Assembly (NCBI RefSeq): GCF_000153485.2
Contig: NC_018721.1
Span: 1,240,001-1,304,000 of the forward strand
Direction: 5' to 3'
Source: Psychroflexus torquis ATCC 700755
GTDB lineage: Bacteria > Bacteroidota > Bacteroidia > Flavobacteriales > Flavobacteriaceae
Length of the DNA: 64,000 nt
Below, in pieces: positions 1-64,000 of the stretch; positions within the stretch are counted from its first letter, which is position 1; each line of letters opens with the position of its first letter. Below the pieces are notes generated by a model. That model ran no database searches. It was not told where the DNA came from and saw nothing but the letters and a program-made list of their open reading frames with translations. Position numbers and translations under genes: made by a program.

Positions 1-154
1 CAATAGAACAAATACTACAAACAAAGTCATAGCAAGGATTTAATTGAAAAAATACTGACTTTTCAAAGATATAATAGTGAATTATAAGCATTTATTAACA
101 ATAAGTATTTTCTTCTTATCAATAGGTTTGTGTGTAATTCATACATAAAAAATT

Positions 155-460
155 ATGAATAATTTACTATTTACAGCAACAACCATTAGTTTTTTAATAA
201 GTTTTGTCTCATTGAAGGCAACAGCAATTAGTTCTAATACTGAAGGTGATATTGTAATTAATAACCTTACTCATAATGTGTCGATGTCAGAAATGAAAAC
301 ATTTCCCGTTAATGATACTAATCCAGTTTTAAACATTTCAGAATGGCTCAGTTTTGAGACATTTTGTGCAACCCAAGCTGTTGCGGATTTGATATCCTTT
401 CACGACAATTTAATGGCACAAACAATCACAGCAAATCTCCCTCAAGCTCTTGGTACATGA
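155..460 (+). CDS. Small secreted hypothetical protein
   Basis: This 101-residue frame begins with a hydrophobic stretch (about residues 3-24, MNNLLFTATTISFLISF) that looks like a signal peptide. I do not recognise the rest as a family. Its stop TGA overlaps the start ATG of the following gene by four bases (ATGA), which suggests translational coupling. The neighbouring gene is badly broken, so this frame could be part of the same decayed locus rather than a functional gene. Confidence 0.35.
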   Translation: MNNLLFTATTISFLISFVSLKATAISSNTEGDIVINNLTHNVSMSEMKTFPVNDTNPVLNISEWLSFETFCATQAVADLISFHDNLMAQTITANLPQALGT

Positions 461-2475
461 AAAATCTTTTATTCACAATTTTAATAATGTCAAGCATTCT
501 ATGTAATGCACAATTTTACGTATCTAATGGTGATGAAGTTTATGTTTCAGATCAAAGTACACTATACTCAAATGAGGATATAGAAAATAACGGTACAATA
601 CGTTTAGAGAACGAATCATACTTAATTTTTGATGCTGACTTAATTAACAATGCCACTATTTCATACCAAGATGGCAACAGTAAAGGAATTTTACAAATTG
701 GTTCTGGTGAAGCTTCAAGCAATCAAGCTCAAGACATCCAATTTAATGCTACACAGGGTGAAGAAGCTCCGTTTATTATTCTTAATAAAACCTCTGGCGT
801 TGCAAACATTACTCGTGGTCACATGCGTTTGTTAGAACGTTTTAAATCTATTAGTGGAACATTAGATGCTAATAGTGAAATTACAGGTGCAGATACAAAC
901 GAAAATATATCAAAAGGCTTAACATTTATAAATCCTGATGTAGCAACAATTTCAGTTGTTGAAGAATCTAGTGGCGGTATAGTAAAAAATGTGATCACCG
1001 AGCTCCTATTCCCGGAAGACTCAAAAAGAGCATTTAAATTTTTCTCATCTTCTGTAACTACGCCTGAATCCATAAATGCTAATCTTCAAGAAGGTGGTCA
1101 TATTACATCAACAGTAGTAGGAACTTTTGATGATCCTTACCCTGGTTATGGAACTCATATCACTGGTTCAGAAACTGGAGAAAATGGCTTCGATGCTACT
1201 AATTCGGGGAATCCTTCAGTGTTTTTTTGGGATGCAAGTACACAGGTTTATACTCTTCTGCCAAATACGGACGAACGTACATTAACCGCTGGTGAAGCTG
1301 CTCTTATTTTAGTAAGAGGAAGTCGTGTACTTGATTTAACAGTAGATAATATCCAAGATAATTTTCCTACAATTCTAAGAACAATTGGTGATTTACATAT
1401 TGGTGACTTTACTTTAACTAATCTTGCCTCTACAACTGAGGAATTTTCATTAATTGGTAATCCATACCATGCTGAAATGGATCTAGATGCACTCCTTAAG
1501 AGTCCAAATAACGTAGGTCTTAGTTCAAGCTTCGTATATTATTTTGATCCTACTTTAGGTTCACAGGGCTCATATGTAACTTTAGATCTTTCAGATCAAA
1601 GTACAACACCCCCTTCTCTAAATGATAAGTATCTTCAACCAAATCAATCGTTTTTTATTGAAAATATTGCTGATAACGCAAGTTTAACTTTCAAAGAAAG
1701 CTTTAAACGCTCAAACGAGCAAAGACAAAACAAATAAAATTTTTATCGCCGATACCGATTTAAGATAGACGTTAGTATGTTCGACTCCAACGCAGATGTG
1801 TTCAGGGGATGGTGTTACGTTAAGGTTCAATCCAAATTATAGCGAACAAGTCACTTAGAAGAAGATGCGACTAAAGTTTGGAATTCAGACGGATCCATAG
1901 CAATTCAAAACCAAGATAAATATTTATCGGTTGATAAACGCCCTTTACAGGATAATATAGTAGATGCTGTATTGTACATGTTTTATCCAAGGGATAATGA
2001 TCAATTTTTAATTAATCTAAATTATCGCCTTGAAATTGATATTAAGAATATGCCTAGTTCTGGTGAGGTCGTTTTAATCGACAATTACTTAGAGACTAGA
2101 ACACAATTAAACCAAAACTCAAACATATATAGTTTTAATTTGGACCCAATACTTCCTGAATCAGAAAATGTAAATCGCTTTGAGTTAGGCTTTGAAAATA
2201 TAACACTTGGCACCACAACACCACAAGAGGAATTGGCTTTTTTAAGCTTATACCCAAATCCAACGACTGGTTTAATAAATATCGACTTAAAAGAAGCAGG
2301 GGAAGCTCTAGAGAATATAAAAATTTTTAGCACAGACGGTAAGCTAGTCAAACAAATTAATATCATTAATAATTCTACAGAGCAAATAGACGTTAGTGAT
2401 TTATCCAGAGGATTTTATCTTGTTGAATTACAAACTGCCAACTCTATCTATGTTGAAAAATTGATTCTAAATTAA
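457..2475 (+). pseudogene. Broken T9SS-sorted secreted protein
   Basis: The start at 457 gives a clean signal peptide (MKNLLFTILIMSSILCNAQ); a longer in-frame start at 364 only adds a non-hydrophobic leader. The frame runs as a repetitive surface-type protein to a TAA at 1735. The same frame resumes near 1843 (EDATKVWNSDGSIAIQ) and ends in a T9SS type A sorting domain (LYPNPTTG near 2250, LSRGFYLVEL near 2400). Between 1735 and 1843 the matching residues sit in other frames (IFIADTD, then GDGVTLRFNPNYSEQ), with a second in-frame stop at 1840. At least two indels have therefore hit the gene. The product would have been exported and anchored or released by the type IX system. It could be several sequencing errors, but neighbours show the same decay. 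Confidence 0.75.
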
Positions 2476-2576
2476 AGAGTAGTTGGATTCAAGTCATAAA
2501 TACAAATTCTGCGTTAAATAATAATTGATCCATTACAAATATAGGATTTTCAAAATTGAACCTTTTTCTAGGTCTT

Positions 2577-2790
2577 ATACCAAATTATATTTATAATACC
2601 GTATGAATAAATTGAATTATACTACGACGTAGCTCAGCACAGGTTTTTTGATTGATTAATTGAAATCAAAAATAACAAGCATAGCCTTAGCTACGGTAAT
2701 TATTTTTGATGAAAAGCAGGCGAAAAAAGCCTGTGCCGAATTCGTATCGGTAAAACGATTTATTGCGTCATTATAGGTCTAATTTGGTAT
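2577..2790 (+). mobile_element. MITE copy 1 (about 214 bp)
   Basis: The element is bounded by ATACCAAATTA and TAATTTGGTAT inverted ends and is itself a long imperfect palindrome (TAGCTCAGCACAGG pairs with the CCTGTGCCGAATTC region). Related copies lie at 24369-24554, 28285-28494 and 38926-39127, with a relic at 5886-5962. This copy interrupts the nitronate monooxygenase relic right after its GCAATGGTTCT (minus-strand) coding end. It has no open reading frame, so it must be moved in trans. Confidence 0.8.
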
Positions 2791-2794
2791 AGAA

Positions 2795-3324
2795 CCATTG
2801 CTACAAACTTCACTTTCCCATTAACAATTCCACTGGCTGCTATTAACGGAATGTTTAATTCTTCTTTCACCATAGGATTAGGGTAAAAGGTGTAGTGTAG
2901 TCTACTCTTCATCATTATGCCCACCAGCTTCAAAACCTTCAGCGACTTCAGCCTCCTATACCTTTAATGCAAATTTTACGCTATAGACTACATGAACGAC
3001 AGTAATATCGTTTTCTTTAAGTCTAGCTGCATGAATTTTAGTTATTCCTGCGGAAGTAAATACAACTTTAACGCCTCCAGAAATAATTACTTGGATAATC
3101 TATTCAATATTAAGATACATCATAAGTACATTGACTCCGAATGGTTTAGACGTTGCTTTTTGATATTTTATAATATGCTCTCGTGATACATTGACCCCAC
3201 ACTAAGCAAACCTAGGCCACCAGCATTACTTACGACACTAGTTGGTCGCAAGCAGCTGTTCCCATAACATTCAAGCTTGAGTGATCGGATATTGAATATT
3301 AAAAGCTCTGTAACTCTGTTTTTT
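2795..3324 (-). pseudogene. Nitronate monooxygenase relic
   Basis: Minus-strand fragments in all three frames read in order as a 2-nitropropane dioxygenase/nitronate monooxygenase: FNIQYPITQA near 3300, SNAGGLGLLSVGSMYHE near 3190-3220, FTSAGITKIHAARLKE near 3010-3060, and MVKEELNIPLIAASGIVNG near 2810-2860. Several frameshifts and stops separate them, and no start codon is left. The 3' end is cut by the MITE at 2790. The enzyme family is FMN-dependent and oxidises alkyl nitronates. The relic directly follows the S8 protease on the same strand. Confidence 0.72.
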
Positions 3325-3325
3325 A

Positions 3326-4941
3326 CTATTCCTTAATTAGCTTGAAACTATTTGTTTTAGAACTTGATTTTATAGTAGCGAAGTACATTCCACTTGCTAA
3401 TTCAGAAAGATCACAAATTATTAACATTGGAAATCTTGGTATTCAGCACTTGATCTCCCATGATATTGTACACAATAAAATCTGCTTGTGACATTCCTTC
3501 TGGAAAAGAGATATTAATATTGTTTTTACAGGGTTTGGATACAGTGCAAATTGATTTTTTAGTAACTGGTCTTCTGCTCCAAGAATAAAAGATTGTTAAG
3601 AGCATCTTCGAAATTTGGAATTCCATAGCCCATTCGATCTGTCGGATTATTAAATAAATGTGCTGATTCTCTCACAACCTGCATTATCTGTGCATTTGGG
3701 ACTTCGGGTCTGGCTTGCCATAATGATGCTACCGCACCCGCCATAATAGGAGAACTAAAAGATGTTCCATTACTGGTAGTTACGTTTCCATTCGAACTTA
3801 CAACAGCCGCATTTCGACCTTGAGCCATTACATCTGGCTTAACTCGACCATCTATTGTAGGTCCTATTGAGCTAAAGCTTACATAATCTCCATCTGAATC
3901 AACTGCACCAATGGTTAACATTCCGGGTGAATCTCCTGGAGTACCAACAAAAGGAAAACCAGAACTACCACCATTCCCCGCAGATGTAACTAAGATCATA
4001 CCTTTATCAAAAGCGTGATTTGCACCACGCGCGCCAATCGTAGTTTGACCATCAAGATCCTCATAACTATGATCATAGGCAGAATTGTCATAACCTCGAT
4101 ATCCTAAAGATGTATTTACAACGTCAACACCTAGGCTATCTGAACGCTCTAGTGCTTCAACCCACCAGGCTTCTTCAACTGGGTTTTCGCTAGGACCAAA
4201 TTCTGTCCTAAAAAGGTAAAAAGAGGCTTCGGGAGCAGTACCTACAAATTGACCTGAAATAAATCCACCTATATCACTAAATGTTTGTGCTCCATGCGAC
4301 CCTGTTCCATCAACATTTTCTTGACGCAATGCAAAATCGTAAGTTCCAAGTAATCTGCCATCAGAAACAATATGCGAGAAAGCTGGATTATTTATCACGT
4401 TTGGAAAACCACTATCCAAAACGGCTACAACCATTCCATCCCCATTAAAATCTTGTTCATGTAAATAATCTACTTTTAGCATCGTAGTCTGATTTGCCGC
4501 AGCACCATAATTATATGTAATTTTACTTTGTTGGTTCTCGATGGCAAATTTATCTGGGGTAGCACCTGTTATTGACCTAAAATTTAGAGACTTGTCCATA
4601 AATTCGACTGAACTCACATAATCTTCGCCAAGTAAGTCATCAATATCCATCTGGGACCCACGAACATAAACGGCATTCATCCATTTGGATTTAGCATGAA
4701 CACTTATGCCTAAGGTATTTTTAAGTTGTGTAATATAGGCTTCATTTACAGGAACATCACGATCATCAATTGTCGTATTTTGCAAGGCCTTTCTATCAAT
4801 GGCCTCCTGAGTCATAATAGAGATAGGATTTGCGATAGAGGTGGCCACGTCTTCTTTATCTAGAAGAAAGACCAACGCATCCTGCTGCGAATACATAAAC
4901 GGAGTCGCAAAGACGGCTAATAATAGTAAGATTTTTTTCAT
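3326..4941 (-). CDS. Secreted S8 (subtilisin-like) serine protease, damaged T9SS tail
   Basis: The protein starts with a signal peptide (MKKILLLLAVFATPFMYSQQ). Its S8 catalytic residues are visible: Asp176 in VVAVLDSG, His216 in GTGSHGAQ, Asn323 in SAGNGG and Ser394 in NGTSFSSP. The intact frame stops at 3559 after 460 residues. The expected C-terminal sorting domain follows in other frames: FALYPNPVK, then NINISFPEGMSQADFIVYN, then LASGMYFATIKSSS, ending at the TAG at 3326-3328. At least three small indels therefore separate the protease from its T9SS anchor. The enzyme may still fold but would not be sorted normally. Upstream on the same strand is an mnmA fragment, downstream a nitronate monooxygenase relic. 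Confidence 0.85.
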
Positions 4942-4952
4942 ATTTTTATTAT

Positions 4953-5259
4953 TTAAGCAATAACACCACTTCCAAGCAATTCTTCGTTAGAATACCAAGC
5001 AACAAATTGTACCTCAGTAATAGCCGATTGTAGTTTCTCAAAGGTAACATAAAGTCCGAAAGTGTTTGGTGTAAAGTTGCTTTTTCCAAATTTGACGGTT
5101 TCGAATACGCGCCATTACATCCAAGGTTTCATTAATATTTGGCTCTAAATCATTTCTCACCCAATGAACCTCTTCATTCTTAACAAGCAGTCCAAGACGA
5201 TAGAGACCAGGATGTGCTTTACCCTGTCTTGTATAAATAACCTTACTTAAGTTTCGCAA
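4953..5259 (-). pseudogene. mnmA: C-terminal fragment of MnmA (tRNA 2-thiouridylase)
   Basis: The fragment reads KAHPGLYRLGLLVKNEEVHW and VMARIRNRQ, then shifts frame to [20 protein letters not shown] and ELLGSGVIA before a TAA at 4953-4955. This matches the C-terminal barrel of flavobacterial MnmA, the sulfurtransferase that makes 2-thiouridine at tRNA position 34. The ATPase/PP-loop part is absent and one frameshift lies near 5035. MnmA is normally important for growth, so an intact copy should exist elsewhere. This piece is probably a leftover of a rearrangement. Confidence 0.7.
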
Positions 5260-5309
5260 CTAGTATTCAATGGGTTTTCATGCTATTTAAGTTACCAAAT
5301 ACAAATCAT

Positions 5310-5840
5310 GCTATAACAAGAAGATATTGCAAAAGTTCAATAAATAGAAGGGAAGCTTAATAAGGTTTGGCTTAATTCAGACTATTTACAGGCACATCTG
5401 GATATTTTAGGTTTCAAGAGAATAAAAAACAATTCAGTTGGTGCAAAAAGGTGGGTTTTTCATTTGAGGATTTGATCGCTATGCACTTAATCTTGTCCCT
5501 TATTGGAATTGACTCTATATATGAACTTACAACCAGTAAAGACGATGAACTGAGTAACTAAGGAAAAGATACGTACTGTCCAGTTTTAGCAAATCAAAAA
5601 ATCAATTGGAGAACTTTTTTGGCCCAGTTCGTAAAGCAGTATTTAATAAAAGATGAACTTTTCACACCCTCACCAGGTGCTGCAAGAGGCTTGATCTTTG
5701 GTAATACTGATCTTTAAAAACAGAAAAGACTATTGAAGGTGGCTCGAAGATCTACAACCATGTATCAAAACCTATTATGCCAAATCAGCATTCAAATATC
5801 GCATAAAATCAGTTTCATTTTCACTTATTAACCGTCATAA
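5310..5840 (+). pseudogene. IS4-type transposase relic
   Basis: Fragments in different frames resemble the N-terminal half of an IS4-like DDE transposase: IGIDSIYELTTSK-like near 5500, INWRTFLAQFVKQYLIKD near 5600-5660, PGAARGLIFGNTDL near 5675-5715 (the first catalytic Asp region), and KTIEGGSKIYNHVSKP near 5725-5775. Many stops and frameshifts interrupt it and there is no C-terminal half. It is non-functional. Confidence 0.55.
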
Positions 5841-5885
5841 AATAGAACCGTAACTAGTGCTATGCTTATATTTTTTTCCTTGACT

Positions 5886-5962
5886 AAGTAAAAAACCTGA
5901 GCTAAGCTAAGTCGTAGTATAATTCAAATTTTTGATATATCATTAAAAAACTAAATTGGTAT
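5886..5962 (-). mobile_element. MITE relic
   Basis: The segment AAAAACCTGAGCTAAGCTA through AAACTAAATTGGTAT matches one end of the MITE family, closest to the 28285-28494 variant. The other end is missing. Confidence 0.6.
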
Positions 5963-5965
5963 AAT

Positions 5966-6100
5966 TTGTTGCCAACAGTTTGTGTCTAATTTGTTGCGTG
6001 ATTAAGCAATTGATTTAGCAAACAAATAACGGATAGAAAATCCCAGCGGAGTTTTCTAGGTGTGCACTTGCTCAATTAATTATACATTGTGTTGTAGCAC
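5966..6100. repeat. Cassette-like palindromic spacer
   Basis: The ends GTTGCCAACAGTTTGTGTC (5968 on) and ATACATTGTGTTGTAGCAC (up to 6100) form imperfect inverted arms around a less conserved centre. The spacer lies just 3' of the minus-strand lipoprotein pseudogene. Similar arms occur at several accessory genes in this window (see 31072-31207). Confidence 0.4.
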
Positions 6101-6104
6101 ATTT

Positions 6105-6554
6105 TTAATTAATTACTATTTCAACATTTAATCCTTGTTCACCTCTAAGCTTTGGAATCAGAGCGTGATATGTCAAATTTGGTGCTTCTGTCGTTTCATT
6201 TTGGTTGAAAGTAACAGTTAGGTTTTCATTTCCGATTACACAACTTTCAACTAATTCCTAGTCAATTGAACTATTAGCATTTGCAAGTCCTTTTTTTCCA
6301 ATACCCAAATCGTAAACAGTAAAATCAATGGTAGGTTGGCAACTTCCTGATACAAATTCTGTAAAATCCACTTGATTTCTAATAATCATATGATTTTCAA
6401 ATAATTCTATATCCATTTGGTATTTTGTGTTTATACAATCCTATTCACTTTCAAGACTTGTCGTGTTTATGAGCCTATCTGTAAAATTATCATCATTGTT
6501 ACAAGAAAAGATTCTGAGAAATAAAAATGGGATAAGTAAAGCCTGATAGTTCAT
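6105..6554 (-). pseudogene. Lipoprotein gene with two internal amber stops
   Basis: Starting at the ATG at 6552-6554, one frame of 150 codons runs to a TAA at 6105-6107 and is broken only by TAG codons at 6441-6443 and 6258-6260. The N-terminus has a hydrophobic signal ending in a lipobox-like cysteine (FLFLRIFSCNNDD), as expected for an exported lipoprotein. Later text such as SCQPTIDFTVYDLG and NENLTVTFNQNETTEAPN is consistent with a small beta-rich domain. No family was recognised. The frame is otherwise perfectly kept, so nonsense mutation is recent. Confidence 0.65.
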
Positions 6555-6783
6555 AATTATACTTTTCTATTAAATATATTTTTCTCGAATTGGTTGCGTT
6601 AAATGTTCTATGGTGGTATTTTACAAAAAACGTAGCGTTTAAAAAAAGGCTGCGTTTTCGAATAATACGCAAGCCATATTTTTAAATTTTGCCACCTGGA
6701 AAAAGCACCCAAGCCATTTCTATAACTTACGCTATTTTTATATGCTTAGTTGGTAGCCACTGGATATTCTATCCTATAATTCA

Positions 6784-7470
6784 TCATTTTTTAATAATTT
6801 TCTTATTTAAAACCCCATTCTTCGTGTATATCTTCATCAGATAAATACCAACGGATAAATCAGAAATATCTAAAGTTTGAAAATCTGAAATTACAGATTT
6901 TTTAATCTGTCCGATTAAATTGAAAATTTCAATTTTTTGAATCACCATGTTTTTAGATTTTATAAATACTAAACCACTACTTGGATTTGGATAAATTTGA
7001 CCATTACTAAAATCGAAATCAGTTGTCCTTAGAGTGAAATTTCTAAATATAGCTTGTCCAAATATGGCATTGCTAATTGTAAGAACTAAACCGTTGTCTT
7101 CTTGTGTAATCTCATAAGATCCGGCGTCTTGCATAAATGAGAAAAATTCAATTTCAAACGAAGTATGAGCTTGAACACCACAATCTTCATTTGTATTAGA
7201 ATAATCGAAAGTTTCTAAAATATTCGAATTTGGAAAATTATATATTCCGCTAAACCTATTGCAAGCCCCTTCGCCAGAAAATTCATAGTTTTCGAGAATT
7301 GTTAAGGTAGGTGTAATTTCGGGTTCTATTTCTGATACTTCATAAGGCGTTCCTGCGTCACTTGATTGGACAAAATTTAAATTCCAAGTCTGAAATAAAT
7401 CAGGATCTGGGTCTTGTGCATTCCCATAGAAGGCGGTGAATAGTACTACTACTAAAAGTGAATATTTCAT
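6784..7470 (-). CDS. Secreted META-like protein with T9SS sorting domain
   Basis: I choose the start at 7470, which gives a signal peptide (MKYSLLVVVLFTAFYGNAQ); a longer frame from 7515 adds 15 hydrophilic residues. The middle (GEGACNRFSGIY, then NTNEDCG) resembles META/HslJ-type small beta domains, which is a weak match. The C-terminus is a T9SS type A sorting domain (GQIYPNPSSGLVFI ... LSVGIYLMKIYTKNG). The protein should cross the outer membrane by the type IX system. Its exact role is unknown. A cassette-like boundary (GCGTTATCCACAAGC on the minus strand) lies about 20 bases upstream. Confidence 0.75.
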   Translation of the reverse strand: MKYSLLVVVLFTAFYGNAQDPDPDLFQTWNLNFVQSSDAGTPYEVSEIEPEITPTLTILENYEFSGEGACNRFSGIYNFPNSNILETFDYSNTNEDCGVQAHTSFEIEFFSFMQDAGSYEITQEDNGLVLTISNAIFGQAIFRNFTLRTTDFDFSNGQIYPNPSSGLVFIKSKNMVIQKIEIFNLIGQIKKSVISDFQTLDISDLSVGIYLMKIYTKNGVLNKKIIKK

Positions 7471-7745
7471 GATCGCTGCTTTTTTCAGCTTGTGGATAAC
7501 GCTTATGTGTGACAAGCCTTGTGTGATTTAGCTACTAAATTAACACATAAAAGCCGAACAGGAAATCTGCTAGTCCCAATACTTGGGGATTTATACGTAG
7601 GCTATAACCAATAAGTTATACACCGTGCTGTGTTTAATGATTTACAATTAAAAGATTTGATTTAAATAAATTAATGATAAACATTAATTTATATTTGTTA
7701 ATCGTTATTTTGTGTTAGATTTATGCTCTTATAAAAACTCTCCTA
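7471..7745. other. Intergenic spacer between divergent genes
   Basis: This gap separates the minus-strand META-like gene from the plus-strand membrane gene. It contains inverted arms of the cassette-spacer type (GCTTATGTGTGACAAGCC near 7502 and AAGTTATACACCGTGCTGTG near 7613) and an AT-rich stretch before 7746. No gene was seen. Confidence 0.4.
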
Positions 7746-8279
7746 ATGAAATATATTACACACAAACCAAAATTAAAGGTTCTTAAAACATGGATTGCTT
7801 TATTTGTTTTAATGGTACTTCCATTTCTAATTGGCAGCTATATAGAACCTGAAAATCCTATTTATATAGTCACTATTTTTTCAATTGCAGGTTTTTTTAT
7901 CTTCAATTTGGTTATAAGAAAATCACTGTTCTTTAAAAATTATTTTACAAGTCGATATAATATACTTACTTCAAAGGTTCATTCTAAAAAGACATTTAAT
8001 ATCTCTAAAGAGCTGATGTTTGAAAAGATTATAGAGGTTATAAATGATTCAAAATTTAGATTGGTTGAAACGGATAAAGACAAATTTGTAATTTTAGCAA
8101 TTACATCGATTTCATTAAGATCTTGGGGTGAGAATCTATATATAAACTTTGAAACACGAGGAAATGAAACCGTGATGAAATTTTGTTCAGTAACCTTATT
8201 TCAAATATACTCTTGGGGTAAAAATGAAGAGAACTTAACCGATTTATTCAATGAAATCGAAAGTTCACTAACCGTATAA
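7746..8279 (+). CDS. Hypothetical membrane protein
   Basis: The 177-residue product has two predicted membrane segments near residues 16-32 and 38-57, then a soluble domain of about 115 residues ending IESSLTV. I recognise no family. Ten bases downstream lies an XRE-type regulator on the same strand, so the two form an operon. Small membrane protein plus HTH pairs are common; the regulator may control the membrane partner. Confidence 0.75.
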   Translation: MKYITHKPKLKVLKTWIALFVLMVLPFLIGSYIEPENPIYIVTIFSIAGFFIFNLVIRKSLFFKNYFTSRYNILTSKVHSKKTFNISKELMFEKIIEVINDSKFRLVETDKDKFVILAITSISLRSWGENLYINFETRGNETVMKFCSVTLFQIYSWGKNEENLTDLFNEIESSLTV

Positions 8280-8289
8280 ATAGAGAATT

Positions 8290-8502
8290 ATGGCTATTGT
8301 AGTGAACTTAGATGTCATGTTGGCGAAACGAAAAATGATGTTAAAAGAACTCTCTGAAAAAGTTGGTGTGTCAACGGTAAATTTGTCAATTTTAAAACAA
8401 GGAAAAGTCAAAGCAATTCGTTTTTCGACTTTAGATGCAATCTGTTTGGCTTTAGATTGTCAACCTGGTGATATATTGGAATATGCTGAGAAAGAAAGAT
8501 AA
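8290..8502 (+). CDS. Small XRE-family HTH regulator
   Basis: The 70-residue protein is almost entirely one Cro/CI-type helix-turn-helix. LKELSEKVGVSTVNLSILKQ (about residues 18-37) is the HTH, and STLDAICLALDCQPGDILEY is the typical last helix of short one-domain regulators. It probably binds DNA as a dimer and autoregulates this two-gene operon. A strong hairpin begins inside its last codons. Confidence 0.85.
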   Translation: MAIVVNLDVMLAKRKMMLKELSEKVGVSTVNLSILKQGKVKAIRFSTLDAICLALDCQPGDILEYAEKER

Positions 8503-8522
8503 GTCATTGACTTATCTTTCTT
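8492..8522 (+). terminator. Strong hairpin terminator overlapping the HTH stop
   Basis: AAGAAAGATAAGTCA (8492-8506) and TGACTTATCTTTCTT (8508-8522) are perfect 15-base complements. The HTH stop codon lies in the left arm. The right arm ends in TTTCTT followed by AAATTT, so it could end transcription from both sides. Confidence 0.75.
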
Positions 8523-8553
8523 AAATTTAGAAATCGTTTTTTTAGTAAAACAC

Positions 8554-8660
8554 AACATCTGTAAAAACTCTATTCAAATCTTAAGTGTAAAGAATATATC
8601 TCTTAAAGGTGTTGTTTTTATTATCATCTAAACTTTTACCAAATTAAACCTTTGTATACT
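8554..8660 (+). repeat. Dispersed repeat, copy 1
   Basis: AACATCTGTAAAAACTC, TATTCAAATCTTAAGT, a TATATCT block and a C-TAAAC-TTT block recur in the same order at 28003-28110 and 31938-32045. It lies in the gap before the glycerate kinase, where no gene was seen. Confidence 0.55.
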
Positions 8661-8782
8661 CTATTCAAGGGATATTTAATTGACTACCAAAAATGCTAGA
8701 TTCAAGATTATAAGGCAACGAATGTTTACCAACCCTACTCGTTTATTCTTTTTCATTACAAATCAAACTAAGGTATTCCATA

Positions 8783-9919
8783 TCATATTTCACTACTTAT
8801 GGCTTTCTTTGCAAACGTTTCCGCTATTTCAGAAAGGTGTTTATAGCTGTTATTTAAAGCGTCTTCTAAATTAATTGACCTGCTTAAAACATCCTGAGCG
8901 TAGGTTATTCCAAAGTTATTTAACGCCTCCTTATCCAATTCTATCTGTCCACAGAATACAGCAACTGGAATAGAATAAATTTTGGCTGATTTTAAAACAC
9001 CATCTATTGTTTTTCCTGATAAGGTCTGCACATCCAATTTACCTTCTCCTGTAATTATCCAATCGGCATCAGCAATTTGATGGTCAAAATTTGCAAGCTC
9101 CTTGATTACTTGTATTCCAGATTCCAACTTGGCTTTCAAAAATACTATTGTAGCAATGCCCATCCCTCCTGCTGCCCCCGCTCCATTAATCGTTTGAGGT
9201 TGCACATTAAATTGTGCGGTTAACACTTCAGAAAAACAAGTAAGCCCATGATCCAGCATTTCTATATCTTCTTTTGAAGCCCCTTTTTGTTTTGCATATA
9301 CGTGAGCCGCCCCATCTTTCCCGTATAATGGATTGTTCACATCGCAAGCCACCTGAAACTCTACTTGCTTTAGTATTGACGATACATTTGCATCATCAAT
9401 ACTACAAATTTGGGATAAACTCGCACCAATTGGTTTTACCTCCTTATTGTCCCTATCTATAAATTTATACCCTAGTGCAGTCGCCATTCCAATTCCACAA
9501 TCATTCGTAGCGCTACCGCCAATTCCTAAGATGATTTTTTTTGCTCCTTTTTCAATAGCATGTAAAATCATTTCTCCTGTACCGAAAGTAGTCGTATTTT
9601 TACAGTCTTGTTCTTCCTCCTTTAATAACCAAAGCCCTGAAGCTTCAGCCATTTCGATAAATGCGGTTTGTGATGTTTCCGCATATAAATAAGACGCAGT
9701 TATCAGTTGAAATAACGGGTTTTTGACTTCAACTTCAATTAAACGACCTCCAAGGTAATAATTAGCGATCTCAATAGTTCCATCGCCGCCATCGGCCAAT
9801 GGCAACTTTAAGATATCTACTTCAGCAGATACTCGATGTATACCATCTTCTACGGCAGAACAGAATTCTAGACTAGACAGTGATCCTTTGAATTTATCGG
9901 GGGCTATTACAATTTTCAT
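8783..9919 (-). CDS. Glycerate kinase (GarK/GlxK family)
   Basis: The 378-residue length and the start MKIVIAPDKFKGSLSSLEF are typical of the GarK/GlxK family, which phosphorylates D-glycerate with ATP. Further family segments are LPLADGGDGTIE (about residue 40), KIILGIGGSATNDCGIGMA (about 130) and NGAGAAGGMG (about 245). The product enters glycolysis through 2-phosphoglycerate in the usual 2-kinase branch. The gene follows the sodium symporter by six bases on the same strand, downstream of a GH63 hydrolase. The context suggests glycerate released from a sugar-glycerate compound. Confidence 0.93.
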   Translation of the reverse strand: MKIVIAPDKFKGSLSSLEFCSAVEDGIHRVSAEVDILKLPLADGGDGTIEIANYYLGGRLIEVEVKNPLFQLITASYLYAETSQTAFIEMAEASGLWLLKEEEQDCKNTTTFGTGEMILHAIEKGAKKIILGIGGSATNDCGIGMATALGYKFIDRDNKEVKPIGASLSQICSIDDANVSSILKQVEFQVACDVNNPLYGKDGAAHVYAKQKGASKEDIEMLDHGLTCFSEVLTAQFNVQPQTINGAGAAGGMGIATIVFLKAKLESGIQVIKELANFDHQIADADWIITGEGKLDVQTLSGKTIDGVLKSAKIYSIPVAVFCGQIELDKEALNNFGITYAQDVLSRSINLEDALNNSYKHLSEIAETFAKKAISSEI

Positions 9920-9925
9920 ACTAAA

Positions 9926-11575
9926 TTATTGACCAAAAATTGTTGGAATGAAGTAACTAAATATCAAAATAGCAATAAAGAAAGTCACTAATATATAGAC
10001 TTCTTTAATCAAGAAGTCAGATTTTTTTAGAGTTATATTAAAGTTTGAAATTTCTTTTACCTTAACGCTTCTTGTCATGGCACTAACGGCGAAAGCAACT
10101 ACAAATGCTATGATCACCCCAGTAAAATTTAACCAAATCCAAAAAACATTAAAGCCCAAATCGATATGAAATAAGTTCTGAATGGTTTGAGAAAACATTA
10201 AATTAATTAAAACCGCTACGATAATACCAGCATTCATTCCTATGTGATTAACCTTTTTGGAGAAAAACGCCAATAAAAACGTCACCAATACAGGACCATA
10301 AAATACGGAACCTATCGCATTAATTATTTCTATCACTGGACTGTTACTACCTCCAAATAAAAAAGCACAAGCAATACAAACCACTCCCCAGAATACGACT
10401 GCTGCTTTAGAAATAGCCATATACTTTTTCGGTTCTAATTTTGTTTTCCCTCTGTTGAAAAAATCTTCAACTGTAACAGCAGACAACGAATTTACCGTCG
10501 AGCTTAAAGACGACATTGCAGCGGATAAGATCCCAACCATCAAAATGCCAATAAGGCCATGAGGCAGATATTTCATAATAAAAACGGGCACCATTAAATC
10601 TGCTTTAATACCATTTGCCGCATATTCTTCTGGAAAATGTTTTTGTGTAGTCGAAGCAATATCACTCAGGAAGTCTGGAGCTAGTGTAATCAGGCTCCCT
10701 AAAATAAGACCCATCACACAATACACCAAAACAACAGGAAACCTTAATAGGCCGTTAGCTAATAATAAAGTTCGAATTGTCTTTTCATCTTTTGCGGAGA
10801 GTAAGCGTTGTGCTTGAGTCTGGTCGCATCCATAATAGGAGACATATAAAAAGAATCCTCCTATCAACATTGGCCAAAAACCATATTCATTGCCATCTCC
10901 GATACCTAAATTAAAATCTATGACTTGTAATCGTTCAGAATCAAAACCATCTGTTAAGCCTCCAAGATCTTGCACTGTGTTCCAGCCGTAAATCAGACAA
11001 ATTATTAATCCTAGAAATAAAATAATCATTTGAATAGCATCTCCCCAAACCACTGCTTTCATCCCTCCTTGCCAAGAATAAATAATTGTTATTACACTGA
11101 TTATTAATATAGTATATACAAAATCTATATCTAAAACAGCTTGTAAAATTATGGCAATGGTGTATACCATTACTCCTGTTCCCAAAGCACGACTAATTTG
11201 AAAAACAACACTTAAAATGAGTCGTGTAGAAGAACTAAACCTTTTCTCCACAAACTCATAAATACTCACTACCCCCGACCTAAATAAAGGCGGAATAATA
11301 ACAATCATAATAAATAGCATTGCCAGAGGGACTGCAAATTCAAACGTTAGCCACTTCATACCTCCCCCTAATTTTAATCCTACAAAGGCAGGTGCCGAAA
11401 TAAAACTTATGGCAGACAATTGCGTCGCCATAGTCGAAAGACTCAAAGGGAACCATCCCATGCTTCTTCCCCCTAAAAAATAATCTTTTGAATCTTTATT
11501 GTCTTTAAAGAAAAAACCCATCCCTAAAAAGAACACGATATATAATAAAATAATACTATAATCTAACCAATTCAT
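9926..11575 (-). CDS. Sodium:solute symporter (SSS family)
   Basis: The 549-residue product is hydrophobic throughout, with roughly 13-14 membrane segments. It shows SSS features such as DYFLGGRSMGWFPLSLSTMA near residue 31 and SAAMSSLSSTVNSLSAVTVE near residue 355. It should couple sodium entry to uptake of an organic solute at the inner membrane. Substrate cannot be read from sequence. Its position between a glycosylglycerate-type hydrolase and glycerate kinase points to a glycoside of glycerate, or glycerate itself. Confidence 0.92.
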   Translation of the reverse strand: MNWLDYSIILLYIVFFLGMGFFFKDNKDSKDYFLGGRSMGWFPLSLSTMATQLSAISFISAPAFVGLKLGGGMKWLTFEFAVPLAMLFIMIVIIPPLFRSGVVSIYEFVEKRFSSSTRLILSVVFQISRALGTGVMVYTIAIILQAVLDIDFVYTILIISVITIIYSWQGGMKAVVWGDAIQMIILFLGLIICLIYGWNTVQDLGGLTDGFDSERLQVIDFNLGIGDGNEYGFWPMLIGGFFLYVSYYGCDQTQAQRLLSAKDEKTIRTLLLANGLLRFPVVLVYCVMGLILGSLITLAPDFLSDIASTTQKHFPEEYAANGIKADLMVPVFIMKYLPHGLIGILMVGILSAAMSSLSSTVNSLSAVTVEDFFNRGKTKLEPKKYMAISKAAVVFWGVVCIACAFLFGGSNSPVIEIINAIGSVFYGPVLVTFLLAFFSKKVNHIGMNAGIIVAVLINLMFSQTIQNLFHIDLGFNVFWIWLNFTGVIIAFVVAFAVSAMTRSVKVKEISNFNITLKKSDFLIKEVYILVTFFIAILIFSYFIPTIFGQ

Positions 11576-11639
11576 AATTTTTCGTTTTTTGGAGTTATTC
11601 TTGTTTTTGACTATTGTTTATTGCTTATTCACTATTGCC

Positions 11640-12480
11640 CATTAATCATTGCTCTTTATTTTTTTTCTCTTCTCTTTTCTCTTCTCTTTTCTCTTTATTC
11701 TTATTTTGAATTCTTCACTACCGCCCGCCGTCTCACTACTCACCTCTCATTACTCACTTCTCACCACTCAAACAGTCACTTCGAGTAAAATTCAAATTAC
11801 GCTAGTAAATTTGAATTTAGTATCGAGAAGTCAAATCTGCATGGTTGGATACTTAAATTGTTAGAGCAAAATGTGCGTCTCAAACTATAATTACACGAAT
11901 CAACTTTTCACTGTGAACATTTCATTTTTTTCTTTCTTCTTATTTTGAATTCTTTACTCCCGCCTACCCTCTCACGATTCACCACTCACCTCTCACTACT
12001 CACCTCTCACAGCTCAATCCTCACCACTCAATCAGTCACTTCGAGTGAAATTCAAATTACACCAGTAAATTTGAATTTAGTATCGAGAAGTCAAATCTGC
12101 ATGGTTGGATAATTCGATGGTTAGAGCAATATGTGACTCTCAAACTACGAATACACGACTCAACTTTCCACTGTGAACATTTCATTTCTTTTTTCTTTTC
12201 TCTTATATTGAATTCTTCACCCCCCGCCTACCGTCTCACCACTCACCTCTCACTCAGTCACTTCGAGTGAAATTCAAATTACGCCAGTAAATTTGAATTT
12301 CGCATCGAGAAGTCAAATCTGCATGGTTGGATAATTCGATGGTTAGAGCAATATGTGACTCTCAAACTACGAATACACGACTCAACTTTCCACTGTGAAC
12401 ATCTTTTTTCTTTTTTCTTTTCTCTTATATTGAATTCTTCACCCCCCGCCTACCATCTCACCACTCATTACTCACCTCTC
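11640..12480. repeat. REP-like palindromic repeats with CTCAC-rich spacers (3 cores)
   Basis: Cores at 11775-11833, 12035-12093 and 12257-12314 read GTCACTTCGAGT ... ATTCAAATTAC ... AAATTTGAATTT ... ATCGAGAAGTCA, an imperfect palindrome. They are embedded in degenerate ACTCACCTCTCACT runs and repeated tails (CTGCATGGTTGGATA). The array fills the 917-bp gap between the GH63 gene and the symporter. Short frames here are not genes. Confidence 0.8.
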
Positions 12481-12492
12481 ACTCCTCACCTC

Positions 12493-13791
12493 TCATTCCT
12501 TATTCAACAAGTCTAATAACAACGAAGCCGTCCAAGAAAAGTTAATTCCTCCGTATCCTCCCTTACTTACTTCTTTTCTCGCATCAAAATACTCATAAAA
12601 ACCATTTTCCTCTATAAGTTCGACCGTATCATCCTTTACTCTTTTAGAAATATCTTCAAACCCGTATTGTACTAATCCATTATAAAGAATCCAGTTTAAG
12701 TTGATCCAAACTGGGCCTCTCCAATACTTTTTTGGTTTATATAGTTCGCTTTCTGGATCGAAAGATGCACATAAATATTGATTTTCGTTGCCAAACCTAC
12801 TCATCAAGGTCTGCACCAGTTTCTCTGCTCTTTCTTTACCGGGAATATTGGCAAATAATGGTGTAAAAGAAGAAGAAGAAATATGTTTTATTTTTCTTTC
12901 ATTTCTTAGGTCGTAGTGAATATATGCTCCTAATTCTTCATCGAATAACTTATTATTAAACGACTTAATGGCTTTTTCTTGCCATGTTTCAAGTTGTTTA
13001 ATTTTATTTTGGCTGCCTCCGATTAACGTGTATAATTCGATTAAGCTTTCGTTGGACTTTATTAGCATTGAATTAAATAAAGGGTCCTGAACCAAAAATG
13101 GAGATAATTCGGCTATTTTTTCATCGCTATAATTATGCTCTTTTGCAATTTCTAAGATATGTAGATAATGATCATATTCGCGTTTACTTGGTCTTTGAGA
13201 AGCATCGACATGCGTTGTATCTCGTCTTTCAAATTCATAATCTGGAGAGTCCATGTTGTGAATAATATCATCCCACATTGGCGAATTGTCTGTTCCCGAT
13301 TCCCAGTTGTGGTAGATATACACTAATCCTTCATTTTGAGGATCTCTTTTGGTGTAAAAATAAGTGTGGTTGTCATAAACCTTATCAATAACACCCTCTA
13401 TAAACTTCAAGGTCGCCTTTTTATCTGTGCTTATTCTTAAGATCTCTGCTAGCACAAATCCAAGTACAGGTGGCTGTGTTATTCCCGAAGTTTTGTATTT
13501 TTTTGAAGCATCAGGATGCAATTCTGAACAAAAGTAATCCGGTCCTGGAAAATAGGTATCAGTTTCAGTATGAAAAACTATGTGCGGTATAAAACCATTC
13601 CCCCATTGCGCATCTAATAAGGTAGATATTTCCTCTTCGGCTTTCGGCATATCGAAATGAGCAAAGCCAATTGCAATAAAACCGGAATCCCAATTCCATT
13701 GAAACGGATACAGTTTCTCGCATGGAATACTAAAACCATCGCGCCAATTTGCATTAAGAATTTCTATGGCTTTATTCTTTAGTTCATTCAT
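12493..13791 (-). CDS. GH63 glycosylglycerate hydrolase (mannosyl-/glucosylglycerate type)
   Basis: The 432-residue protein has the single (alpha/alpha)6 layout of short GH63 enzymes: LYPFQWNWDSGF (28-38), NWESGTDNSPMWDD (162-175), WRGPVWINLNW (about 345) and GFYEYFDA (397-404). Asp168 and Glu400 fall where the acid and base of characterised mannosylglycerate hydrolases sit, from my memory of the family. It lacks a signal peptide, so it acts in the cytoplasm and would release glycerate plus glucose or mannose. The downstream symporter and glycerate kinase fit this. Other short GH63/GH37-like glucosidases remain possible. Confidence 0.78.
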   Translation of the reverse strand: MNELKNKAIEILNANWRDGFSIPCEKLYPFQWNWDSGFIAIGFAHFDMPKAEEEISTLLDAQWGNGFIPHIVFHTETDTYFPGPDYFCSELHPDASKKYKTSGITQPPVLGFVLAEILRISTDKKATLKFIEGVIDKVYDNHTYFYTKRDPQNEGLVYIYHNWESGTDNSPMWDDIIHNMDSPDYEFERRDTTHVDASQRPSKREYDHYLHILEIAKEHNYSDEKIAELSPFLVQDPLFNSMLIKSNESLIELYTLIGGSQNKIKQLETWQEKAIKSFNNKLFDEELGAYIHYDLRNERKIKHISSSSFTPLFANIPGKERAEKLVQTLMSRFGNENQYLCASFDPESELYKPKKYWRGPVWINLNWILYNGLVQYGFEDISKRVKDDTVELIEENGFYEYFDARKEVSKGGYGGINFSWTASLLLDLLNKE

Positions 13792-13820
13792 TAGGTCTCA
13801 AATTAAAAATTATAAAAAAA

Positions 13821-13851
13821 CTTCACCACTGTCTCTAAAGACCTAGTGAAG
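13821..13851 (-). promoter_or_regulatory. Hairpin plus T-run just upstream of the GH63 start
   Basis: On the minus strand CTTCAC ... GTGAAG forms a stem with an inner GTCT/AGAC stem and is followed by seven T residues. The structure lies about 30 bases before the GH63 ATG and has the form of an intrinsic terminator. It could be an attenuator, or the terminator of an upstream gene that has been lost. Confidence 0.5.
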
Positions 13852-14159
13852 TAGGGTTAAATTGGTATAAAGTATAAAAGTATACTTTTATTTTAAAAGA
13901 ACTACCTCGGCGCACAGCCATCGAGATATGAGAGACAAGACCGCTTCGCAGCTAGAAAAAAGACTTTTTATCATTCTTTCTTTTTACTACTGAGAAATAT
14001 TAATCACTTCCAAAAATTGAAAATTGAAAAATAGTATTAATTATTGAAAGTTTCTTTCTAGTCATTAAAAATTTAAAAAATGACTTTTGTTTTAGCTGGT
14101 ATAAAGCTACATACCGAATATGAGGGAGGAAGGATTAATAGATGGTTGAATAGTTAGAT

Positions 14160-14940
14160 TGTTACAATAATAGACAGTTCGAGTATTGGATTGTTAGAGA
14201 AAATGGCCTCTCAAACTACTATTACACGACTCAATAAATCAACTTCTTGTACTTTTCTCACCACTCATATCTCAGACTGTCACTTCGAGTGAAATTCAAA
14301 TTACACCGGTAAATTTGAATTTAGTATCGAGAAGTCAACTCTGGATTGGAAGAGCAAAATGTTACTTTCAAATTACGATTAAACGAATTAACTTTTCACT
14401 GTGAACATTTCATTCCTTTTTTCTTAATTTAAATTCTTCACTCCCCTCCGCCGTCTCAAATCTCAATACTCACCTCTCACAACTCATTACTCACCTCTCA
14501 TTACTCACTCCTAACCTCTCAAAAAGTCACTTCGAGTGAAATTCAAATTACGCCAGTAAATTTGAATTTAGTATCGAGAAGTCAAGTCTGGATGTTTGGA
14601 TACTTAAATTGTTATAGAAAATGGCCTCTCAAACTACGATTAAACGAATTAACTTTTTGTACTTTTCTCACTACTCATTACTCACCTCTCATTACTTACT
14701 TCTCACCTCTCAAAAAGTCACTTCGAGTGAAATCTGCATGGTTGGATACTTAAATTGTTAGAGCAATATGTGACTCTCAAATTACGAATACACGACTCAA
14801 CTTTCCACTGTGAACATCTTTTTTCTTTTTTCTTTTCTCTTATATTGAATTCTTCACCCCCCGCCTACCGTCTCACTACTCATTACTCAGCTCTCAATAC
14901 TCACATCTCATTACTCACATCTTACCACTAGTATCTCAAA
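14160..14940. repeat. REP-like palindromic repeats, second array (3 cores)
   Basis: Cores lie at 14279-14338, 14526-14584 and a truncated one from 14717, with the same CTCAC-rich spacers as the 11640-12480 array. The preceding 13852-14159 is AT-rich with no gene. Together they leave 1.2 kb with no supported coding sequence. Confidence 0.75.
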
Positions 14941-14995
14941 ATTAAAGGAGAAAAGAGTTGTTTTTTACCTCGGTTCATTTTCGGCAGTAGTATTT

Positions 14996-15538
14996 TTATT
15001 TTATGATTTTTAAAATCTCTAACAATCGTGGGATTTTGTCAACTTGTGTTTCTGTCCAAAACGTGTAATTTTTAAATTCATTATCATCATAATTATTCAG
15101 TTTTATAGTTAGTCTTCTGTTTTTTTCATAAACGAAATATGAGAGAGTCATTTCATTTGCTTTGAAGATGAATTCTGATGATTTATCTTTAAATCTCAAA
15201 TCTAAATTTGGAATTACATTGTCTTCAATAAAATGAATAAATTCGTTAATTTCTTCAATTCCAATCCACGCAGTTTTGAATACTTCAGGTTTTTTAATAT
15301 TCATATCAAGTTGAAGAGCATTTCTTTTTTCGCCTGTTTTTAAGTTTATAACTTCTATAGGATAAAATTCCACAGTCTCTCCAATTCCAGATTTAAATTC
15401 AGCGATAGTAGTCCAATCTTTATTAATTCTTGTGAATTGTGTTTCGTCAATAAATTTACGAGTGGATGATTCAATGTTTTGTGCGAAAGTGATTGTAGCA
15501 AAAATTAAAAATAGTAATAATAAAAATTGATTTTTCAT
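14996..15538 (-). CDS. Secreted hypothetical protein
   Basis: The 180-residue product has a clear signal peptide (MKNQFLLLLFLIFATITFAQ) and a charged soluble domain rich in aromatic residues (WIGIEEINEFIHFIEDN, TLSYFVYEKNRR). No family was recognised. A cassette-like boundary (CATCACGTTGGCAATAA on the minus strand) lies about 25 bases upstream of the ATG. The nearest same-strand gene is the interrupted DUF2806-like gene. Confidence 0.75.
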   Translation of the reverse strand: MKNQFLLLLFLIFATITFAQNIESSTRKFIDETQFTRINKDWTTIAEFKSGIGETVEFYPIEVINLKTGEKRNALQLDMNIKKPEVFKTAWIGIEEINEFIHFIEDNVIPNLDLRFKDKSSEFIFKANEMTLSYFVYEKNRRLTIKLNNYDDNEFKNYTFWTETQVDKIPRLLEILKIIK

Positions 15539-15561
15539 AAATTGTTATTTTGTTGTTTATA

Positions 15562-16209
15562 TTATTGCCAACGTGATGTAATCGAGTAGGCAAGGGGAAT
15601 TTCAGAACTCACATTACAAAATGCAATAAAATGCTGAGCAGTAGTTTGATCAAGAGTTGACAAAGTTTGAAAATTTTTAGCTCCAAATGACCCTGATTTT
15701 CTTATCTCGCCTGCAAGAATTTTAGCTAAAAATAATTGCACATCTTTGTTGGATTTTGTCTCCGCAATTCTGGAAAACATTTCAAGCCAATCTTCATCAA
15801 TTTCTTCTTTGGAATCATCTTTTGGAGGGTCCTATTGTAATTCTTTAGTAGTTTGTTCCATAACAGACTCTCTATTAATCTGTTCTCGTAAAAGTTTGGC
15901 GCCAAAAAAGTAAACAGACCTGTTTCCAAGTGCTCTGTATGTTTCAAATTCTTTTGAGGCAGCACTTGCAGCTTCCGTTGTCACAAGACTAAGACCATCT
16001 GCTTCATTTTTTACTTTTTGAACTTTAGCTTGTAAATTAGCAACTGGAACATCAACCAATACTGTAATTAATCTCCCCAATGACTTCCGTAAGCTTTTTT
16101 TAATGGCAGGAGGCAAAGGAATTCCATCTATAAGTGATAAAATATCTTTAGCCTCTATTGCTGAAAATTCAGCTTTATTTTCTTCTTGTTCTAAATTTTC
16201 ATTACTCAA
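15562..16209 (-). pseudogene. DUF2806-like protein gene with one amber stop
   Basis: A single frame of 216 codons is broken only by TAG at 15832-15834. The N-terminal part (IDGIPLPPAIKKSLRKSLGR, then YRALGNRSVYFFGAKLLREQ) and the C-terminal part (EIDEDWLEMFSRIAETKSNK, then LFLAKILAGEIRKSGSFGAK) both fit the DUF2806 family. DUF2806 genes usually sit in mobile or defence-rich regions; their function is unknown. The last codons (SRWQ) are written by a cassette-boundary-like sequence, so the original C-terminus may also be lost. A second frame after the stop could give a shorter product. Confidence 0.65.
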
Positions 16210-16351
16210 TGGTCGGTGTTTTATTTGCCCATAATGTTTGCCTTAAAAATAGTACCCTCTAAAGATAATGATTTTTTTATCAATATTTTCAGGACATGTT
16301 AGGAGTTGTTTATTTAAAAAAGATTGGTTTTGAATGTGATTGATTTAAAAG

Positions 16352-16702
16352 TTTTAACATTAATAACATGATTTAATAAATGGTAAAATCTTGAAAGTTG
16401 TTGATCTGCCTCTCAAATCACATTTTTAGTATACTCTCTATTATAAATGCTTGAGGAATAACCTCCAGACACATATTAAAATGCTCTTTTATATCTGCTA
16501 ATCCTCAAATCAATAGGTGATTAATAGCCTCCAACGGCTAGCCAATTACCTTGGATTGGAAGACCAACGGGTTTGCAAGGATTAAACGAATTAACAAATC
16601 AAATTTTTTTACTTTTCTCTCTACTCACTACTCAAACAGTCACTTCGAGTGAAATTCAAATTACGCCAGTAAATTTGAATTTAGTATCGAGAAGTCAAAT
16701 CT
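16352..16702. repeat. 350-bp direct repeat, left copy
   Basis: This segment (AACATGATTTAATAAATGG, CCTCCAACGGCTAGCCAATT, TTGGAAGACCAACGGGTTTG, then one REP core at 16639-16697) is repeated at 18113-18470. The two copies flank the lipase gene. The rest of 16210-17046 holds no gene. Confidence 0.8.
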
Positions 16703-17046
16703 GGATGGTTGGATACTTAGATTGTTAGATGATTACGAGCTGCTCCTGTGGGCGATTTTTTGTTAAAACAATTTACAATATAGGTTCTATGTATGCGAAT
16801 AATATTAAGGTATTTGTTTCATTTTTTTAATTTCATTTTCCGCTTTCTCTATTTAGTTTTTAACTTCCCTTTTATTAATTATTAAGTTTTTTATGGTTAT
16901 GTTGCATTACTGCCAATAGTCTAGTATATGAATCATGACATCCCAAAACGTGCAATGATTTCATATATATTGTTGTGCTTTCGTTTTATTGTTCCAAGTT
17001 AAAAATGAGCTTATTCAACTCGTAACTAAATCGGAAAGCTGTTATC

Positions 17047-17979
17047 TTATTTAACCTCTGCGCATCTATGATAATCATTATTGCATGGGCTTTCTGGATT
17101 CCATAATGCATATGCATAAGAGCAACATGGATCATGAGTTTTTTCTTCCTTACCATAATTAGCTTTAAATGAGATTTCAGTTCCTACTGTTACATATAAA
17201 AATTTAGGTGGGGAAGATTGTAAGTTGTTGGGGACATTAGGTACTTTATCAGCTAAATTAACAAGACGAAAGGTTTCTTTGAGTAGACCGGGAGAACTTC
17301 CAATTATAGTTAAGCTATTGTAGTAATCAGCAAAAGATTGAAGTCCAACCATTGGGCTAGCTGAATTGTAATGATAAACTTCCATATTATGTGCAATGAG
17401 TTCAGGTACTGCAAGTGTAGCAAGTGTAGATCCAAGGCTGTGTCCGGTTACAGTAATTTTTTGTCCTCCACCAGGATATGATTGAAGCTGCTTCCGTAAA
17501 TCTGGCAGCAATCCATTGTGTACTTTATACCAGCCAGTTTCTACATTAATATCTGATGGAGGATTTGGGGTTGGAGCAGTATATAGAACAGGAGCATATT
17601 GAGCGTCTACAACAAAATCGACTATGCTTTTACTCCCGCGAAATACTAGGAAAAGTCTTCCATCCTTGTATTTGACAAAAGACCCGAAGGGTTCATGACA
17701 AGGCTTATTTAGATAGTTGAAATTACTCCAGATAAGCGGTCCAAAACTAAAATCGTCAACACTAAATTTGATCTTAGTTACAGAGCAGATATCGATTGGC
17801 TCATACTTTTGTCCAGTTCCCCAAGAAAATTCGGATTGGGATGGAGGAGGATTACTTACTGCCGTTCATTGGTTGTAAATATTACCAAGTACATTCACAA
17901 GAAAATTACAAAGCTGGAAGGTTGATTGGTCTGAGCGTCCAAATGAGATTGGTAATGGGTCTTTACAAATTGTTTTCAT
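17047..17979 (-). pseudogene. Class 3 lipase gene with one opal stop
   Basis: One frame of 311 codons from the ATG at 17977-17979 is broken only by TGA at 17866-17868. After it come VFRGSKSIVDFVVDAQ, typical of Lipase_3 proteins, and the nucleophile elbow ITVTGHSLGSTLATLAV with its Ser; ADKVPNVP supplies the likely catalytic Asp. There is no signal peptide. If translation restarts after the stop (for example at the Met of 17511), the lipase core would lack its N-terminal strand. The gene is bracketed by a 350-bp direct repeat. Confidence 0.72.
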
Positions 17980-18112
17980 AATTTATTTATTTAATCAGAT
18001 TTCCTGTTTAAAACCTTTCTCAAAGGTTCTTTGAATAGTACTAAATTTCTTATCTAATAAAGCACAACGTATGATTAGTATAAATTTAGTAATTTTTTTA
18101 TTATCCTAAATT

Positions 18113-18470
18113 TTTTAACATACATAACATGATTTAATAAATGGTGAAATCTTGGAGATAATTAATCTACATTTCAAATCACAATATTTGAATACACTCA
18201 ATTATGAATGCTAAAAAAATAAATTAGCAGCACTTATTAATATGCTGTTTTATAACTGCTAATCCACAAATCAATAGGTAATTAATGGCCTCCAACGGCT
18301 AGCCAATTGCCTTGGATTGGAAGACCAACGGGTTTGCAAGGATTAAACGAATTAACAAATCAATTTTTTGTACTTTTCTCACTACTCAACTCTCACCACT
18401 CAAACAGTCACTTCGAGTGAAATTCAAATTACGCCAGTAAATTTGAATTTAGTATCGAGAAGTCAAATCT
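18113..18470. repeat. 350-bp direct repeat, right copy
   Basis: It matches 16352-16702 in order and orientation with scattered substitutions, including the block CCTCCAACGGCTAGCCAATT and the REP core 18407-18465. Homologous recombination between the two copies would delete the lipase gene. Confidence 0.8.
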
Positions 18471-18910
18471 CAATTGTTAGAACAAAAATTGTCTATCAAA
18501 CCGCGATTATACGACTCAACTTTTAACTGTAAACATTTCATTTTTTTTCTTAATTTGAATTCTTCACTCCCCTCTGCCCTCTCTAAATTCTCTGCTCATT
18601 ACTTACTTCTCACCTCTCTCCACTCACCACTCACCTCTCAAACAGTCACTTCGAGTGAAATATAAATTACGCCAGTAAATTTGAATTTAGTATCGAGAAG
18701 TTAAATCTCAATTGTTAGAACAAAAATTGTCTATCAAACCGCGATTATACGACTCAACTTTTAACTGTAAACATTTCATTTTTTTTTCTTAATTTGAATT
18801 CTTCACTCCCCTCTTCCCTCTCAAAATTCACTGCTCATTACTTACTTCTCACCTCTCAAAACTCACTACTCACCTCTCAAAACTAGTACCTCAAAATTAA
18901 AGTAGAAAAG
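18471..18910. repeat. REP-like repeat array, continued
   Basis: A further core lies at 18645-18703. Two near-identical tails (CAATTGTTAGAACAAAAATT followed by GTCTATCAAACCGCGATTAT) follow the cores at 18407 and 18645, giving a 240-bp tandem period. No gene was seen. Confidence 0.7.
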
Positions 18911-18919
18911 ACTTGTTTT

Positions 18920-19366
18920 TTAACTCAGATCTTTGTTTTGATAAGAAATATTTTCAAACAATCTTATCACAATTTCGCTCAATATTATTCCGTTTATAAT
19001 AATAAAAATAAGTGGCACTGCATAAAATAATCCGATTACAATTCCGCTAACATCATCTCCATAATTAAAATCAATTGAGCTTTTTAATACTGTAATTCCT
19101 AAAATAATTGTCCCAATTGCAATTATCATAGAAAGGATTAAAATCGAGTTTTTTGTTTGTTTATTTTTTATTAATCCGTTCCTATAATTTGGCAAAACAA
19201 AAATTCCGCACAAAGCTATTGTCAAGGCAAAAGTATCAGTTGAATTCATATAAAATCCGTGTCCAGCTGCTCCCATTAAAAGGAAGTAAAATAGTACAGA
19301 AAATATTAAAATCAGCACAAAAAATAAGAGGCTATATTTTCTTAAAAATCCGATTTTCAATTTCAA
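18920..19366 (-). CDS. Hypothetical four-helix membrane protein
   Basis: The 148-residue protein has about four hydrophobic helices (near residues 11-32, 45-60, 75-95 and 108-132) joined by short polar loops. It matches no family I recognise. It stands alone between a repeat array and transposon relics. Confidence 0.65.
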   Translation of the reverse strand: MKLKIGFLRKYSLLFFVLILIFSVLFYFLLMGAAGHGFYMNSTDTFALTIALCGIFVLPNYRNGLIKNKQTKNSILILSMIIAIGTIILGITVLKSSIDFNYGDDVSGIVIGLFYAVPLIFIIINGIILSEIVIRLFENISYQNKDLS

Positions 19367-19437
19367 ATGCAGTTTTTATTATTCTAAGTAACGTTTTGTT
19401 CACACCTTGTTTTTGCTGGTATTTAGGCAAGCTTGAT

Positions 19438-19740
19438 TTAACTCATTCTTGCATCTAAATTAGCAATTTGTTTTTGAAGTTCTATGACCTTTCTCTTTCT
19501 TTTTTGATCAAGATATTTATAAACAATTGTAATTTTGCCTTTCTAGAGCATATTCCAAAGTATAGTGGCTAATTTTCTTGCAGTAGCAGAAACACCTAAA
19601 GCCCTCCCTTTTCTGTAGGCTATTCTGTTGAAGAAATTAGAACGGTGAGTGTCTTTTAAATTTCAAATAGAAGTAGCAGCTTGTCTTAAAGACAATTTTA
19701 AGTCTATGACTGCTCTTCAGAGTTCTACTATTAACTTAGA
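19438..19740 (-). pseudogene. IS110-family transposase C-terminal relic
   Basis: With a few stops and shifts the minus strand reads LKLSLRQAA, LKDTHRSNFFNRIAYRKGRA, LGVSATARKLATILWNML and YKYLDQKRKRKVIELQKQIA. This is the C-terminal end of IS110-type transposases. The N-terminal half of an IS110 protein lies at 23590-24062 on the same strand. The two could be parts of one element split by later insertions. Confidence 0.6.
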
Positions 19741-19746
19741 ATCAAT

Positions 19747-20832
19747 AGTTCTTTATTTATAGTTAAATATTTCGTATATTTATAGATGGAAAAAATAGAC
19801 TTAAGGAGTGTTTCTGATCAGGAAAGAGGTATAATTCGAAGGGATGCTGTAAAAATGATAAAACGTGGAGATAAAAAAAAAGACATAGCTCTGTTTTACG
19901 GTGTTCATGTAAATACTGTTAGAGATTGGTGGAAGCTTTACAATAAAGAAGGTCATAAATCTTTGTCTTATCAAAAACGAGGAGTCAAATCAGAAGATCG
20001 AAAACTACTCAATAAAGATCAAGAAGCTGCAATCCAAAAAATGATTATTGATGTAATGCCCGATCAACTAAAGTTAGATTATGCTTTGTGGACTACAAGG
20101 GCAGTAAGGGATTTGATAGCAAGAGAGTTTAGTATTACAATCGGAAGAAGAGCTGTCGGTAATTATCTCAACGCTTGGGGATTCACGCCTCAAAAGCCAA
20201 AAAAGAGAGCTTATGAACAATGTTCCAAAAAAGTTCAAAAATGGTTAGACGAAGAATATCCAGCAATAAAAGAGAAGGCAAAACAAGAGAAGGCAACTAT
20301 TCATTGGGGGGATGAAACGGGTGTAAAAAACAATAATCATCATGGACGTTCCTATGCTCCAAAAGGAAAAACTCCTGTTAAAAAACATATGTCGAAGCGG
20401 TTTTCAATCAACATGATTTCTACAGTTACAAATCAGGGTTTAATTCAGTTTATGATATATAAAGAAAATATGAACTCAGATGTATTTATTCAATTTTTAG
20501 AACAGCTCATCAAATCGCAAGAAACCAAAGTATTCTTAATCCTTGATAATTTACGAGTCCATCATAGTAAAGTTGTAAAGAAATGGGCGGAAGAAAATGG
20601 CGAAACCATAGAACTATTTTACCTGCCATCATACTCACCTGAGCGAAACCCAGATGAATATCTGAATTGCGATTTAAAGTATGGACTCTCGGATAAACCG
20701 GCACCAAAAACACAAGAAAAAATGAAAGAAAATTTAGAGAATCATATGAAAATGCTTCAAAATGATAGCGAAAGGGTAGCAAAATATTTTAAACATGAGA
20801 GCATCAAATATGCTGCATAAAATTAAAGATCT
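19747..20832 (+). mobile_element. IS630-family insertion sequence (approximate ends)
   Basis: The transposase is flanked by similar sequence in inverted orientation: AGTTCTTTATTTATAG at the left and, read from the right, AGATCTTTAATTTTATG. I take these as the inverted ends, but the match is imperfect and the limits are uncertain by a few bases. Confidence 0.55.
19786..20820 (+). CDS. IS630-family transposase, intact
   Basis: The 344-residue protein has an N-terminal HTH (KKKDIALFYGVHVNTVRDWW, residues 30-49) and a DDE core. The likely metal ligands are Asp176 (IHWGDETG), Asp254 (LILDNLRVHH) and Glu291 (ERNPDEYLN). The length matches the single-frame IS630 type, and no stop interrupts it. It should catalyse cut-and-paste transposition into TA sites. 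The adjacent ISAs1 element sits within 170 bases. Confidence 0.93.
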   Translation: MEKIDLRSVSDQERGIIRRDAVKMIKRGDKKKDIALFYGVHVNTVRDWWKLYNKEGHKSLSYQKRGVKSEDRKLLNKDQEAAIQKMIIDVMPDQLKLDYALWTTRAVRDLIAREFSITIGRRAVGNYLNAWGFTPQKPKKRAYEQCSKKVQKWLDEEYPAIKEKAKQEKATIHWGDETGVKNNNHHGRSYAPKGKTPVKKHMSKRFSINMISTVTNQGLIQFMIYKENMNSDVFIQFLEQLIKSQETKVFLILDNLRVHHSKVVKKWAEENGETIELFYLPSYSPERNPDEYLNCDLKYGLSDKPAPKTQEKMKENLENHMKMLQNDSERVAKYFKHESIKYAA

Positions 20833-20985
20833 TTAAGTGCGAGGTTAATACTCAGAATTCTTCCATATAGTTTATTATTTAGTACCAATCTAAGCCAGAA
20901 TGAAAGGTGTGGTGCGTTTTGGAATTTAAGTATTTCATTTTCGCTAAGTCCACTCAATAAAGTCAGTGAAGTTCTGTGACTAAGA

Positions 20986-22250
20986 CAGGGCAAACGCATT
21001 AAACTTTCATTAGATTCAGCACTTTTATCAGATAGTGATTGTCCCATCCCGCTTGAAGTCTTCTGCTCTTCACCCCTGTTTTTAATGATTTTTCATTTTT
21101 CAATAAATTTAATGCAATTTTATTGAGTATGGAGAAATTTTGAGTGGAGTTACCTGTTCTTTTTCTAGAAGCATCTTCTGAAAAAGCAACATCTAAAGTC
21201 CAGTGTAACTTATTTTCTATAGACCAATGAGAACGAATGGCTTTTTGAAAATCTTGGGAGCTAGCCTTTATACTTGAAATATAATATCGTATAGCGTGTT
21301 GTGCAGGCTTTTGTGAGTTTTTAAACTCACGTTTGCTTTCTATTTTTATAACACTTGTTAGGTTTTCCCAGTTATTGTTTTTTAAAATAAACTTAAAGTT
21401 GCTGATTACACTGCACGTCCTGGTTTCTATTCTGCCATGGTCTAGTTCTTGGCTAAGGTTTGATTCCATAGTTTTTCCAAATCTAAATTCATCTTCAATA
21501 TGCTCTAGTAACTGAGGTTGATTCTCTTTTACAGCCAAGATATAGTCTGCATTTTTTTTAACGATGGCCTTAGCTATTTTAGTTTGACATCCCATAGCAT
21601 CAATAGTTACAATAGTATTTTCTATGGATAAGACTTTTAATAATTTTGGAATGGCAGTGATCTCATTTGACTTCTGGGAAACTTTCACTTGTCCTAAAAC
21701 CAAATTATTGTCATTTGCCCAAGCACTAACCATGTGTACTGGGGATTTTTTACCACCAGCTTTAGCACCTCTAATTGTTTTACCATCTATAGCAATGATT
21801 TCTCTGGGCTGTAGTTGTGCAAGAGCACTAACCCATTGTATAAAGCATTTTTCAAATTGATTACTGTCAATATTAGAAAAAACGCGATTAAATGTGTCGT
21901 GCGAGGGGATACCATTAGGCAAATCAAGGAAGCTACGAAGAAATTCTTCTTTTGAGTTGGCGTAGTTTTCCATTTCATTCCATGAATCTGCTCCACAAAT
22001 CACTGAAATAATCCCGATGAGAAGGATGCTTTCTAAATCGTAAAGTTGCTTGTGAGAACGTCTAAAGTCGGGTATTTGACCAAATATGGTCTTTAGCTTT
22101 TGGGTAGTTTTCAAAATGTATAAAGTATTGGTTATCAATATAATATACAATATTTTAAACTAAAAAACAACAAATAATATGATGAATTTTAAGTGATTAA
22201 CACTCATTTTTACCCAATTAACTTAAACTTTTTTTAATGCGTTCGCCCTG
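20986..22250 (-). mobile_element. ISAs1-family insertion sequence with 11-bp target duplication
   Basis: Inverted ends are CAGGGCAAACGCATTAAA (left) and CAGGGCGAACGCATTAAA (read from the right). Directly outside them the same 11 bases, TGTGACTAAGA, occur at 20975-20985 and 22251-22261. Length is 1265 bp. The perfect duplication shows a single, recent insertion. Confidence 0.93.
20999..22150 (-). CDS. ISAs1-family transposase
   Basis: The 383-residue protein shows the ISAs1 (H-repeat) pattern: IFGQIPDFRRSHKQLYDLES near residue 22, REIIAIDGKTIRGAKAGGKK near 115, TIVTIDAMGCQTKIAKAIV near 160, and IRSHWSIENKLHWTLDVAFS near 300. It is intact. It lies within defined inverted ends and a perfect target duplication, so it is probably active or was until recently. 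An internal Met could be the true start. Confidence 0.93.
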   Translation of the reverse strand: MYIILITNTLYILKTTQKLKTIFGQIPDFRRSHKQLYDLESILLIGIISVICGADSWNEMENYANSKEEFLRSFLDLPNGIPSHDTFNRVFSNIDSNQFEKCFIQWVSALAQLQPREIIAIDGKTIRGAKAGGKKSPVHMVSAWANDNNLVLGQVKVSQKSNEITAIPKLLKVLSIENTIVTIDAMGCQTKIAKAIVKKNADYILAVKENQPQLLEHIEDEFRFGKTMESNLSQELDHGRIETRTCSVISNFKFILKNNNWENLTSVIKIESKREFKNSQKPAQHAIRYYISSIKASSQDFQKAIRSHWSIENKLHWTLDVAFSEDASRKRTGNSTQNFSILNKIALNLLKNEKSLKTGVKSRRLQAGWDNHYLIKVLNLMKV

Positions 22251-22261
22251 TGTGACTAAGA

Positions 22262-22440
22262 CCTTCTATAGCACCAAAATCAAAAATAGTAATAAGAAAC
22301 AAGGTGAAAATCTATGTTTTTTAGTGTGCCAGGTAAATTGAATAAAAATGATCCTCCAAAACCTAATTCAAGGATGGCTCCTAGAACTAATAATCCGATA
22401 CCTGTTTTTGTGATTATGTTTAGTTTTTGCCAAACTGTTT
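22262..22440 (-). other. Coding remnant next to the ISAs1 insertion
   Basis: The minus strand can be read as VWQKLNIITKTGIGLLVLGA, ILELGFGGSFLFNLPGTLKN, a membrane-type segment without a start codon. A continuation (LTLLSGLSENEILKFQNAPH) resumes beyond the IS at 20985. It may be a small gene broken by ISAs1. No family was recognised. Confidence 0.3.
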
Positions 22441-22446
22441 TTTATT

Positions 22447-23346
22447 TTAATATTTAACACCTGTCAATTGTTCTGATATCTCCCATAGTCTTTTTGCATT
22501 TTCTTCGTTTTGAGCCATTTTGTTTGGCTGAACTATGACAGGATATCCTCTAGATTCAAAAAAGCTTTTTGGTCCAAAGTAGTCGCCAGATGTAGCATTT
22601 AAATCTGTGGCTGCTCTAAGTGATGGCAATGTTCCCGTTTCTACATTTTGACCAAATAGGGGAGCCAAGAGCCTTGTTATGCTCATATGCCTACCTAAAT
22701 CTGTATTTGTCCCACCAGGATGAGCAACAGTGAATAGGGGTGCATTCGGATTGCCTTTGTACTTCCTTACCAGTTCATAGGTGAAATATAAATTAGCCAA
22801 TTTACTGTCTGAATACGCTTTAATGGTGCTGTACTTTCTAGACTCCCAATTGATGTCGTCAAAATTTATGCTACCAGATTTATGTGCAATACTACTGGTT
22901 GCGACTACTCGTGAATCTTTGGTTTCTAATAATAGTGGTATTAAAAGACCTGTAAGTGCGAAATGGCCAAAGTGATTGGTTCCCATCTGAATTTCGAAAC
23001 CATCTTCTGTTTTAGAATAAGGGCACATCATAATCCCAGCATTGTTGATTAAAACATCTAACTGACTGTAATCACTAGTGAATTCTTCAGCAAAAGTTTG
23101 AACAGACTTCAATTTACCCAAATCAAGATGTCTAATTTCTAATTTTGCGTTTGGAAAATCTTTACGAATTTCCATAACTACATCTTCTGCTTTTTGAGTG
23201 TTTCTAACAGCCAGTATTACTTTGGCATTTTTACTAGCTAATACTTTAGTTGCTTGTTTGCCTAAACCACTCGTAGCTCCAGTAATTACTATAACTTTAT
23301 TACTCTGATTTGGAATATCTTCACTAGTCCAATTTAGATTTGTCAT
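22447..23346 (-). CDS. Short-chain dehydrogenase/reductase
   Basis: The 299-residue protein is a classical SDR of the retinol dehydrogenase-like group. It has the cofactor loop VIVITGATSGLGKQATKVLA (18-37), NNAGIMM (about 101-107), the catalytic Ser in VVATSSIAHKS and the catalytic pair in AYSDSKLAN (Tyr and Lys four apart). It should reduce or oxidise a carbonyl/alcohol with NAD(P). Substrate is unknown. It stands alone between mobile elements. Confidence 0.9.
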   Translation of the reverse strand: MTNLNWTSEDIPNQSNKVIVITGATSGLGKQATKVLASKNAKVILAVRNTQKAEDVVMEIRKDFPNAKLEIRHLDLGKLKSVQTFAEEFTSDYSQLDVLINNAGIMMCPYSKTEDGFEIQMGTNHFGHFALTGLLIPLLLETKDSRVVATSSIAHKSGSINFDDINWESRKYSTIKAYSDSKLANLYFTYELVRKYKGNPNAPLFTVAHPGGTNTDLGRHMSITRLLAPLFGQNVETGTLPSLRAATDLNATSGDYFGPKSFFESRGYPVIVQPNKMAQNEENAKRLWEISEQLTGVKY

Positions 23347-23589
23347 GTTTGCCCTTGTTATGATTATTTAGTTCACAAAATTACTTTTATGTTCGCTCTT
23401 GCTCATAACTATTTCGCAGAAGAATGGATAAATTTCTGAGAAGTCTAGCTTTTACCTTGTGCTTGACGTTGATGTAAAAAGTCGTTTTAACGCTTTTTAC
23501 ATCAATCGTTGGCATTGTTTTACAGGTAAAGGCACTAACGTGTTTTTAATGAAAGCAACTAGTGCGATGCCGTTTAGTTCATTAATATT

Positions 23590-24062
23590 CATCAACCTTA
23601 TATTTTGAGCCCTTCTTTTAGAGGCTTTTGAAGTAGTATCAATTAAATTACCGCGATGTCTAACTAAGGTTCTTAGATGTTCTGTTTGTAAATCATGCAA
23701 AAAACTTCCTCGTAGAAGTCCGAGGGTATGTAATTTTTGAATCCACATACAATCTAGAACATCTGTTTTCTTTCCTTGGATATTTTGGTGAATTTTTCAT
23801 TGGTTAGAATTACTTCAATAGATGAATTTTGTAATTCAGTAAATAAATTTTGCCATTACGAACCGGTAAATTCCATAGCCACGGTTTTTATATCATTTTC
23901 GAGTAACCACCTCACTAAATCTTTCATATCCTCAGCGTAAACTCCAAATTCACGTCCATTAGCGTTTACTTGATTAATTGCTACAAAATGAGAACGACTG
24001 CCAATATTAATTCCAGCTGCATTAGAATTGATGATTTTCATTTTTAATTTTCTCTTTGCCAT
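23590..24062 (-). pseudogene. IS110-family transposase N-terminal relic
   Basis: From the ATG at 24060-24062 the minus strand reads MAKRKLKMKIINSNAAGINI, then VYAEDMKDLVRWLLENDIKT and VAMEFTGS, followed by a stop. WQNLFTELQNSSIEVILTN and MWIQKLHTLGLLRGSFLHDL come next, the latter in another frame. This is the DEDD N-terminal domain of IS110 transposases; the usual Asp of the first motif is Asn here. Similarity ends near 23590, and the C-terminal domain is missing locally. Confidence 0.65.
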
Positions 24063-24368
24063 TGTTTTTGGTTTTAGATTAATAAAAAACCCAAAGAGAA
24101 TGTATATTGAAAACAAGAAAATATTCTGAACGACATATCCATAAAGGATTCATCAGTGTAATTATCACTAGCCTTGGATAGGTAAATATCAAAGACGTTT
24201 TACATTCCAAACAGAATTGCGCACGAGCTTTGAAGGCATCAATTTGAAATCGGTCTTGCAATGAGCTATTGAGCAAGATACAAACGTTACTTTAAAGTAT
24301 TTTTTTTTGGAAAAGAGGGGAATTACAAATAACGGTTTAGTTTATTTGTAGTATGGCGTATTGACCTA

Positions 24369-24554
24369 ATACCAAATTAGACCTATAATGACGCAATAAA
24401 TCGTTTTACCGATATGAATTCGGCACAGGCTTTTTTCGCATGCTATTCATCAAAAATAATTACCGTAGCTGAGGCTATGCTAGTTATTTTTGATTTCAAT
24501 CAATCAAAAAATAATTCAATTTATTCATACGGCATTATAAATATAATTTGGTAT
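24369..24554 (-). mobile_element. MITE copy 2 (186 bp, internal deletion)
   Basis: The ends ATACCAAATTAGACC and ATATAATTTGGTAT match the family. The internal CCTGTGCTGAGCTACGTCGT segment is missing, so the palindrome is asymmetric. The bases on either side (24063-24368 and 24555-24860) contain no supported gene. Confidence 0.75.
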
Positions 24555-24872
24555 AAGTTGTTTTTTCGAAGATAGGAATAGTAGTGTTAACACATAAGTG
24601 ATTTCTTGAAGCACAAACCCCTTATTATCGCATAGGTAATGTTATGTTCTTTATTAAACAGCACTTTACTTCTAATGGTTTTCACAACTTAAATTATCTC
24701 TTCAGAAAATTTTCGTTTATTGATTTCCCGTCCCTTTTCACTTTAAATAACGTATTTATTTTGAGTAGTCTACGGAATAAAAAAGAGGCAAATAAAATTC
24801 GTCAAGTCCACATCATTATTCCTTTGGAATTAATAGTTAGTCAACAATGCTAGCATCATAATAATAATTACC

Positions 24873-24912
24873 TACATTTGTATCGTGAACGATATAATCG
24901 TAAACGGTATAA
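24873..24912 (+). promoter_or_regulatory. Promoter and tandem OhrR-type operator of doxX-ohrR
   Basis: TACATTTG (24873-24880) fits the Bacteroidota -7 element TAnnTTTG. Immediately downstream are two short palindromes, ATCGTGAACGAT and ATCGTAAACGGT. A MarR/OhrR regulator is encoded in the same operon, so these are its likely autoregulatory sites: bound regulator would sit across the transcription start. Confidence 0.7.
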
Positions 24913-24923
24913 ATTAAGATGAC

Positions 24924-25355
24924 ATGAAAAAAGAAATTAAGACAACATTGACACAAAATATTTTTAGAATCCTTTTAGCCATTTTTATGGTCTATGCTGG
25001 ATTTAGCCATCTTACTTTTAATAGAATCGACTTTCAGGCTCAGGTGCCAGATTGGATTCCAATGAGTAAAGATTTAGTCGTCATACTTTCAGGTATAGTA
25101 GAAATAGCATTGGGTCTTGGCCTAGCTTTTTGGAAGAAAAAAAGAGCAAAGTTCGGCTGGGCACTGGCTTTATTTTTCATCTTAATCTTTCCTGGTAATA
25201 TTGCCCAATATTTGGATAGTAAAGATGCCTTTGGAGCATTAAACTCTGATAAAGCAAGATTGATACGCTTATTTTTTCAACCTGTCCTAATTGCTTGGGT
25301 TTTATGGTCATCTGGTGCTTGGAAGTCATGGAGAGCAAATAAAAATAAAAACTAA
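24924..25355 (+). CDS. DoxX-family membrane protein
   Basis: The 143-residue protein has four hydrophobic helices and the DoxX-type start RILLAIFMVYAGFSHLTF, followed by a second helix with IVEIALGLGLAFW. DoxX-like proteins are inner-membrane proteins linked to redox or thiol stress in several bacteria. Its stop shares one base with the ATG of the following OhrR-type regulator, so the two are co-translated. Induction by organic peroxide is likely given that regulator. Confidence 0.85.
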   Translation: MKKEIKTTLTQNIFRILLAIFMVYAGFSHLTFNRIDFQAQVPDWIPMSKDLVVILSGIVEIALGLGLAFWKKKRAKFGWALALFFILIFPGNIAQYLDSKDAFGALNSDKARLIRLFFQPVLIAWVLWSSGAWKSWRANKNKN

Positions 25356-25804
25356 TGGACAACTTACAATTAAGTAATCAGATCTGCTTTCCTATCTATT
25401 CGGTGTCTAGACTTATCACAAAGGCATACAAGCCATATCTAGATGAAATGGGAATAACTTACCCTCAGTATTTAGTACTTATGGTATTATGGGAAAACGA
25501 TCACCTTTCGGTAAATCAAATTTCAGAAAAACTACTATTAAACACCAATACAATTTCACCCTTATTAAAACGTATGGAGAAATTGGACTTGATAAAACGA
25601 AATAGAAGTTCTAAAGATGAACGCAGTGTTAATGTCCAATTAAAAAATAAAGGGAAGCTACTAAAAGATAAGGCCAAACCGATTCCTGAGCAACTTCTTA
25701 AGATTCTACTGAATGATAATATCGAATTATCAGATGTAATTCAGTTGAAAGGAATACTTAATCATTGCATTGAAGTTCTAACTGACAATAATAAAACTAA
25801 ATAG
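25355..25804 (+). CDS. ohrR: OhrR-type peroxide-sensing MarR regulator
   Basis: The 149-residue protein starts LSNQICFPIYSVSRLITKAY. Cys11 is placed like the sensing cysteine of OhrR, and Tyr25 and Tyr36 lie 14 and 25 residues after it, as in the Xanthomonas protein (Cys22, Tyr36, Tyr47). The winged helix covers about residues 50-100, with LNTNTISPLLKRMEKLDLIK as recognition part. It should repress its own operon and release on cysteine oxidation. The partner gene here is doxX rather than an ohr peroxidase. Confidence 0.85.
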   Translation: MDNLQLSNQICFPIYSVSRLITKAYKPYLDEMGITYPQYLVLMVLWENDHLSVNQISEKLLLNTNTISPLLKRMEKLDLIKRNRSSKDERSVNVQLKNKGKLLKDKAKPIPEQLLKILLNDNIELSDVIQLKGILNHCIEVLTDNNKTK

Positions 25805-25859
25805 TTGGGGATTTATTTACACCGTGGAAACGATGTAGCTTTTTGAAGTTGCATTCTAC

Positions 25860-26150
25860 AAAGACCTTATAAAGATTGTGAATTCAGATAAATTGATCAA
25901 GCTATTATATTCTGAGAAGCGAATTTTAAATACTGTTAAGTGCGTTGGAAAAAAAGGGAAGTTACCGCTATTACAACGGCAGTTAAGAGACAAAAACTTG
26001 GCACACATATTAACCTTTGCCTTTCAATAGAAGTTCTTAAATAGCTGTTGTCCGAGTTGTAAAAAGGAAACCTTGATCACACTTTCCATCTTTGACAGCC
26101 GAGGGCCAAAATGATTACAAACAAATTAAAAAGGATAAACTACTAGAATA
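25860..26150 (+). pseudogene. Degraded IS91-like transposase fragment
   Basis: Pieces in several frames can be read: FYKDLIKIVNSDKLIKLLYS-like near 25870, VGKKGKLPLLQRQLRDKNLA near 25945-26005, and SCCPSCKKETLITLSIFDSR near 26040-26100. A zinc-ribbon-like CPSCKK followed by a DSRGP sequence is typical of IS91-type transposase C-termini. The call is tentative. The remainder to 26380 has no readable gene. Confidence 0.3.
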
Positions 26151-26384
26151 CAAACATTAAAAAACAGTTCTAAAAAGAGCACTAGCAGAATACTGCCTAA
26201 ACTGAAGAAAAAAGGGCAATATCGAGTGAAACTCACATAAAAAGAAACAAACCAACCCAAAAAACAGTTGCTTCAAGTAACCATCAAAGAAAAACAGTGC
26301 CTAATTTGATGTAAAATCGACCTTATCCTTTTTTGAGGTCTATGGCCTAATCGTCGATTTCCCCATTATCAGCAATCCCTGATC

Positions 26385-26432
26385 AGTCAACAAATCATAG
26401 AGCAGACTCCACTGAGCCTGCCTGTCGAAGTG
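26385..26432 (-). repeat. Shared fragment also at 28682-28730
   Basis: Both sites contain GATCAGTCAACAAATCATA followed by GACTCCACTGAGCCTGCCTG. On the minus strand both can be read as QAQWS-LYDLLTD. They lie 3' of two different minus-strand genes and may be ends of one mobile or cassette-like sequence. Confidence 0.45.
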
Positions 26433-26472
26433 ATAGCTATCGGCACGCCATATGCTTAGTTATTAGCCACAG

Positions 26473-27567
26473 TTATTTCATTTTTTTGTCAATCGTAGTT
26501 TTCATTGCATAATAGTCCATTTCGTAACAAACACGACCTAATAATATAGCAGGGTTAATTTTATGTTTATCTCCTAAAGCTTTTATTTTCTCATCGTTTA
26601 AAGGAAGATGATTGTCTAAAATGTCTTGCCATATGTCTTTAGAAATCAGTTTTTGTTGAGCGTAGTTATCTGCTTCAGTCTCGCATTTGTCCAAATTCTG
26701 TTTTCTAGTCAAGTCCATAAATTTCCTATCCTTATCATTTCTCAAATGCAAATCTATATGTCCAATTTCGTGCAAAATTGTAAAAGCAAAATTGTCAATC
26801 CGATTATATCTCAAAGTCAATGCAATAGATGGATTTTTCTCTGACCAAAAGGAAAACCCATCAATAGGTGTTTTCTCAAGTTTGTCAATCAGCAACATTT
26901 TAATTCCAAATTGATTAAGTACTGCTTTAACTTTTTCTGGTGTTCCAGAATTTTCGTAAAAGATATTATTCAGGTTTATACAGAGTTGATTTAAATTGTC
27001 AAAATTAAAAGTATTCGTTTTTTGGTTTTTAGCTTCATATTGAGCTAATGAACTCCAAGCGAACATATTTTTCTCATCAATTTTTAACTTATCAGATTTA
27101 CGATAATAAGCAAATTTATCTTTAGAAAAAGAAGTTACTAAAGAATCAATAGTTTCCACTTCATATATATTCTTTATTGTTTTTATGTCACTTTCAATGT
27201 CATCATTTAAATATTTGTGTTTTTTAAAATATCGAACAGGAACATATTCTTTGATAATGCTCCATAGTTCAATATTTCTAACTTTTTTAATATTTTTCTG
27301 CTTAACTCTTGCCTTATCAATCTCATATTGAGATTGGAATTTCATCCAATAGTCTGCTGAAATACCTAATATTTTTTCTAATAAAATTGCAATATCTGCG
27401 GTTACTGGTCTTTTTCCTTTTATAATTTCATTTAAAAATGAAGGTTGTACATCTAATTCTTTTGCCAATATTCTTTGGTTTAAATCAGGTATCGCATCTA
27501 ATTCATCTTTAATTAAAACTCCTGGATGTGTCGCTTGTACTGGTGTTAAAACTTTGTTTGTTTCCAT
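26473..27567 (-). CDS. HigA-type HTH fused to ImmA/IrrE metallopeptidase
   Basis: The 364-residue protein begins with a HigA-like antitoxin domain: THPGVLIKDELDAIPDLNQR and PSFLNEIIKGKRPVTADIAI (residues 13-80). After a linker it ends with an ImmA/IrrE Zn-peptidase domain bearing HEIGH at 266-270 within FTILHEIGHIDLHL, and a later acidic ligand candidate in CETEADNYA. Such fusions bind operator DNA and may cleave a regulator or antitoxin. The gene follows a HigB-like toxin on the same strand by 25 bases. The toxin is broken, leaving this half alone. Confidence 0.88.
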   Translation of the reverse strand: METNKVLTPVQATHPGVLIKDELDAIPDLNQRILAKELDVQPSFLNEIIKGKRPVTADIAILLEKILGISADYWMKFQSQYEIDKARVKQKNIKKVRNIELWSIIKEYVPVRYFKKHKYLNDDIESDIKTIKNIYEVETIDSLVTSFSKDKFAYYRKSDKLKIDEKNMFAWSSLAQYEAKNQKTNTFNFDNLNQLCINLNNIFYENSGTPEKVKAVLNQFGIKMLLIDKLEKTPIDGFSFWSEKNPSIALTLRYNRIDNFAFTILHEIGHIDLHLRNDKDRKFMDLTRKQNLDKCETEADNYAQQKLISKDIWQDILDNHLPLNDEKIKALGDKHKINPAILLGRVCYEMDYYAMKTTIDKKMK

Positions 27568-27592
27568 CTTTCCCTGTGTTTGCTTGTAGTTA

Positions 27593-27913
27593 TTACTTGT
27601 AATGATTACTCAATTCAATAATTGAGCATATTGTAATACTATCTGGTTCTTCTCCTTCTAGTGTAATTATAAATTCTATTCGATACTTGCCATCCACTCG
27701 AACAGATTCTAATCCTTTATTATCGCCAATAAGTTTTTCATAATTCAAACTCCTAATGGGATATAACTCTTATGTATTTTTTGCAACTCTTAATTTATCT
27801 ATTGTTTGTATATACTTTTTGATAACACTTAGTTGAAACCTATGTTTTTTGCTTCGAGCCTTACAATTTTCGTACAGTTCTTTCAGATAATCTTTCTCGA
27901 AATTTATTTCCAC
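27593..27913 (-). pseudogene. HigB-like toxin with premature stop
   Basis: A single frame from a GTG at 27911-27913 covers 107 codons to TAA at 27593-27595 and is interrupted by TAA at 27770-27772 (codon 48). The sequence fits HigB/RelE-type toxins: INFEKDYLKELYENCKARSK at the start and VRVDGKYRIEFIITLEGEEP then ICSIIELSNHYK at the end. HigB cuts mRNA on the ribosome. Loss of the second half, with the usual C-terminal active residues, would inactivate it. Order toxin-antitoxin matches higBA. Confidence 0.75.
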
Positions 27914-27947
27914 AGCTTTCTTTTATCATATTGTAAAGATACAAATA

Positions 27948-27986
27948 AATAATAAAAGTTCACTTAATTAGTGAACTTTTATTATT
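27948..27986. promoter_or_regulatory. Perfect 16-bp inverted repeat upstream of higBA
   Basis: AATAATAAAAGTTCAC and GTGAACTTTTATTATT are exact complements around a seven-base loop. The site lies 35 bases before the toxin start, where a HigA-type antitoxin would autoregulate. It could equally be a terminator for upstream transcription. Confidence 0.55.
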
Positions 27987-28002
27987 GCTCGTAATTGATG
28001 CC

Positions 28003-28110
28003 AACATCCGTATATACACTATTCAAATCTTAAGTAGTTGGTATATATCTATTAAAGGAGGCTATTTTTTTTATTTTCAACTAAGCTAACACTTTTGTAG
28101 ATATTATTCA
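28003..28110 (+). repeat. Dispersed repeat, copy 2
   Basis: It shares AACATCCGTATA, ATTCAAATCTTAAGT, GTATATATCTATTAAAGG and GCTAACACTTTTGTA with the copies at 8554 and 31938. Between 28111 and 28284 no gene was seen. Confidence 0.6.
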
Positions 28111-28284
28111 ATTCACTTTTTAGTGTTCAATACCACTTTCCTTACAATTTTAATGAAAGCCTAACCAGAACATAGCTTGCCACCTAGACTACTTAAATTT
28201 GAATAGGCTTAAGTTGATAATAAATTACACAATAATAAAGAAGTACTCCTCTTACCCTCGAAAACTATCACCAAAAATCAACTA

Positions 28285-28494
28285 ATACCAAATTAGTTTT
28301 TAAATGATGCATTAAAAATTTGAATTATACTACGACGTAGCTCAGCACAGGTTTTTTAATTGATTGAAATTAAAAATAATTAGCATAGCAATAGTTACGA
28401 TAATTGTTTTTGATAAAAAGCAGGTGAAAAAAGCCTGTGCCGAATTCGTATCGGTAAAGCGATTTATTGAGACATTATAGGTTTAAATTGGTAT
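28285..28494 (+). mobile_element. MITE copy 3 (210 bp)
   Basis: The ends are ATACCAAATTAG and AAATTGGTAT, with the same palindromic interior as copy 1. Its left flank (TTTTTAAATGATGCATTAA) is a diverged subtype shared with the relic at 5886-5962. Confidence 0.75.
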
Positions 28495-28499
28495 AATAC

Positions 28500-28730
28500 T
28501 CAAACTGCAGGAAAATGATAAAAAACAGCAGATTCTTACACAAAAAAAGCGTGATCTCCCTAAAAAGTACCTTATTTAGATAAGAAACTGAATAAAAAGG
28601 GATGCAAAGCACTCTAAAAACTATCTTCTCCTCTTGTAAGGTTCTTGCCAACTCATTGAATTCCCCCTTATTTAAAAATACAGGATCAGTCAACAAATCA
28701 TATAGCGGACTCCACTGAGCCTGCCTGTCG
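28500..28730 (-). pseudogene. Unidentified coding remnant
   Basis: The minus strand reads QAQWSPLYDLLTDP then VFLNKGEFNELARTLQEEKI and FRVLCIP without a start. The first part is shared with 26385-26432. No family was assigned. Confidence 0.3.
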
Positions 28731-28770
28731 TGACTAGGCAGGACATATACTTAGTTACTTAGGCAAAGTA

Positions 28771-29508
28771 TTATTTCGGGTCTGGAAAGCAAATTGGTCC
28801 AATTGCACCTCCTTTGTAATTTAAAGCGATATTGTCTTTAAAATGAATATAATTACAACCTTGTTCGAATTCACGTTTCATATATTCTTCAGATTTTTCT
28901 TTGTATAATGCATATGAATATTGTCCTAGTCCACTTCTTGCAAACCCAATTATAGTTATTTCACTATTCTCTATTGAAATGCAATTAACCTCTTCAAGCA
29001 TAGTTTTTACCTTAAGTAGAGTAGAATTCTTCCAATTCAAAATTTTTAATTTTTCATTTAAAGAATCAGAACCGTATTCCAAGTTTCGTCCTTTTGATAT
29101 AAGTTTTGATTTTCCGTCAGTTGTTTTTTTGTAGATTTTTAAATCAATTGCAGCTGGCATAGTTAAAATATGGCTTTCGAGTACAAATTCAATCGACACA
29201 ATTAAACTATCTGAAATCAAATGAGAAAATCTAGAGGGTAGACTAACCAATTTTTGTTCGTTTTTTTCAAGATTCCCAATTAATTCTGACTTGCTACTTT
29301 TTGGTAGGGAATACATCATTAATAAAAATTCTTTTGATATTTCATTTCCCTCGGAATATGCTGTTTTTAGCTCTTGAACTTTATCAGGATGAACATCTTT
29401 AATAATGACTTGAAATAATGAGTCTTTATCTATGTTTTTATTAAATTCTTGAGCATTGATGGAATTCAAAATAAAAATGTTCACAAGAAGTAGTAGTATT
29501 TTTTTCAT
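28771..29508 (-). CDS. Secreted hypothetical protein
   Basis: The 245-residue product has a signal peptide (MKKILLLLVNIFILNSINAQ) followed by a mostly soluble domain (DVHPDKVQELKTAYSEGNEI; SEITIIGFARSGLGQYSYAL; GGAIGPICFPDPK at the end). No family was recognised. Its ATG overlaps the stop of an upstream TOPRIM relic by four bases (ATGA), so the two were once co-translated. The relation to the protease further upstream is unclear. Confidence 0.75.
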   Translation of the reverse strand: MKKILLLLVNIFILNSINAQEFNKNIDKDSLFQVIIKDVHPDKVQELKTAYSEGNEISKEFLLMMYSLPKSSKSELIGNLEKNEQKLVSLPSRFSHLISDSLIVSIEFVLESHILTMPAAIDLKIYKKTTDGKSKLISKGRNLEYGSDSLNEKLKILNWKNSTLLKVKTMLEEVNCISIENSEITIIGFARSGLGQYSYALYKEKSEEYMKREFEQGCNYIHFKDNIALNYKGGAIGPICFPDPK

Positions 29509-29800
29509 ATGCTTGCTAATATATGTGTAGCACCTTCGGATTCATATTCACTATCAAAAATCACACTATATGAGTTTGTATTAAGTCTTTTGAGTTCGCT
29601 TAATTCTTCTAAACTAGAACCATTAATAAATCCTGAACCTCCTAAATACATAATGATAAAATGATGCTCGATATTATATTTTCTTAGGATTTCCCTAAAG
29701 TATTTAACATCGTTTCTTCCTCTACACCTAAAATGATGTTACCCTCCAATTTCAACAAATCAACTACATCCAAGTTCGCTAATAGTATTTGAAATATACC
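29505..29800 (-). pseudogene. TOPRIM-domain (OLD-like) gene relic
   Basis: After one frameshift near 29720 the minus strand reads VEGRNDVKYFREILRKYNIE and later LKRLNTNSYSVIFDSEYEGA. This is the Glu and Asp pattern of a TOPRIM nuclease domain as found in OLD-family proteins. The ATPase part is missing upstream. The stop overlaps the next gene's ATG. Confidence 0.5.
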
Positions 29801-29803
29801 GTT

Positions 29804-30595
29804 TTATGTACTTTTTGAGATGTTTTTATCTACAAATGATTTAACATAAGCTGAAACAGCTTCTGAATTTATCACAGCACCAAGACCTAAAAAATAACTT
29901 GCAGCGTTTTCATCTTTTCTAATAACCGATTCAGAAAGAATACCTACAAATATAAGTCGAGTCCCCATTATAATACCTCCACTATGGCCATAACTTCCTT
30001 GGTTGAATATGAAAACGGGACTACCGCTAGAACCAGGATATACACCTGCATCTATTAAAAATTTTTGTTCGCCATTAAAATTGTTCCAAATTGGTGATGA
30101 TGTAATACCTCTTCTAATTAAGGGAGTTAGATTAACACGGTCAAGTAGTCCGCTTGGATAACCGATAAATGTAACATCTTCAATTGCACTTAATTCTTCA
30201 ATTTGTTTTTTAGAAGGGATTATAGATTCATCAATCGTTCTATAAAAAACAGGTGTATTATTACTATTTAATTGATTAATTAATGGAGCAATTGGATGTA
30301 TAGCTAAATCTAAATCTTTGTTTGCAGTCGATAAAAATGTAGCAGCACTTAATTCAACTCTTATTTTATTTATCTTAGGAGGCTTGTCTCCTTCAAGAGC
30401 AACGAATTCAGTGATTATTTGCTTTGCATCTGCAATAACGTGGTTATTTGTCACTAGCAATGGAACAGATTTTTCATCATCCAATTTGTGATTAATAATG
30501 AATCCTGTTCCGAATGATTTCTCTCCATTATTTCTTTCCACCCAAATTGGAAAAGTTGTATAGAGTAATTGTGTGCTTATATCATTTAAGTTCAT
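29804..30595 (-). CDS. Trypsin-like serine protease
   Basis: The 263-residue protein has no signal peptide and carries a trypsin-like triad: His in LLVTNNHVIADAKQI, Asp in NKDLDLAIHPI and Ser in GVYPGSSGSPVF. GTGFIINHKL precedes the His as in other bacterial trypsin-fold proteases. It is cytoplasmic. Its start is four bases from the stop of a small two-helix membrane protein (broken), and a TOPRIM relic follows. Cytoplasmic trypsin-like proteases beside membrane proteins occur in anti-phage loci, but here the neighbours are damaged. Confidence 0.85.
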   Translation of the reverse strand: MNLNDISTQLLYTTFPIWVERNNGEKSFGTGFIINHKLDDEKSVPLLVTNNHVIADAKQIITEFVALEGDKPPKINKIRVELSAATFLSTANKDLDLAIHPIAPLINQLNSNNTPVFYRTIDESIIPSKKQIEELSAIEDVTFIGYPSGLLDRVNLTPLIRRGITSSPIWNNFNGEQKFLIDAGVYPGSSGSPVFIFNQGSYGHSGGIIMGTRLIFVGILSESVIRKDENAASYFLGLGAVINSEAVSAYVKSFVDKNISKST

Positions 30596-30598
30596 ATT

Positions 30599-31057
30599 TT
30601 ATTTCTTTTGTACGTTATCAGGATTTGGAACCTTATTTAGCAGGTCTGTGGATAGGTCAGAGATAGATTTATTATCAGTGCTCCTAATAAAAAAGTAGGA
30701 TGTTCCTGTAATTGCATATATAATAGGAAATCCAACAAAAACCAATTTCCCTAAATTTGTGTCGATTTTTAATGATGAGAAAATTCCACTAAAAAAACCT
30801 CCAATAAGAATTGCTGTAATAGCTAACAATATTTCTTGCCAAGGAATGTTGCTTTTACTATGTTTATCTAAAGTACCTCTAATATCTTTTAAAACAGAGG
30901 CTCTGACTTCTACAACAAAATCATTAGCTTAATCTTCTGGCACTGTTACAGAATATGTCCGAACAGAGGTGGTAAGGTTTTTATCTCCATCCAATTTAAC
31001 CACATAATCAGGCGGTGGGATAAATTCTACTTTCGGTTCAAAATCTTTTTCCTCCAT
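30599..31057 (-). pseudogene. Small membrane protein with one ochre stop
   Basis: A frame of 153 codons from the ATG at 31055-31057 is interrupted only by TAA at 30929-30931 (codon 43). The first part is soluble (MEEKDFEPKVEFIPPPDYVV). The second has two membrane helices (EILLAITAILIGGFFSGIF and LVFVGFPIIYAITGTSYFF). No family was assigned. It is directly upstream of the trypsin-like protease and was probably its operon partner. A restart at the TTG or ATT codons after the stop could still give the membrane part. Confidence 0.6.
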
Positions 31058-31071
31058 AATTTATTTTATTG

Positions 31072-31207
31072 TGCATAACGTGATGTTTATAAGAAAGTTG
31101 CGGTTTTGCGTGCGAGGATTTTCCGTAGAAAAATCAGGCGTAACAAAATTGCAACAACCTTTGGTTAAGCCTAAAACAGCAATTATTTTTATACGGTGTT
31201 AGGCAAT
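31072..31207 (-). repeat. attC-like cassette spacer
   Basis: Read on the minus strand it starts GCCTAACACCGTATAAAAAT just after the stop of the 31212-31919 gene and ends CATCACGTTATGC about 15 bases before the ATG of the next gene. GCCTAAC fits the integron RYYYAAC core, and GTTATGC is one base off GTTRRRY. The two ends are inverted copies. No integrase gene lies in the window. Confidence 0.45.
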
Positions 31208-31211
31208 ATTT

Positions 31212-31919
31212 TTATACTTTTTTTGGTGCTTGTTTTATTCTTATCATTATATCTTTTCGTTCTGACCAGTCACATAATTGAAAACCTTTACTGTTACATA
31301 ATTCAATTAGTTTCTTTTCGTTTTGCTCACAGATACTTTTTAAATCAAGAATTATTTGAGAAATATCTGTTCTAATAATTTTATTTTTATCTACTGTTTG
31401 AAGCCAAATATGATTAATCTCTTTATTGCTATGAGTTAAGTCTGGCATAGTAAATTCAAATTTTGGGCCATATTCAATTCCGCTGATTAATGTCATTGGG
31501 CTTATTTCGCTTGTAACTGGATTTTGGTAAAACCAGATTAAAATTCCATAAAAAGGACTTCTGTTTTTTAGTAACGATTCATTTATTCTTTCATTCAAAT
31601 GCTGAAGTGTATTCCTAAAAGGATTTACGTGTTTAATCGAATTCAAAACTTCGTAATTACTATCAGATGGTAATTCTTTATAAATCTTAATAAATCGAGA
31701 AGTATGGTCTATTACATTCCAAGCGTGATTAAAAATAGCGGAAACACCTTCTTTCTTGTTTTCAGGTTTTGATATTTGTAATAATCTGTCCTCAAGACAA
31801 GAATAATTATGTTCAATCATTTCGAACGTAATTCTTATCGAGTCGAAAATCAAGAGTTGTTCTCCTTTCAATTCTCGCGGCAAATATTTTAAAGGCGAAT
31901 TTTCACTTAAGATTTTCAT
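31212..31919 (-). CDS. Hypothetical protein
   Basis: The 235-residue protein is soluble, helix-rich and without signal peptide. Visible segments are FEMIEHNYSCLEDRLLQI, AIFNHAWNVIDHTSRFIKIY and VNPFRNTLQHLNERINESLL. The arrangement loosely resembles HEPN-like helical proteins but I cannot assign it. It is a single gene bounded on both sides by cassette-like sequences (GATGTTAGCAACATT before its start, GCCTAACACCG after its stop). Confidence 0.7.
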   Translation of the reverse strand: MKILSENSPLKYLPRELKGEQLLIFDSIRITFEMIEHNYSCLEDRLLQISKPENKKEGVSAIFNHAWNVIDHTSRFIKIYKELPSDSNYEVLNSIKHVNPFRNTLQHLNERINESLLKNRSPFYGILIWFYQNPVTSEISPMTLISGIEYGPKFEFTMPDLTHSNKEINHIWLQTVDKNKIIRTDISQIILDLKSICEQNEKKLIELCNSKGFQLCDWSERKDIMIRIKQAPKKV

Positions 31920-31937
31920 TTTTTATCTAATGTTGCT

Positions 31938-32045
31938 AACATCCGTATAAACCCTATTCAAATCTTCATTATTGGGGATATATCTATTTTGGACGTTGTA
32001 TTATAAGTATCATTAAAACTAACACTTTCATATATAATATCTAAT
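31938..32045 (+). repeat. Dispersed repeat, copy 3
   Basis: It shares AACATCCGTATAAACCC, TATTCAAATCTT, GGATATATCTATTTT and AAACTAACACTTTCATAT with the copies at 8554 and 28003. On the minus strand its end (TATACGGATGTTAGCAAC) is the cassette-boundary motif just upstream of the 31919 start. Confidence 0.6.
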
Positions 32046-32143
32046 GGACTTTTATGTTTTTTTCGGGAATAGCTAAAGATGGTCTGTAGTTTTTTACGCT
32101 TGCGGAGATATATGAGGTAAAGCGGCTTGGACGCGGCTTACTG

Positions 32144-32537
32144 TTAGCACGAGTCCCATATCTTATTTATTTTCAGCACTCTAGGACTAATCAACTTTTG
32201 GACAAGGTCATTTAACAAAAAATGAGCGTGATTAAAACAACACCCTATTGCTAAATGGATGTAATCCTGTCGATTTATAAAATACTGAGCAGCAATAATT
32301 GCTCTTAAATAATAAATCATTCCAGAGAAGTCATCCACAAACTGCTGAACTTCATCATAGGTCTTAAATTTAGCAGCTGAACTCGTTTATGGATTATTTC
32401 TAGTGACCTAGTTTATGAACCGGTTGGTTCGATAACAGTTCAAATCTATTTTGAAATTCAGTGGTGTGAATGCCAAAAACTTTTTGTTGGCTGAGTTGTA
32501 TTCTGCGATGGAAAAGATAGTGTTTCAAAGTTTTCAT
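32144..32537 (-). pseudogene. Frameshifted small gene of unknown family
   Basis: From the ATG at 32535-32537 the minus strand reads MKTLKHYLFHRRIQLSQQKV and FGIHTTEFQNRFELLSNQPV, then a stop. In another frame it continues SAAKFKTYDEVQQFVDDFSG, AIIAAQYFINRQDYIHLAIG and HAHFLLNDLVQKLI to the stop at 32144. Only the N-terminal half is repeated in the tandem duplication (33554-33751). No family was recognised. Confidence 0.5.
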
Positions 32538-33553
32538 GAGTCTTGTTTTTAAAATTGTTAGTTAGCTTCAGATTATCTGTAGCGTCTTTTCAAATTCCAA
32601 TTGTAAGAATTTGTCTCTTTTAGTCGTCTTGAAATACTGTTGTTGTTTAAGGTTCTCATAGTTCTAATGTTTTAAGTTATATGTGTTTCTCTTTAATAGA
32701 CGACGGACTTCTATGTTTGTTACAGTACCATGCTAAGCAAAGTACTTAATTTAGCATACTATTAACAAATAGCCGATTTATTCTTAGGTTTTGTGGCTTG
32801 TAGCCTTCCGTTTGTAAATCAATAATGAGATTTACAAACGAGGTACATACTAGGGGGAGTTACATTTTTAATAAGTCAGTTGCTAATGTGACTTTGTATT
32901 TCGTGAAATTAAAGAATGCCATTATGAATCTAATTCTTTTAATAAAGGAAGGTGAGAAGTGTTGCCAAACTGATTTTATACAGGGTTTTTAACAATGAAA
33001 ACTTAGCTCAAACTTAAAATTTATATCTTTCGAGGAGCTTTGATAACCGATGAAACTAATTTTGTTACTTATTTAATTCCAGAGGTGCTCTTTTCACAAT
33101 AAAAACCTCAAAAGCAGATGAGGGGTATAGTAATGAATAAAGATTCTATTATTCAAGATGTGACGGTTATAAACAAAAACTTAGGAAAATTTTCAAGAAC
33201 TAATTCTAATGGCATTTTCAATGCAAGGGCAACTATAGAAGATACCTTACTTTTTTCTCATCTTTCTTTCAGCACCTTCAGTAAAAAAATAACTTATAAA
33301 CTTTTGGAACAAGACACGTTAAGGATTCAAGTTCCAGATATGAGCAATCGCTTAAAGGAAATTCAAGTTAACGCTTATTCCAATATTAATGAAGTGTCCC
33401 TGGGGATTATAGACGAAAAACCCATCCGGCTTTCCAAGAACCAAAGGCGGTTAAAAACAGCAGGTGACTTTAAGCCTATTCACCTTCTAGCCCTTTTAGG
33501 GGGAACATTGCCTTTAGACCCGATCATCAACAAGATCTCTGGCAGAACCAAAA
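32340..33553. repeat. 1.2-kb tandem duplication, unit 1
   Basis: This unit (1214 bp) and 33554-34768 are direct repeats joined at AACTG: the junction sequence at 33554 fuses the middle of a CarboxypepD_reg-like gene to the middle of the small minus-strand gene. Each unit holds the 5' half of the minus gene, a shared 275-bp leader, and the 5' part of the plus-strand gene. Scattered substitutions show it is not brand new. Confidence 0.85.
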
Positions 33554-33594
33554 AACTGCTAAACTTCATCATAGGTCTGAAATTTAGCAGCTGA
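32995..33594 (+). pseudogene. Truncated CarboxypepD_reg-like gene copy
   Basis: Its ATG (32995) is followed two codons later by TAG, whereas the second copy has CAG at that place, and a further TAA replaces GCA at about 33101. From 33118 it is open: MRGIVMNKDSIIQDVTVINK, then RLKTAGDFKPIHLLALLGG. It is cut at the duplication junction and ends in unrelated codons (LLNFIIGLKFSS). It is non-functional compared with 34210-35028. Confidence 0.75.
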
Positions 33595-34768
33595 ACTTTT
33601 TTGTGGATAATTTCTAGTGACCTAGTTTATGAACCAGTTGGTTCGATAACAGTCTAAATCTATTTTGAAATTCAGTGGTATGAATACCAAAAACGTTTTG
33701 CTGGCTGAGTTGTATTCTGCGATGGAAAAGACAGTGTTTCAAAGTTTTCATGAGTCTTGCTTTTAAAAGTGTTAGTTACCTTCAGATTATCTGTAGCGTC
33801 TTTTCAAATTCCAATTGTAAGATTTTGTCTCTTTTAATCCTCTTGAAATACTGTTGTTGTTTAAGGTTCTCATAATTCTAATGTTTTAAGTTATATGTGT
33901 TTCTCTTTAATAGACGACAGACTTCTATGTTTGTTACAGTACCATGCTAAGCAAAGTACTTAATTTAGCATACTATTAACAAATAGCCGATTTATTCTTA
34001 AGTTTTGTGACTTGTAGCCATACGTTTGTAAATCAATAATGGAGGTTTAAAAACAGAGAACCGACTAGGGGGAGTTGCATTTTTAATAAGTCAGTTGCTA
34101 ATTTGACTTTGTATTTCGTGAACTTACACCATGCCTTTTTGAGTCTAGTTTTTTTTATAAAGTAGAATGATAAGTGTTGACAAACTGATTTTATACAGGG
34201 TTTTAAACAATGAAACCTCAGCTAAAAAATAAAATTTATATCTTTAGAGGAGCTTTGATAACCGATGAAACTAATTTTATTACTTATTTAATTCCAGAGG
34301 TGCTTTTTTCACAAGCAAAACCTCAAAAGCAGATGAGGGGTATAGTGATGTATAAAGATTCTATTATTCAAGATGTGACGGTTATAAACAAAAACTTAGG
34401 GAAATTTTCAAGAACTAATTCTAATGGCATTTTCAATGTAAGGGCAACTATAGGGGATACCTTACTTTTTTCTCATCTTTCCTTCAGCACCTTCAGTAAA
34501 AAAATAACTTATGAACTTTTGGAACAAGACACGTTAAGGATTCAAGTTCCAGATATGAGCAATCGCTTAGAGGAAGTTCAAGTTAACGCCTATCCCAATA
34601 TCAATGTAGTGTCCCTGGGGATTATAGACGAAAAACCCATCCGGCTTACCAAGAACCAAAGGCGGTTAAAAACAGCAGGTGACTTTAAGCCTATTCACCT
34701 TCTAGCCATTTTAGGGGGAACATTGCCTCTAGACCCGATCATCAACAAAATCTCTGGCAGAACCAAAA
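33554..34768. repeat. 1.2-kb tandem duplication, unit 2
   Basis: This is the second unit (1215 bp) of the duplication beginning at 32340. Beyond AACTG at 34769 the plus-strand gene continues uniquely to its natural end. So the original locus was the minus gene half at the left plus the complete gene at the right, and unit 1 is the extra copy. Confidence 0.85.
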
Positions 34769-35028
34769 AACTGAAAAAATTGGTCAACTTCGACCAAGAT
34801 GAAAAGGTGTTTGACTTTATAGTCCACACTTATGAAGAGTACATCAAGGGAGACCTTGGGATTTTAGAAGAAGAATTTAATAGGTTTATCTATGTCCTCG
34901 CAAGCGATCCGTCAATTCTAAGCTCTATAGAAGAAGGTAATAGCTCACAGCTCAAATTTTTCATTCAAAACGCGGCGATTCCCTTTAAGACGGCTGCTGC
35001 CAAAGTTGATATGCCAAAAGAGGATTGA
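34210..35028 (+). CDS. CarboxypepD_reg-like domain protein
   Basis: The 272-residue protein contains a regulatory-like beta-sandwich (MRGIVMYKDSIIQDVTVINK to LEQDTLRIQVPDMSNRLEEV), as seen at the N-terminus of TonB-dependent receptors and in stand-alone flavobacterial proteins. It is followed by NAYPNINVVSLGII, RRLKTAGDFKPIHLLAILGG and a helical tail. The usual signal peptide is poorly formed: LIPEVLFSQ is present, but the first 25 residues (MKPQLKNKIYIFRG) are polar. The true start or export signal may have been altered. Role is probably envelope-associated and unknown. Confidence 0.8.
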   Translation: MKPQLKNKIYIFRGALITDETNFITYLIPEVLFSQAKPQKQMRGIVMYKDSIIQDVTVINKNLGKFSRTNSNGIFNVRATIGDTLLFSHLSFSTFSKKITYELLEQDTLRIQVPDMSNRLEEVQVNAYPNINVVSLGIIDEKPIRLTKNQRRLKTAGDFKPIHLLAILGGTLPLDPIINKISGRTKKLKKLVNFDQDEKVFDFIVHTYEEYIKGDLGILEEEFNRFIYVLASDPSILSSIEEGNSSQLKFFIQNAAIPFKTAAAKVDMPKED

Positions 35029-35627
35029 TTCTTCCTTTCAGTTTAATCAGTTTGACTTGGTTTACGATAAATTCGATTATCTACTATTGATCTATAATTA
35101 AATCCCACTTTTGAAAACAAAAATTCAAAAACTGCTATCTTATTTTTTGAATTTTCCTTAGTGATATTGAATGTTCTAAACAAAAATTTAATGCCGAAAT
35201 TTTGGGCTGTAAGGCCATATTTTAAGCTATAAACTCTATAAGACTCTATCTATTTTGAGCTAATATGAAGTTTAGTACAATAGTTAGTTCTCCGAATTTT
35301 TTTTTAAATGGCTTACGCACTTCTATTAATCCTATGTTTTTGAAGGAGTTCAGATTTAACCCATCGTTCAATCTTGCCATTTTTTTTACAAGCTGATCTA
35401 GTAAGTTTAGGCTAAACATATCAGTTTTTTAATTATAAGTACTGGATTTATATTCATACTCCATTCAAAAAAATACCCTGAAATAATTCTGAAATTGGAC
35501 TATCTATAATAGGAATATTCAGAGATAGATAGGGTCCTATTGAACAAATAGATTTCTAAAATAACCAGGGTGTTTGTTCAAATAAAGCTGGCCTAAATGG
35601 CTGTAGACGGCAAAAATGAGATCTAAA
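35029..35627. other. Intergenic region without supported gene
   Basis: The only readable stretch is a minus-strand frame at 35246-35419 (57 residues, VKKMARLNDGLNLNSFKNIG), without family or context support. The rest is AT-rich. Confidence 0.3.
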
Positions 35628-35902
35628 AGTCTTGTTTTTAAAAGTGTTAGTTACCTTCAGATTATCTGTAGCGTCTTTTCAAATTCCAATTGTAAGAATT
35701 TGTCTCTTTTAGTCGTGTTGAAATACTGTTGTTGTTTAAGGTTCTCATAGTTCTAATGTTTTAAGTTATATGTGTTTCTCTTTAATAGACGACGAACTTC
35801 TATGTTTGTTACAGTACCATGCTAAGCAAAGTACTTAATTTAGCATACTATTAACAAATAGGCGATTTATTCTTAGGTTTTGTGGATTGCAGCCTTACGT
35901 TT
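35628..35902. repeat. Third copy of the 275-bp duplicated leader
   Basis: The sequence (AGTCTTGTTTTTAAAAGTG to GCAGCCTTACGTTTTT) matches 32543-32815 and 33755-34025. In those places it is directly upstream of the small minus-strand gene, and here the gene is absent. It may carry that gene's promoter. 35903-36083 contains nothing recognisable. Confidence 0.75.
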
Positions 35903-36083
35903 TTCAGGCTACCTATCTAGAAAATTTAAAGTGAGGAATTGCAAAATATTAATTAGTTAAACTAGTGAACCTCATCATAATTTATTAAATGAACTAATGG
36001 TTAGTAACCCTAAATACAAACAGATGCCCTTTCAATTTAATTTTCCCCATTCACAGTAAAAAGGACAGGATTATTCAGATTTT

Positions 36084-37043
36084 TCATTGTATCAAATACA
36101 AATAGAGCGGAAGTCCTATAGTAATGTTAAGCGGAAATGTGATCGCTAAAGCCATGGGTAAATAAAGACTCGGGTTTGCTTTAGGAGCTGCAATTCTCAT
36201 AGCAGCTGGAACAGCAATATAAGATGCACTTGCAGCTAGAATAGCGAGTAATAAACGATCCCCTGTTTCTTGTATCACATAAACCGATAATAAAGCAACG
36301 ACACAACCATTTATAAGTGGTACTACGATTGCAAAGACTAAGGCAAACCAACCTTTTTTGATAAGAACACCTATTTTTTTACCACTAGTAATCCCCATAT
36401 CTAATAAGAATACAGCTAAAAAACCTTTGAACAAATCTGTTGTAAAAGGTCTTATACCAGCGGCTTGAGCATCACTTGCTATGTAACCAATAACTAGACT
36501 TCCTAGGATAAGAACAACGCTACCGTTGGTGATAGCATGTTTTACAAGACCCCATATTTTGCTAGCAGATCGCTCTTCCCCTTTGGAACATAAGCTCATT
36601 AAAAGCACACCTACGATGATAGAAGGCGCTTCCATGAGCGCCATCACAGCAACCATATGACCACCAAATGGAATCCCTTCCATTTCTAAATAACTTATTG
36701 CAGTCACAAAGGTCACCGCACTTACAGATCCATAAGCAGCTGCAATTGCCCCTGCATTCTCAATAGAAAATTTTAGTCTTAGAATGAAAAAAGTATATAA
36801 AGGAATTAGTATTGACAAAGCGAGTCCTATGAAAACAGCCCAATAAATATCCGCTGTAAATTCACTATGCGATAGCTCTTGACCACCTTTAAAACCTATT
36901 GCAAACAATAAATAAAGCGAAATAAACTTTGATGAACTTTTAGGAATTTCAAGATCACTCTTAACTTGGGAAGCAAGTATTCCTAAAATAAAAAAAAGCA
37001 ATGCTGGATTCGACAGGTTATCTGTCAAAAGATGAAGATCCAT
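36084..37043 (-). CDS. SbtA-like sodium-dependent bicarbonate transporter
   Basis: The 319-residue membrane protein matches the SbtA/DUF897 family in length and features: DNLSNPALLFFILGILASQV at the start, AIGFKGGQELS (about 52), GAIAAAYGSVSAVTFVTAIS (about 98) and LLAILAASASYIAVPAAMRI (about 265). About ten membrane helices are visible. Cyanobacterial SbtA takes up bicarbonate with sodium; in heterotrophic flavobacteria it could feed anaplerotic carboxylases. It is third in a minus-strand set with two small genes, but no PII-like SbtB is seen. Confidence 0.9.
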   Translation of the reverse strand: MDLHLLTDNLSNPALLFFILGILASQVKSDLEIPKSSSKFISLYLLFAIGFKGGQELSHSEFTADIYWAVFIGLALSILIPLYTFFILRLKFSIENAGAIAAAYGSVSAVTFVTAISYLEMEGIPFGGHMVAVMALMEAPSIIVGVLLMSLCSKGEERSASKIWGLVKHAITNGSVVLILGSLVIGYIASDAQAAGIRPFTTDLFKGFLAVFLLDMGITSGKKIGVLIKKGWFALVFAIVVPLINGCVVALLSVYVIQETGDRLLLAILAASASYIAVPAAMRIAAPKANPSLYLPMALAITFPLNITIGLPLYLYLIQ

Positions 37044-37065
37044 AGTGATTTGTTAAAGAACTGAA

Positions 37066-37359
37066 TTAATCTATGACTTCTATTTCTAGGACACCATTGA
37101 TTTTAATCTTTTTACCCGTTAATTTTGCTTCAATACAAATGGCTTTGAATTCTTTTCTTTTTTCGATTAACTCAGTCACACGACTATCATCGTAACCACT
37201 ATAACTACTTACATTTTCTTCACACATAGATAGTCTGTTTAACTTATGAAAATTGATCTTCTCTCTGATGAGTCTACTAATGACTTCTGATGCTTCTGAC
37301 GGTATAAATACTCCATCTACTAATTGAACTTTACTGAGTACTTTTTTACTTATTGACAT
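37066..37359 (-). CDS. Small hypothetical protein upstream of sbtA
   Basis: The 97-residue soluble protein (KVQLVDGVFIPSEASEVISR; DSRVTELIEKRKEFKAICIE; KKIKINGVLEIEVID) has no signal peptide. It does not look like the PII-fold SbtB. It lies 22 bases upstream of the transporter and one base after a small membrane protein, so it belongs to the operon. Confidence 0.75.
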   Translation of the reverse strand: MSISKKVLSKVQLVDGVFIPSEASEVISRLIREKINFHKLNRLSMCEENVSSYSGYDDSRVTELIEKRKEFKAICIEAKLTGKKIKINGVLEIEVID

Positions 37360-37360
37360 C

Positions 37361-37639
37361 CTAGTAGTTATTTTTAATATTCTTAATATGAGGTAGTAGT
37401 GCTAATGCAGCGATTAGAAAAACAATGAAAAGCGACATCATTAAGAAAGATGACATGGGATGTTTCTCTATGACGCAAATAACAATAACGACCAGATAAG
37501 CTATACTTAATAAGGCTGTACCTACATATCTCATTACTCGATAAACACAATCCAATTTAACTTCTTGTAAAAGTTGAAATGATCGCTCCGGTGGCATCGA
37601 GTGTTCATTACATCTTCTGGTTTTAAATTGCTGTGGCAT
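37361..37639 (-). CDS. Small two-helix membrane protein
   Basis: The 92-residue protein has a polar N-terminus (MPQQFKTRRCNEHSMPPERS) and two hydrophobic helices (about 42-58 and 64-82). It is the first gene of the sbtA operon. An internal Met (residue 15) is an alternative start. A promoter is plausible just upstream, where the minus strand has GCATCTTTG about 35 bases before the ATG. Confidence 0.65.
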   Translation of the reverse strand: MPQQFKTRRCNEHSMPPERSFQLLQEVKLDCVYRVMRYVGTALLSIAYLVVIVICVIEKHPMSSFLMMSLFIVFLIAALALLPHIKNIKNNY

Positions 37640-37803
37640 GATTTATCAAATAAAATATAAGCCACAAAGATGCAAAGTTCAATCCATTAATTTTAATTTA
37701 TATTTGTAATGAAATTCATAAGTAAATATTATGTATTGTATCTGCTTAAAATAATTAAAAAATGAAGTCTTACAATAGCATCTGAAGCATTAATACCAAA
37801 TTA

Positions 37804-38925
37804 TACCAATTTAGTTATTAAATGCCGTATTAAAAGCCTTTAGAAAATGATGGTTTCCTGTTATAGATTTAATGGTTTCAGGTTTCATTTCGCAGACCAT
37901 TTCGCTTAGCCATTCTTTTAAACTTTTCATCGATTCGAATCTTTGATTCTTAAATCGATTTTTAATGTATTGCCATACTTGTTCGCATGGGTTTAGTTCA
38001 GGATTGTATGGGGGTATTCTTAACAAGACTATATTTTGTGGCACCTCTATATTTTTTGTAGAATGAAACCCTGCATTATCAATCACTACAATTTTATATT
38101 CCTTTGGATTATGTGTTGAAAATTCCCGCAGATAGGCTTGAAATATGTTAGTACTTACACCATTTATTTCCCAAACAAAAGAGTCTCCGTTTATTGGAGA
38201 GTAACTACCATATAGATAGGTCGTTTTATAAATCTGTTGATAGGTCACTATTGGCTTTACACCGCTAGCAGTTATGTATTTTCCAAGATGATTCATCATT
38301 CCAAATCGAGCTTCATCTTGAAAGTATAAATTAACAGAGTCGTAACTATCTTTATTAAGACTAATTCTAATGTTATCTAGCGTATTAGGGAGTTTTTAAA
38401 AAAGCTTTTTCAGCCTCTACATCTTTTTTGTAGTGAGATTTCCTAGGAGTCTTGGGTTTTGTTTTAAAATGTTGAATCAAATACTCACGGATCCGTTGGT
38501 ACTTAACAACTACGCCATACTCTTGTTCTACCCAATTTTGAGCATCCCAGTATCCCAAAAAAGGATTATTTGGGTCATGTACTCTTTGGGATAAACCCTT
38601 ATGTATTTGTGGTGTAATAATTTTAGACGTTTTATTTTTAGGCTTATCAGTTAACATCATCTCAACCCCACCAGCATTGTAGTTCACAATCCACCTTTCT
38701 AGGGTTCTGATATGAATCCCTAAAAAATCAGCTAATTCTTGTCGGGTTTCAAATTTGCCAGACTTAATGGCTAGCAAACTCTTTAAACGTTTTTCTGCTT
38801 TTAAGGTTTTCTGTTTTAACAAGAGTTTGTTTAGCTCCGAATCTGATTCCTTGATCTCTAAAATTGCTTTTCTTCCCATTCATAAATATACGAAAAATAT
38901 ACGGCAATACAAAACATATTTGGTA
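37804..38925 (-). mobile_element. IS630-type element inserted at the end of a MITE
   Basis: Ends are TACCAATTTAGTTATTAAAT (left) and, read from the right, TACCAAATATGTTTTGTATT; both are followed by TGCCGTAT, with 20 of 27 positions identical. The left flank ATACCAAATTA (37793-37803) and the right flank TTAGACC (38926 on) rejoin to the exact end of the MITE family, so the IS jumped into a TA of the MITE terminus. Confidence 0.85.
37811..38879 (-). CDS. IS630-family transposase in two frames
   Basis: The first frame (38879 to 38385, 164 residues) carries the HTH (ETRQELADFLGIHIRTLERW) and ends KAFLKTP. The second, open from about 38390 to 37811, continues LPNTLDNIRISLNKDSYDSV, YFQDEARFG (first Asp), VVIDNAGFHST (second Asp) and NPELNPCEQVWQ (Glu). 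The break is at a T6A5 run near 38395; a one-base shift joins the frames. Some IS630 elements use programmed frameshifting, but a simple mutation is equally likely. Confidence 0.8.
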
Positions 38926-39127
38926 TTAGACCTATAATGACGCAATAAATCGTTTTACCGATACGAATTCGGCACAGGCTTTTTTCGCCTGCTTTTCATC
39001 AAAAATAATTACCGTAGCTAAGGCTATGCTAGTTATTTTTGATTTCAATCAATCAAAAAACCTGTGCTGAGCTACGTCGTAGTATAATTCAATTTATTCA
39101 TACGGCATTATAAATATAATTTGGTAT
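38926..39127 (-). mobile_element. MITE copy 4, split by the IS630 element
   Basis: This is the full family sequence from TTAGACCTATAATGACGC to AAATATAATTTGGTAT; its missing first bases (ATACCAAATTA) lie at 37793-37803 beyond the IS. The interior palindrome is complete (AAAACCTGTGCTGAGCTACG). Confidence 0.85.
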
Positions 39128-39214
39128 AAGACTACTGTATAGATGTTACGCTTTCGCGAAATCGAAGCTTATAAGAATTTCCTATAATTACATTTGCTCT
39201 GAAAAATTACCAAT

Positions 39215-39243
39215 AAAAAAAGAGACCGTTAAGCCTCTTTTTT
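39215..39243 (-). terminator. Terminator of the glycogen operon
   Basis: AAAAAAGAG and CTCTTTTTT pair around a short loop and are followed by T residues on the minus strand. The hairpin sits about 20 bases after the GH31 stop, the last gene of the operon. Confidence 0.75.
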
Positions 39244-39263
39244 ATACATAAATCACTCTACAT

Positions 39264-41666
39264 TTATTTCCCAACAATATGCAACTCGACAAAATTCTTG
39301 TCCAAATACATGGTTTGAGTTTTTTGATCATAGTTTAAATCTTTAAAAGATATCTTGACATTATCTACCTCAATATATTTGATTTTAAATGGAAGTCCTA
39401 TAAAATTAAAACGCAACGTTTCATATTCTGTCATGTATTTCCCATCTTTATATTGAGAAATAATGATTTCTTTTTCCTTTCCTTTAAAACTTAAATTTCT
39501 AAGACTGAAACGTCCTTTTTTATAGTCATAACCATCTGCTGCATCTTCATAGACAATAGATTTTTCTTTGCCTCTAGTGTAATAAACATCTAGCGTTAAA
39601 AATTCGATTTTCTTCTCTCCTACATACTGCATTACAGGATAACGCGGTATAATAGCCCCAGACTTCACAAATAACGGGATCTCATGAATATCTGCGTCCA
39701 CCCATACTTCTTTCCCTCCAGTAATTGTTTCCCGCGTCCAGAAGTTGTACCACTCGCCTCTTGGGATGTACATTCTTCGTCCTTTGGCATTAGGTTCTAA
39801 TATAGGACAGACTAAAATTTTATCACCGAATAGAAATTCGTCATTCCTATAATGGGTCTGCGCATCTTCTTGATCATAAACGACTAGTGATTTTAACATA
39901 GGCGTTCCTTCTTCAGCATACTGCCAGAAAGTGGTGTATAGGTAAGGAAGCAGTTTATAACGCAGCTCAATAAACTTTCTTGTAATATTAGTAATGTTCT
40001 CATCAAATGTCCACGGCTCTTGATCACCATGATCACCGCTAGAATGCACCCGACAGAAAGGATGAAAAACACCTAGTGCAATCCATCTTGCAAAAAGCTC
40101 TCCAGTGGGCTGCTCTGCAAATCCGCCTATGTCAGATCCTGCAAATGACATTCCTGAGAGTGCCATGCGCTGCGCTTGGATATTTGCAATACTCAAATGT
40201 TCCCAAGTTGCTACATTATCACCAAACCAGCTGGAGGAATATCGTTGTGTACCAGAATAAGCAGATCTTGTGATGACAAATGGACGTTTGGGATATATAT
40301 ATTTCTTTACACCTTCATACGTAGCCCTAGCCATTTGAGCACCATAAATATTATGTGCTTTTCTGTGAGAACATGGGTGTCCATCATAGTCATGACGCAC
40401 GTCATCTGGAAATGTTTTATTAGGCACTCCCATAACCGCAGGCTCGTTCATATCATTCCATATACCAGCAAGTCCATTATCTGCAATCAGTCCTTTAAAC
40501 AAGTCTGCCCACCAGGCTCTTACTTTAGGGTTGGTATAATCTGGAAAATAACATTCTCCTGGCCATACCTTTCCTTTCATATAAGGACCATCAGCTCGTT
40601 TACAAAAATAATCGTTTTCCATAGCTTCTTGATAGACATAATAATCTGGATCTACCTTGATCCCTGGATCTATGATCGCGATGGTCTTAAAACCTTCTTC
40701 TCTTAAATCGCTGATCATTTTAGTAGGATTGGGAAACTTCTCATTATCCCATGTAAAACAACGGAAACCGTCCATGTAGTCAATATCCAAATAAATAGCA
40801 TCACAAGGAATTTGTAGCTCGCGGAATTTTGACGTGATCTCTCTTACATTACTTTCTGGATAATAGCTCCATTTACACTGGTGAAAACCAAGCGCCCATA
40901 AAGGTGGTAATTCTGGTTTACCAGTAAGCTCTGTATAAACACTTACCACACTAGTTACCTCTGGACCATAAATAAAATAATAATCCATGTTCCCCCCTTG
41001 CGCCCAAAAACTGGTCACATGATGACGCTCTTGTGCAAAATCAAAGAAGGATCTAAAAGTGTTATCAAAGAAAATACCGTAGGCAACTTTGTTTTGAAGA
41101 CCTATGTAAAAGGGCACATTCTTATAAAGCGGATCTGTGGTTTTTCCAAATGCATATTGATCTGTTCCCCACATTTCAAATCTTTTGGCACGCAAGTTAT
41201 TATCTGCTGGCTTATCGCCGAGACCGTAATAACTCTCACCAGGCTTTGCTTTCTTAGACATTTTCACTACCTCGCCACCATATTGATAACTTTCTTCATA
41301 ATGAAAACCCAACTCATCTTCACAAATAATAGTTCCTGTGAGGTCAAAAATGCGAGATTTTAAATCGGTCTTTGCGATATGACATACGATCTTTGAGGTA
41401 GTAATCTCGTAGAAATTTTTCTTTTCTACAACACTAAGTTTGTTATAACCTCTATTACTAGTAGCTTCTACCGCATAAGAAAAATCTTTCTCAAGTTCAC
41501 CGCCCGTACCATATTTAAATCTTATAACGCTGTCACGAAAGATTTGTACCTGCAAAATAACACCGTTATCAGCATGAAAAGTGAGCGTATCTACCACATG
41601 ATCAAAAGAGGTTAATTTCCCTGGAAAGACATTTCCTTGACTGTGCAATTCTGTATTTGTAATCAT
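39264..41666 (-). CDS. GH31 alpha-glucosidase
   Basis: The 800-residue protein is a GH31 enzyme: KPELPPLWALGFHQCKWSYY marks the barrel start, GIWNDMNEPAVMG holds the catalytic Asp nucleophile (about residue 405), and FAGSDIGGF the acid/base region. There is no signal peptide, so it is cytoplasmic. It would release glucose from alpha-1,4/1,6 oligosaccharides, for example those from glycogen turnover. It follows glgB by 273 bases on the same strand and precedes a terminator, so it is likely the end of the glg operon. Confidence 0.92.
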   Translation of the reverse strand: MITNTELHSQGNVFPGKLTSFDHVVDTLTFHADNGVILQVQIFRDSVIRFKYGTGGELEKDFSYAVEATSNRGYNKLSVVEKKNFYEITTSKIVCHIAKTDLKSRIFDLTGTIICEDELGFHYEESYQYGGEVVKMSKKAKPGESYYGLGDKPADNNLRAKRFEMWGTDQYAFGKTTDPLYKNVPFYIGLQNKVAYGIFFDNTFRSFFDFAQERHHVTSFWAQGGNMDYYFIYGPEVTSVVSVYTELTGKPELPPLWALGFHQCKWSYYPESNVREITSKFRELQIPCDAIYLDIDYMDGFRCFTWDNEKFPNPTKMISDLREEGFKTIAIIDPGIKVDPDYYVYQEAMENDYFCKRADGPYMKGKVWPGECYFPDYTNPKVRAWWADLFKGLIADNGLAGIWNDMNEPAVMGVPNKTFPDDVRHDYDGHPCSHRKAHNIYGAQMARATYEGVKKYIYPKRPFVITRSAYSGTQRYSSSWFGDNVATWEHLSIANIQAQRMALSGMSFAGSDIGGFAEQPTGELFARWIALGVFHPFCRVHSSGDHGDQEPWTFDENITNITRKFIELRYKLLPYLYTTFWQYAEEGTPMLKSLVVYDQEDAQTHYRNDEFLFGDKILVCPILEPNAKGRRMYIPRGEWYNFWTRETITGGKEVWVDADIHEIPLFVKSGAIIPRYPVMQYVGEKKIEFLTLDVYYTRGKEKSIVYEDAADGYDYKKGRFSLRNLSFKGKEKEIIISQYKDGKYMTEYETLRFNFIGLPFKIKYIEVDNVKISFKDLNYDQKTQTMYLDKNFVELHIVGK

Positions 41667-41939
41667 AGAATAATGGTGTTCAGTACGTTAAAAACAACTT
41701 TAAGAAGATTGTTCTGATAAATGAAAATAGGAAAAACCAACTAAATTACCACGTTATAATTGAGATAGTTACGCCATGAATAGGATTGTGAATTTGATAA
41801 AAAACGGGGCTAAAATTGAGGAATTCACAATAAAATACGATTATATTTTTATTTAATAAAAGAAAAATAGTGAACAAAATCGCAAAACATTAATTATTCA
41901 TATATTATACCAAAGTAAGCCTGCTAAATTAACAAATCT

Positions 41940-43841
41940 CTAAACTCCATAAACCAAAACTCCCAAAGGCGGCAATCTCAATTCTATACTTTGCTTCCTA
42001 TTTTGCCAGTCTTTTTCTTGAGGCGTGAACGATTTTTTCACTACCCTATCAGATCCTCCATATTTCATCTCATCACTATTAAATAACAATTTATATTTCT
42101 TACTAGTTGGTAATCCTATGCGGTAATGATCTCGAACTACAGGGGTCATGTTACAAACTACCACTAGATGAGAATCCTTTCCTTTTCTTATATAACTGAT
42201 CACAGAATTCTCGTGATCATCATAAGAAATCCATTCAAATCCCTCCTTACTAAATTGTTTCTCGTGTAAGGCTTTTTGTTTTTTATACAGCCTGTTCAAG
42301 TCTTTAATCACTTCTTGAATTCCTTGATGTGGCTCAAAATTAGTAAGGTGCCAGTCCAGACTTCCATTAAAGTCCCACTCTTCATGCTGTCCAAATTCTG
42401 ATCCCATCATCAATAAAGTCCCTCCTGGATGTGTGAACATATAAGAATAAAGCAATCTCAGATTAGCAAACTTTTGCCACTCGTCACCAGGCATTCTTCC
42501 TAGAATGGAGCTTTTACCATAGACCACCTCATCATGAGATAAAGGCAACATAAAGTTTTCAGTAAATGCATAAGTCATGGAGAAGGTCAAATCATTTTGA
42601 TGGTGACGTCTGTAAATGGGTTCTTTTTTAAAATATTGCAATGTATCGTGCATCCAGCCCATCATCCACTTCATCCCAAAACCTAAGCCTCCGACAGAGG
42701 TAGGCGCGCTGACCATAGGAAAGCTGGTGCTTTCTTCGGCAATGGTTTGTGTATCTGGATAATTGAGATAAACGGCCTCGTTCATTTCTTTAAGAAAAGC
42801 GATCGCTTCAAGATTTTCTCTACCGCCATATATATTAGGATCCCATTCTCCTTCTTCTCTGGAATAATCTAAGAATAACATACTAGCGACTGCATCTACT
42901 CGCAAGCCATCGATGTGGTATTGATCGAGCCAAAACAGCGCATTAGAAATTAAAAAGCTTTTTACCTCATTACGACCATAATTAAAGATCAAGGATTTCC
43001 AGTCTTGATGATACCCTCTTTTTCTATCTGGATGCTCGTATAAATGTGTTCCATCAAAATAACCTAATCCATGTGCATCTTCTGGAAAATGTGATGGTAC
43101 CCAATCGAGTAGGACACCTATTCCAGCGTTATGACAGGCATTTACCAATTCTTGGAACTCTTCTGGATATCCAAATCTTGCCGTAGGAGCAAAATAGCCC
43201 GTGATCTGATAGCCCCAAGAAGGATCATAAGGGTACTCCATAATAGGCATGAACTCGATATGTGTGAACTGCATCTCTTTTGCATAAGCTACCAGATCAA
43301 TAGAAAGCTCATGATAACTCAAGCTTCTATTCTCTTCCAGTTTCCTTTTCCAGCTGCCTAAATGAACTTCGTAAACAGAATAGGGTGCATCAAGTGCATT
43401 ATTTTTCTTGCGTGATGTCATCCATTCTTGATCGTTCCACTTGGGTTTATAATCATATACAATACTACCCGTGCGAGGTGGATGCTCACAACGACGTGCG
43501 TAAGGATCAGCCTTTTCTGTAACTATATTATTATGTGAAGACTGGATTTTGTATTTATAAGTCGCGCCATGTGCTACGCCAGGAATAAATCCTTCCCAAA
43601 TACCGCTGCTGTCCCAACGCACTTGAAGTTGGTGTTCCTTTTCTGTCCAGAAATTAAAGTCTCCTATGACAGAAACAGTTTTGGCACTAGGTGCCCAAAC
43701 GGCAAAATAAGTTCCTTCCACGCCATCAATATTCATGACATGAGAACCAAACTTCTCATACAATCGGTAGTGTTTACCGCTCTTGAATAAATCAATATCA
43801 AAATCTGTAAAGCGACTGTATGTAATTACATGAGCCATCAT
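41940..43841 (-). CDS. glgB: 1,4-alpha-glucan branching enzyme
   Basis: The 633-residue protein has an N-terminal CBM48 (VEGTYFAVWAPSAKTVSVIG) and a GH13 barrel. The barrel carries DGLRVDAVASM (nucleophile Asp), TIAEESTSFP (acid/base Glu) and LPLSHDEVVYG (third Asp). It introduces alpha-1,6 branches into glycogen in the cytoplasm. Its length matches the shorter GlgB type with one N-terminal domain. The ATG directly abuts the glgC stop, so translation is coupled. The second Met is an equal start candidate. Confidence 0.96.
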   Translation of the reverse strand: MMAHVITYSRFTDFDIDLFKSGKHYRLYEKFGSHVMNIDGVEGTYFAVWAPSAKTVSVIGDFNFWTEKEHQLQVRWDSSGIWEGFIPGVAHGATYKYKIQSSHNNIVTEKADPYARRCEHPPRTGSIVYDYKPKWNDQEWMTSRKKNNALDAPYSVYEVHLGSWKRKLEENRSLSYHELSIDLVAYAKEMQFTHIEFMPIMEYPYDPSWGYQITGYFAPTARFGYPEEFQELVNACHNAGIGVLLDWVPSHFPEDAHGLGYFDGTHLYEHPDRKRGYHQDWKSLIFNYGRNEVKSFLISNALFWLDQYHIDGLRVDAVASMLFLDYSREEGEWDPNIYGGRENLEAIAFLKEMNEAVYLNYPDTQTIAEESTSFPMVSAPTSVGGLGFGMKWMMGWMHDTLQYFKKEPIYRRHHQNDLTFSMTYAFTENFMLPLSHDEVVYGKSSILGRMPGDEWQKFANLRLLYSYMFTHPGGTLLMMGSEFGQHEEWDFNGSLDWHLTNFEPHQGIQEVIKDLNRLYKKQKALHEKQFSKEGFEWISYDDHENSVISYIRKGKDSHLVVVCNMTPVVRDHYRIGLPTSKKYKLLFNSDEMKYGGSDRVVKKSFTPQEKDWQNRKQSIELRLPPLGVLVYGV

Positions 43842-45107
43842 TTAAAGAGAAAATCCTTTAGGGATGACAGCATTTTTCTTAATCACAACAATTCCGTCTT
43901 TTATGACATACGTAGCTGTTTCCGTATCTGTCAAATGTTTACCCCCATTAATTCTTACATCATCTCCTATACGCGCATTCTTATCGATAATGGTATTTTC
44001 TATAAAACAACGTTCTCCTATTCCCAAAAGCACCTCTGGCTTGTCTTTTTCCATGGTTTCTAGCGTCTCATAATCATCATTACCCATCATATAGGTATTG
44101 ATCACTGTTGATTCCTTACCTATTCTTGAACGTATTCCTATGACAGAACGCTCGATTTTTGCGGCATGAATGATACAACCTTCAGCAATGACTGCTTTAT
44201 TTAACTGCGTACCTGTTATTTTTGAGGTGGGCAACATTCTTGCGTTGGTATAAACGCGTTGCTTGAGATCATAAAGATTGAACTCTGGGATATTGTCGGT
44301 AAGACCAATATTAGCCTCAAAAAACGAATCTATATTTCCTATATCCGTCCAGTATCCTTCAAATTGATAGCTCAATATATCATACTTATCAATAGACTGA
44401 GGTATAATTTCTTTACCAAAGTCAATGGTACTTTTATCGTTCATTAACTCGATCAATAGGTCTTTATTAAAAATATAGATTCCCATACTAGCGAGGTGAA
44501 CCTTCCCTTGTTTTTCCATATTATCACTTACTGGACTGGTCCAGTCTGGTAATAAGCTTGTTACTGGTTTTTCAATAAACGAGGTAATAGTGTTATTATT
44601 ATCCGTCTTAAGAATACCAAAAGATGGTGCGTCTTTTGCATTCACGGGAATCGTAGCTAGAGATATTTTTGCTCCTGCATCGATATGTGCTTGGATCATT
44701 TCATTAAAATCCATTTGATACAACTGGTCCCCTGAAAGTATGAGTGCATATTCAAAATCATGTCTTAAGAAATGGTGCATGCTCTGTCGCACGGCATCTG
44801 CAGTTCCTTGGAACCACGCTTTATTATCAGGAGTTTGCTCTGCTGCAAGTACATCTACAAATGCAGAACTGAAAAAGCTAAAGTGATAGGTATTTTTAAT
44901 GTGTCTGTTTAAAGAAGCCGAATTGAATTGAGTCAACACAAACATCCTTTTGATATTAGAATTAATACAGTTAGAAATTGGAATATCAACTAATCGGTAT
45001 TTCCCTGCAATAGGAACCGCTGGTTTGGAACGACTCTCCGTAAGAGGATACAATCTTGTCCCTTGTCCACCACCTAAAATAATACTTAAAACTTTGTCAT
45101 TAATCAT
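43842..45107 (-). CDS. glgC: Glucose-1-phosphate adenylyltransferase
   Basis: The 421-residue enzyme starts with the nucleotidyltransferase loop SIILGGGQGTRLYPLTESRS and has the substrate lysine context IEKP (FIEKPVTSLL). Its C-terminal half is a left-handed beta-helix (GCIIHAAKIERSVIG; RINGGKHL). It makes ADP-glucose from glucose 1-phosphate and ATP, the committed step of bacterial glycogen synthesis. The gene starts two bases after glgA and touches glgB, which gives a tight operon. Confidence 0.96.
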   Translation of the reverse strand: MINDKVLSIILGGGQGTRLYPLTESRSKPAVPIAGKYRLVDIPISNCINSNIKRMFVLTQFNSASLNRHIKNTYHFSFFSSAFVDVLAAEQTPDNKAWFQGTADAVRQSMHHFLRHDFEYALILSGDQLYQMDFNEMIQAHIDAGAKISLATIPVNAKDAPSFGILKTDNNNTITSFIEKPVTSLLPDWTSPVSDNMEKQGKVHLASMGIYIFNKDLLIELMNDKSTIDFGKEIIPQSIDKYDILSYQFEGYWTDIGNIDSFFEANIGLTDNIPEFNLYDLKQRVYTNARMLPTSKITGTQLNKAVIAEGCIIHAAKIERSVIGIRSRIGKESTVINTYMMGNDDYETLETMEKDKPEVLLGIGERCFIENTIIDKNARIGDDVRINGGKHLTDTETATYVIKDGIVVIKKNAVIPKGFSL

Positions 45108-45109
45108 AA

Positions 45110-46516
45110 TCAGTTAGTTATAGAGTTATAAAGTTGTATATACACACTGGCAGATCGGTTCCAAGAATGGTCTATGCTCATGATCTGTCTTCTTATTTTT
45201 TTAAATTTTTTTTGGTCTTTAAAAAATGTTGCTGCTCTCTTTATGGAAGATACCATTTGTTCTACCGTGGTATCTGAATGGGTAAATCCAAAACCTCCAT
45301 CTTCCACATCTACAATAGTATCTTTTAAGCCACCTATGCTTCTTACTACTGGAATGGTTCCATATCTTAAAGAATACATCTGGTTCAATCCACAGGGTTC
45401 TACTCGAGATGGCATCAATAAAAAGTCTGCTCCGGCATAAATCACATGCGATAGCTCTTCATTATAGCCAATATAAGCATTGTATTTGCCTTTAAATTTA
45501 TCTTTAAGGTCCACAAGTCCTTGTTCTGTTTCAGGATCTCCTGAGCCTAATAATAAAATAGAGACTTCTTGATGATTTAGAACTTGCTTAAAAGCTTCTG
45601 GAAAAAGATCAGATCCTTTTTCATAAACCAGTCTTCCTATAAAAACAAAAAGGGGCTTATCAACATCTAAATCATAAGTGTCACATATCCATTTTTTATT
45701 AGCTTTTTTACCACTCAGGTTTCTGAATACTGTATAATTCATTTTTAAGTAGGAATCTGTTGCGGCATTCCAAACCTGAGTATCGATCCCATTGAGAATA
45801 CCAATACATTTATCAGCTTCATGACTGAGCAATCCTTCCAGACCATTGGCCGCTATTTTTAATTCTTCCATATAACTAGGAGAAACCGTATTGACTCGCC
45901 AGGCACATTTTATAGCACAAGCCAGCGGGTTTATATTTCCATACCAATCTAATAAACCAGAGTGTTCTTCATTAAATGCAGGAATCAAATCGATTTGCTC
46001 ATAAGAAAACCAGCCTTGATATTGAGCGTTATGAATACTTAAAACACTGGGTATATTTTTAAAAGCAACAAATTCATCGCAATGTTGCATCATAAAGGGA
46101 ATCAATCCCGTGTGATGATCGTGGCAATGAATCACTTCTGGTAATTGCGTTTGTTTACCTAACCAGTGTAAAGCAACAATTTGAAAAGCCATAAACCGCT
46201 CTGTATCATCGCTAGAGTAAACATAACTTTTAAAAAGCAGCTCAGGAATATCGATCAAATTGAGTTCAAAACCCAGCTCTAAATTTAAGAGTTGAAGCAC
46301 GTTAAATTTATATTCTCTGTCCGCTAATTTAAGCTTCCCTTCATCAATTTTTTTGAATTTATTTTTAGCAATAAATGCCAGGTCGTAAAAGGGCATTATA
46401 ACGCTAGCTTGCTCTCCTAGATCATTTTGATATTTAGGAAGTGCTCCCACAACATCTGCCAGACCGCCTACTTTGGCCACTGGATAACACTCTGCACTTA
46501 CGTGTGTAATTTTCAT
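45110..46516 (-). CDS. glgA: Glycogen synthase
   Basis: The 468-residue GT5 enzyme has the ADP-glucose-binding loop AKVGGLADVVGALPKY (14-29). Its C-terminal region carries FIGRLVYEKGSDLFPEAF and the EPCGLNQMYSLRYGTIPVVR motif. It elongates alpha-1,4-glucan from ADP-glucose in the cytoplasm. It is the first gene of glgA-glgC-glgB-GH31. No clear promoter motif was seen in the 130 bases upstream. Confidence 0.96.
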   Translation of the reverse strand: MKITHVSAECYPVAKVGGLADVVGALPKYQNDLGEQASVIMPFYDLAFIAKNKFKKIDEGKLKLADREYKFNVLQLLNLELGFELNLIDIPELLFKSYVYSSDDTERFMAFQIVALHWLGKQTQLPEVIHCHDHHTGLIPFMMQHCDEFVAFKNIPSVLSIHNAQYQGWFSYEQIDLIPAFNEEHSGLLDWYGNINPLACAIKCAWRVNTVSPSYMEELKIAANGLEGLLSHEADKCIGILNGIDTQVWNAATDSYLKMNYTVFRNLSGKKANKKWICDTYDLDVDKPLFVFIGRLVYEKGSDLFPEAFKQVLNHQEVSILLLGSGDPETEQGLVDLKDKFKGKYNAYIGYNEELSHVIYAGADFLLMPSRVEPCGLNQMYSLRYGTIPVVRSIGGLKDTIVDVEDGGFGFTHSDTTVEQMVSSIKRAATFFKDQKKFKKIRRQIMSIDHSWNRSASVYIQLYNSITN

Positions 46517-46642
46517 AATACTAATTTAGTATCTCACACAGATTAAATTGAATTAACCGGCGTTATTTTTAGAGACCTAAATATAATGGAAGAAACTGAT
46601 ATTTACATAAAATTATCCAATAATAAAAAGTGGATCTGTCGC

Positions 46643-46985
46643 CTAAATAATAGCTTCGTTCATATCTGAGAAAATTTCAAAGGGTTTTGAACTAAATTTA
46701 TTTTCATAAAGCGCTGTATTCCAATTCATAGCACTATGAGTAACTCTGGACATAGCTTTTAAATTATCAATCTCAGCAACTTTTAAATAAACCAGAGGAT
46801 TAACAAAATAGGAATTTACTCTATTTGTTATATAAACCTTCTATAAAATGTTTGTCTATCATCGCTCTTAAAGTTTGAGCATGCTCCACAACCAGTATCT
46901 CCCCTTCTTTTATTTGGTTGACTAAGTAATTTTTAAAAACAAAAACCTCAGAAGACCCTAGGTCGTAATACTTTAATGTGTTAAT
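46643..46985 (-). pseudogene. STAS/SEC14-like domain protein relic
   Basis: The minus strand reads KYYDLGSSEVFVFKNYLVNQ and VVEHAQTLRAMIDKHFIEGL, then after a stop and shift NSYFVNPLVYLKVAEIDNLK and KFSSKPFEIFSDMNEAII. This resembles the small flavobacterial STAS/SEC14-like cytoplasmic proteins from memory. One frameshift near 46830 and a missing start make it a pseudogene. Confidence 0.5.
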
Positions 46986-47034
46986 AAATAGGTACACCAG
47001 TAGGAGTGTTTTTTAAGGTTTAAAATTGGTGTAT

Positions 47035-47298
47035 TTATTTTTTTATCTCTTTACCGTCCCTGCCATACTCTGTTGTTTTGGTGGTGCTTATTCCTCCATT
47101 AGGATTTTACGTTGTTATAATTTTAACGTATAAGTTTTCACCACAGGTATACACAGATTTTTTGATGCGTAGTTCGTATTCAAATTCTTCGATTAGCTCA
47201 GGGTATTCACCTCTAGACTTAGAGCGCTTCGCGATTTTTTATTCCTTATGTAATGTTTCAATAGTTAAGAAGTCTTCTATTTTTAATTCTTTTACCAT
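47035..47298 (-). pseudogene. Small gene with two ochre stops
   Basis: One 88-codon frame from the ATG at 47296-47298 reads MVKELKIEDFLTIETLHKE, stop, IAKRSKSRGEYPELIEEFEY, then KKSVYTCGENLYVKIITT, stop, GGISTTKTTEYGRDGKEIKK and the final TAA. The frame is otherwise intact. No family was recognised. Confidence 0.5.
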
Positions 47299-47373
47299 TT
47301 TCAAAACTGATTTTCTTTATAACATCATTATTTTTATTAGCAAGTGATGTCTTTTTTATTAAAAAAAGCTAGG

Positions 47374-48015
47374 CTATTGGTTTTTTGTACCTATCCAGAC
47401 TGTCCCTTTTGCTGTTCTATAATAGGTCATGTCATCGTCTGTGTGAATCATTGGGTTTCTATTTAGTTGCTTTTTGTACCATTTCTGACTAGCGGTATAC
47501 TCTTTTTTAGAAGCATACACCTCTACTGTTTCGGCTATGTCTTCATTGGTGAAATTATATTCATCCACAGCGTATATCCAAGTAAAGGAATCTAACTCAT
47601 TTTTTAGTTTTCCATAATTTTGAGTGGGCATTATTTTTTGTTTTTCTGGTCGATAGTAAGTGCTATCATAAAAATTTAAATAGCCATCTATAGCACAAAC
47701 AACTTGTGAGTTCTCAATAAAAGGTTGATTCAACCATACAGCCAAATAATAGGGTTGATCTAGTGTTTTTAATTGTGTTTCCCAACTATTAAAAATTTCG
47801 ACTAAACTTTCTATAATTAATTTACGTGCTTTGCGTTGCGGTTTTGGTATTCCTGCACCTGTTATAGAAATATCGCTAAAAGGTCGTACCCACACTTTCT
47901 CGTAATTTCTTTGGTAGTGAAGTAGGTAGTCTAGATCTAGGATAAGGCTATCGTTTTTCCAGTTTTCGATGTTCTTAAAAATACGCTGATGTCCTCTTAG
48001 TTTTTTTGTGTCCAT
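47374..48015 (-). CDS. Hypothetical protein
   Basis: The 213-residue soluble protein has no signal peptide and is rich in Tyr and Trp (ITGAGIPKPQRKARKLIIES; SWETQLKTLDQPYYLAVWLN; TYYRTAKGTVWIGTKNQ). No family was recognised. It lies on the same strand as, and downstream of, the caspase-like gene and a relic of a related gene, but 430 bases away. There is no evidence that it is part of that system. Confidence 0.7.
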   Translation of the reverse strand: MDTKKLRGHQRIFKNIENWKNDSLILDLDYLLHYQRNYEKVWVRPFSDISITGAGIPKPQRKARKLIIESLVEIFNSWETQLKTLDQPYYLAVWLNQPFIENSQVVCAIDGYLNFYDSTYYRPEKQKIMPTQNYGKLKNELDSFTWIYAVDEYNFTNEDIAETVEVYASKKEYTASQKWYKKQLNRNPMIHTDDDMTYYRTAKGTVWIGTKNQ

Positions 48016-48056
48016 GTGATTTTTTTATGTCCTTTTAGTGACTGTAGAAGTACTCT

Positions 48057-48091
48057 GGAATAGTTAGCCAATTGAATTGGCTAACTATTCC
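48057..48091. terminator. Perfect 17-bp inverted repeat
   Basis: GGAATAGTTAGCCAATT and AATTGGCTAACTATTCC are exact complements around a single G. The structure follows the caspase-tail relic by two bases and precedes the 47374 gene, so it is probably the original terminator of the lost caspase paralog. Confidence 0.65.
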
Positions 48092-48093
48092 AA

Positions 48094-48210
48094 TTAAATA
48101 ATTATTATTTCTATTATTTTTTTAATCAACGCTACTTTGGTTTCTACTTTTAAATGAAAAGATTTTAAATCTTCACCACATTTCAATTTTAAAGAAATAG
48201 AAAATTATAA
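48094..48210 (-). pseudogene. C-terminal relic of a third WD40-caspase gene
   Basis: The minus strand reads SISLKLKCGEDLKSFHLKVE and TKVALIKKIIEIII then stop. It is nearly the same as the last 35 residues of the 51486-54821 protein (SISLKLRCGEDLKSFELKAK, TKEALMIEILKLI). Nothing else of the gene is left between here and the 48449 stop. It suggests a deletion or recombination between neighbouring paralogs. Confidence 0.75.
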
Positions 48211-48448
48211 GGAAACCTTATATCACATTTAAGTATATTTCCGAAACATTATTTTTATCATTAAAACTGATAGATTCAAATATAAGTACATGTTTTATGG
48301 AATTCAAATATTGAGAACAGAATAGACTTTTTTAAGATTTTAGATATTTCTATAATCCTAGGTGACTTGATTACAGGACTAGAATAATACTGAATTTAAG
48401 TTATTACCAAAAATTTTAGCTTAAAAATAAAGTACTTTAACTCTGTAA

Positions 48449-51376
48449 TTACCAAACTTTCCAATCATTTTCAATCGTTTCGTTTCGGCTAGTAGGCTGT
48501 TGTAATCCGTTGGTTATTTCTTTGACTTGTTCACTTACCAATTGTTTTAATTCACTAACAGTAATGGTTTCTTTCTCTATTAACTGATTCAAAATACAAT
48601 AAGTAAAAACACCATTTTTAAGATCACCGCGTTCTTGAGCAAATTGTGTGCCTGCTGCTGCCGAAATTATTGTAGCCCCTGTAGCTCTATCTATATTATG
48701 AAACAGTTCTTTCATTAACTCGAAACTATTTTTCATACCCATTTTTGGGTTTTTACTTTTTACTACAATAGTACCTTTTAAGCCTTCTATTTCGTTTTCA
48801 ACATTGGCAATAGCTTCTACTTCATCTTTATCTACTTCACCACTGTGACAAGCATCAATTAATAAAAGTTTCTTTCTGGAAGGGATACCGTCTAACAAAT
48901 ACTCCAAATCGTCATAGGGAAGTCCATTTTGTTCAGGTGAATTAAAATTAACATTGTAGGTTCCCAAATAATAATCTAGGTCTTTACTTAGCAAACCATG
49001 CCCTGAAAAACTGATGATGACTTTGTCGTCAACAGTTAAGTTTGTTAACCTTTTTTTAAGTGCTAGAATGTTTTTAATCGTCACATTTTGGTTGAACAAG
49101 GTGTCAATTTCTATTTGATTGCCATATTTTTCTTTGAGTTGTGCTGATAAATCTCTGATGTCCTTTACTGAGTAATTTAAGTCATGACCTTCTTCTTTAT
49201 ACAGGTCTATACCTATACCCACAAAATAGAGTTTTTCTTTTATATTTTCCTTTGGTGTGTAATTTATATAAAGTGGTAGGCGATAACTTTCAATTCCGTT
49301 AACATTCAAAACGGATGTTTCTATTTTATTTTTTCCTTTTGATAGTTTAACGACTAGCGTGGTATCAATAGAATTCGTTTTTTTATTTCTTACAGAAATA
49401 CCTTTACTGCCATAAACAGGTACTTCATTAATCCATAAATTAAAACGGTCTAGTAAATAGGTGCTGTCCAATGCCTTTATGTGTAATTTTAATTCCGAAT
49501 TATTTTGTTCATAAGCAATTTTATCTCGGTTGTAAAAATCACTTTCAGGAATGGAAAACCCCAGTTTAAAGCTTGTGGTATCTATTCCCAATTTTTTAAT
49601 CCGTTTTTGCCATGCTTTTTTATAGGCTTTTATCATGGTTGTATCCTTAGAACCCGCAATACCACCGAGTACTTCTAGAACTTTATCTGGTCGGTTGTAT
49701 TTTACATCTAATTGTTCAAAACCAATCGTTTGTAGACCTTTTATGTAGTAAAGTTTAGAAGCAGCCTTTTTAGTAGCAAAGTAATATCCGCTGGGAAGAA
49801 GCCATAGAACTTCTTTATTATTAAAAACAAATTGTTTAACGAGTTGTTTGCCTGTTTTTACATCCCTAATAATAATGAAGCTGCCATCCGAAGATATTTC
49901 ATTAGCAATACCATTTTTTTTTCTCTTATTTTCAAATTGAATACTATGTAATAATTTTTTAGTTGAAAGGGCCCATATCTTTTGGGTTTTATCTTCTGAT
50001 AATGTCAATAAATCTTGATTAACTTTATTAAATTGAGCAAAAGTTGCATTTGAGCTATAGCCTTTTAAAGTGTGTAGCAACTCCCCTTTATAAGCATCCC
50101 ATACTTTTACAGTCCCATCCCTTGAGGTAGTAACTGCCATTTTTCCGTCTGGACTTAATGTTGTGAAAATAATTTGATCCGAATGGCCTATTAGTTTTTT
50201 ATATGGGTTTGCCAATCCATCTTCAATTTTCCAAATAATAGCAGTTTTTGAATCTTTATATGAAACGGATAGTTCAAAATTCTCGAATTCATTGTTACCT
50301 CGTTTTGAGTCTTCTAAAATACTTATCAAACTTCCATTAGAAACATTCCAAATCCACTGTGATTCTTTCATTATTAATTCATACCCCATACCAGCATCTT
50401 CAATGAGTCTCATATCTGATTTAGTTAGCAGATATCTACTATCTGAAGAAAATTCTGAAGACACAGCAAATTCTGAAGACACAGCAAATTCTGTATCTAA
50501 AACATGTGCTAATTTGCCTGTGCTTAAATCCAATACTTGAGATTTTCCAGTATGGGAGACAATGGATAAGTATTTTTGATTTTCACTCACTGAAGTATGC
50601 CTTAATTCATCAACACTTGGGAAAAAAGAATGAATAGGTTTCCCTGTCGTAACGTCATACATATTAAATCCATTACTAGCACCTATATTGGCACTATATT
50701 GACTAAAAGAAGTACAAGCATTTACTAAAAAATACTTATGGTTTGGACTTATAGTAAATCCGCATTCACCGTCGTAAAATCCAGGAATGCTATAGATTGT
50801 TTTTTTTGTATTCAAATTATATCCAATAATAGATTTATTCTTCATTTGAAGAATAATATCTTCGTTTAAAGAATTCTTTAAGATGGCTAACGTTTTTGAT
50901 TGCTGGAAAGAAATTGATTCTACTTTCCTTTTTATATTTATAAAAATTTGTGAATCACCATTATAGAAATTTACTGCAAATAATTCAGCGTTAGTGTTTA
51001 AAACGACACTTTCCACTTTGTCATTTAGTTTGAAGCTATTAATTAATTTATCAGAATATAATAGTTCTGTACTTTTCTTTCGCTTAGAGTTTGTTATTAC
51101 AGCATAAGCCTTTGCCTCATCTGGAGAAAATTCATCTGTATTTATATCATTCCCTACGTCAAAACTATTTAAGAGATAGCCAGTAGAAGATTCCCATAAC
51201 TTGACTCCATCTGAAGAAGATGAAATAATAAATTTACTATCAGTGCTAAAATTAAATGATGCTAACGGATATTTATGCCCCAAAGGCAAGCCAAGTTTTA
51301 GCTCTTGGCTAACAACCATAAATGACACCAAACAAAGTAAAATGGCCGCATATATCTGTTTTGGTACTCTTTTCAT
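48449..51376 (-). CDS. Exported WD40-caspase (C14) protein
   Basis: The 975-residue protein has a signal peptide (about 1-23), then a WD40-type beta-propeller (blades near 30-75, 395-435 with SRDGTVKVWDAYKGELLHTL, and 440-480). A linker resembling other bacterial WD40-caspases follows. The C-terminal caspase domain (about 715-960) has a catalytic His793 in FSGHGLL and Cys843 in LIDACHSGE. It should be exported and act as a ligand-gated protease. It follows a related gene by 109 bases. An 18-bp tandem duplication in the propeller (50451-50493) gives FAVSSEFAVSSE. Unlike its neighbour it lacks the C-terminal extension whose relic lies at 48094. Confidence 0.9.
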   Translation of the reverse strand: MKRVPKQIYAAILLCLVSFMVVSQELKLGLPLGHKYPLASFNFSTDSKFIISSSSDGVKLWESSTGYLLNSFDVGNDINTDEFSPDEAKAYAVITNSKRKKSTELLYSDKLINSFKLNDKVESVVLNTNAELFAVNFYNGDSQIFINIKRKVESISFQQSKTLAILKNSLNEDIILQMKNKSIIGYNLNTKKTIYSIPGFYDGECGFTISPNHKYFLVNACTSFSQYSANIGASNGFNMYDVTTGKPIHSFFPSVDELRHTSVSENQKYLSIVSHTGKSQVLDLSTGKLAHVLDTEFAVSSEFAVSSEFSSDSRYLLTKSDMRLIEDAGMGYELIMKESQWIWNVSNGSLISILEDSKRGNNEFENFELSVSYKDSKTAIIWKIEDGLANPYKKLIGHSDQIIFTTLSPDGKMAVTTSRDGTVKVWDAYKGELLHTLKGYSSNATFAQFNKVNQDLLTLSEDKTQKIWALSTKKLLHSIQFENKRKKNGIANEISSDGSFIIIRDVKTGKQLVKQFVFNNKEVLWLLPSGYYFATKKAASKLYYIKGLQTIGFEQLDVKYNRPDKVLEVLGGIAGSKDTTMIKAYKKAWQKRIKKLGIDTTSFKLGFSIPESDFYNRDKIAYEQNNSELKLHIKALDSTYLLDRFNLWINEVPVYGSKGISVRNKKTNSIDTTLVVKLSKGKNKIETSVLNVNGIESYRLPLYINYTPKENIKEKLYFVGIGIDLYKEEGHDLNYSVKDIRDLSAQLKEKYGNQIEIDTLFNQNVTIKNILALKKRLTNLTVDDKVIISFSGHGLLSKDLDYYLGTYNVNFNSPEQNGLPYDDLEYLLDGIPSRKKLLLIDACHSGEVDKDEVEAIANVENEIEGLKGTIVVKSKNPKMGMKNSFELMKELFHNIDRATGATIISAAAGTQFAQERGDLKNGVFTYCILNQLIEKETITVSELKQLVSEQVKEITNGLQQPTSRNETIENDWKVW

Positions 51377-51485
51377 CCTTTAGGAATATCTGATTAAATT
51401 TATCTTTACTTCTTTTTTTTACGGTCTTCACAAATATTCCAGCCAATTCAATTGACTTTTATTTTTCAAATTATTCAATTTACAA

Positions 51486-54400
51486 CTAGTTATTAATCAA
51501 TTTTAGGATTTCTATCATCAACGCTTCTTTAGTTTTGGCTTTTAATTCAAAAGATTTTAAATCCTCACCACATCTCAGTTTTAAAGAAATAGAAATAGTA
51601 TTATCATCCATAGTATACCCTCCGCTAATTTTACAAGCATTAGGAAATTTTGCTGAGTCAAAATAAACCAATGGTGAGCTTATTCCTTTTGAGGCTAACA
51701 ATGATAATTCTTGGTTTAATAATTCGGAAAGCGCAATATTATCTTCAAAATCATCTGCATTCACTAAAGTAGATCTTACAAATACGGTCTTAGGACTTGC
51801 TAATGGTATTGCTTCTTTATCATTATTTCTAAGCATACCAATATCAAAGGAACCTCCTTTAGGTATTAGTAACTGTGGCTCTTGCACGCCTCCAATACCT
51901 TCTGCTAATTTTGGCACCGTTTCTCTAGCGTAATTCATGATGGTAAGTATATCAACATATGTATCCTCTTTTAGAGCGGCTCCTTTCATCGCTTGTAAAA
52001 TAGAATACGTAAGTAACCCTTGTCCATACATGCTTGCTTCATAGCTTACAGCATCTGCTGCAGATCCTGAAATAATGTACATGCCTGTGCGGTCTTTCAT
52101 TCTGTCAATTGCTTTTATTTGAGAGGGTTCAATATCACGTTCTGCAATGAGATTATCTACCGCTTTACCAGAACCACAAGCATCAATAATCATCACTTGT
52201 TTTAATGCGGGAATTTCCTTTAGCCAATCCACCCATTCCGCAGTAGAAATTGTATTATTATCTCTAATTGCTGGATCATTATAGGCTTCATTACTTGTAG
52301 CTGTAGCTTGTGATGTAAGGAAGTAGAAATCACCTTGATTGCCTCCCCAAGTGATGCCATGACCACTTAAATAAACGGTAATAATGTCTTCTGCATTAGC
52401 TTTAACGCTAATCTCCTTAAATATCTTTTTAATATTTTCTTTAGTAGGTAATTGATCAGATTTTGAGGTGATGGTATAAATATGCGTTCTATTTTTACTA
52501 AACAGGTTCTCTGCACCTAATTGCATTGCTTTAGAGATCGCTTCTGCATCATTAACGGTGTACTTTAAATTCAATTGATCATTAGCATAATCTCCTACGC
52601 CAATAACAACTGCAAAAAATTGTGGCTCTGTTAAAACTTCTTTTTTTATAATTGATTTCCCTTTAGCTCCTCTTCCTTGCACAAAACCATCTTCTGATGA
52701 TGCTTTTACGGTAATTTCATTTTCTCCTTCTAAAAGATAAGGATGGTCTTTGATAGATACAGATATAGTTTGCTCACTTAATGTATAATCCATGTCGGTT
52801 GGTCTTATATCACCAACAGCTTCTTTACCATTAATAAATAATGATACTTTGCCATAACCGCCTTCTCGTTTTGTTAAGTATATGGTAACCCCATCTTTAT
52901 TAAATTTTACTATTTCAACTTCAGGCTGCAATTTTAGTTCGCTCATATTACGAACATCAGGTAGCTTTTCTCCTTTCATTACTTTCTCCCAGAGTCCTGG
53001 TAACCAGTAGCGATCTTTTAATTGATCAAATTCTATGACCTCCAAACCTTTGGTCCAATACATTATTTTCATTGCTTCTGGTGATGCATCGAAAAGGCCA
53101 GAAGGATGGATGTGTACCCATTTTTTAGGATCACCTCCAATCATGTAATACGTAATTATTCTTCCAAAAGCTATACTCCATAATACAATACTTCCATCTT
53201 CAGATGCAGATATAAGAAATGTATCAAAACTTGTATCAAAGCTATCTAGAGAGTTAACAATTGCACCATGAGCTCCTAATCGTTTAAACTGGGACCAACC
53301 TATATTTGGTTGTAATACTTGAAAACCAATACTTCCTTGATTTGTGCCTACCCTTAGGTATTTGTTGTTAAAAAGTGTTAGACTTTCTGTACTTTTTTCT
53401 TGTCGTAATCGTAACCTGTTTCCAAAACCATGGGTCGGTATACTAGAACTAGCAGATAAAAACCCTGTTATCTTGTTGTATTTTATCTTGCTTAATTTTA
53501 CTATACTATCAAGAACATTACCTAATTGCTGCTTACGCAAATATTCAAAAATACTAAAGCTGTATGGAGTATGAATGAACTCTGTTTTTGGTTTATCAAA
53601 ACCTTTCAACTTACCATTATCAAGTGAAAGTATGAATTCTTTTAAATCATTATCTACGAAATAGAATTTTCGATCTAAAGGGTTTATGGAAGCAAATAAG
53701 ATGGGTTCGATCTGATTTTGTAATAGGGAAATAACACTTCCATCCGCAAGACTAAAATTCTCGATTTTTTTATTATTAAAAATAGAGAAAGAATTGCTTT
53801 TTATATGAACCCTTATATCTGTAGGATTACCTTTAAATGAGGTTTTCTGAACAATAGTTTTAGAAGTAATATCTAAAATTTTAATAGAATCTGATGTGAC
53901 CCAGGCTAATTTATTTAATACAGACTCAAGTTTTAATAAACTTATTGCCTTATTTTCCTCCTCAAAAAGTATGGTAATTATTCCTGTTTTAATATCTAAT
54001 TCACTTAATGAATTCTGCTTATCAAAAAAGTAAACTTTTGACTTTAATGCATCAACTTGAAAATCAATGATAGCATAATCGATGTCAATAGTTTTTATTT
54101 CAATGTTCTTCCTGAAATTCCAGAGTTGTATAGAATTTTTGTAAAACAGTGCTAAAATATCTTTTTCTACAAATAAGAAGTCCTTTAGTTTTTTAAATTT
54201 CTTCCTAAAAATTTGAGTTTTTGATGCATCAAAAATTGTGATTATGCCTTGTTCACTTCGCATACCAAAAATTTTCTCTAAACCACACGCCTTTGCATCT
54301 ATTGTATTGTCTCCCTTTAAAATGAACTCAAATTTTGACTGGTCTCTGATACTTATGAACTGAACTACAAAATTTTGATAAATTCCAATAATAAATGTTT

Positions 54401-54821
54401 TTGAGGGATCAATTTTAATAGAGTTTAGTTTTTGTGGGGTTTGAGTGTGATGATTTTCCGCTAAAATATTTTTTTCTGAATGGTTAATATTAAAGAATTC
54501 TTTCTCATTTTTTAGATCATATAATGAGGCACTGTTCTCCGAGTTTCTTACAAGAATTAAACTATCAGAAAAAAACCCAAATTCTTTTGAGTTTATTATA
54601 TAGGGTATACTTGTGATAAGTTTTTCAGCTTTTATATCCCAGATTTTGATAGTGTTATCTCTTGAAATAGAGGCTATAAATTTACCACTTAGACTGTATA
54701 TAATGTCTACTATAGTATCCGTATGTCCTACTGGAAGTCCAATTTTTATTTCTTGACCATACATGATATTAGTAAACAAAAAAAACAGCACTGTCAGTTT
54801 ACATTTTAGAATTATTCTCAT
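51486..54821 (-). CDS. Exported WD40-caspase (C14) protein, longer paralog
   Basis: The 1111-residue protein has a signal peptide (to about residue 22). A propeller follows (first blade IKIGLPVGHTDTIVDIIYSL, a late one SASEDGSIVLWSIAFGRI near 540), then an Ig-like stretch (about 630-715). The caspase domain (about 730-1000) has His821 in VYLSGHGITW and Cys882 in IIDACGSGK. The last 110 residues form an extra domain (MDDNTISISLKLRCGEDLKS). It shares the start KIGLPVGH with the 48449 product (KLGLPLGH), so they are paralogs. A terminator separates it from the small secreted gene upstream. Confidence 0.9.
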   Translation of the reverse strand: MRIILKCKLTVLFFLFTNIMYGQEIKIGLPVGHTDTIVDIIYSLSGKFIASISRDNTIKIWDIKAEKLITSIPYIINSKEFGFFSDSLILVRNSENSASLYDLKNEKEFFNINHSEKNILAENHHTQTPQKLNSIKIDPSKTFIIGIYQNFVVQFISIRDQSKFEFILKGDNTIDAKACGLEKIFGMRSEQGIITIFDASKTQIFRKKFKKLKDFLFVEKDILALFYKNSIQLWNFRKNIEIKTIDIDYAIIDFQVDALKSKVYFFDKQNSLSELDIKTGIITILFEEENKAISLLKLESVLNKLAWVTSDSIKILDITSKTIVQKTSFKGNPTDIRVHIKSNSFSIFNNKKIENFSLADGSVISLLQNQIEPILFASINPLDRKFYFVDNDLKEFILSLDNGKLKGFDKPKTEFIHTPYSFSIFEYLRKQQLGNVLDSIVKLSKIKYNKITGFLSASSSIPTHGFGNRLRLRQEKSTESLTLFNNKYLRVGTNQGSIGFQVLQPNIGWSQFKRLGAHGAIVNSLDSFDTSFDTFLISASEDGSIVLWSIAFGRIITYYMIGGDPKKWVHIHPSGLFDASPEAMKIMYWTKGLEVIEFDQLKDRYWLPGLWEKVMKGEKLPDVRNMSELKLQPEVEIVKFNKDGVTIYLTKREGGYGKVSLFINGKEAVGDIRPTDMDYTLSEQTISVSIKDHPYLLEGENEITVKASSEDGFVQGRGAKGKSIIKKEVLTEPQFFAVVIGVGDYANDQLNLKYTVNDAEAISKAMQLGAENLFSKNRTHIYTITSKSDQLPTKENIKKIFKEISVKANAEDIITVYLSGHGITWGGNQGDFYFLTSQATATSNEAYNDPAIRDNNTISTAEWVDWLKEIPALKQVMIIDACGSGKAVDNLIAERDIEPSQIKAIDRMKDRTGMYIISGSAADAVSYEASMYGQGLLTYSILQAMKGAALKEDTYVDILTIMNYARETVPKLAEGIGGVQEPQLLIPKGGSFDIGMLRNNDKEAIPLASPKTVFVRSTLVNADDFEDNIALSELLNQELSLLASKGISSPLVYFDSAKFPNACKISGGYTMDDNTISISLKLRCGEDLKSFELKAKTKEALMIEILKLINN

Positions 54822-54855
54822 TTTTTAACACTATCTATTACTATTAAAAATAAAA

Positions 54856-54889
54856 AAATCCGGACAATATTTAAATATCATCTGGATTT
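54856..54889 (-). terminator. Terminator after the small exported gene
   Basis: On the minus strand AAATCCAGA and TCCGGATTT pair with one mismatch and run into seven T residues. It lies 60 bases after the stop of the 54950-55375 gene and before the WD40-caspase start, so the small gene can be transcribed alone and at a higher level. Confidence 0.65.
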
Positions 54890-54949
54890 AACTTTTGTTG
54901 TCAATAATAGGTTTAATTGTAAAAAAGAAAACTTAATTACAGATGAAAT

Positions 54950-55375
54950 TTAACGTGAATTACTTTCTGTAAGTTTGTAGGTAAAGTAACTATCACAGTC
55001 TCCAGTGGCTTCCCATTCATAAGACCCTCCAGAAGTCATGCAATATACCTCAGTATATCCTCCAATAACCGTTACACTACCTTCATCCCAAGGGTGTACC
55101 CAACCTTCAAAATAACCATCTACATAAACCTTAATATCAAACCCTGTATAATTATCTACGTTAATTGTACAAGTAGAACCGCGAGTTGCAGCAGGTTTTG
55201 CAACCGCAACATCCGGAGCATCACAAACAAAGTCTGTTTTGATATTTGGATTTTCACCCCTAGTTTTAGGCACTTCTGTTCCAGTAATCTCGACTAATTT
55301 AGTTTCTTTTTCTTGACCAAAAGAATTAAAAGACACTAATAAAAATAGAAGATTAACCAATAGTAATTTTTTCAT
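54950..55375 (-). CDS. Small exported four-cysteine protein with TRG sites
   Basis: The 141-residue product has a signal peptide (MKKLLLVNLLFLLVSFNSFG, cut before QEKE). A flexible 45-residue linker carries two Thr-Arg-Gly sites (38-40 and 64-66). A compact C-terminal domain has Cys69, Cys112 and Cys127 (with Cys51 before it) and beta-strand-like text (NVDNYTGFDIKVYVDGYFEG). No family was recognised. It sits between caspase genes, with its own terminator, divergent from a metacaspase. Metacaspases cut after Arg, and TRG also recurs in the neighbouring metacaspase, so it is a candidate substrate. That role is inference. Confidence 0.75.
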   Translation of the reverse strand: MKKLLLVNLLFLLVSFNSFGQEKETKLVEITGTEVPKTRGENPNIKTDFVCDAPDVAVAKPAATRGSTCTINVDNYTGFDIKVYVDGYFEGWVHPWDEGSVTVIGGYTEVYCMTSGGSYEWEATGDCDSYFTYKLTESNSR

Positions 55376-55943
55376 TTTGTTAAATTTTTTAGATTAATAA
55401 TGCTGTAATATTATGACTAATTTTAGAAAAAAACAATTTTTGTGTTAATTTTTTCTTATTTTATTCATAAGTAAGTCATTTGTCCTGAATTATTTTTGTT
55501 TAGAACAGCAAAACTATATTAATTCAGGATTTAATGTTTTTATGAGTTTCGTAAATTGAAGAATAAACCTATAAAAGGTTTTAGAGTACCTTTTTAAAGT
55601 ATTACAAAATGAACTAAAGTTTGCCTTTGAAAAGTATTAAAAGCTATCAAAAAAAGTGCAACCCAATGCGAAACTGAATTATTGACAACAAATTCTTACA
55701 TAATTTAAGTAATTTAAATTTCAAAAGAATTGATTTTGAGCAGGTATGCTCACTTTAATAATTTTATTAGTCTTTTCCAAACATAAAAAAGTATTACTTT
55801 AGCAAAAAATTAACTTATAAATAAGAAACTTTCTAATAATCTTCATGTGTGAATTTTAAAAATTTTACAAAAGCCTTGCAGAGCACTCCCTATTTATTTG
55901 GAATTACATCTAACCATTTTAAAATTAATTTATACCTGCCACT
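55376..55943. other. Divergent intergenic region of the caspase cluster
   Basis: This 568-bp AT-rich gap separates the minus-strand half of the cluster from the plus-strand half and must contain both promoters. I saw no coding frame, and no convincing TAnnTTTG element could be fixed. Confidence 0.4.
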
Positions 55944-57920
55944 ATGAAAAAAATAATAGTAACACTACTTATCTTTTTTAGTTTTCAGTTAGCAAAAGCT
56001 GAAAAATACGCCTTAATCATTGCAATTGGAAATTATGACTATAAGACAACAGGATGGAGTAAAATTAGTTCAACAAACGATGTACCGCTTATAGAACAGA
56101 CGCTAATTAACCAAAATTTCAAGAAAGAAAACATCACTCTTTTAATTGATGAAGCTGCTACTTTTGCTGGAATTAAAGCGGCTTTAGACAACCTGTTAAG
56201 TACAATAAAACCAGATGACATTGTTGTCATACATTATTCTGGTCATGGACAGCAAATTTATGATGATGATATAGACGAAGAAATCGATGGTAAAGACGAA
56301 GCTTTAGTTCCTTACGATGCCAACTCTAGATATAGTGATGCTTATACAGGACAAAATCATTTTAGAGATGATGAATTAGGAAATTATATCACAAAATTAA
56401 GAAATACACTTCAAACAAAAGGTCAATTATTATTACTTCTAGACAGTTGTCATTCGGGTTCATCAACTCGAGGAGGAAGTGCTAGAGGAAGTAAATCTGT
56501 TTTCGCACCTGTTGGTTGGGAATCTAAAAAGACAGAAGTCGAAAAAGGAAGTGATATGACCGAAAAATCTAAGGAAAAGCTTACTGAAAACGCTGCTCCT
56601 TTTGTACTTATTTCTGGAGCCTCAGCGAATGAACTAAATTATGAATATAAAGGATTCGGATCTTTAAGTTACGCCTTTTCTAAAGCCATGAGTAAATTAG
56701 GTAGTAATTACTCCTACAATCAATTGTTTGCCAAAATTAAAGCTGAAATGAATATTATTTCACCTAAACAATCTCCAACCATTGAAGGAGATAAGAACAT
56801 GGCTTTATTTAATGACAAATATATTAAACAAGAGCCTTATTTTGAAGTAGTAAGTATTTCGAAAGATACTATTGTAAAAATCCAAGCGGGTAGATTACAA
56901 GGTTTATTTGAAAATACAACCGTTAATATTTTACCTGCAGCTACCACTAAATTTACAGAGGAGGCTGTTTTAGCCAAAGGCACTATTACCCTGTCAAAAT
57001 TTAATGAGGCTGTCATAAAACTTGATAGAGACTTGCCAGATGCAAACGAAAAAAACTATTGGGTTTTTATAGATGAACTCTCTTACGGAGATATTGCAGT
57101 AGATATTTATTTTCATGAGTCTTTAAAAGACCAAGCAATAAAAGATGGTGTTGCCAATTTCTTGTCTGAAAAAAAATTAGGAAATATTGTTAAAGATAGC
57201 CTAATGGCAGATGCTGTTTTAATGCAAAATGGAAATACAATAACGCTTAATGCCACAAATGGGTTAGATGCAGTAGATAAAGATGCGAACACAAGAGGTG
57301 CTACTTCTGTTGAAGATATTAATAAAAAAATATTTAATTTTTCTCAAGGACAATATCTTAAAAAGTTTGAAATAAAAAATTATGATTATGAATTCGATTT
57401 TAAATTAATTCCTGTTGAATTTGACGAAGCAAAGCGGGTGGTTAAGAATTTATTGAATCCAAAAGATTTTGAAAATGAAAACGGAATACTTCAAGTAAGA
57501 GCTGGGGTAGATGACGTTGTATTACAAGTAACTAATAAAGGTAATAAACCATTCTATTTTAGTATTATCGAAATTTATGACACAGGATTAATTCTTCCCC
57601 TCATGCCAAATGTTAATTGCGACCTAAACGATGATGAAAGAAAATTGGCCCCGGGCCAAACGATGACCTTTAAAGATTGTGTTTTTTCTTTTGCACCGCC
57701 TTATGAGAAACTATTATTAAAAGGGTTTGCTTCATCAACTCCCATAAATTTCCAATCTACTGTTGAAACCAGAGGAGCAGATACTCGTGGTTCTTCAAAT
57801 CCGTTAGAAAAATTTTTATCAAATAGTTATTCTCAAAGCAGAGGTCGTACTTCAACTAAAGTAACTGGTAAATTAGAAGGTTTTAGTACGGAGTTAATAT
57901 ATGAGATTGTAAAGGAGTAA
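55944..57920 (+). CDS. Exported metacaspase with DUF4384-like domain
   Basis: The 658-residue protein has a signal peptide (MKKIIVTLLIFFSFQLAKA). Its metacaspase domain (about 21-290) has His101 in VIHYSGHGQQ and Cys169 in LLLDSCHSGS, with acidic loops (DDDIDEEIDGKDEA) suited to calcium. A middle region follows, then a C-terminal DUF4384-like domain (NKGNKPFYFSIIEIYDTGLI; PLMPNVNCDLNDDERKLAPG). Thr-Arg-Gly occurs at 175-177, 450-452, 609-611 and 614-616, with ARGSK at 180. These lie in loops or linkers, where metacaspases are often self-cleaved after Arg. It is the first gene of the plus-strand group. Confidence 0.9.
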   Translation: MKKIIVTLLIFFSFQLAKAEKYALIIAIGNYDYKTTGWSKISSTNDVPLIEQTLINQNFKKENITLLIDEAATFAGIKAALDNLLSTIKPDDIVVIHYSGHGQQIYDDDIDEEIDGKDEALVPYDANSRYSDAYTGQNHFRDDELGNYITKLRNTLQTKGQLLLLLDSCHSGSSTRGGSARGSKSVFAPVGWESKKTEVEKGSDMTEKSKEKLTENAAPFVLISGASANELNYEYKGFGSLSYAFSKAMSKLGSNYSYNQLFAKIKAEMNIISPKQSPTIEGDKNMALFNDKYIKQEPYFEVVSISKDTIVKIQAGRLQGLFENTTVNILPAATTKFTEEAVLAKGTITLSKFNEAVIKLDRDLPDANEKNYWVFIDELSYGDIAVDIYFHESLKDQAIKDGVANFLSEKKLGNIVKDSLMADAVLMQNGNTITLNATNGLDAVDKDANTRGATSVEDINKKIFNFSQGQYLKKFEIKNYDYEFDFKLIPVEFDEAKRVVKNLLNPKDFENENGILQVRAGVDDVVLQVTNKGNKPFYFSIIEIYDTGLILPLMPNVNCDLNDDERKLAPGQTMTFKDCVFSFAPPYEKLLLKGFASSTPINFQSTVETRGADTRGSSNPLEKFLSNSYSQSRGRTSTKVTGKLEGFSTELIYEIVKE

Positions 57921-58097
57921 GCTATGAGAATTTTATTAACCTTTTCTGTTTTATGGGCCGGCAACGGGTCATGGCAAAGATAAATAGTCATACAACTCGA
58001 CTGGATTAAAATCTTTACAAACTTAATTGTAAATGATATAGACTTAAGTAGAGTTAACTTTTTTAATGCGTCCATCAGGAAAATTTATAATGACTTT

Positions 58098-61000
58098 ATG
58101 AAAAAAAAAATAAACCTTAGTTTTTTGATCATTTTTTTATTTTTCCAATCTAATACTTTTGCACAAACCGATAAAGGCAATAATGATTGGAATGAAAGTC
58201 TTAATACAGGTATTCAAGCCCTAAACACGAAGTCATTTAATTCTGCAGAATCGGAATTAAAAAAAGCTTATAGAATAGCTATTTCTGTCTTTGATGAGAA
58301 CTCAGAGAATTTAACAACTACAGCCTATTATTATGCAATAACTCTTATGCAGTTGGATAAAAATATAGAGGCTCAAGAACCTATGGAAATGGCTTTAACT
58401 GGTTTTAAATTTTTACACGGAGAAACTAGTGAGCAATATGCCACAGGATTGTCAATTTTAGCCAATATTTATTTAAGGAATAAAGTTTATAAATTGGCAG
58501 AGGAAAAATACTTAGAGTCCAATGAGGTTTTAAAAAACATGTATGGAGAAAATCACTATATGTATGGTATTGCCTTAACAAACTTCGCTGCTTATTACAG
58601 AAAAATAGAAAACTATAAAAAAGCACTCGAAACCCTTAATGAGGGCTTCGCTATTTTAAAAGATAATCCAGAATTTGATCAGCAATATTACAACAACTTA
58701 AGATATAATAACCTTTCGGAAATATATCAGGGTCTTGGAAAATTAGAGGAAGCGCTTGCAATTGAAGAAGAATCTTTAAACTATATTAAAATCAATTATG
58801 GAAAATTCACGACCAACTATGCCAATATACTAACAAGCATTGGAGGTATAAATATTGATTTAGGATATTTCAATAAAGCAGAAAAACACCTAGAAGAAGC
58901 TGCGTTTATCTTTGAACAATTAGAAAACTTAGAGAATGAAGAGGCATTAGGAAACACCTATTTGTTTATGGTGGCTTGTTATGTAGAGACATCAGATTAT
59001 AAAAAAGCGTTGTATTATGCAAGTGAAGGTATTAGATTAACTAAATTAGAATCTAATACTCCGCCATTAAACGCTCTTAATTACTATGGAATTTTAGGAC
59101 GATTAAGTTGGGAATTAGGAGATTTTACACAGACTAAAGAATATTTTCAAAAAATTATTGATGGTACAATTAAGTCTATAGGCATAAACGCACCTCAACT
59201 GCCCGTTTTAAAGTCAAATTTAGGCATGTGCTATAGAGAACTCGAAGAAACAGACAAAGCAATACAACTCACTCAAGAGGCTTTTAATATGGCTAAAGAA
59301 ATGGAGTATTCCATTAAAGACAAAGAATACAGGACATGTCTAAATAATTTAAGTATACTATTATTAGATCAAAAAAAATATGAAGAGGTTATTAAAAATT
59401 TAAAAACCATTTTAGATGAAGAAGATAAATCATATCCTAATTATTGGCTAAAAGCGGTCGATCTAGCTGGTGTTTATATGATGAATAACCAATGCAATGA
59501 AGCTTTAAAATTACTTGAAAAAGCAATTGGAAAAGTAAAACAGTTTTATGGAAAAGAAGATCCAAACTACATAGCGACATTAAACAGTTTAATTATTGCA
59601 CAACGTTGTGAAAAAAAGTATCAAAATCTGATAAATAATATTGAAGAAGCTAATCAATTAACTAAAAATCAATTATTAAAAAGATTTAGTTTTAGCCCCG
59701 AAAATCTACAACGTTTTTTTCTTGCAGATCTTGAGTATTCATTTAATTTATATGAGACCATAGGTTTAGATTTTAAGAATGATAAACTAGCTATCATTAA
59801 TTTAGAAAATCAATTTTTGTTAAAAGGCCTCCTTTTAAATCAGTCTAAAAATATTACTGAAAAACTTGCAGATTTAAATGATGAGGTAATCAACTTACAG
59901 ATAGATGAATACATAAATAACAAGCAACTTCTAAACAGGTTAGAAGTTGAAAAAAATCTTAATAATGAAGAGGTTTTAAATGACTTAAAAGCTAAAATTA
60001 GCAGATCTGAAGTAGAGCTAGTTCAACTTTATAATAAAAAGTTTAAAAAAACTATAGATTTTAATAAAAGTTGGAAAAAAGTACAGAAAAAACTAAAAGA
60101 TAATGAAGTTGCTATCGAATTTTCAAGATTCAATAATATTTCATACCAGTCTTTAGACAGTACTTTTTACATGGCATATATCATTAAAAAAGGAGTAGAT
60201 AAACCGGAGGTTATAAAACTTTTTGAAGAAGATCAATTATTAAAAATAGTAACATACGCAGGAGGTCTAAACCAGCTAAATCTATCACGGGGTTCAAAAG
60301 CATCAAATGTGGGTGATAAAATTAAAACCAATTCTCTTTATAATTTAATATGGAAACCACTAGAACAGTACTTGACTAATATTGAAACCGTTTATTACGC
60401 TCCTTCTGGTTTACTTCACAATATATCTTTTGCTGCCTTGAATACAGATAATCGCTTTTTAATTAACAAATACAATCTCTATCAGTTAAGCAGTACTTTT
60501 GAGCTTGCACAAGGCTTTGAACAACCCACTCCAGATAATATTCTTCTTATAGGAGGTATTGAATATGACTATTTAAAAAAGGAAACTCAAAAAAAAATAG
60601 TTAAAAACGAAAGTAAGCCTTTAGATTTATTAGCTATAAATTCGGAACGTGGAAAAGGTAATAAATGGAGTTATTTACCTGGGACTTTAAACGAGATTAA
60701 TAATTTAAAAAAATTACTAATTGATAAAAATAAAAACTCTGAAATTTTAAAAGGTGATGCGGCAACTGAATCAAGATTCAAAAGCTTAAGTAATAATAGT
60801 CCAAATATTATACATATCGCTACTCATGGTTTTTTCTTTGAAAACAAATCAAAATCAAAAGACTTTTTATCATTTTCAGATGAAAACAGAAAATTTAAAG
60901 CCAATGAAAATCCATTAAAAAGAACAGGGCTTTTGCTGAGTGGAGCAAACTACGCTTGGATTAATGGAGATAACCCTTTTGAAATTGACAATGGTGTTTT

Positions 61001-61325
61001 AACAGCCGAGGAAATATCAACGTTAGATTTGTCCAATACAAAAATGGTGGTGCTTAGTGCTTGTGAAACAGGACTTGGTGATATTGATGCTAGTGAAGGA
61101 GTTTACGGTTTACAACGTGCCTTTAAAATGGCTGGAGTAGATATCATTATAATGAGTCTTTGGGAAGTTCCTGATGAAGAAACCGCAGAATTTATGAACC
61201 TTTTTTATAGCAATTGGCTTGGAGGAATAGACGTAAGAATTGCCTTTAACCAGACCCAACGCAGCATGTCTAATAAGTATAAAGATCATCCAGAGAAATG
61301 GGCTGCCTTTGTGTTATTTGAGTAA
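58098..61325 (+). CDS. Exported TPR-CHAT protease
   Basis: The 1075-residue protein has a signal peptide (to about residue 25, ending TFAQ). A long array of tetratricopeptide repeats follows (about 30-560, for example DNPEFDQQYYNNLRYNNLSE). The C-terminal CHAT domain (about 740-1075) carries His910 in IIHIATHGFFF and Cys989 in VVLSACETGLG. CHAT is a caspase-like fold; TPR-CHAT proteins are protein-triggered proteases. It starts 177 bases after the metacaspase and is 18 bases before a second TPR-CHAT gene. SRGSKAS near the domain start resembles RGSK sequences in its neighbours. Confidence 0.92.
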   Translation: MKKKINLSFLIIFLFFQSNTFAQTDKGNNDWNESLNTGIQALNTKSFNSAESELKKAYRIAISVFDENSENLTTTAYYYAITLMQLDKNIEAQEPMEMALTGFKFLHGETSEQYATGLSILANIYLRNKVYKLAEEKYLESNEVLKNMYGENHYMYGIALTNFAAYYRKIENYKKALETLNEGFAILKDNPEFDQQYYNNLRYNNLSEIYQGLGKLEEALAIEEESLNYIKINYGKFTTNYANILTSIGGINIDLGYFNKAEKHLEEAAFIFEQLENLENEEALGNTYLFMVACYVETSDYKKALYYASEGIRLTKLESNTPPLNALNYYGILGRLSWELGDFTQTKEYFQKIIDGTIKSIGINAPQLPVLKSNLGMCYRELEETDKAIQLTQEAFNMAKEMEYSIKDKEYRTCLNNLSILLLDQKKYEEVIKNLKTILDEEDKSYPNYWLKAVDLAGVYMMNNQCNEALKLLEKAIGKVKQFYGKEDPNYIATLNSLIIAQRCEKKYQNLINNIEEANQLTKNQLLKRFSFSPENLQRFFLADLEYSFNLYETIGLDFKNDKLAIINLENQFLLKGLLLNQSKNITEKLADLNDEVINLQIDEYINNKQLLNRLEVEKNLNNEEVLNDLKAKISRSEVELVQLYNKKFKKTIDFNKSWKKVQKKLKDNEVAIEFSRFNNISYQSLDSTFYMAYIIKKGVDKPEVIKLFEEDQLLKIVTYAGGLNQLNLSRGSKASNVGDKIKTNSLYNLIWKPLEQYLTNIETVYYAPSGLLHNISFAALNTDNRFLINKYNLYQLSSTFELAQGFEQPTPDNILLIGGIEYDYLKKETQKKIVKNESKPLDLLAINSERGKGNKWSYLPGTLNEINNLKKLLIDKNKNSEILKGDAATESRFKSLSNNSPNIIHIATHGFFFENKSKSKDFLSFSDENRKFKANENPLKRTGLLLSGANYAWINGDNPFEIDNGVLTAEEISTLDLSNTKMVVLSACETGLGDIDASEGVYGLQRAFKMAGVDIIIMSLWEVPDEETAEFMNLFYSNWLGGIDVRIAFNQTQRSMSNKYKDHPEKWAAFVLFE

Positions 61326-61343
61326 AAAATAAAAATTTATGTT

Positions 61344-64000
61344 ATGAGAAAGATTTTGATCATATTCATTTTAAGTATTTCATTTTTGGGGTTTTCTCAA
61401 GAAGAAGAGATTCTTGATTTATACAACCAAGCAGAACAATACAAAGAACAACAAGACTATCAACAAGCAGTAAACACTTATAAACTAGTATTAAATAAAG
61501 CTAAAAGCACCTATGGTAAGTCCCATGAATACTATGGTATATTTTTAAATAATTTGGCTTTGTTGTACAAAAGTATGGGGGACTATCAAAAAGCATTGCC
61601 TTTGTATCTAGAAGCCCTTGAAAATAAAGAAAAGGCACTTGGAAAAGAGCATTCGGAATATGGAACAACTTTAAATAATTTGGCTGGTTTGTACAAAAGT
61701 ATGGGGGACTATCAAAAAGCCTTGCCTTTGTATCTAGAAGCTCTTGAAAATACTGAAAAGGCACTGGGGAAAGAACATTCATCTTATGGAATTCGTTTAA
61801 ATAATTTGGCTTATTTATACAAAAGTATGGGAGACTATCAAAAAGCCTTGCCTTTGTTTCTAGAAACCCTTGAAAATGCTGAAAAGGCACTGGGGAAAGA
61901 GCATTCAGATTATGGAATTCGTTTAAATAATTTGGCTGGTTTGTACAAAAGTATGGGGGACTATCAAAAAGCCTTGCCGTTGTATCTAGAAGCTCTTGAA
62001 AATACTGAAAAGGCACTGGGGAAAGAACATTCATCTTATGGAAAATATTTAAATAATTTGGCTGGTTTGTACTATAGTATGGGGGACTATCAAAAAGCAT
62101 TGCCTTTGTTTCTCGAAGCCCTTGAAAATACTGAAAAGGCACTGGGAAAAGAGCATTCAGAATATGGAATTCGTTTAAATAATTTGGCTGGTTTGTACGA
62201 AAGTATGGGAGACTATCAAAAAGCATTGCATTTGTTTCTCGAAGCACTTGAAAATACTGAAAATGCAATGGGAAAAGAGCATTCATCTTATGGAATTAGT
62301 TTAAATAATTTGGCTTTGTTGTACAAAAGTATGGGGGAATATCAAAAAGCATTGCATTTGTATCTAGAAGCTCTTGAAAATACTGAAAAGGCACTGGGGA
62401 AAGAACATTCATCTTATGGAAAATATTTAAATAATTTGGCTTTGTTGTACCAAAGTATGGGGGAATATCAAAAAGCCTTGCCTTTGTTTCTCGAAGCACT
62501 TGAAAATACCGAAAATGCACTGGGAAAAGAGCATTCATCTTATGGAATTAGTTTAAATAATTTGGCTTTGTTGTACAAAAGTATGGGGGACTATCAAAAC
62601 GCCTTGCCTTTGTTTCTCGAAGCACTTGAAAATACTGAAAAGGCACTGGGGAAAGAACATTCATCTTATGGAAAATATTTAAATAATTTGGCTTTGTTGT
62701 ACCAAAGTATGGGGGAATATCAAAAAGCCTTGCCTTTGTTTCTCGAAGCACTTGTAAATACCGAAAAGGCACTGGGGAAAGAGCATTCGGAATATGGTAT
62801 ATTTTTAAACAATTTGGCTGGTTTGTACGAAAGTATGGGGGACTATCAAAAAGCATTGCCTCTTTTAATAGAATCTAATGACAACATTCTAAACCAAATA
62901 AAACAAAATTTCTCTTTTCAAAATGAAAAAGGAAAAGAAGCATTTATTAATAATATTGTGAGTGCTGGTTTAAATAAATTCTCACAATTTAATTATACAA
63001 CTGATAATTCTTATTTAGAAAGTATTTCTGTAGGAACTAATAATATATTAACGAGCAAAGGTTTATTACTTAATGCTTCAAAAGATATTTTAAGTCTATT
63101 GGAGAGTCTTGATGATGAAGAGCACAATGATAAAATCCTACAATTTAGAGCTCAAAGAAAGTATATCAATACACAACAGCAGTTAACAATAGATAAACGT
63201 GTAAAGGATTTTACAGAACAAAAAGAAACCCTAGAAGAATTAGAAAGAGAACTGGTTAAACTGTACAATATAAATTTTGGTGAAGACCTTAACTATGTTA
63301 AAGACTGGAAAAAAACACAACTTAAAGACAACGAGATAGCTATAGAATATACACACTTTAGATATTTCAACAAAAAATGGACAGAAAGTACCATGTATGT
63401 TACTTACCTCTATAAAAAAAACTGGGAAACTCCTAAAGTCATCAATCTTTTTGAAGAAAAACAACTCAAAAAATATTTATCCTCATCAAACAACCCCAAC
63501 ATACTATATAAAACCAGAGGCTCCAAAGCTAAATCTACAACGGCACAATTGGCAGTTGCAGATAGTATCTATAATTTGGTTTGGCAACCTTTAGAAAAAT
63601 ATGTAGAGACCAGTGAAAAAATATATTTTTCCCCAGATGGTTTGTTACATAAAATAGCGTTTGCAGCATTACCCAATCCAGATAATAAACTCATTGGAGA
63701 AGTCTATGATATAAATCAAATGGGCAGTACAGCAGATGTTGGCATGAATATTAAATACCCAAACTTAGAGGATGTTCTGTTAATTGGTGGTGTGAAATAT
63801 GATTACCAAATAGATTCTACAAAACAAAAAAAAAAATTACTTACAGCCTTTTAGAAAGCAAAGAGTTATTAGGAGATACAATCAACAGAAATATTTCTAG
63901 AAATGGTTTTAATTATTTAGAGGGAACAAAAAAAGAAATAACAGACATAAAAGCCTTGCTAGGTAAAAGCAAAGAACTTTCTGGTTACAATGCAACAGAA
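61344..64000 (+). CDS. Exported TPR-CHAT protein, frameshifted and cut by the window end
   Basis: The protein has a signal peptide (MRKILIIFILSISFLGFSQ) and 11 near-identical 42-residue kinesin-light-chain-like TPRs (residues 64 to about 525). A CHAT-linked region matches the previous gene (SIYNLVWQPLEKYVETSEKI; YFSPDGLLHKIAFAALP). The frame ends at 63854 just after an A11 run at 63826-63836. In the -1 frame the homology continues to the window end (YSLLESKELLGDTINRN, YLEGTKKEITDIKALLGKS, LSGYNATE). Twelve A residues would restore one frame. The His/Cys part lies beyond the window. Confidence 0.85.
61533..62918 (+). repeat. Tandem 126-bp repeat encoding 11 TPRs
   Basis: Eleven units of 126 bp encode variants of LNNLAGLYKSMGDYQKALPL. 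They are nearly identical at DNA level, with recurrent alternatives (YGIR/YGKY/YGIS, LYLE/LFLE, GDYQ/GEYQ). The mosaic of variants suggests unequal crossing over and recent expansion or contraction. Long antisense frames here are a by-product of the repeat. Confidence 0.9.

Follow-up and report, generated by a model that had tools for sequence, protein, structure and literature searches.

A putative exported metacaspase of Bacteroidota and candidate client proteins that carry the same Arg-Gly sites

A cluster of caspase-clan proteases in Psychroflexus torquis

The genome of P. torquis ATCC 700755 is a single contig of 4.32 Mb, of which we analyzed a 64-kb stretch, positions 1240001 to 1304000 (the window; coordinates below count from its first letter). 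As the initial annotation had described, open reading frames (ORFs) and Pfam matches in the window reveal five proteases of the caspase clan, together with a small four-cysteine protein. The WD40-caspases A (48449-51376; Peptidase_C14, E value 1e-14) and B (51486-54821; Peptidase_C14, 1e-19) are encoded on the minus strand, as is the 141-aa protein C (54950-55375), which has no Pfam family and is our candidate substrate of D. On the plus strand lie the genes for metacaspase D (55944-57920; 658 aa, with the caspase domain at residues 21 to 282; Peptidase_C14, 2e-22), the intact TPR-CHAT protein E (58098-61325; CHAT, 4e-58), and the first part of a second TPR-CHAT protein, F (61344-63854; CHAT), in a broken frame. 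Reading of the motifs bore out the four His/Cys pairs claimed for the window, namely, SGHG and DACHSG in A, SGHG and DACGSG in B, SGHG (residues 99 to 102) and DSCHSG (residues 167 to 172) in D, and ATHG and SACETG in E.

The genes are there as annotated, but the cluster extends past the window and F is not whole. Beyond the window lie a sixth protease, WD40-caspase G (about 65009-68464, minus strand), which like A, B, D, and E has intact His/Cys motifs; a broken lipoprotein gene, H (about 68606-69358, plus strand); an exported ORF, I, without a Pfam match; and a FecR-like/CHASE2 pair, J and K (about 70190-72117, minus strand), of which J was called FecR-like by eye and has no match in Pfam. 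The frame of F stops at 63854, right after a run of 11 A residues (about 63826-63836). The His and Cys motifs of its CHAT domain (ATHG and SACETG, near 64049 and 64286) follow beyond the window in a different frame; the run may reflect an assembly error, a switch, or decay. H has a stop codon within its signal-peptide region and is shorter at its end than nine relatives of 298 to 303 aa.

The proteases are clustered above chance. In a search of the whole 4.32-Mb genome, four of the five PF00656 matches fell in this cluster, as did all three CHAT matches (two genes, one of them split), and the four caspase domains lie within 17.3 kb, or 0.4% of the genome. Promoter-like and terminator-like sites were no more frequent than in shuffled sequence, and tblastn matched neither C nor D in a plasmid collection, giving no sign of plasmid carriage. 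We rejected the downstream DUF6175 genes as a part of the system: they form a five-gene module that is present in six other genomes of the genus and is caspase free where read, with no caspase-like ORF match within the 15 to 22 kb read around it in four of these six.

Predicted export of the clustered proteins

Signal peptides were called with a simple, untrained hydropathy rule that allowed any Met in the first 45 residues as the start. By this rule, all six ORFs of the window have the signal-peptide-like start that had been claimed for them, and so do G, all 77 complete D proteins, and all 15 C proteins of the loci described below; the fifth caspase of the genome (at 4206499) has no signal peptide by the same rule. 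The caspase domain of D starts directly behind the predicted signal peptide. As for the C-terminal sorting domain of type IX secretion cargo, no Por_Secre_tail match is among those listed for A to G at an E value of 0.01 (up to 25 matches each for A and F), and the same library detects this domain in a neighbor of D at another locus (L022). We saw no sign of a lipobox in C.

These starts bear on the idea that the cluster is a cytoplasmic locus of the phage defense type, akin to Craspase or to the gasdermin systems of bacteria. The PADLOC "caspase" model finds A, B, D, and G with E values of 2e-8 to 9e-16, and the stretch is variable, with D found in 1 of the 27 genomes of the genus, that of P. 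torquis itself. However, A to G all have signal-peptide-like starts, C is exported and matches neither gasdermin nor any other Pfam family, and, with regard to Cas7-11 linkage, no Cas family is among the Pfam matches listed for 19 ORFs of the neighborhood (47374-64000 of the window and 956-18111 of L010; up to 25 matches each for A and F). We therefore regard a cytoplasmic defense locus as very unlikely.

Arg-Gly sites in metacaspase D

Judged by its sequence, D is a metacaspase (C14B), with the His/Cys dyad in p20 and a p10 on the same chain. His101 and Cys169 are invariant in our alignment A4, whose 34 rows are orthologues with 30 to 60% identity to D, and the D profile matched both the p20 and the p10 of yeast metacaspase-1 (4f6o; E value 1.6e-22) over stretches 18 to 171 and 207 to 281. 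The DUF4384-like scaffold that the annotation had listed among the sensors of the cluster is not supported; we rejected it for D, which has no DUF4384 match in Pfam at an E value of 0.01.

The chain carries a series of Arg-Gly sites. A TRG (Arg176; 56466..56474) after the catalytic Cys169 keeps its RG in 33 of the 34 orthologues, and the ARG that comes after it at residues 180 to 182 (Arg181) does so in all 34; the two arginines stand 7 and 12 residues past Cys169 and ahead of p10, which begins at about residue 207. Farther along the plus strand, RG is kept in 11 of the 34 at a TRG (Arg451; 57291..57299), in 23 and 22, respectively, at a double TRG in the tail (Arg610 and Arg615; 57768..57791), and in 31 at an SRG, also in the tail (Arg633; 57837..57845). 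By motif position, the invariant Asp46 and Asp167 of D are candidate pocket residues that would correspond to the acidic residues of TbMC2 that bind a basic side chain. TbMC2 has two such residues, and, with regard to calcium dependence, the same source notes a few Bacteroidetes metacaspases without the p10 Asp (PMC6426788). A second source states that caspases are cut on maturation between the part bearing the catalytic Cys and p10 and that the characterized C14 members other than caspases all prefer Arg or Lys at P1 (PMC5756287).

We infer from these features that D would be specific for arginine. The interpretation that we favor, with moderate confidence, is that D is an exported, Arg-specific metacaspase that processes itself and cuts client proteins, C among them, between the Arg and Gly of [S/T]RG.

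The small four-cysteine protein C

C has two TRG sites, both predicted cuts. Site 1 (Arg39; 55256..55264, minus strand) stands before a recurrent GxNPNI stretch and keeps its RG in 13 of the 15 rows of alignment A3, and site 2 (Arg65; 55178..55186, minus strand), just ahead of Cys69, does so in 12. Every row of A3 has both Cys69 and Cys127; a C protein outside A3, that of genome G314, has no Cys at all. In a protein search with C, the 120 homologues listed of 147 keep Arg65 in 118 cases and Cys69 in all 120. Site 1 is often lost, with Arg39 kept in 50 of these 120; Lys is the residue before Arg65 (P2) in 49, and [S/T]RG is present in 61. Among the C-like ORFs read in class genomes, 16 of 17 have [S/T]RG (one of them a fragment with a single TRG), and the other has ARG and QRG only.

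Pfam searches with the 15 C proteins gave no family above chance (best E value 0.012, a DUF) and no gasdermin, and no fimbrillin family appeared up to an E value of 1. Matches of the C profile in the PDB (E values of 2e-4 to 1) were set aside as the sum of weak matches to the repeats of designed propellers, no single repeat being significant. With C as a single query, a search of 149 genomes of the family found that of P. torquis only; the wide spread of C became visible only through comparison of D loci and the A3 profile.

Conserved Arg-Gly pairs could also mean that [S/T]RG is a docking, modification, or structural motif of proteins that assemble with D, rather than a cleavage site. Such a role would suit the near universality of Arg65-Gly66 in C homologues, in which P2 varies, and the position of site 1 outside an indel-rich stretch. 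Judging linkers by indel density alone, we found four of the six D sites and one of the two C sites in clearly indel-rich stretches (86th percentile or above), with the others at the 74th, 58th, and 10th percentiles. On the other hand, two of the D sites lie between p20 and p10, each D carries several sites, and a basic P1 is accepted for metacaspases (PMC5756287). A role other than cleavage thus seems improbable to us.

Loci encoding D in other Bacteroidota

At a threshold of 1e-10, D is found in 8 of the 149 genomes of the family (P. torquis included), and five of the others encode strong orthologues with E values below 1e-200. A pattern search of GTDB species based on five D orthologues (A2) yielded 381 stretches. 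A relative is encoded in 179 of them; we kept the best 80, which gave 79 loci, all from Bacteroidota by their record titles. Together with the P. torquis locus and a fragment, L029, they make up 81 D loci, or 78 after removal of three near-duplicates (L064, L074, and L057) before counting; the genome of L057, which is also that of L028, is thereby absent from the motif and partner counts.

The six genes of the window do not recur as a unit. Conserved co-occurrence had been proposed as a check on the cluster, and of the 81 D loci that we read, that of P. torquis was alone in having best matches to every one of the six genes; the part that held is the association of D with partners. Nearest to the full set is a locus of Lutibacter agarilyticus (L050), with A-, B-, C-, D-, and F-like ORFs. 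What is conserved is a core of metacaspase D and exported partners, including C. Partners of D in the 78 loci include fam1 (exported proteins of ~470 aa, with no Pfam family in the two scanned; 24 loci), fam2 (trypsin plus ankyrin; 20 loci), C (15 loci), and fam4 (HtrA-like by eye, Trypsin_2 by Pfam; 15 loci). CHASE2 and FecR-like genes occur in 13 loci each, H in 10, and fam8 (a DUF900 hydrolase) in 9. At least one of C, fam1, fam2, and H is present in 44 loci, and none of these four is nearby in the other 34. CHAT genes are found in 29 loci and other caspases in 37, so that a further caspase or CHAT gene is near D in 47. The association of A and B with D is uncertain: A, B, and G have neither the motif nor a fixed place relative to D, and the WD40-caspases of P. 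torquis, which have no [S/T]RG site, may be bystanders.

Some partners seem to exclude each other. C and fam1 never share a locus (0 versus 4.6 expected; P = 0.002), and fam2 is likewise never found together with fam4 (0 versus 3.8 expected; P = 0.007); each pair therefore looks like a set of alternatives; both values are for 78 loci, with kinship ignored. In its 15 loci, C is the immediate neighbor of D in eight, two genes away in four, three genes away in two, and seven genes away in one. The two genes are on the same strand in 13; in P. torquis they are divergent, with 568 bp between them.

Co-occurrence of C and D

We searched equal draws of genomes with the 34-row A4 profile for D and the 15-row A3 profile for C. 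In the class draw of 395 genomes, D was found in 24 (at 1e-60) and C in 16 (at 1e-6), with both in 14, where about 1 was expected (Fisher test, 1e-17). With the P. torquis genome excluded, 13 of the 15 C genomes of this draw have D (2e-16), and by genus D is present in 7 of the 9 C genera versus 15 of 195 genera overall (P = 1e-7). Nine of the 13 remaining pairs are linked on a single contig, about 2 kb apart at most, and in the other four (G645, G747, G790, and G843) C is on a different contig and retains one or two [S/T]RG sites. C is absent from 10 of the 24 D genomes of the class draw. These counts favor D-linked C, since the rows of the C profile came from D-linked members, some of them from at least one genome of the class (G814). 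In the phylum draw, also of 395 genomes, D was found in 8 (at 1e-40) and C in 12 (at 1e-3); of the five C matches below 1e-9, four are in genomes with D. The fifth match and those of two of the four D genomes fall within an ORF of ~280 to 290 aa, and in the two D genomes this ORF is on a contig other than that of D.

The annotation's description of C as a candidate substrate has accordingly gained ground, as C recurs beside D across Bacteroidota and both have [S/T]RG sites. The same results bear on the reading that genes which do not act together have piled up by accident in a variable part of the genome. Counting P. torquis, 1 genome of the genus has the neighboring glgA gene and 7 have the DUF6175 gene, out of 27. 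C (77%) and B (78%) are much closer to their L. agarilyticus counterparts than D is (53%), and the cluster therefore appears to be a mosaic. For C and D, their co-occurrence already speaks against an accidental pile-up, whereas A, B, and G may still be a case of it; the two genes go together even when unlinked and have the motif in common, and CHASE2 and FecR-like genes occur together in 12 of the 13 loci of each. We consider such a pile-up of the cluster as a whole extremely unlikely.

It is also conceivable that another exported arginine protease, whether trypsin-like, an HtrA-like neighbor, or a general one, cuts [S/T]RG and that D is among its substrates. The frequencies of fam2 and fam4 and their failure to occur together are in keeping with this idea, as is genome G840, in which C persists as two copies that retain the sites and D finds no match at 0.001. 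In genome G591, only a divergent caspase (E value 1e-27) lies beside C, whose sites there are ARG and QRG. Yet neither type of serine protease was seen near D in P. torquis. The same is true of the loci that encode C and D in G592 and G682 (where ORFs were compared with the families only), and C tracks D. We view cutting by another protease as unlikely though worth keeping in mind, and continue to favor D itself as the protease that would cut these sites.

Enrichment of [S/T]RG in exported partners

TRG and SRG were first spotted by eye in C and D and tested afterward, so that the test is not blind, although it ranks all tripeptides. When log2 observed/expected is averaged over C, D, fam1, fam2, and H, five exported families that are mutually unrelated, SRG ranks first and TRG second of 8,000 tripeptides. 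Within families, by another score, the ranks of the two are 2 and 3 (C), 3 and 15 (D), 8 and 10 (H), and 5 and 173 (fam1); in fam2 the motif is weak (192 and 212). At least one site is present in 140 of 161 proteins of C, D, fam1, fam2, H, and fam8 versus 34 of 290 other exported ORFs. Because family members are not independent, a fairer test takes one random member per family, and this gave 9 sites versus 0.55 expected (median P = 7e-9, 95th percentile 2e-4, 1,000 draws).

Outside the five families, CHAT proteins are enriched 4.7-fold (23 of 39 with a site), other caspases 2.6-fold (24 of 61), and fam8 2.1-fold (2 of 9). There is no comparable enrichment in HtrA-like (0.7), CHASE2 (1.0), FecR-like (1.1), or nonexported (1.1) proteins. 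We discarded the idea that [S/T]RG marks exported proteins in general: the other exported ORFs of D loci are at background, with 0.37 sites per 1,000 residues, or 1.3 times expectation, and the background of the P. torquis genome is 8 sites in 89 exported ORFs (0.22 per 1,000 residues). In the P. torquis cluster, D has five sites in 658 aa and C two in 141 aa, and E, F, H, and the DUF6175 protein have one each, that of E being an SRG at residues 730 to 732, ahead of the CHAT domain. A protease network built on three sensor scaffolds, as once envisaged for this cluster, finds little echo in this distribution, as the motif is absent from A, B, and G and occurs once each in E and F.

In four fam2 sequences, the motif comes right after the signal peptide and before the trypsin domain, and the residues that most often follow it are V, F, and G (at 12, 13, and 16 of 18 sites). 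From this position and these residues, the motif of fam2 could be a zymogen switch.

A proposed route from D to its clients

If D is the exported Arg-specific metacaspase that we favor, it would cross the inner membrane, and a trigger, perhaps acting via the TPR-CHAT or WD40-caspase neighbors, would lead to cuts between p20 and p10. D would mature by cutting itself at Arg176/Arg181, between p20 and p10, and in the tail, from Arg610 to Arg633. Mature D would then cut after the Arg of [S/T]RG in exported clients encoded alongside it or elsewhere. In P. torquis this client would be C, in which cuts after Arg39 and Arg65 would strip the N-terminal linker and free a compact domain of ~75 residues, probably held by a Cys69-Cys127 disulfide. 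Putative clients in other Bacteroidota are C, the ~470-aa fam1 protein without a Pfam family, the trypsin-ankyrin protease (fam2), and lipoprotein H. The TPR-CHAT and WD40-caspase neighbors are probably sensors or upstream activators.

A more speculative extension is a proteolytic cascade in the envelope that resembles coagulation or complement. The sensor-repeat caspases and TPR-CHAT proteins would activate D by the p20/p10 cut, and D would open [S/T]RG precursors between Arg and Gly, including a trypsin-like zymogen, whose candidate has an SRG just behind its signal peptide, and C as a small effector. Taken as a whole, we think this cascade rather unlikely.

Genome comparison alone has pointed to a candidate for a natural substrate, to cut sites predicted to the residue, and to a sequence code common to five unrelated exported families, in a field in which the functions of prokaryotic metacaspases were largely uncharted according to a 2012 survey (PMC3501461). 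Were the model true, part of the bacterial caspase world would be located in the cell envelope rather than in the cytoplasm, which suggests a signaling cascade there.

Comparison with known systems

In the literature covered, which included PMC4933709 and few subscription papers or preprints, we found no D-C pair, C family, or [S/T]RG code. Closest to D are the prokaryotic metacaspases, or orthocaspases (C14B; e.g., MaOC1 of Microcystis), which have the same p20 His/Cys dyad. Characterized metacaspases prefer a basic P1 and orthocaspases process themselves (PMC5756287, PMC8283722), and the 2012 survey already describes possible signal peptides, Bacteroidetes operons with several metacaspases, and 23 operons that encode protease domains (PMC3501461).

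In bacterial gasdermin systems, a caspase-like protease is likewise encoded beside its substrate and cuts ahead of glycine; the residue before Gly in the tested gasdermin is Leu (PMC9612521), whereas C is exported, is 141 aa long, and has no gasdermin match. Craspase, in which the TPR-CHAT protein Csx29 joins Cas7-11, has the TPR-plus-CHAT architecture of E and F. Unlike Craspase, both E and F start like proteins with a signal peptide, and the neighbors scanned include no Cas gene.

Arg-gingipains belong to the caspase clan. In Porphyromonas gingivalis, they cut off an N-terminal part of exported subunits of type V fimbriae and so start assembly (PMC5954841). They belong to a different protease family from D, and C has no Pfam match to fimbrial subunits; the removal of an N-terminal part after an arginine is what we propose for C. 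Compared with the known C14B proteases, D stands apart in being exported, in its Arg-Gly sites kept across the phylum, and in its exported companions that bear the same sites.

Composition of the cluster

We compared the genes of the Psychroflexus torquis cluster with those of locus L050 from Lutibacter agarilyticus and found 77% identity for the small exported four-cysteine protein, C, and 78% for the exported WD40-caspase, B, versus 53% for the exported metacaspase, D. Because C and B are far closer to the L050 genes than D is, we infer from these sequences that the cluster is a mosaic.

Two of its genes are broken as sequenced. The second exported TPR-CHAT gene, F (window 61344-63854), encodes ~10 near-identical TPR units and loses frame at an 11-A run (window ~63826-63836), possibly reflecting an assembly error, decay, or a switchable tract. 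The lipoprotein gene H, which lies past the window end (L010:5606-6358, equivalent to window ~68606-69358), is broken by a stop within the signal-peptide region and has a short end; relatives of 298 to 303 aa lie near D in nine other loci.

Surrounding genes and related loci

L010, the same stretch running past the window, also carries a module of five exported genes (12894-18111), including one DUF6175 and one lipoprotein-like gene, which occurs in other genomes of the genus without caspases nearby. Within the window, glgB-, glgC-, and glgA-like genes were named by eye (41940-46516); the glgA protein had no matches at 1e-50 among the 26 other genomes of the genus.

C-like stretches in genomes G351, G469, and G538 (L122 to L124 and L132) form part of ORFs of ~280 to 290 aa; D is on a different contig in two of these genomes, and the third lacks a strong D. 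Exported ORFs with two tandem caspase-domain stretches adjoin D at L028:8884-10542 and L029:1586-3295.

Of the 13 D loci with CHASE2 or a FecR-like exported protein, 12 have both (L068, L069, L071, L075, L077, L079, L081, and L087 among them), and no Pfam output domain was found in the CHASE2 protein. Families f10 (~190 aa) and f12 (~250 to 400 aa) are paired near D in L075, L077, L088, L089, L100, and L104 and, judged by their length and position, look like sigma and anti-sigma factors.
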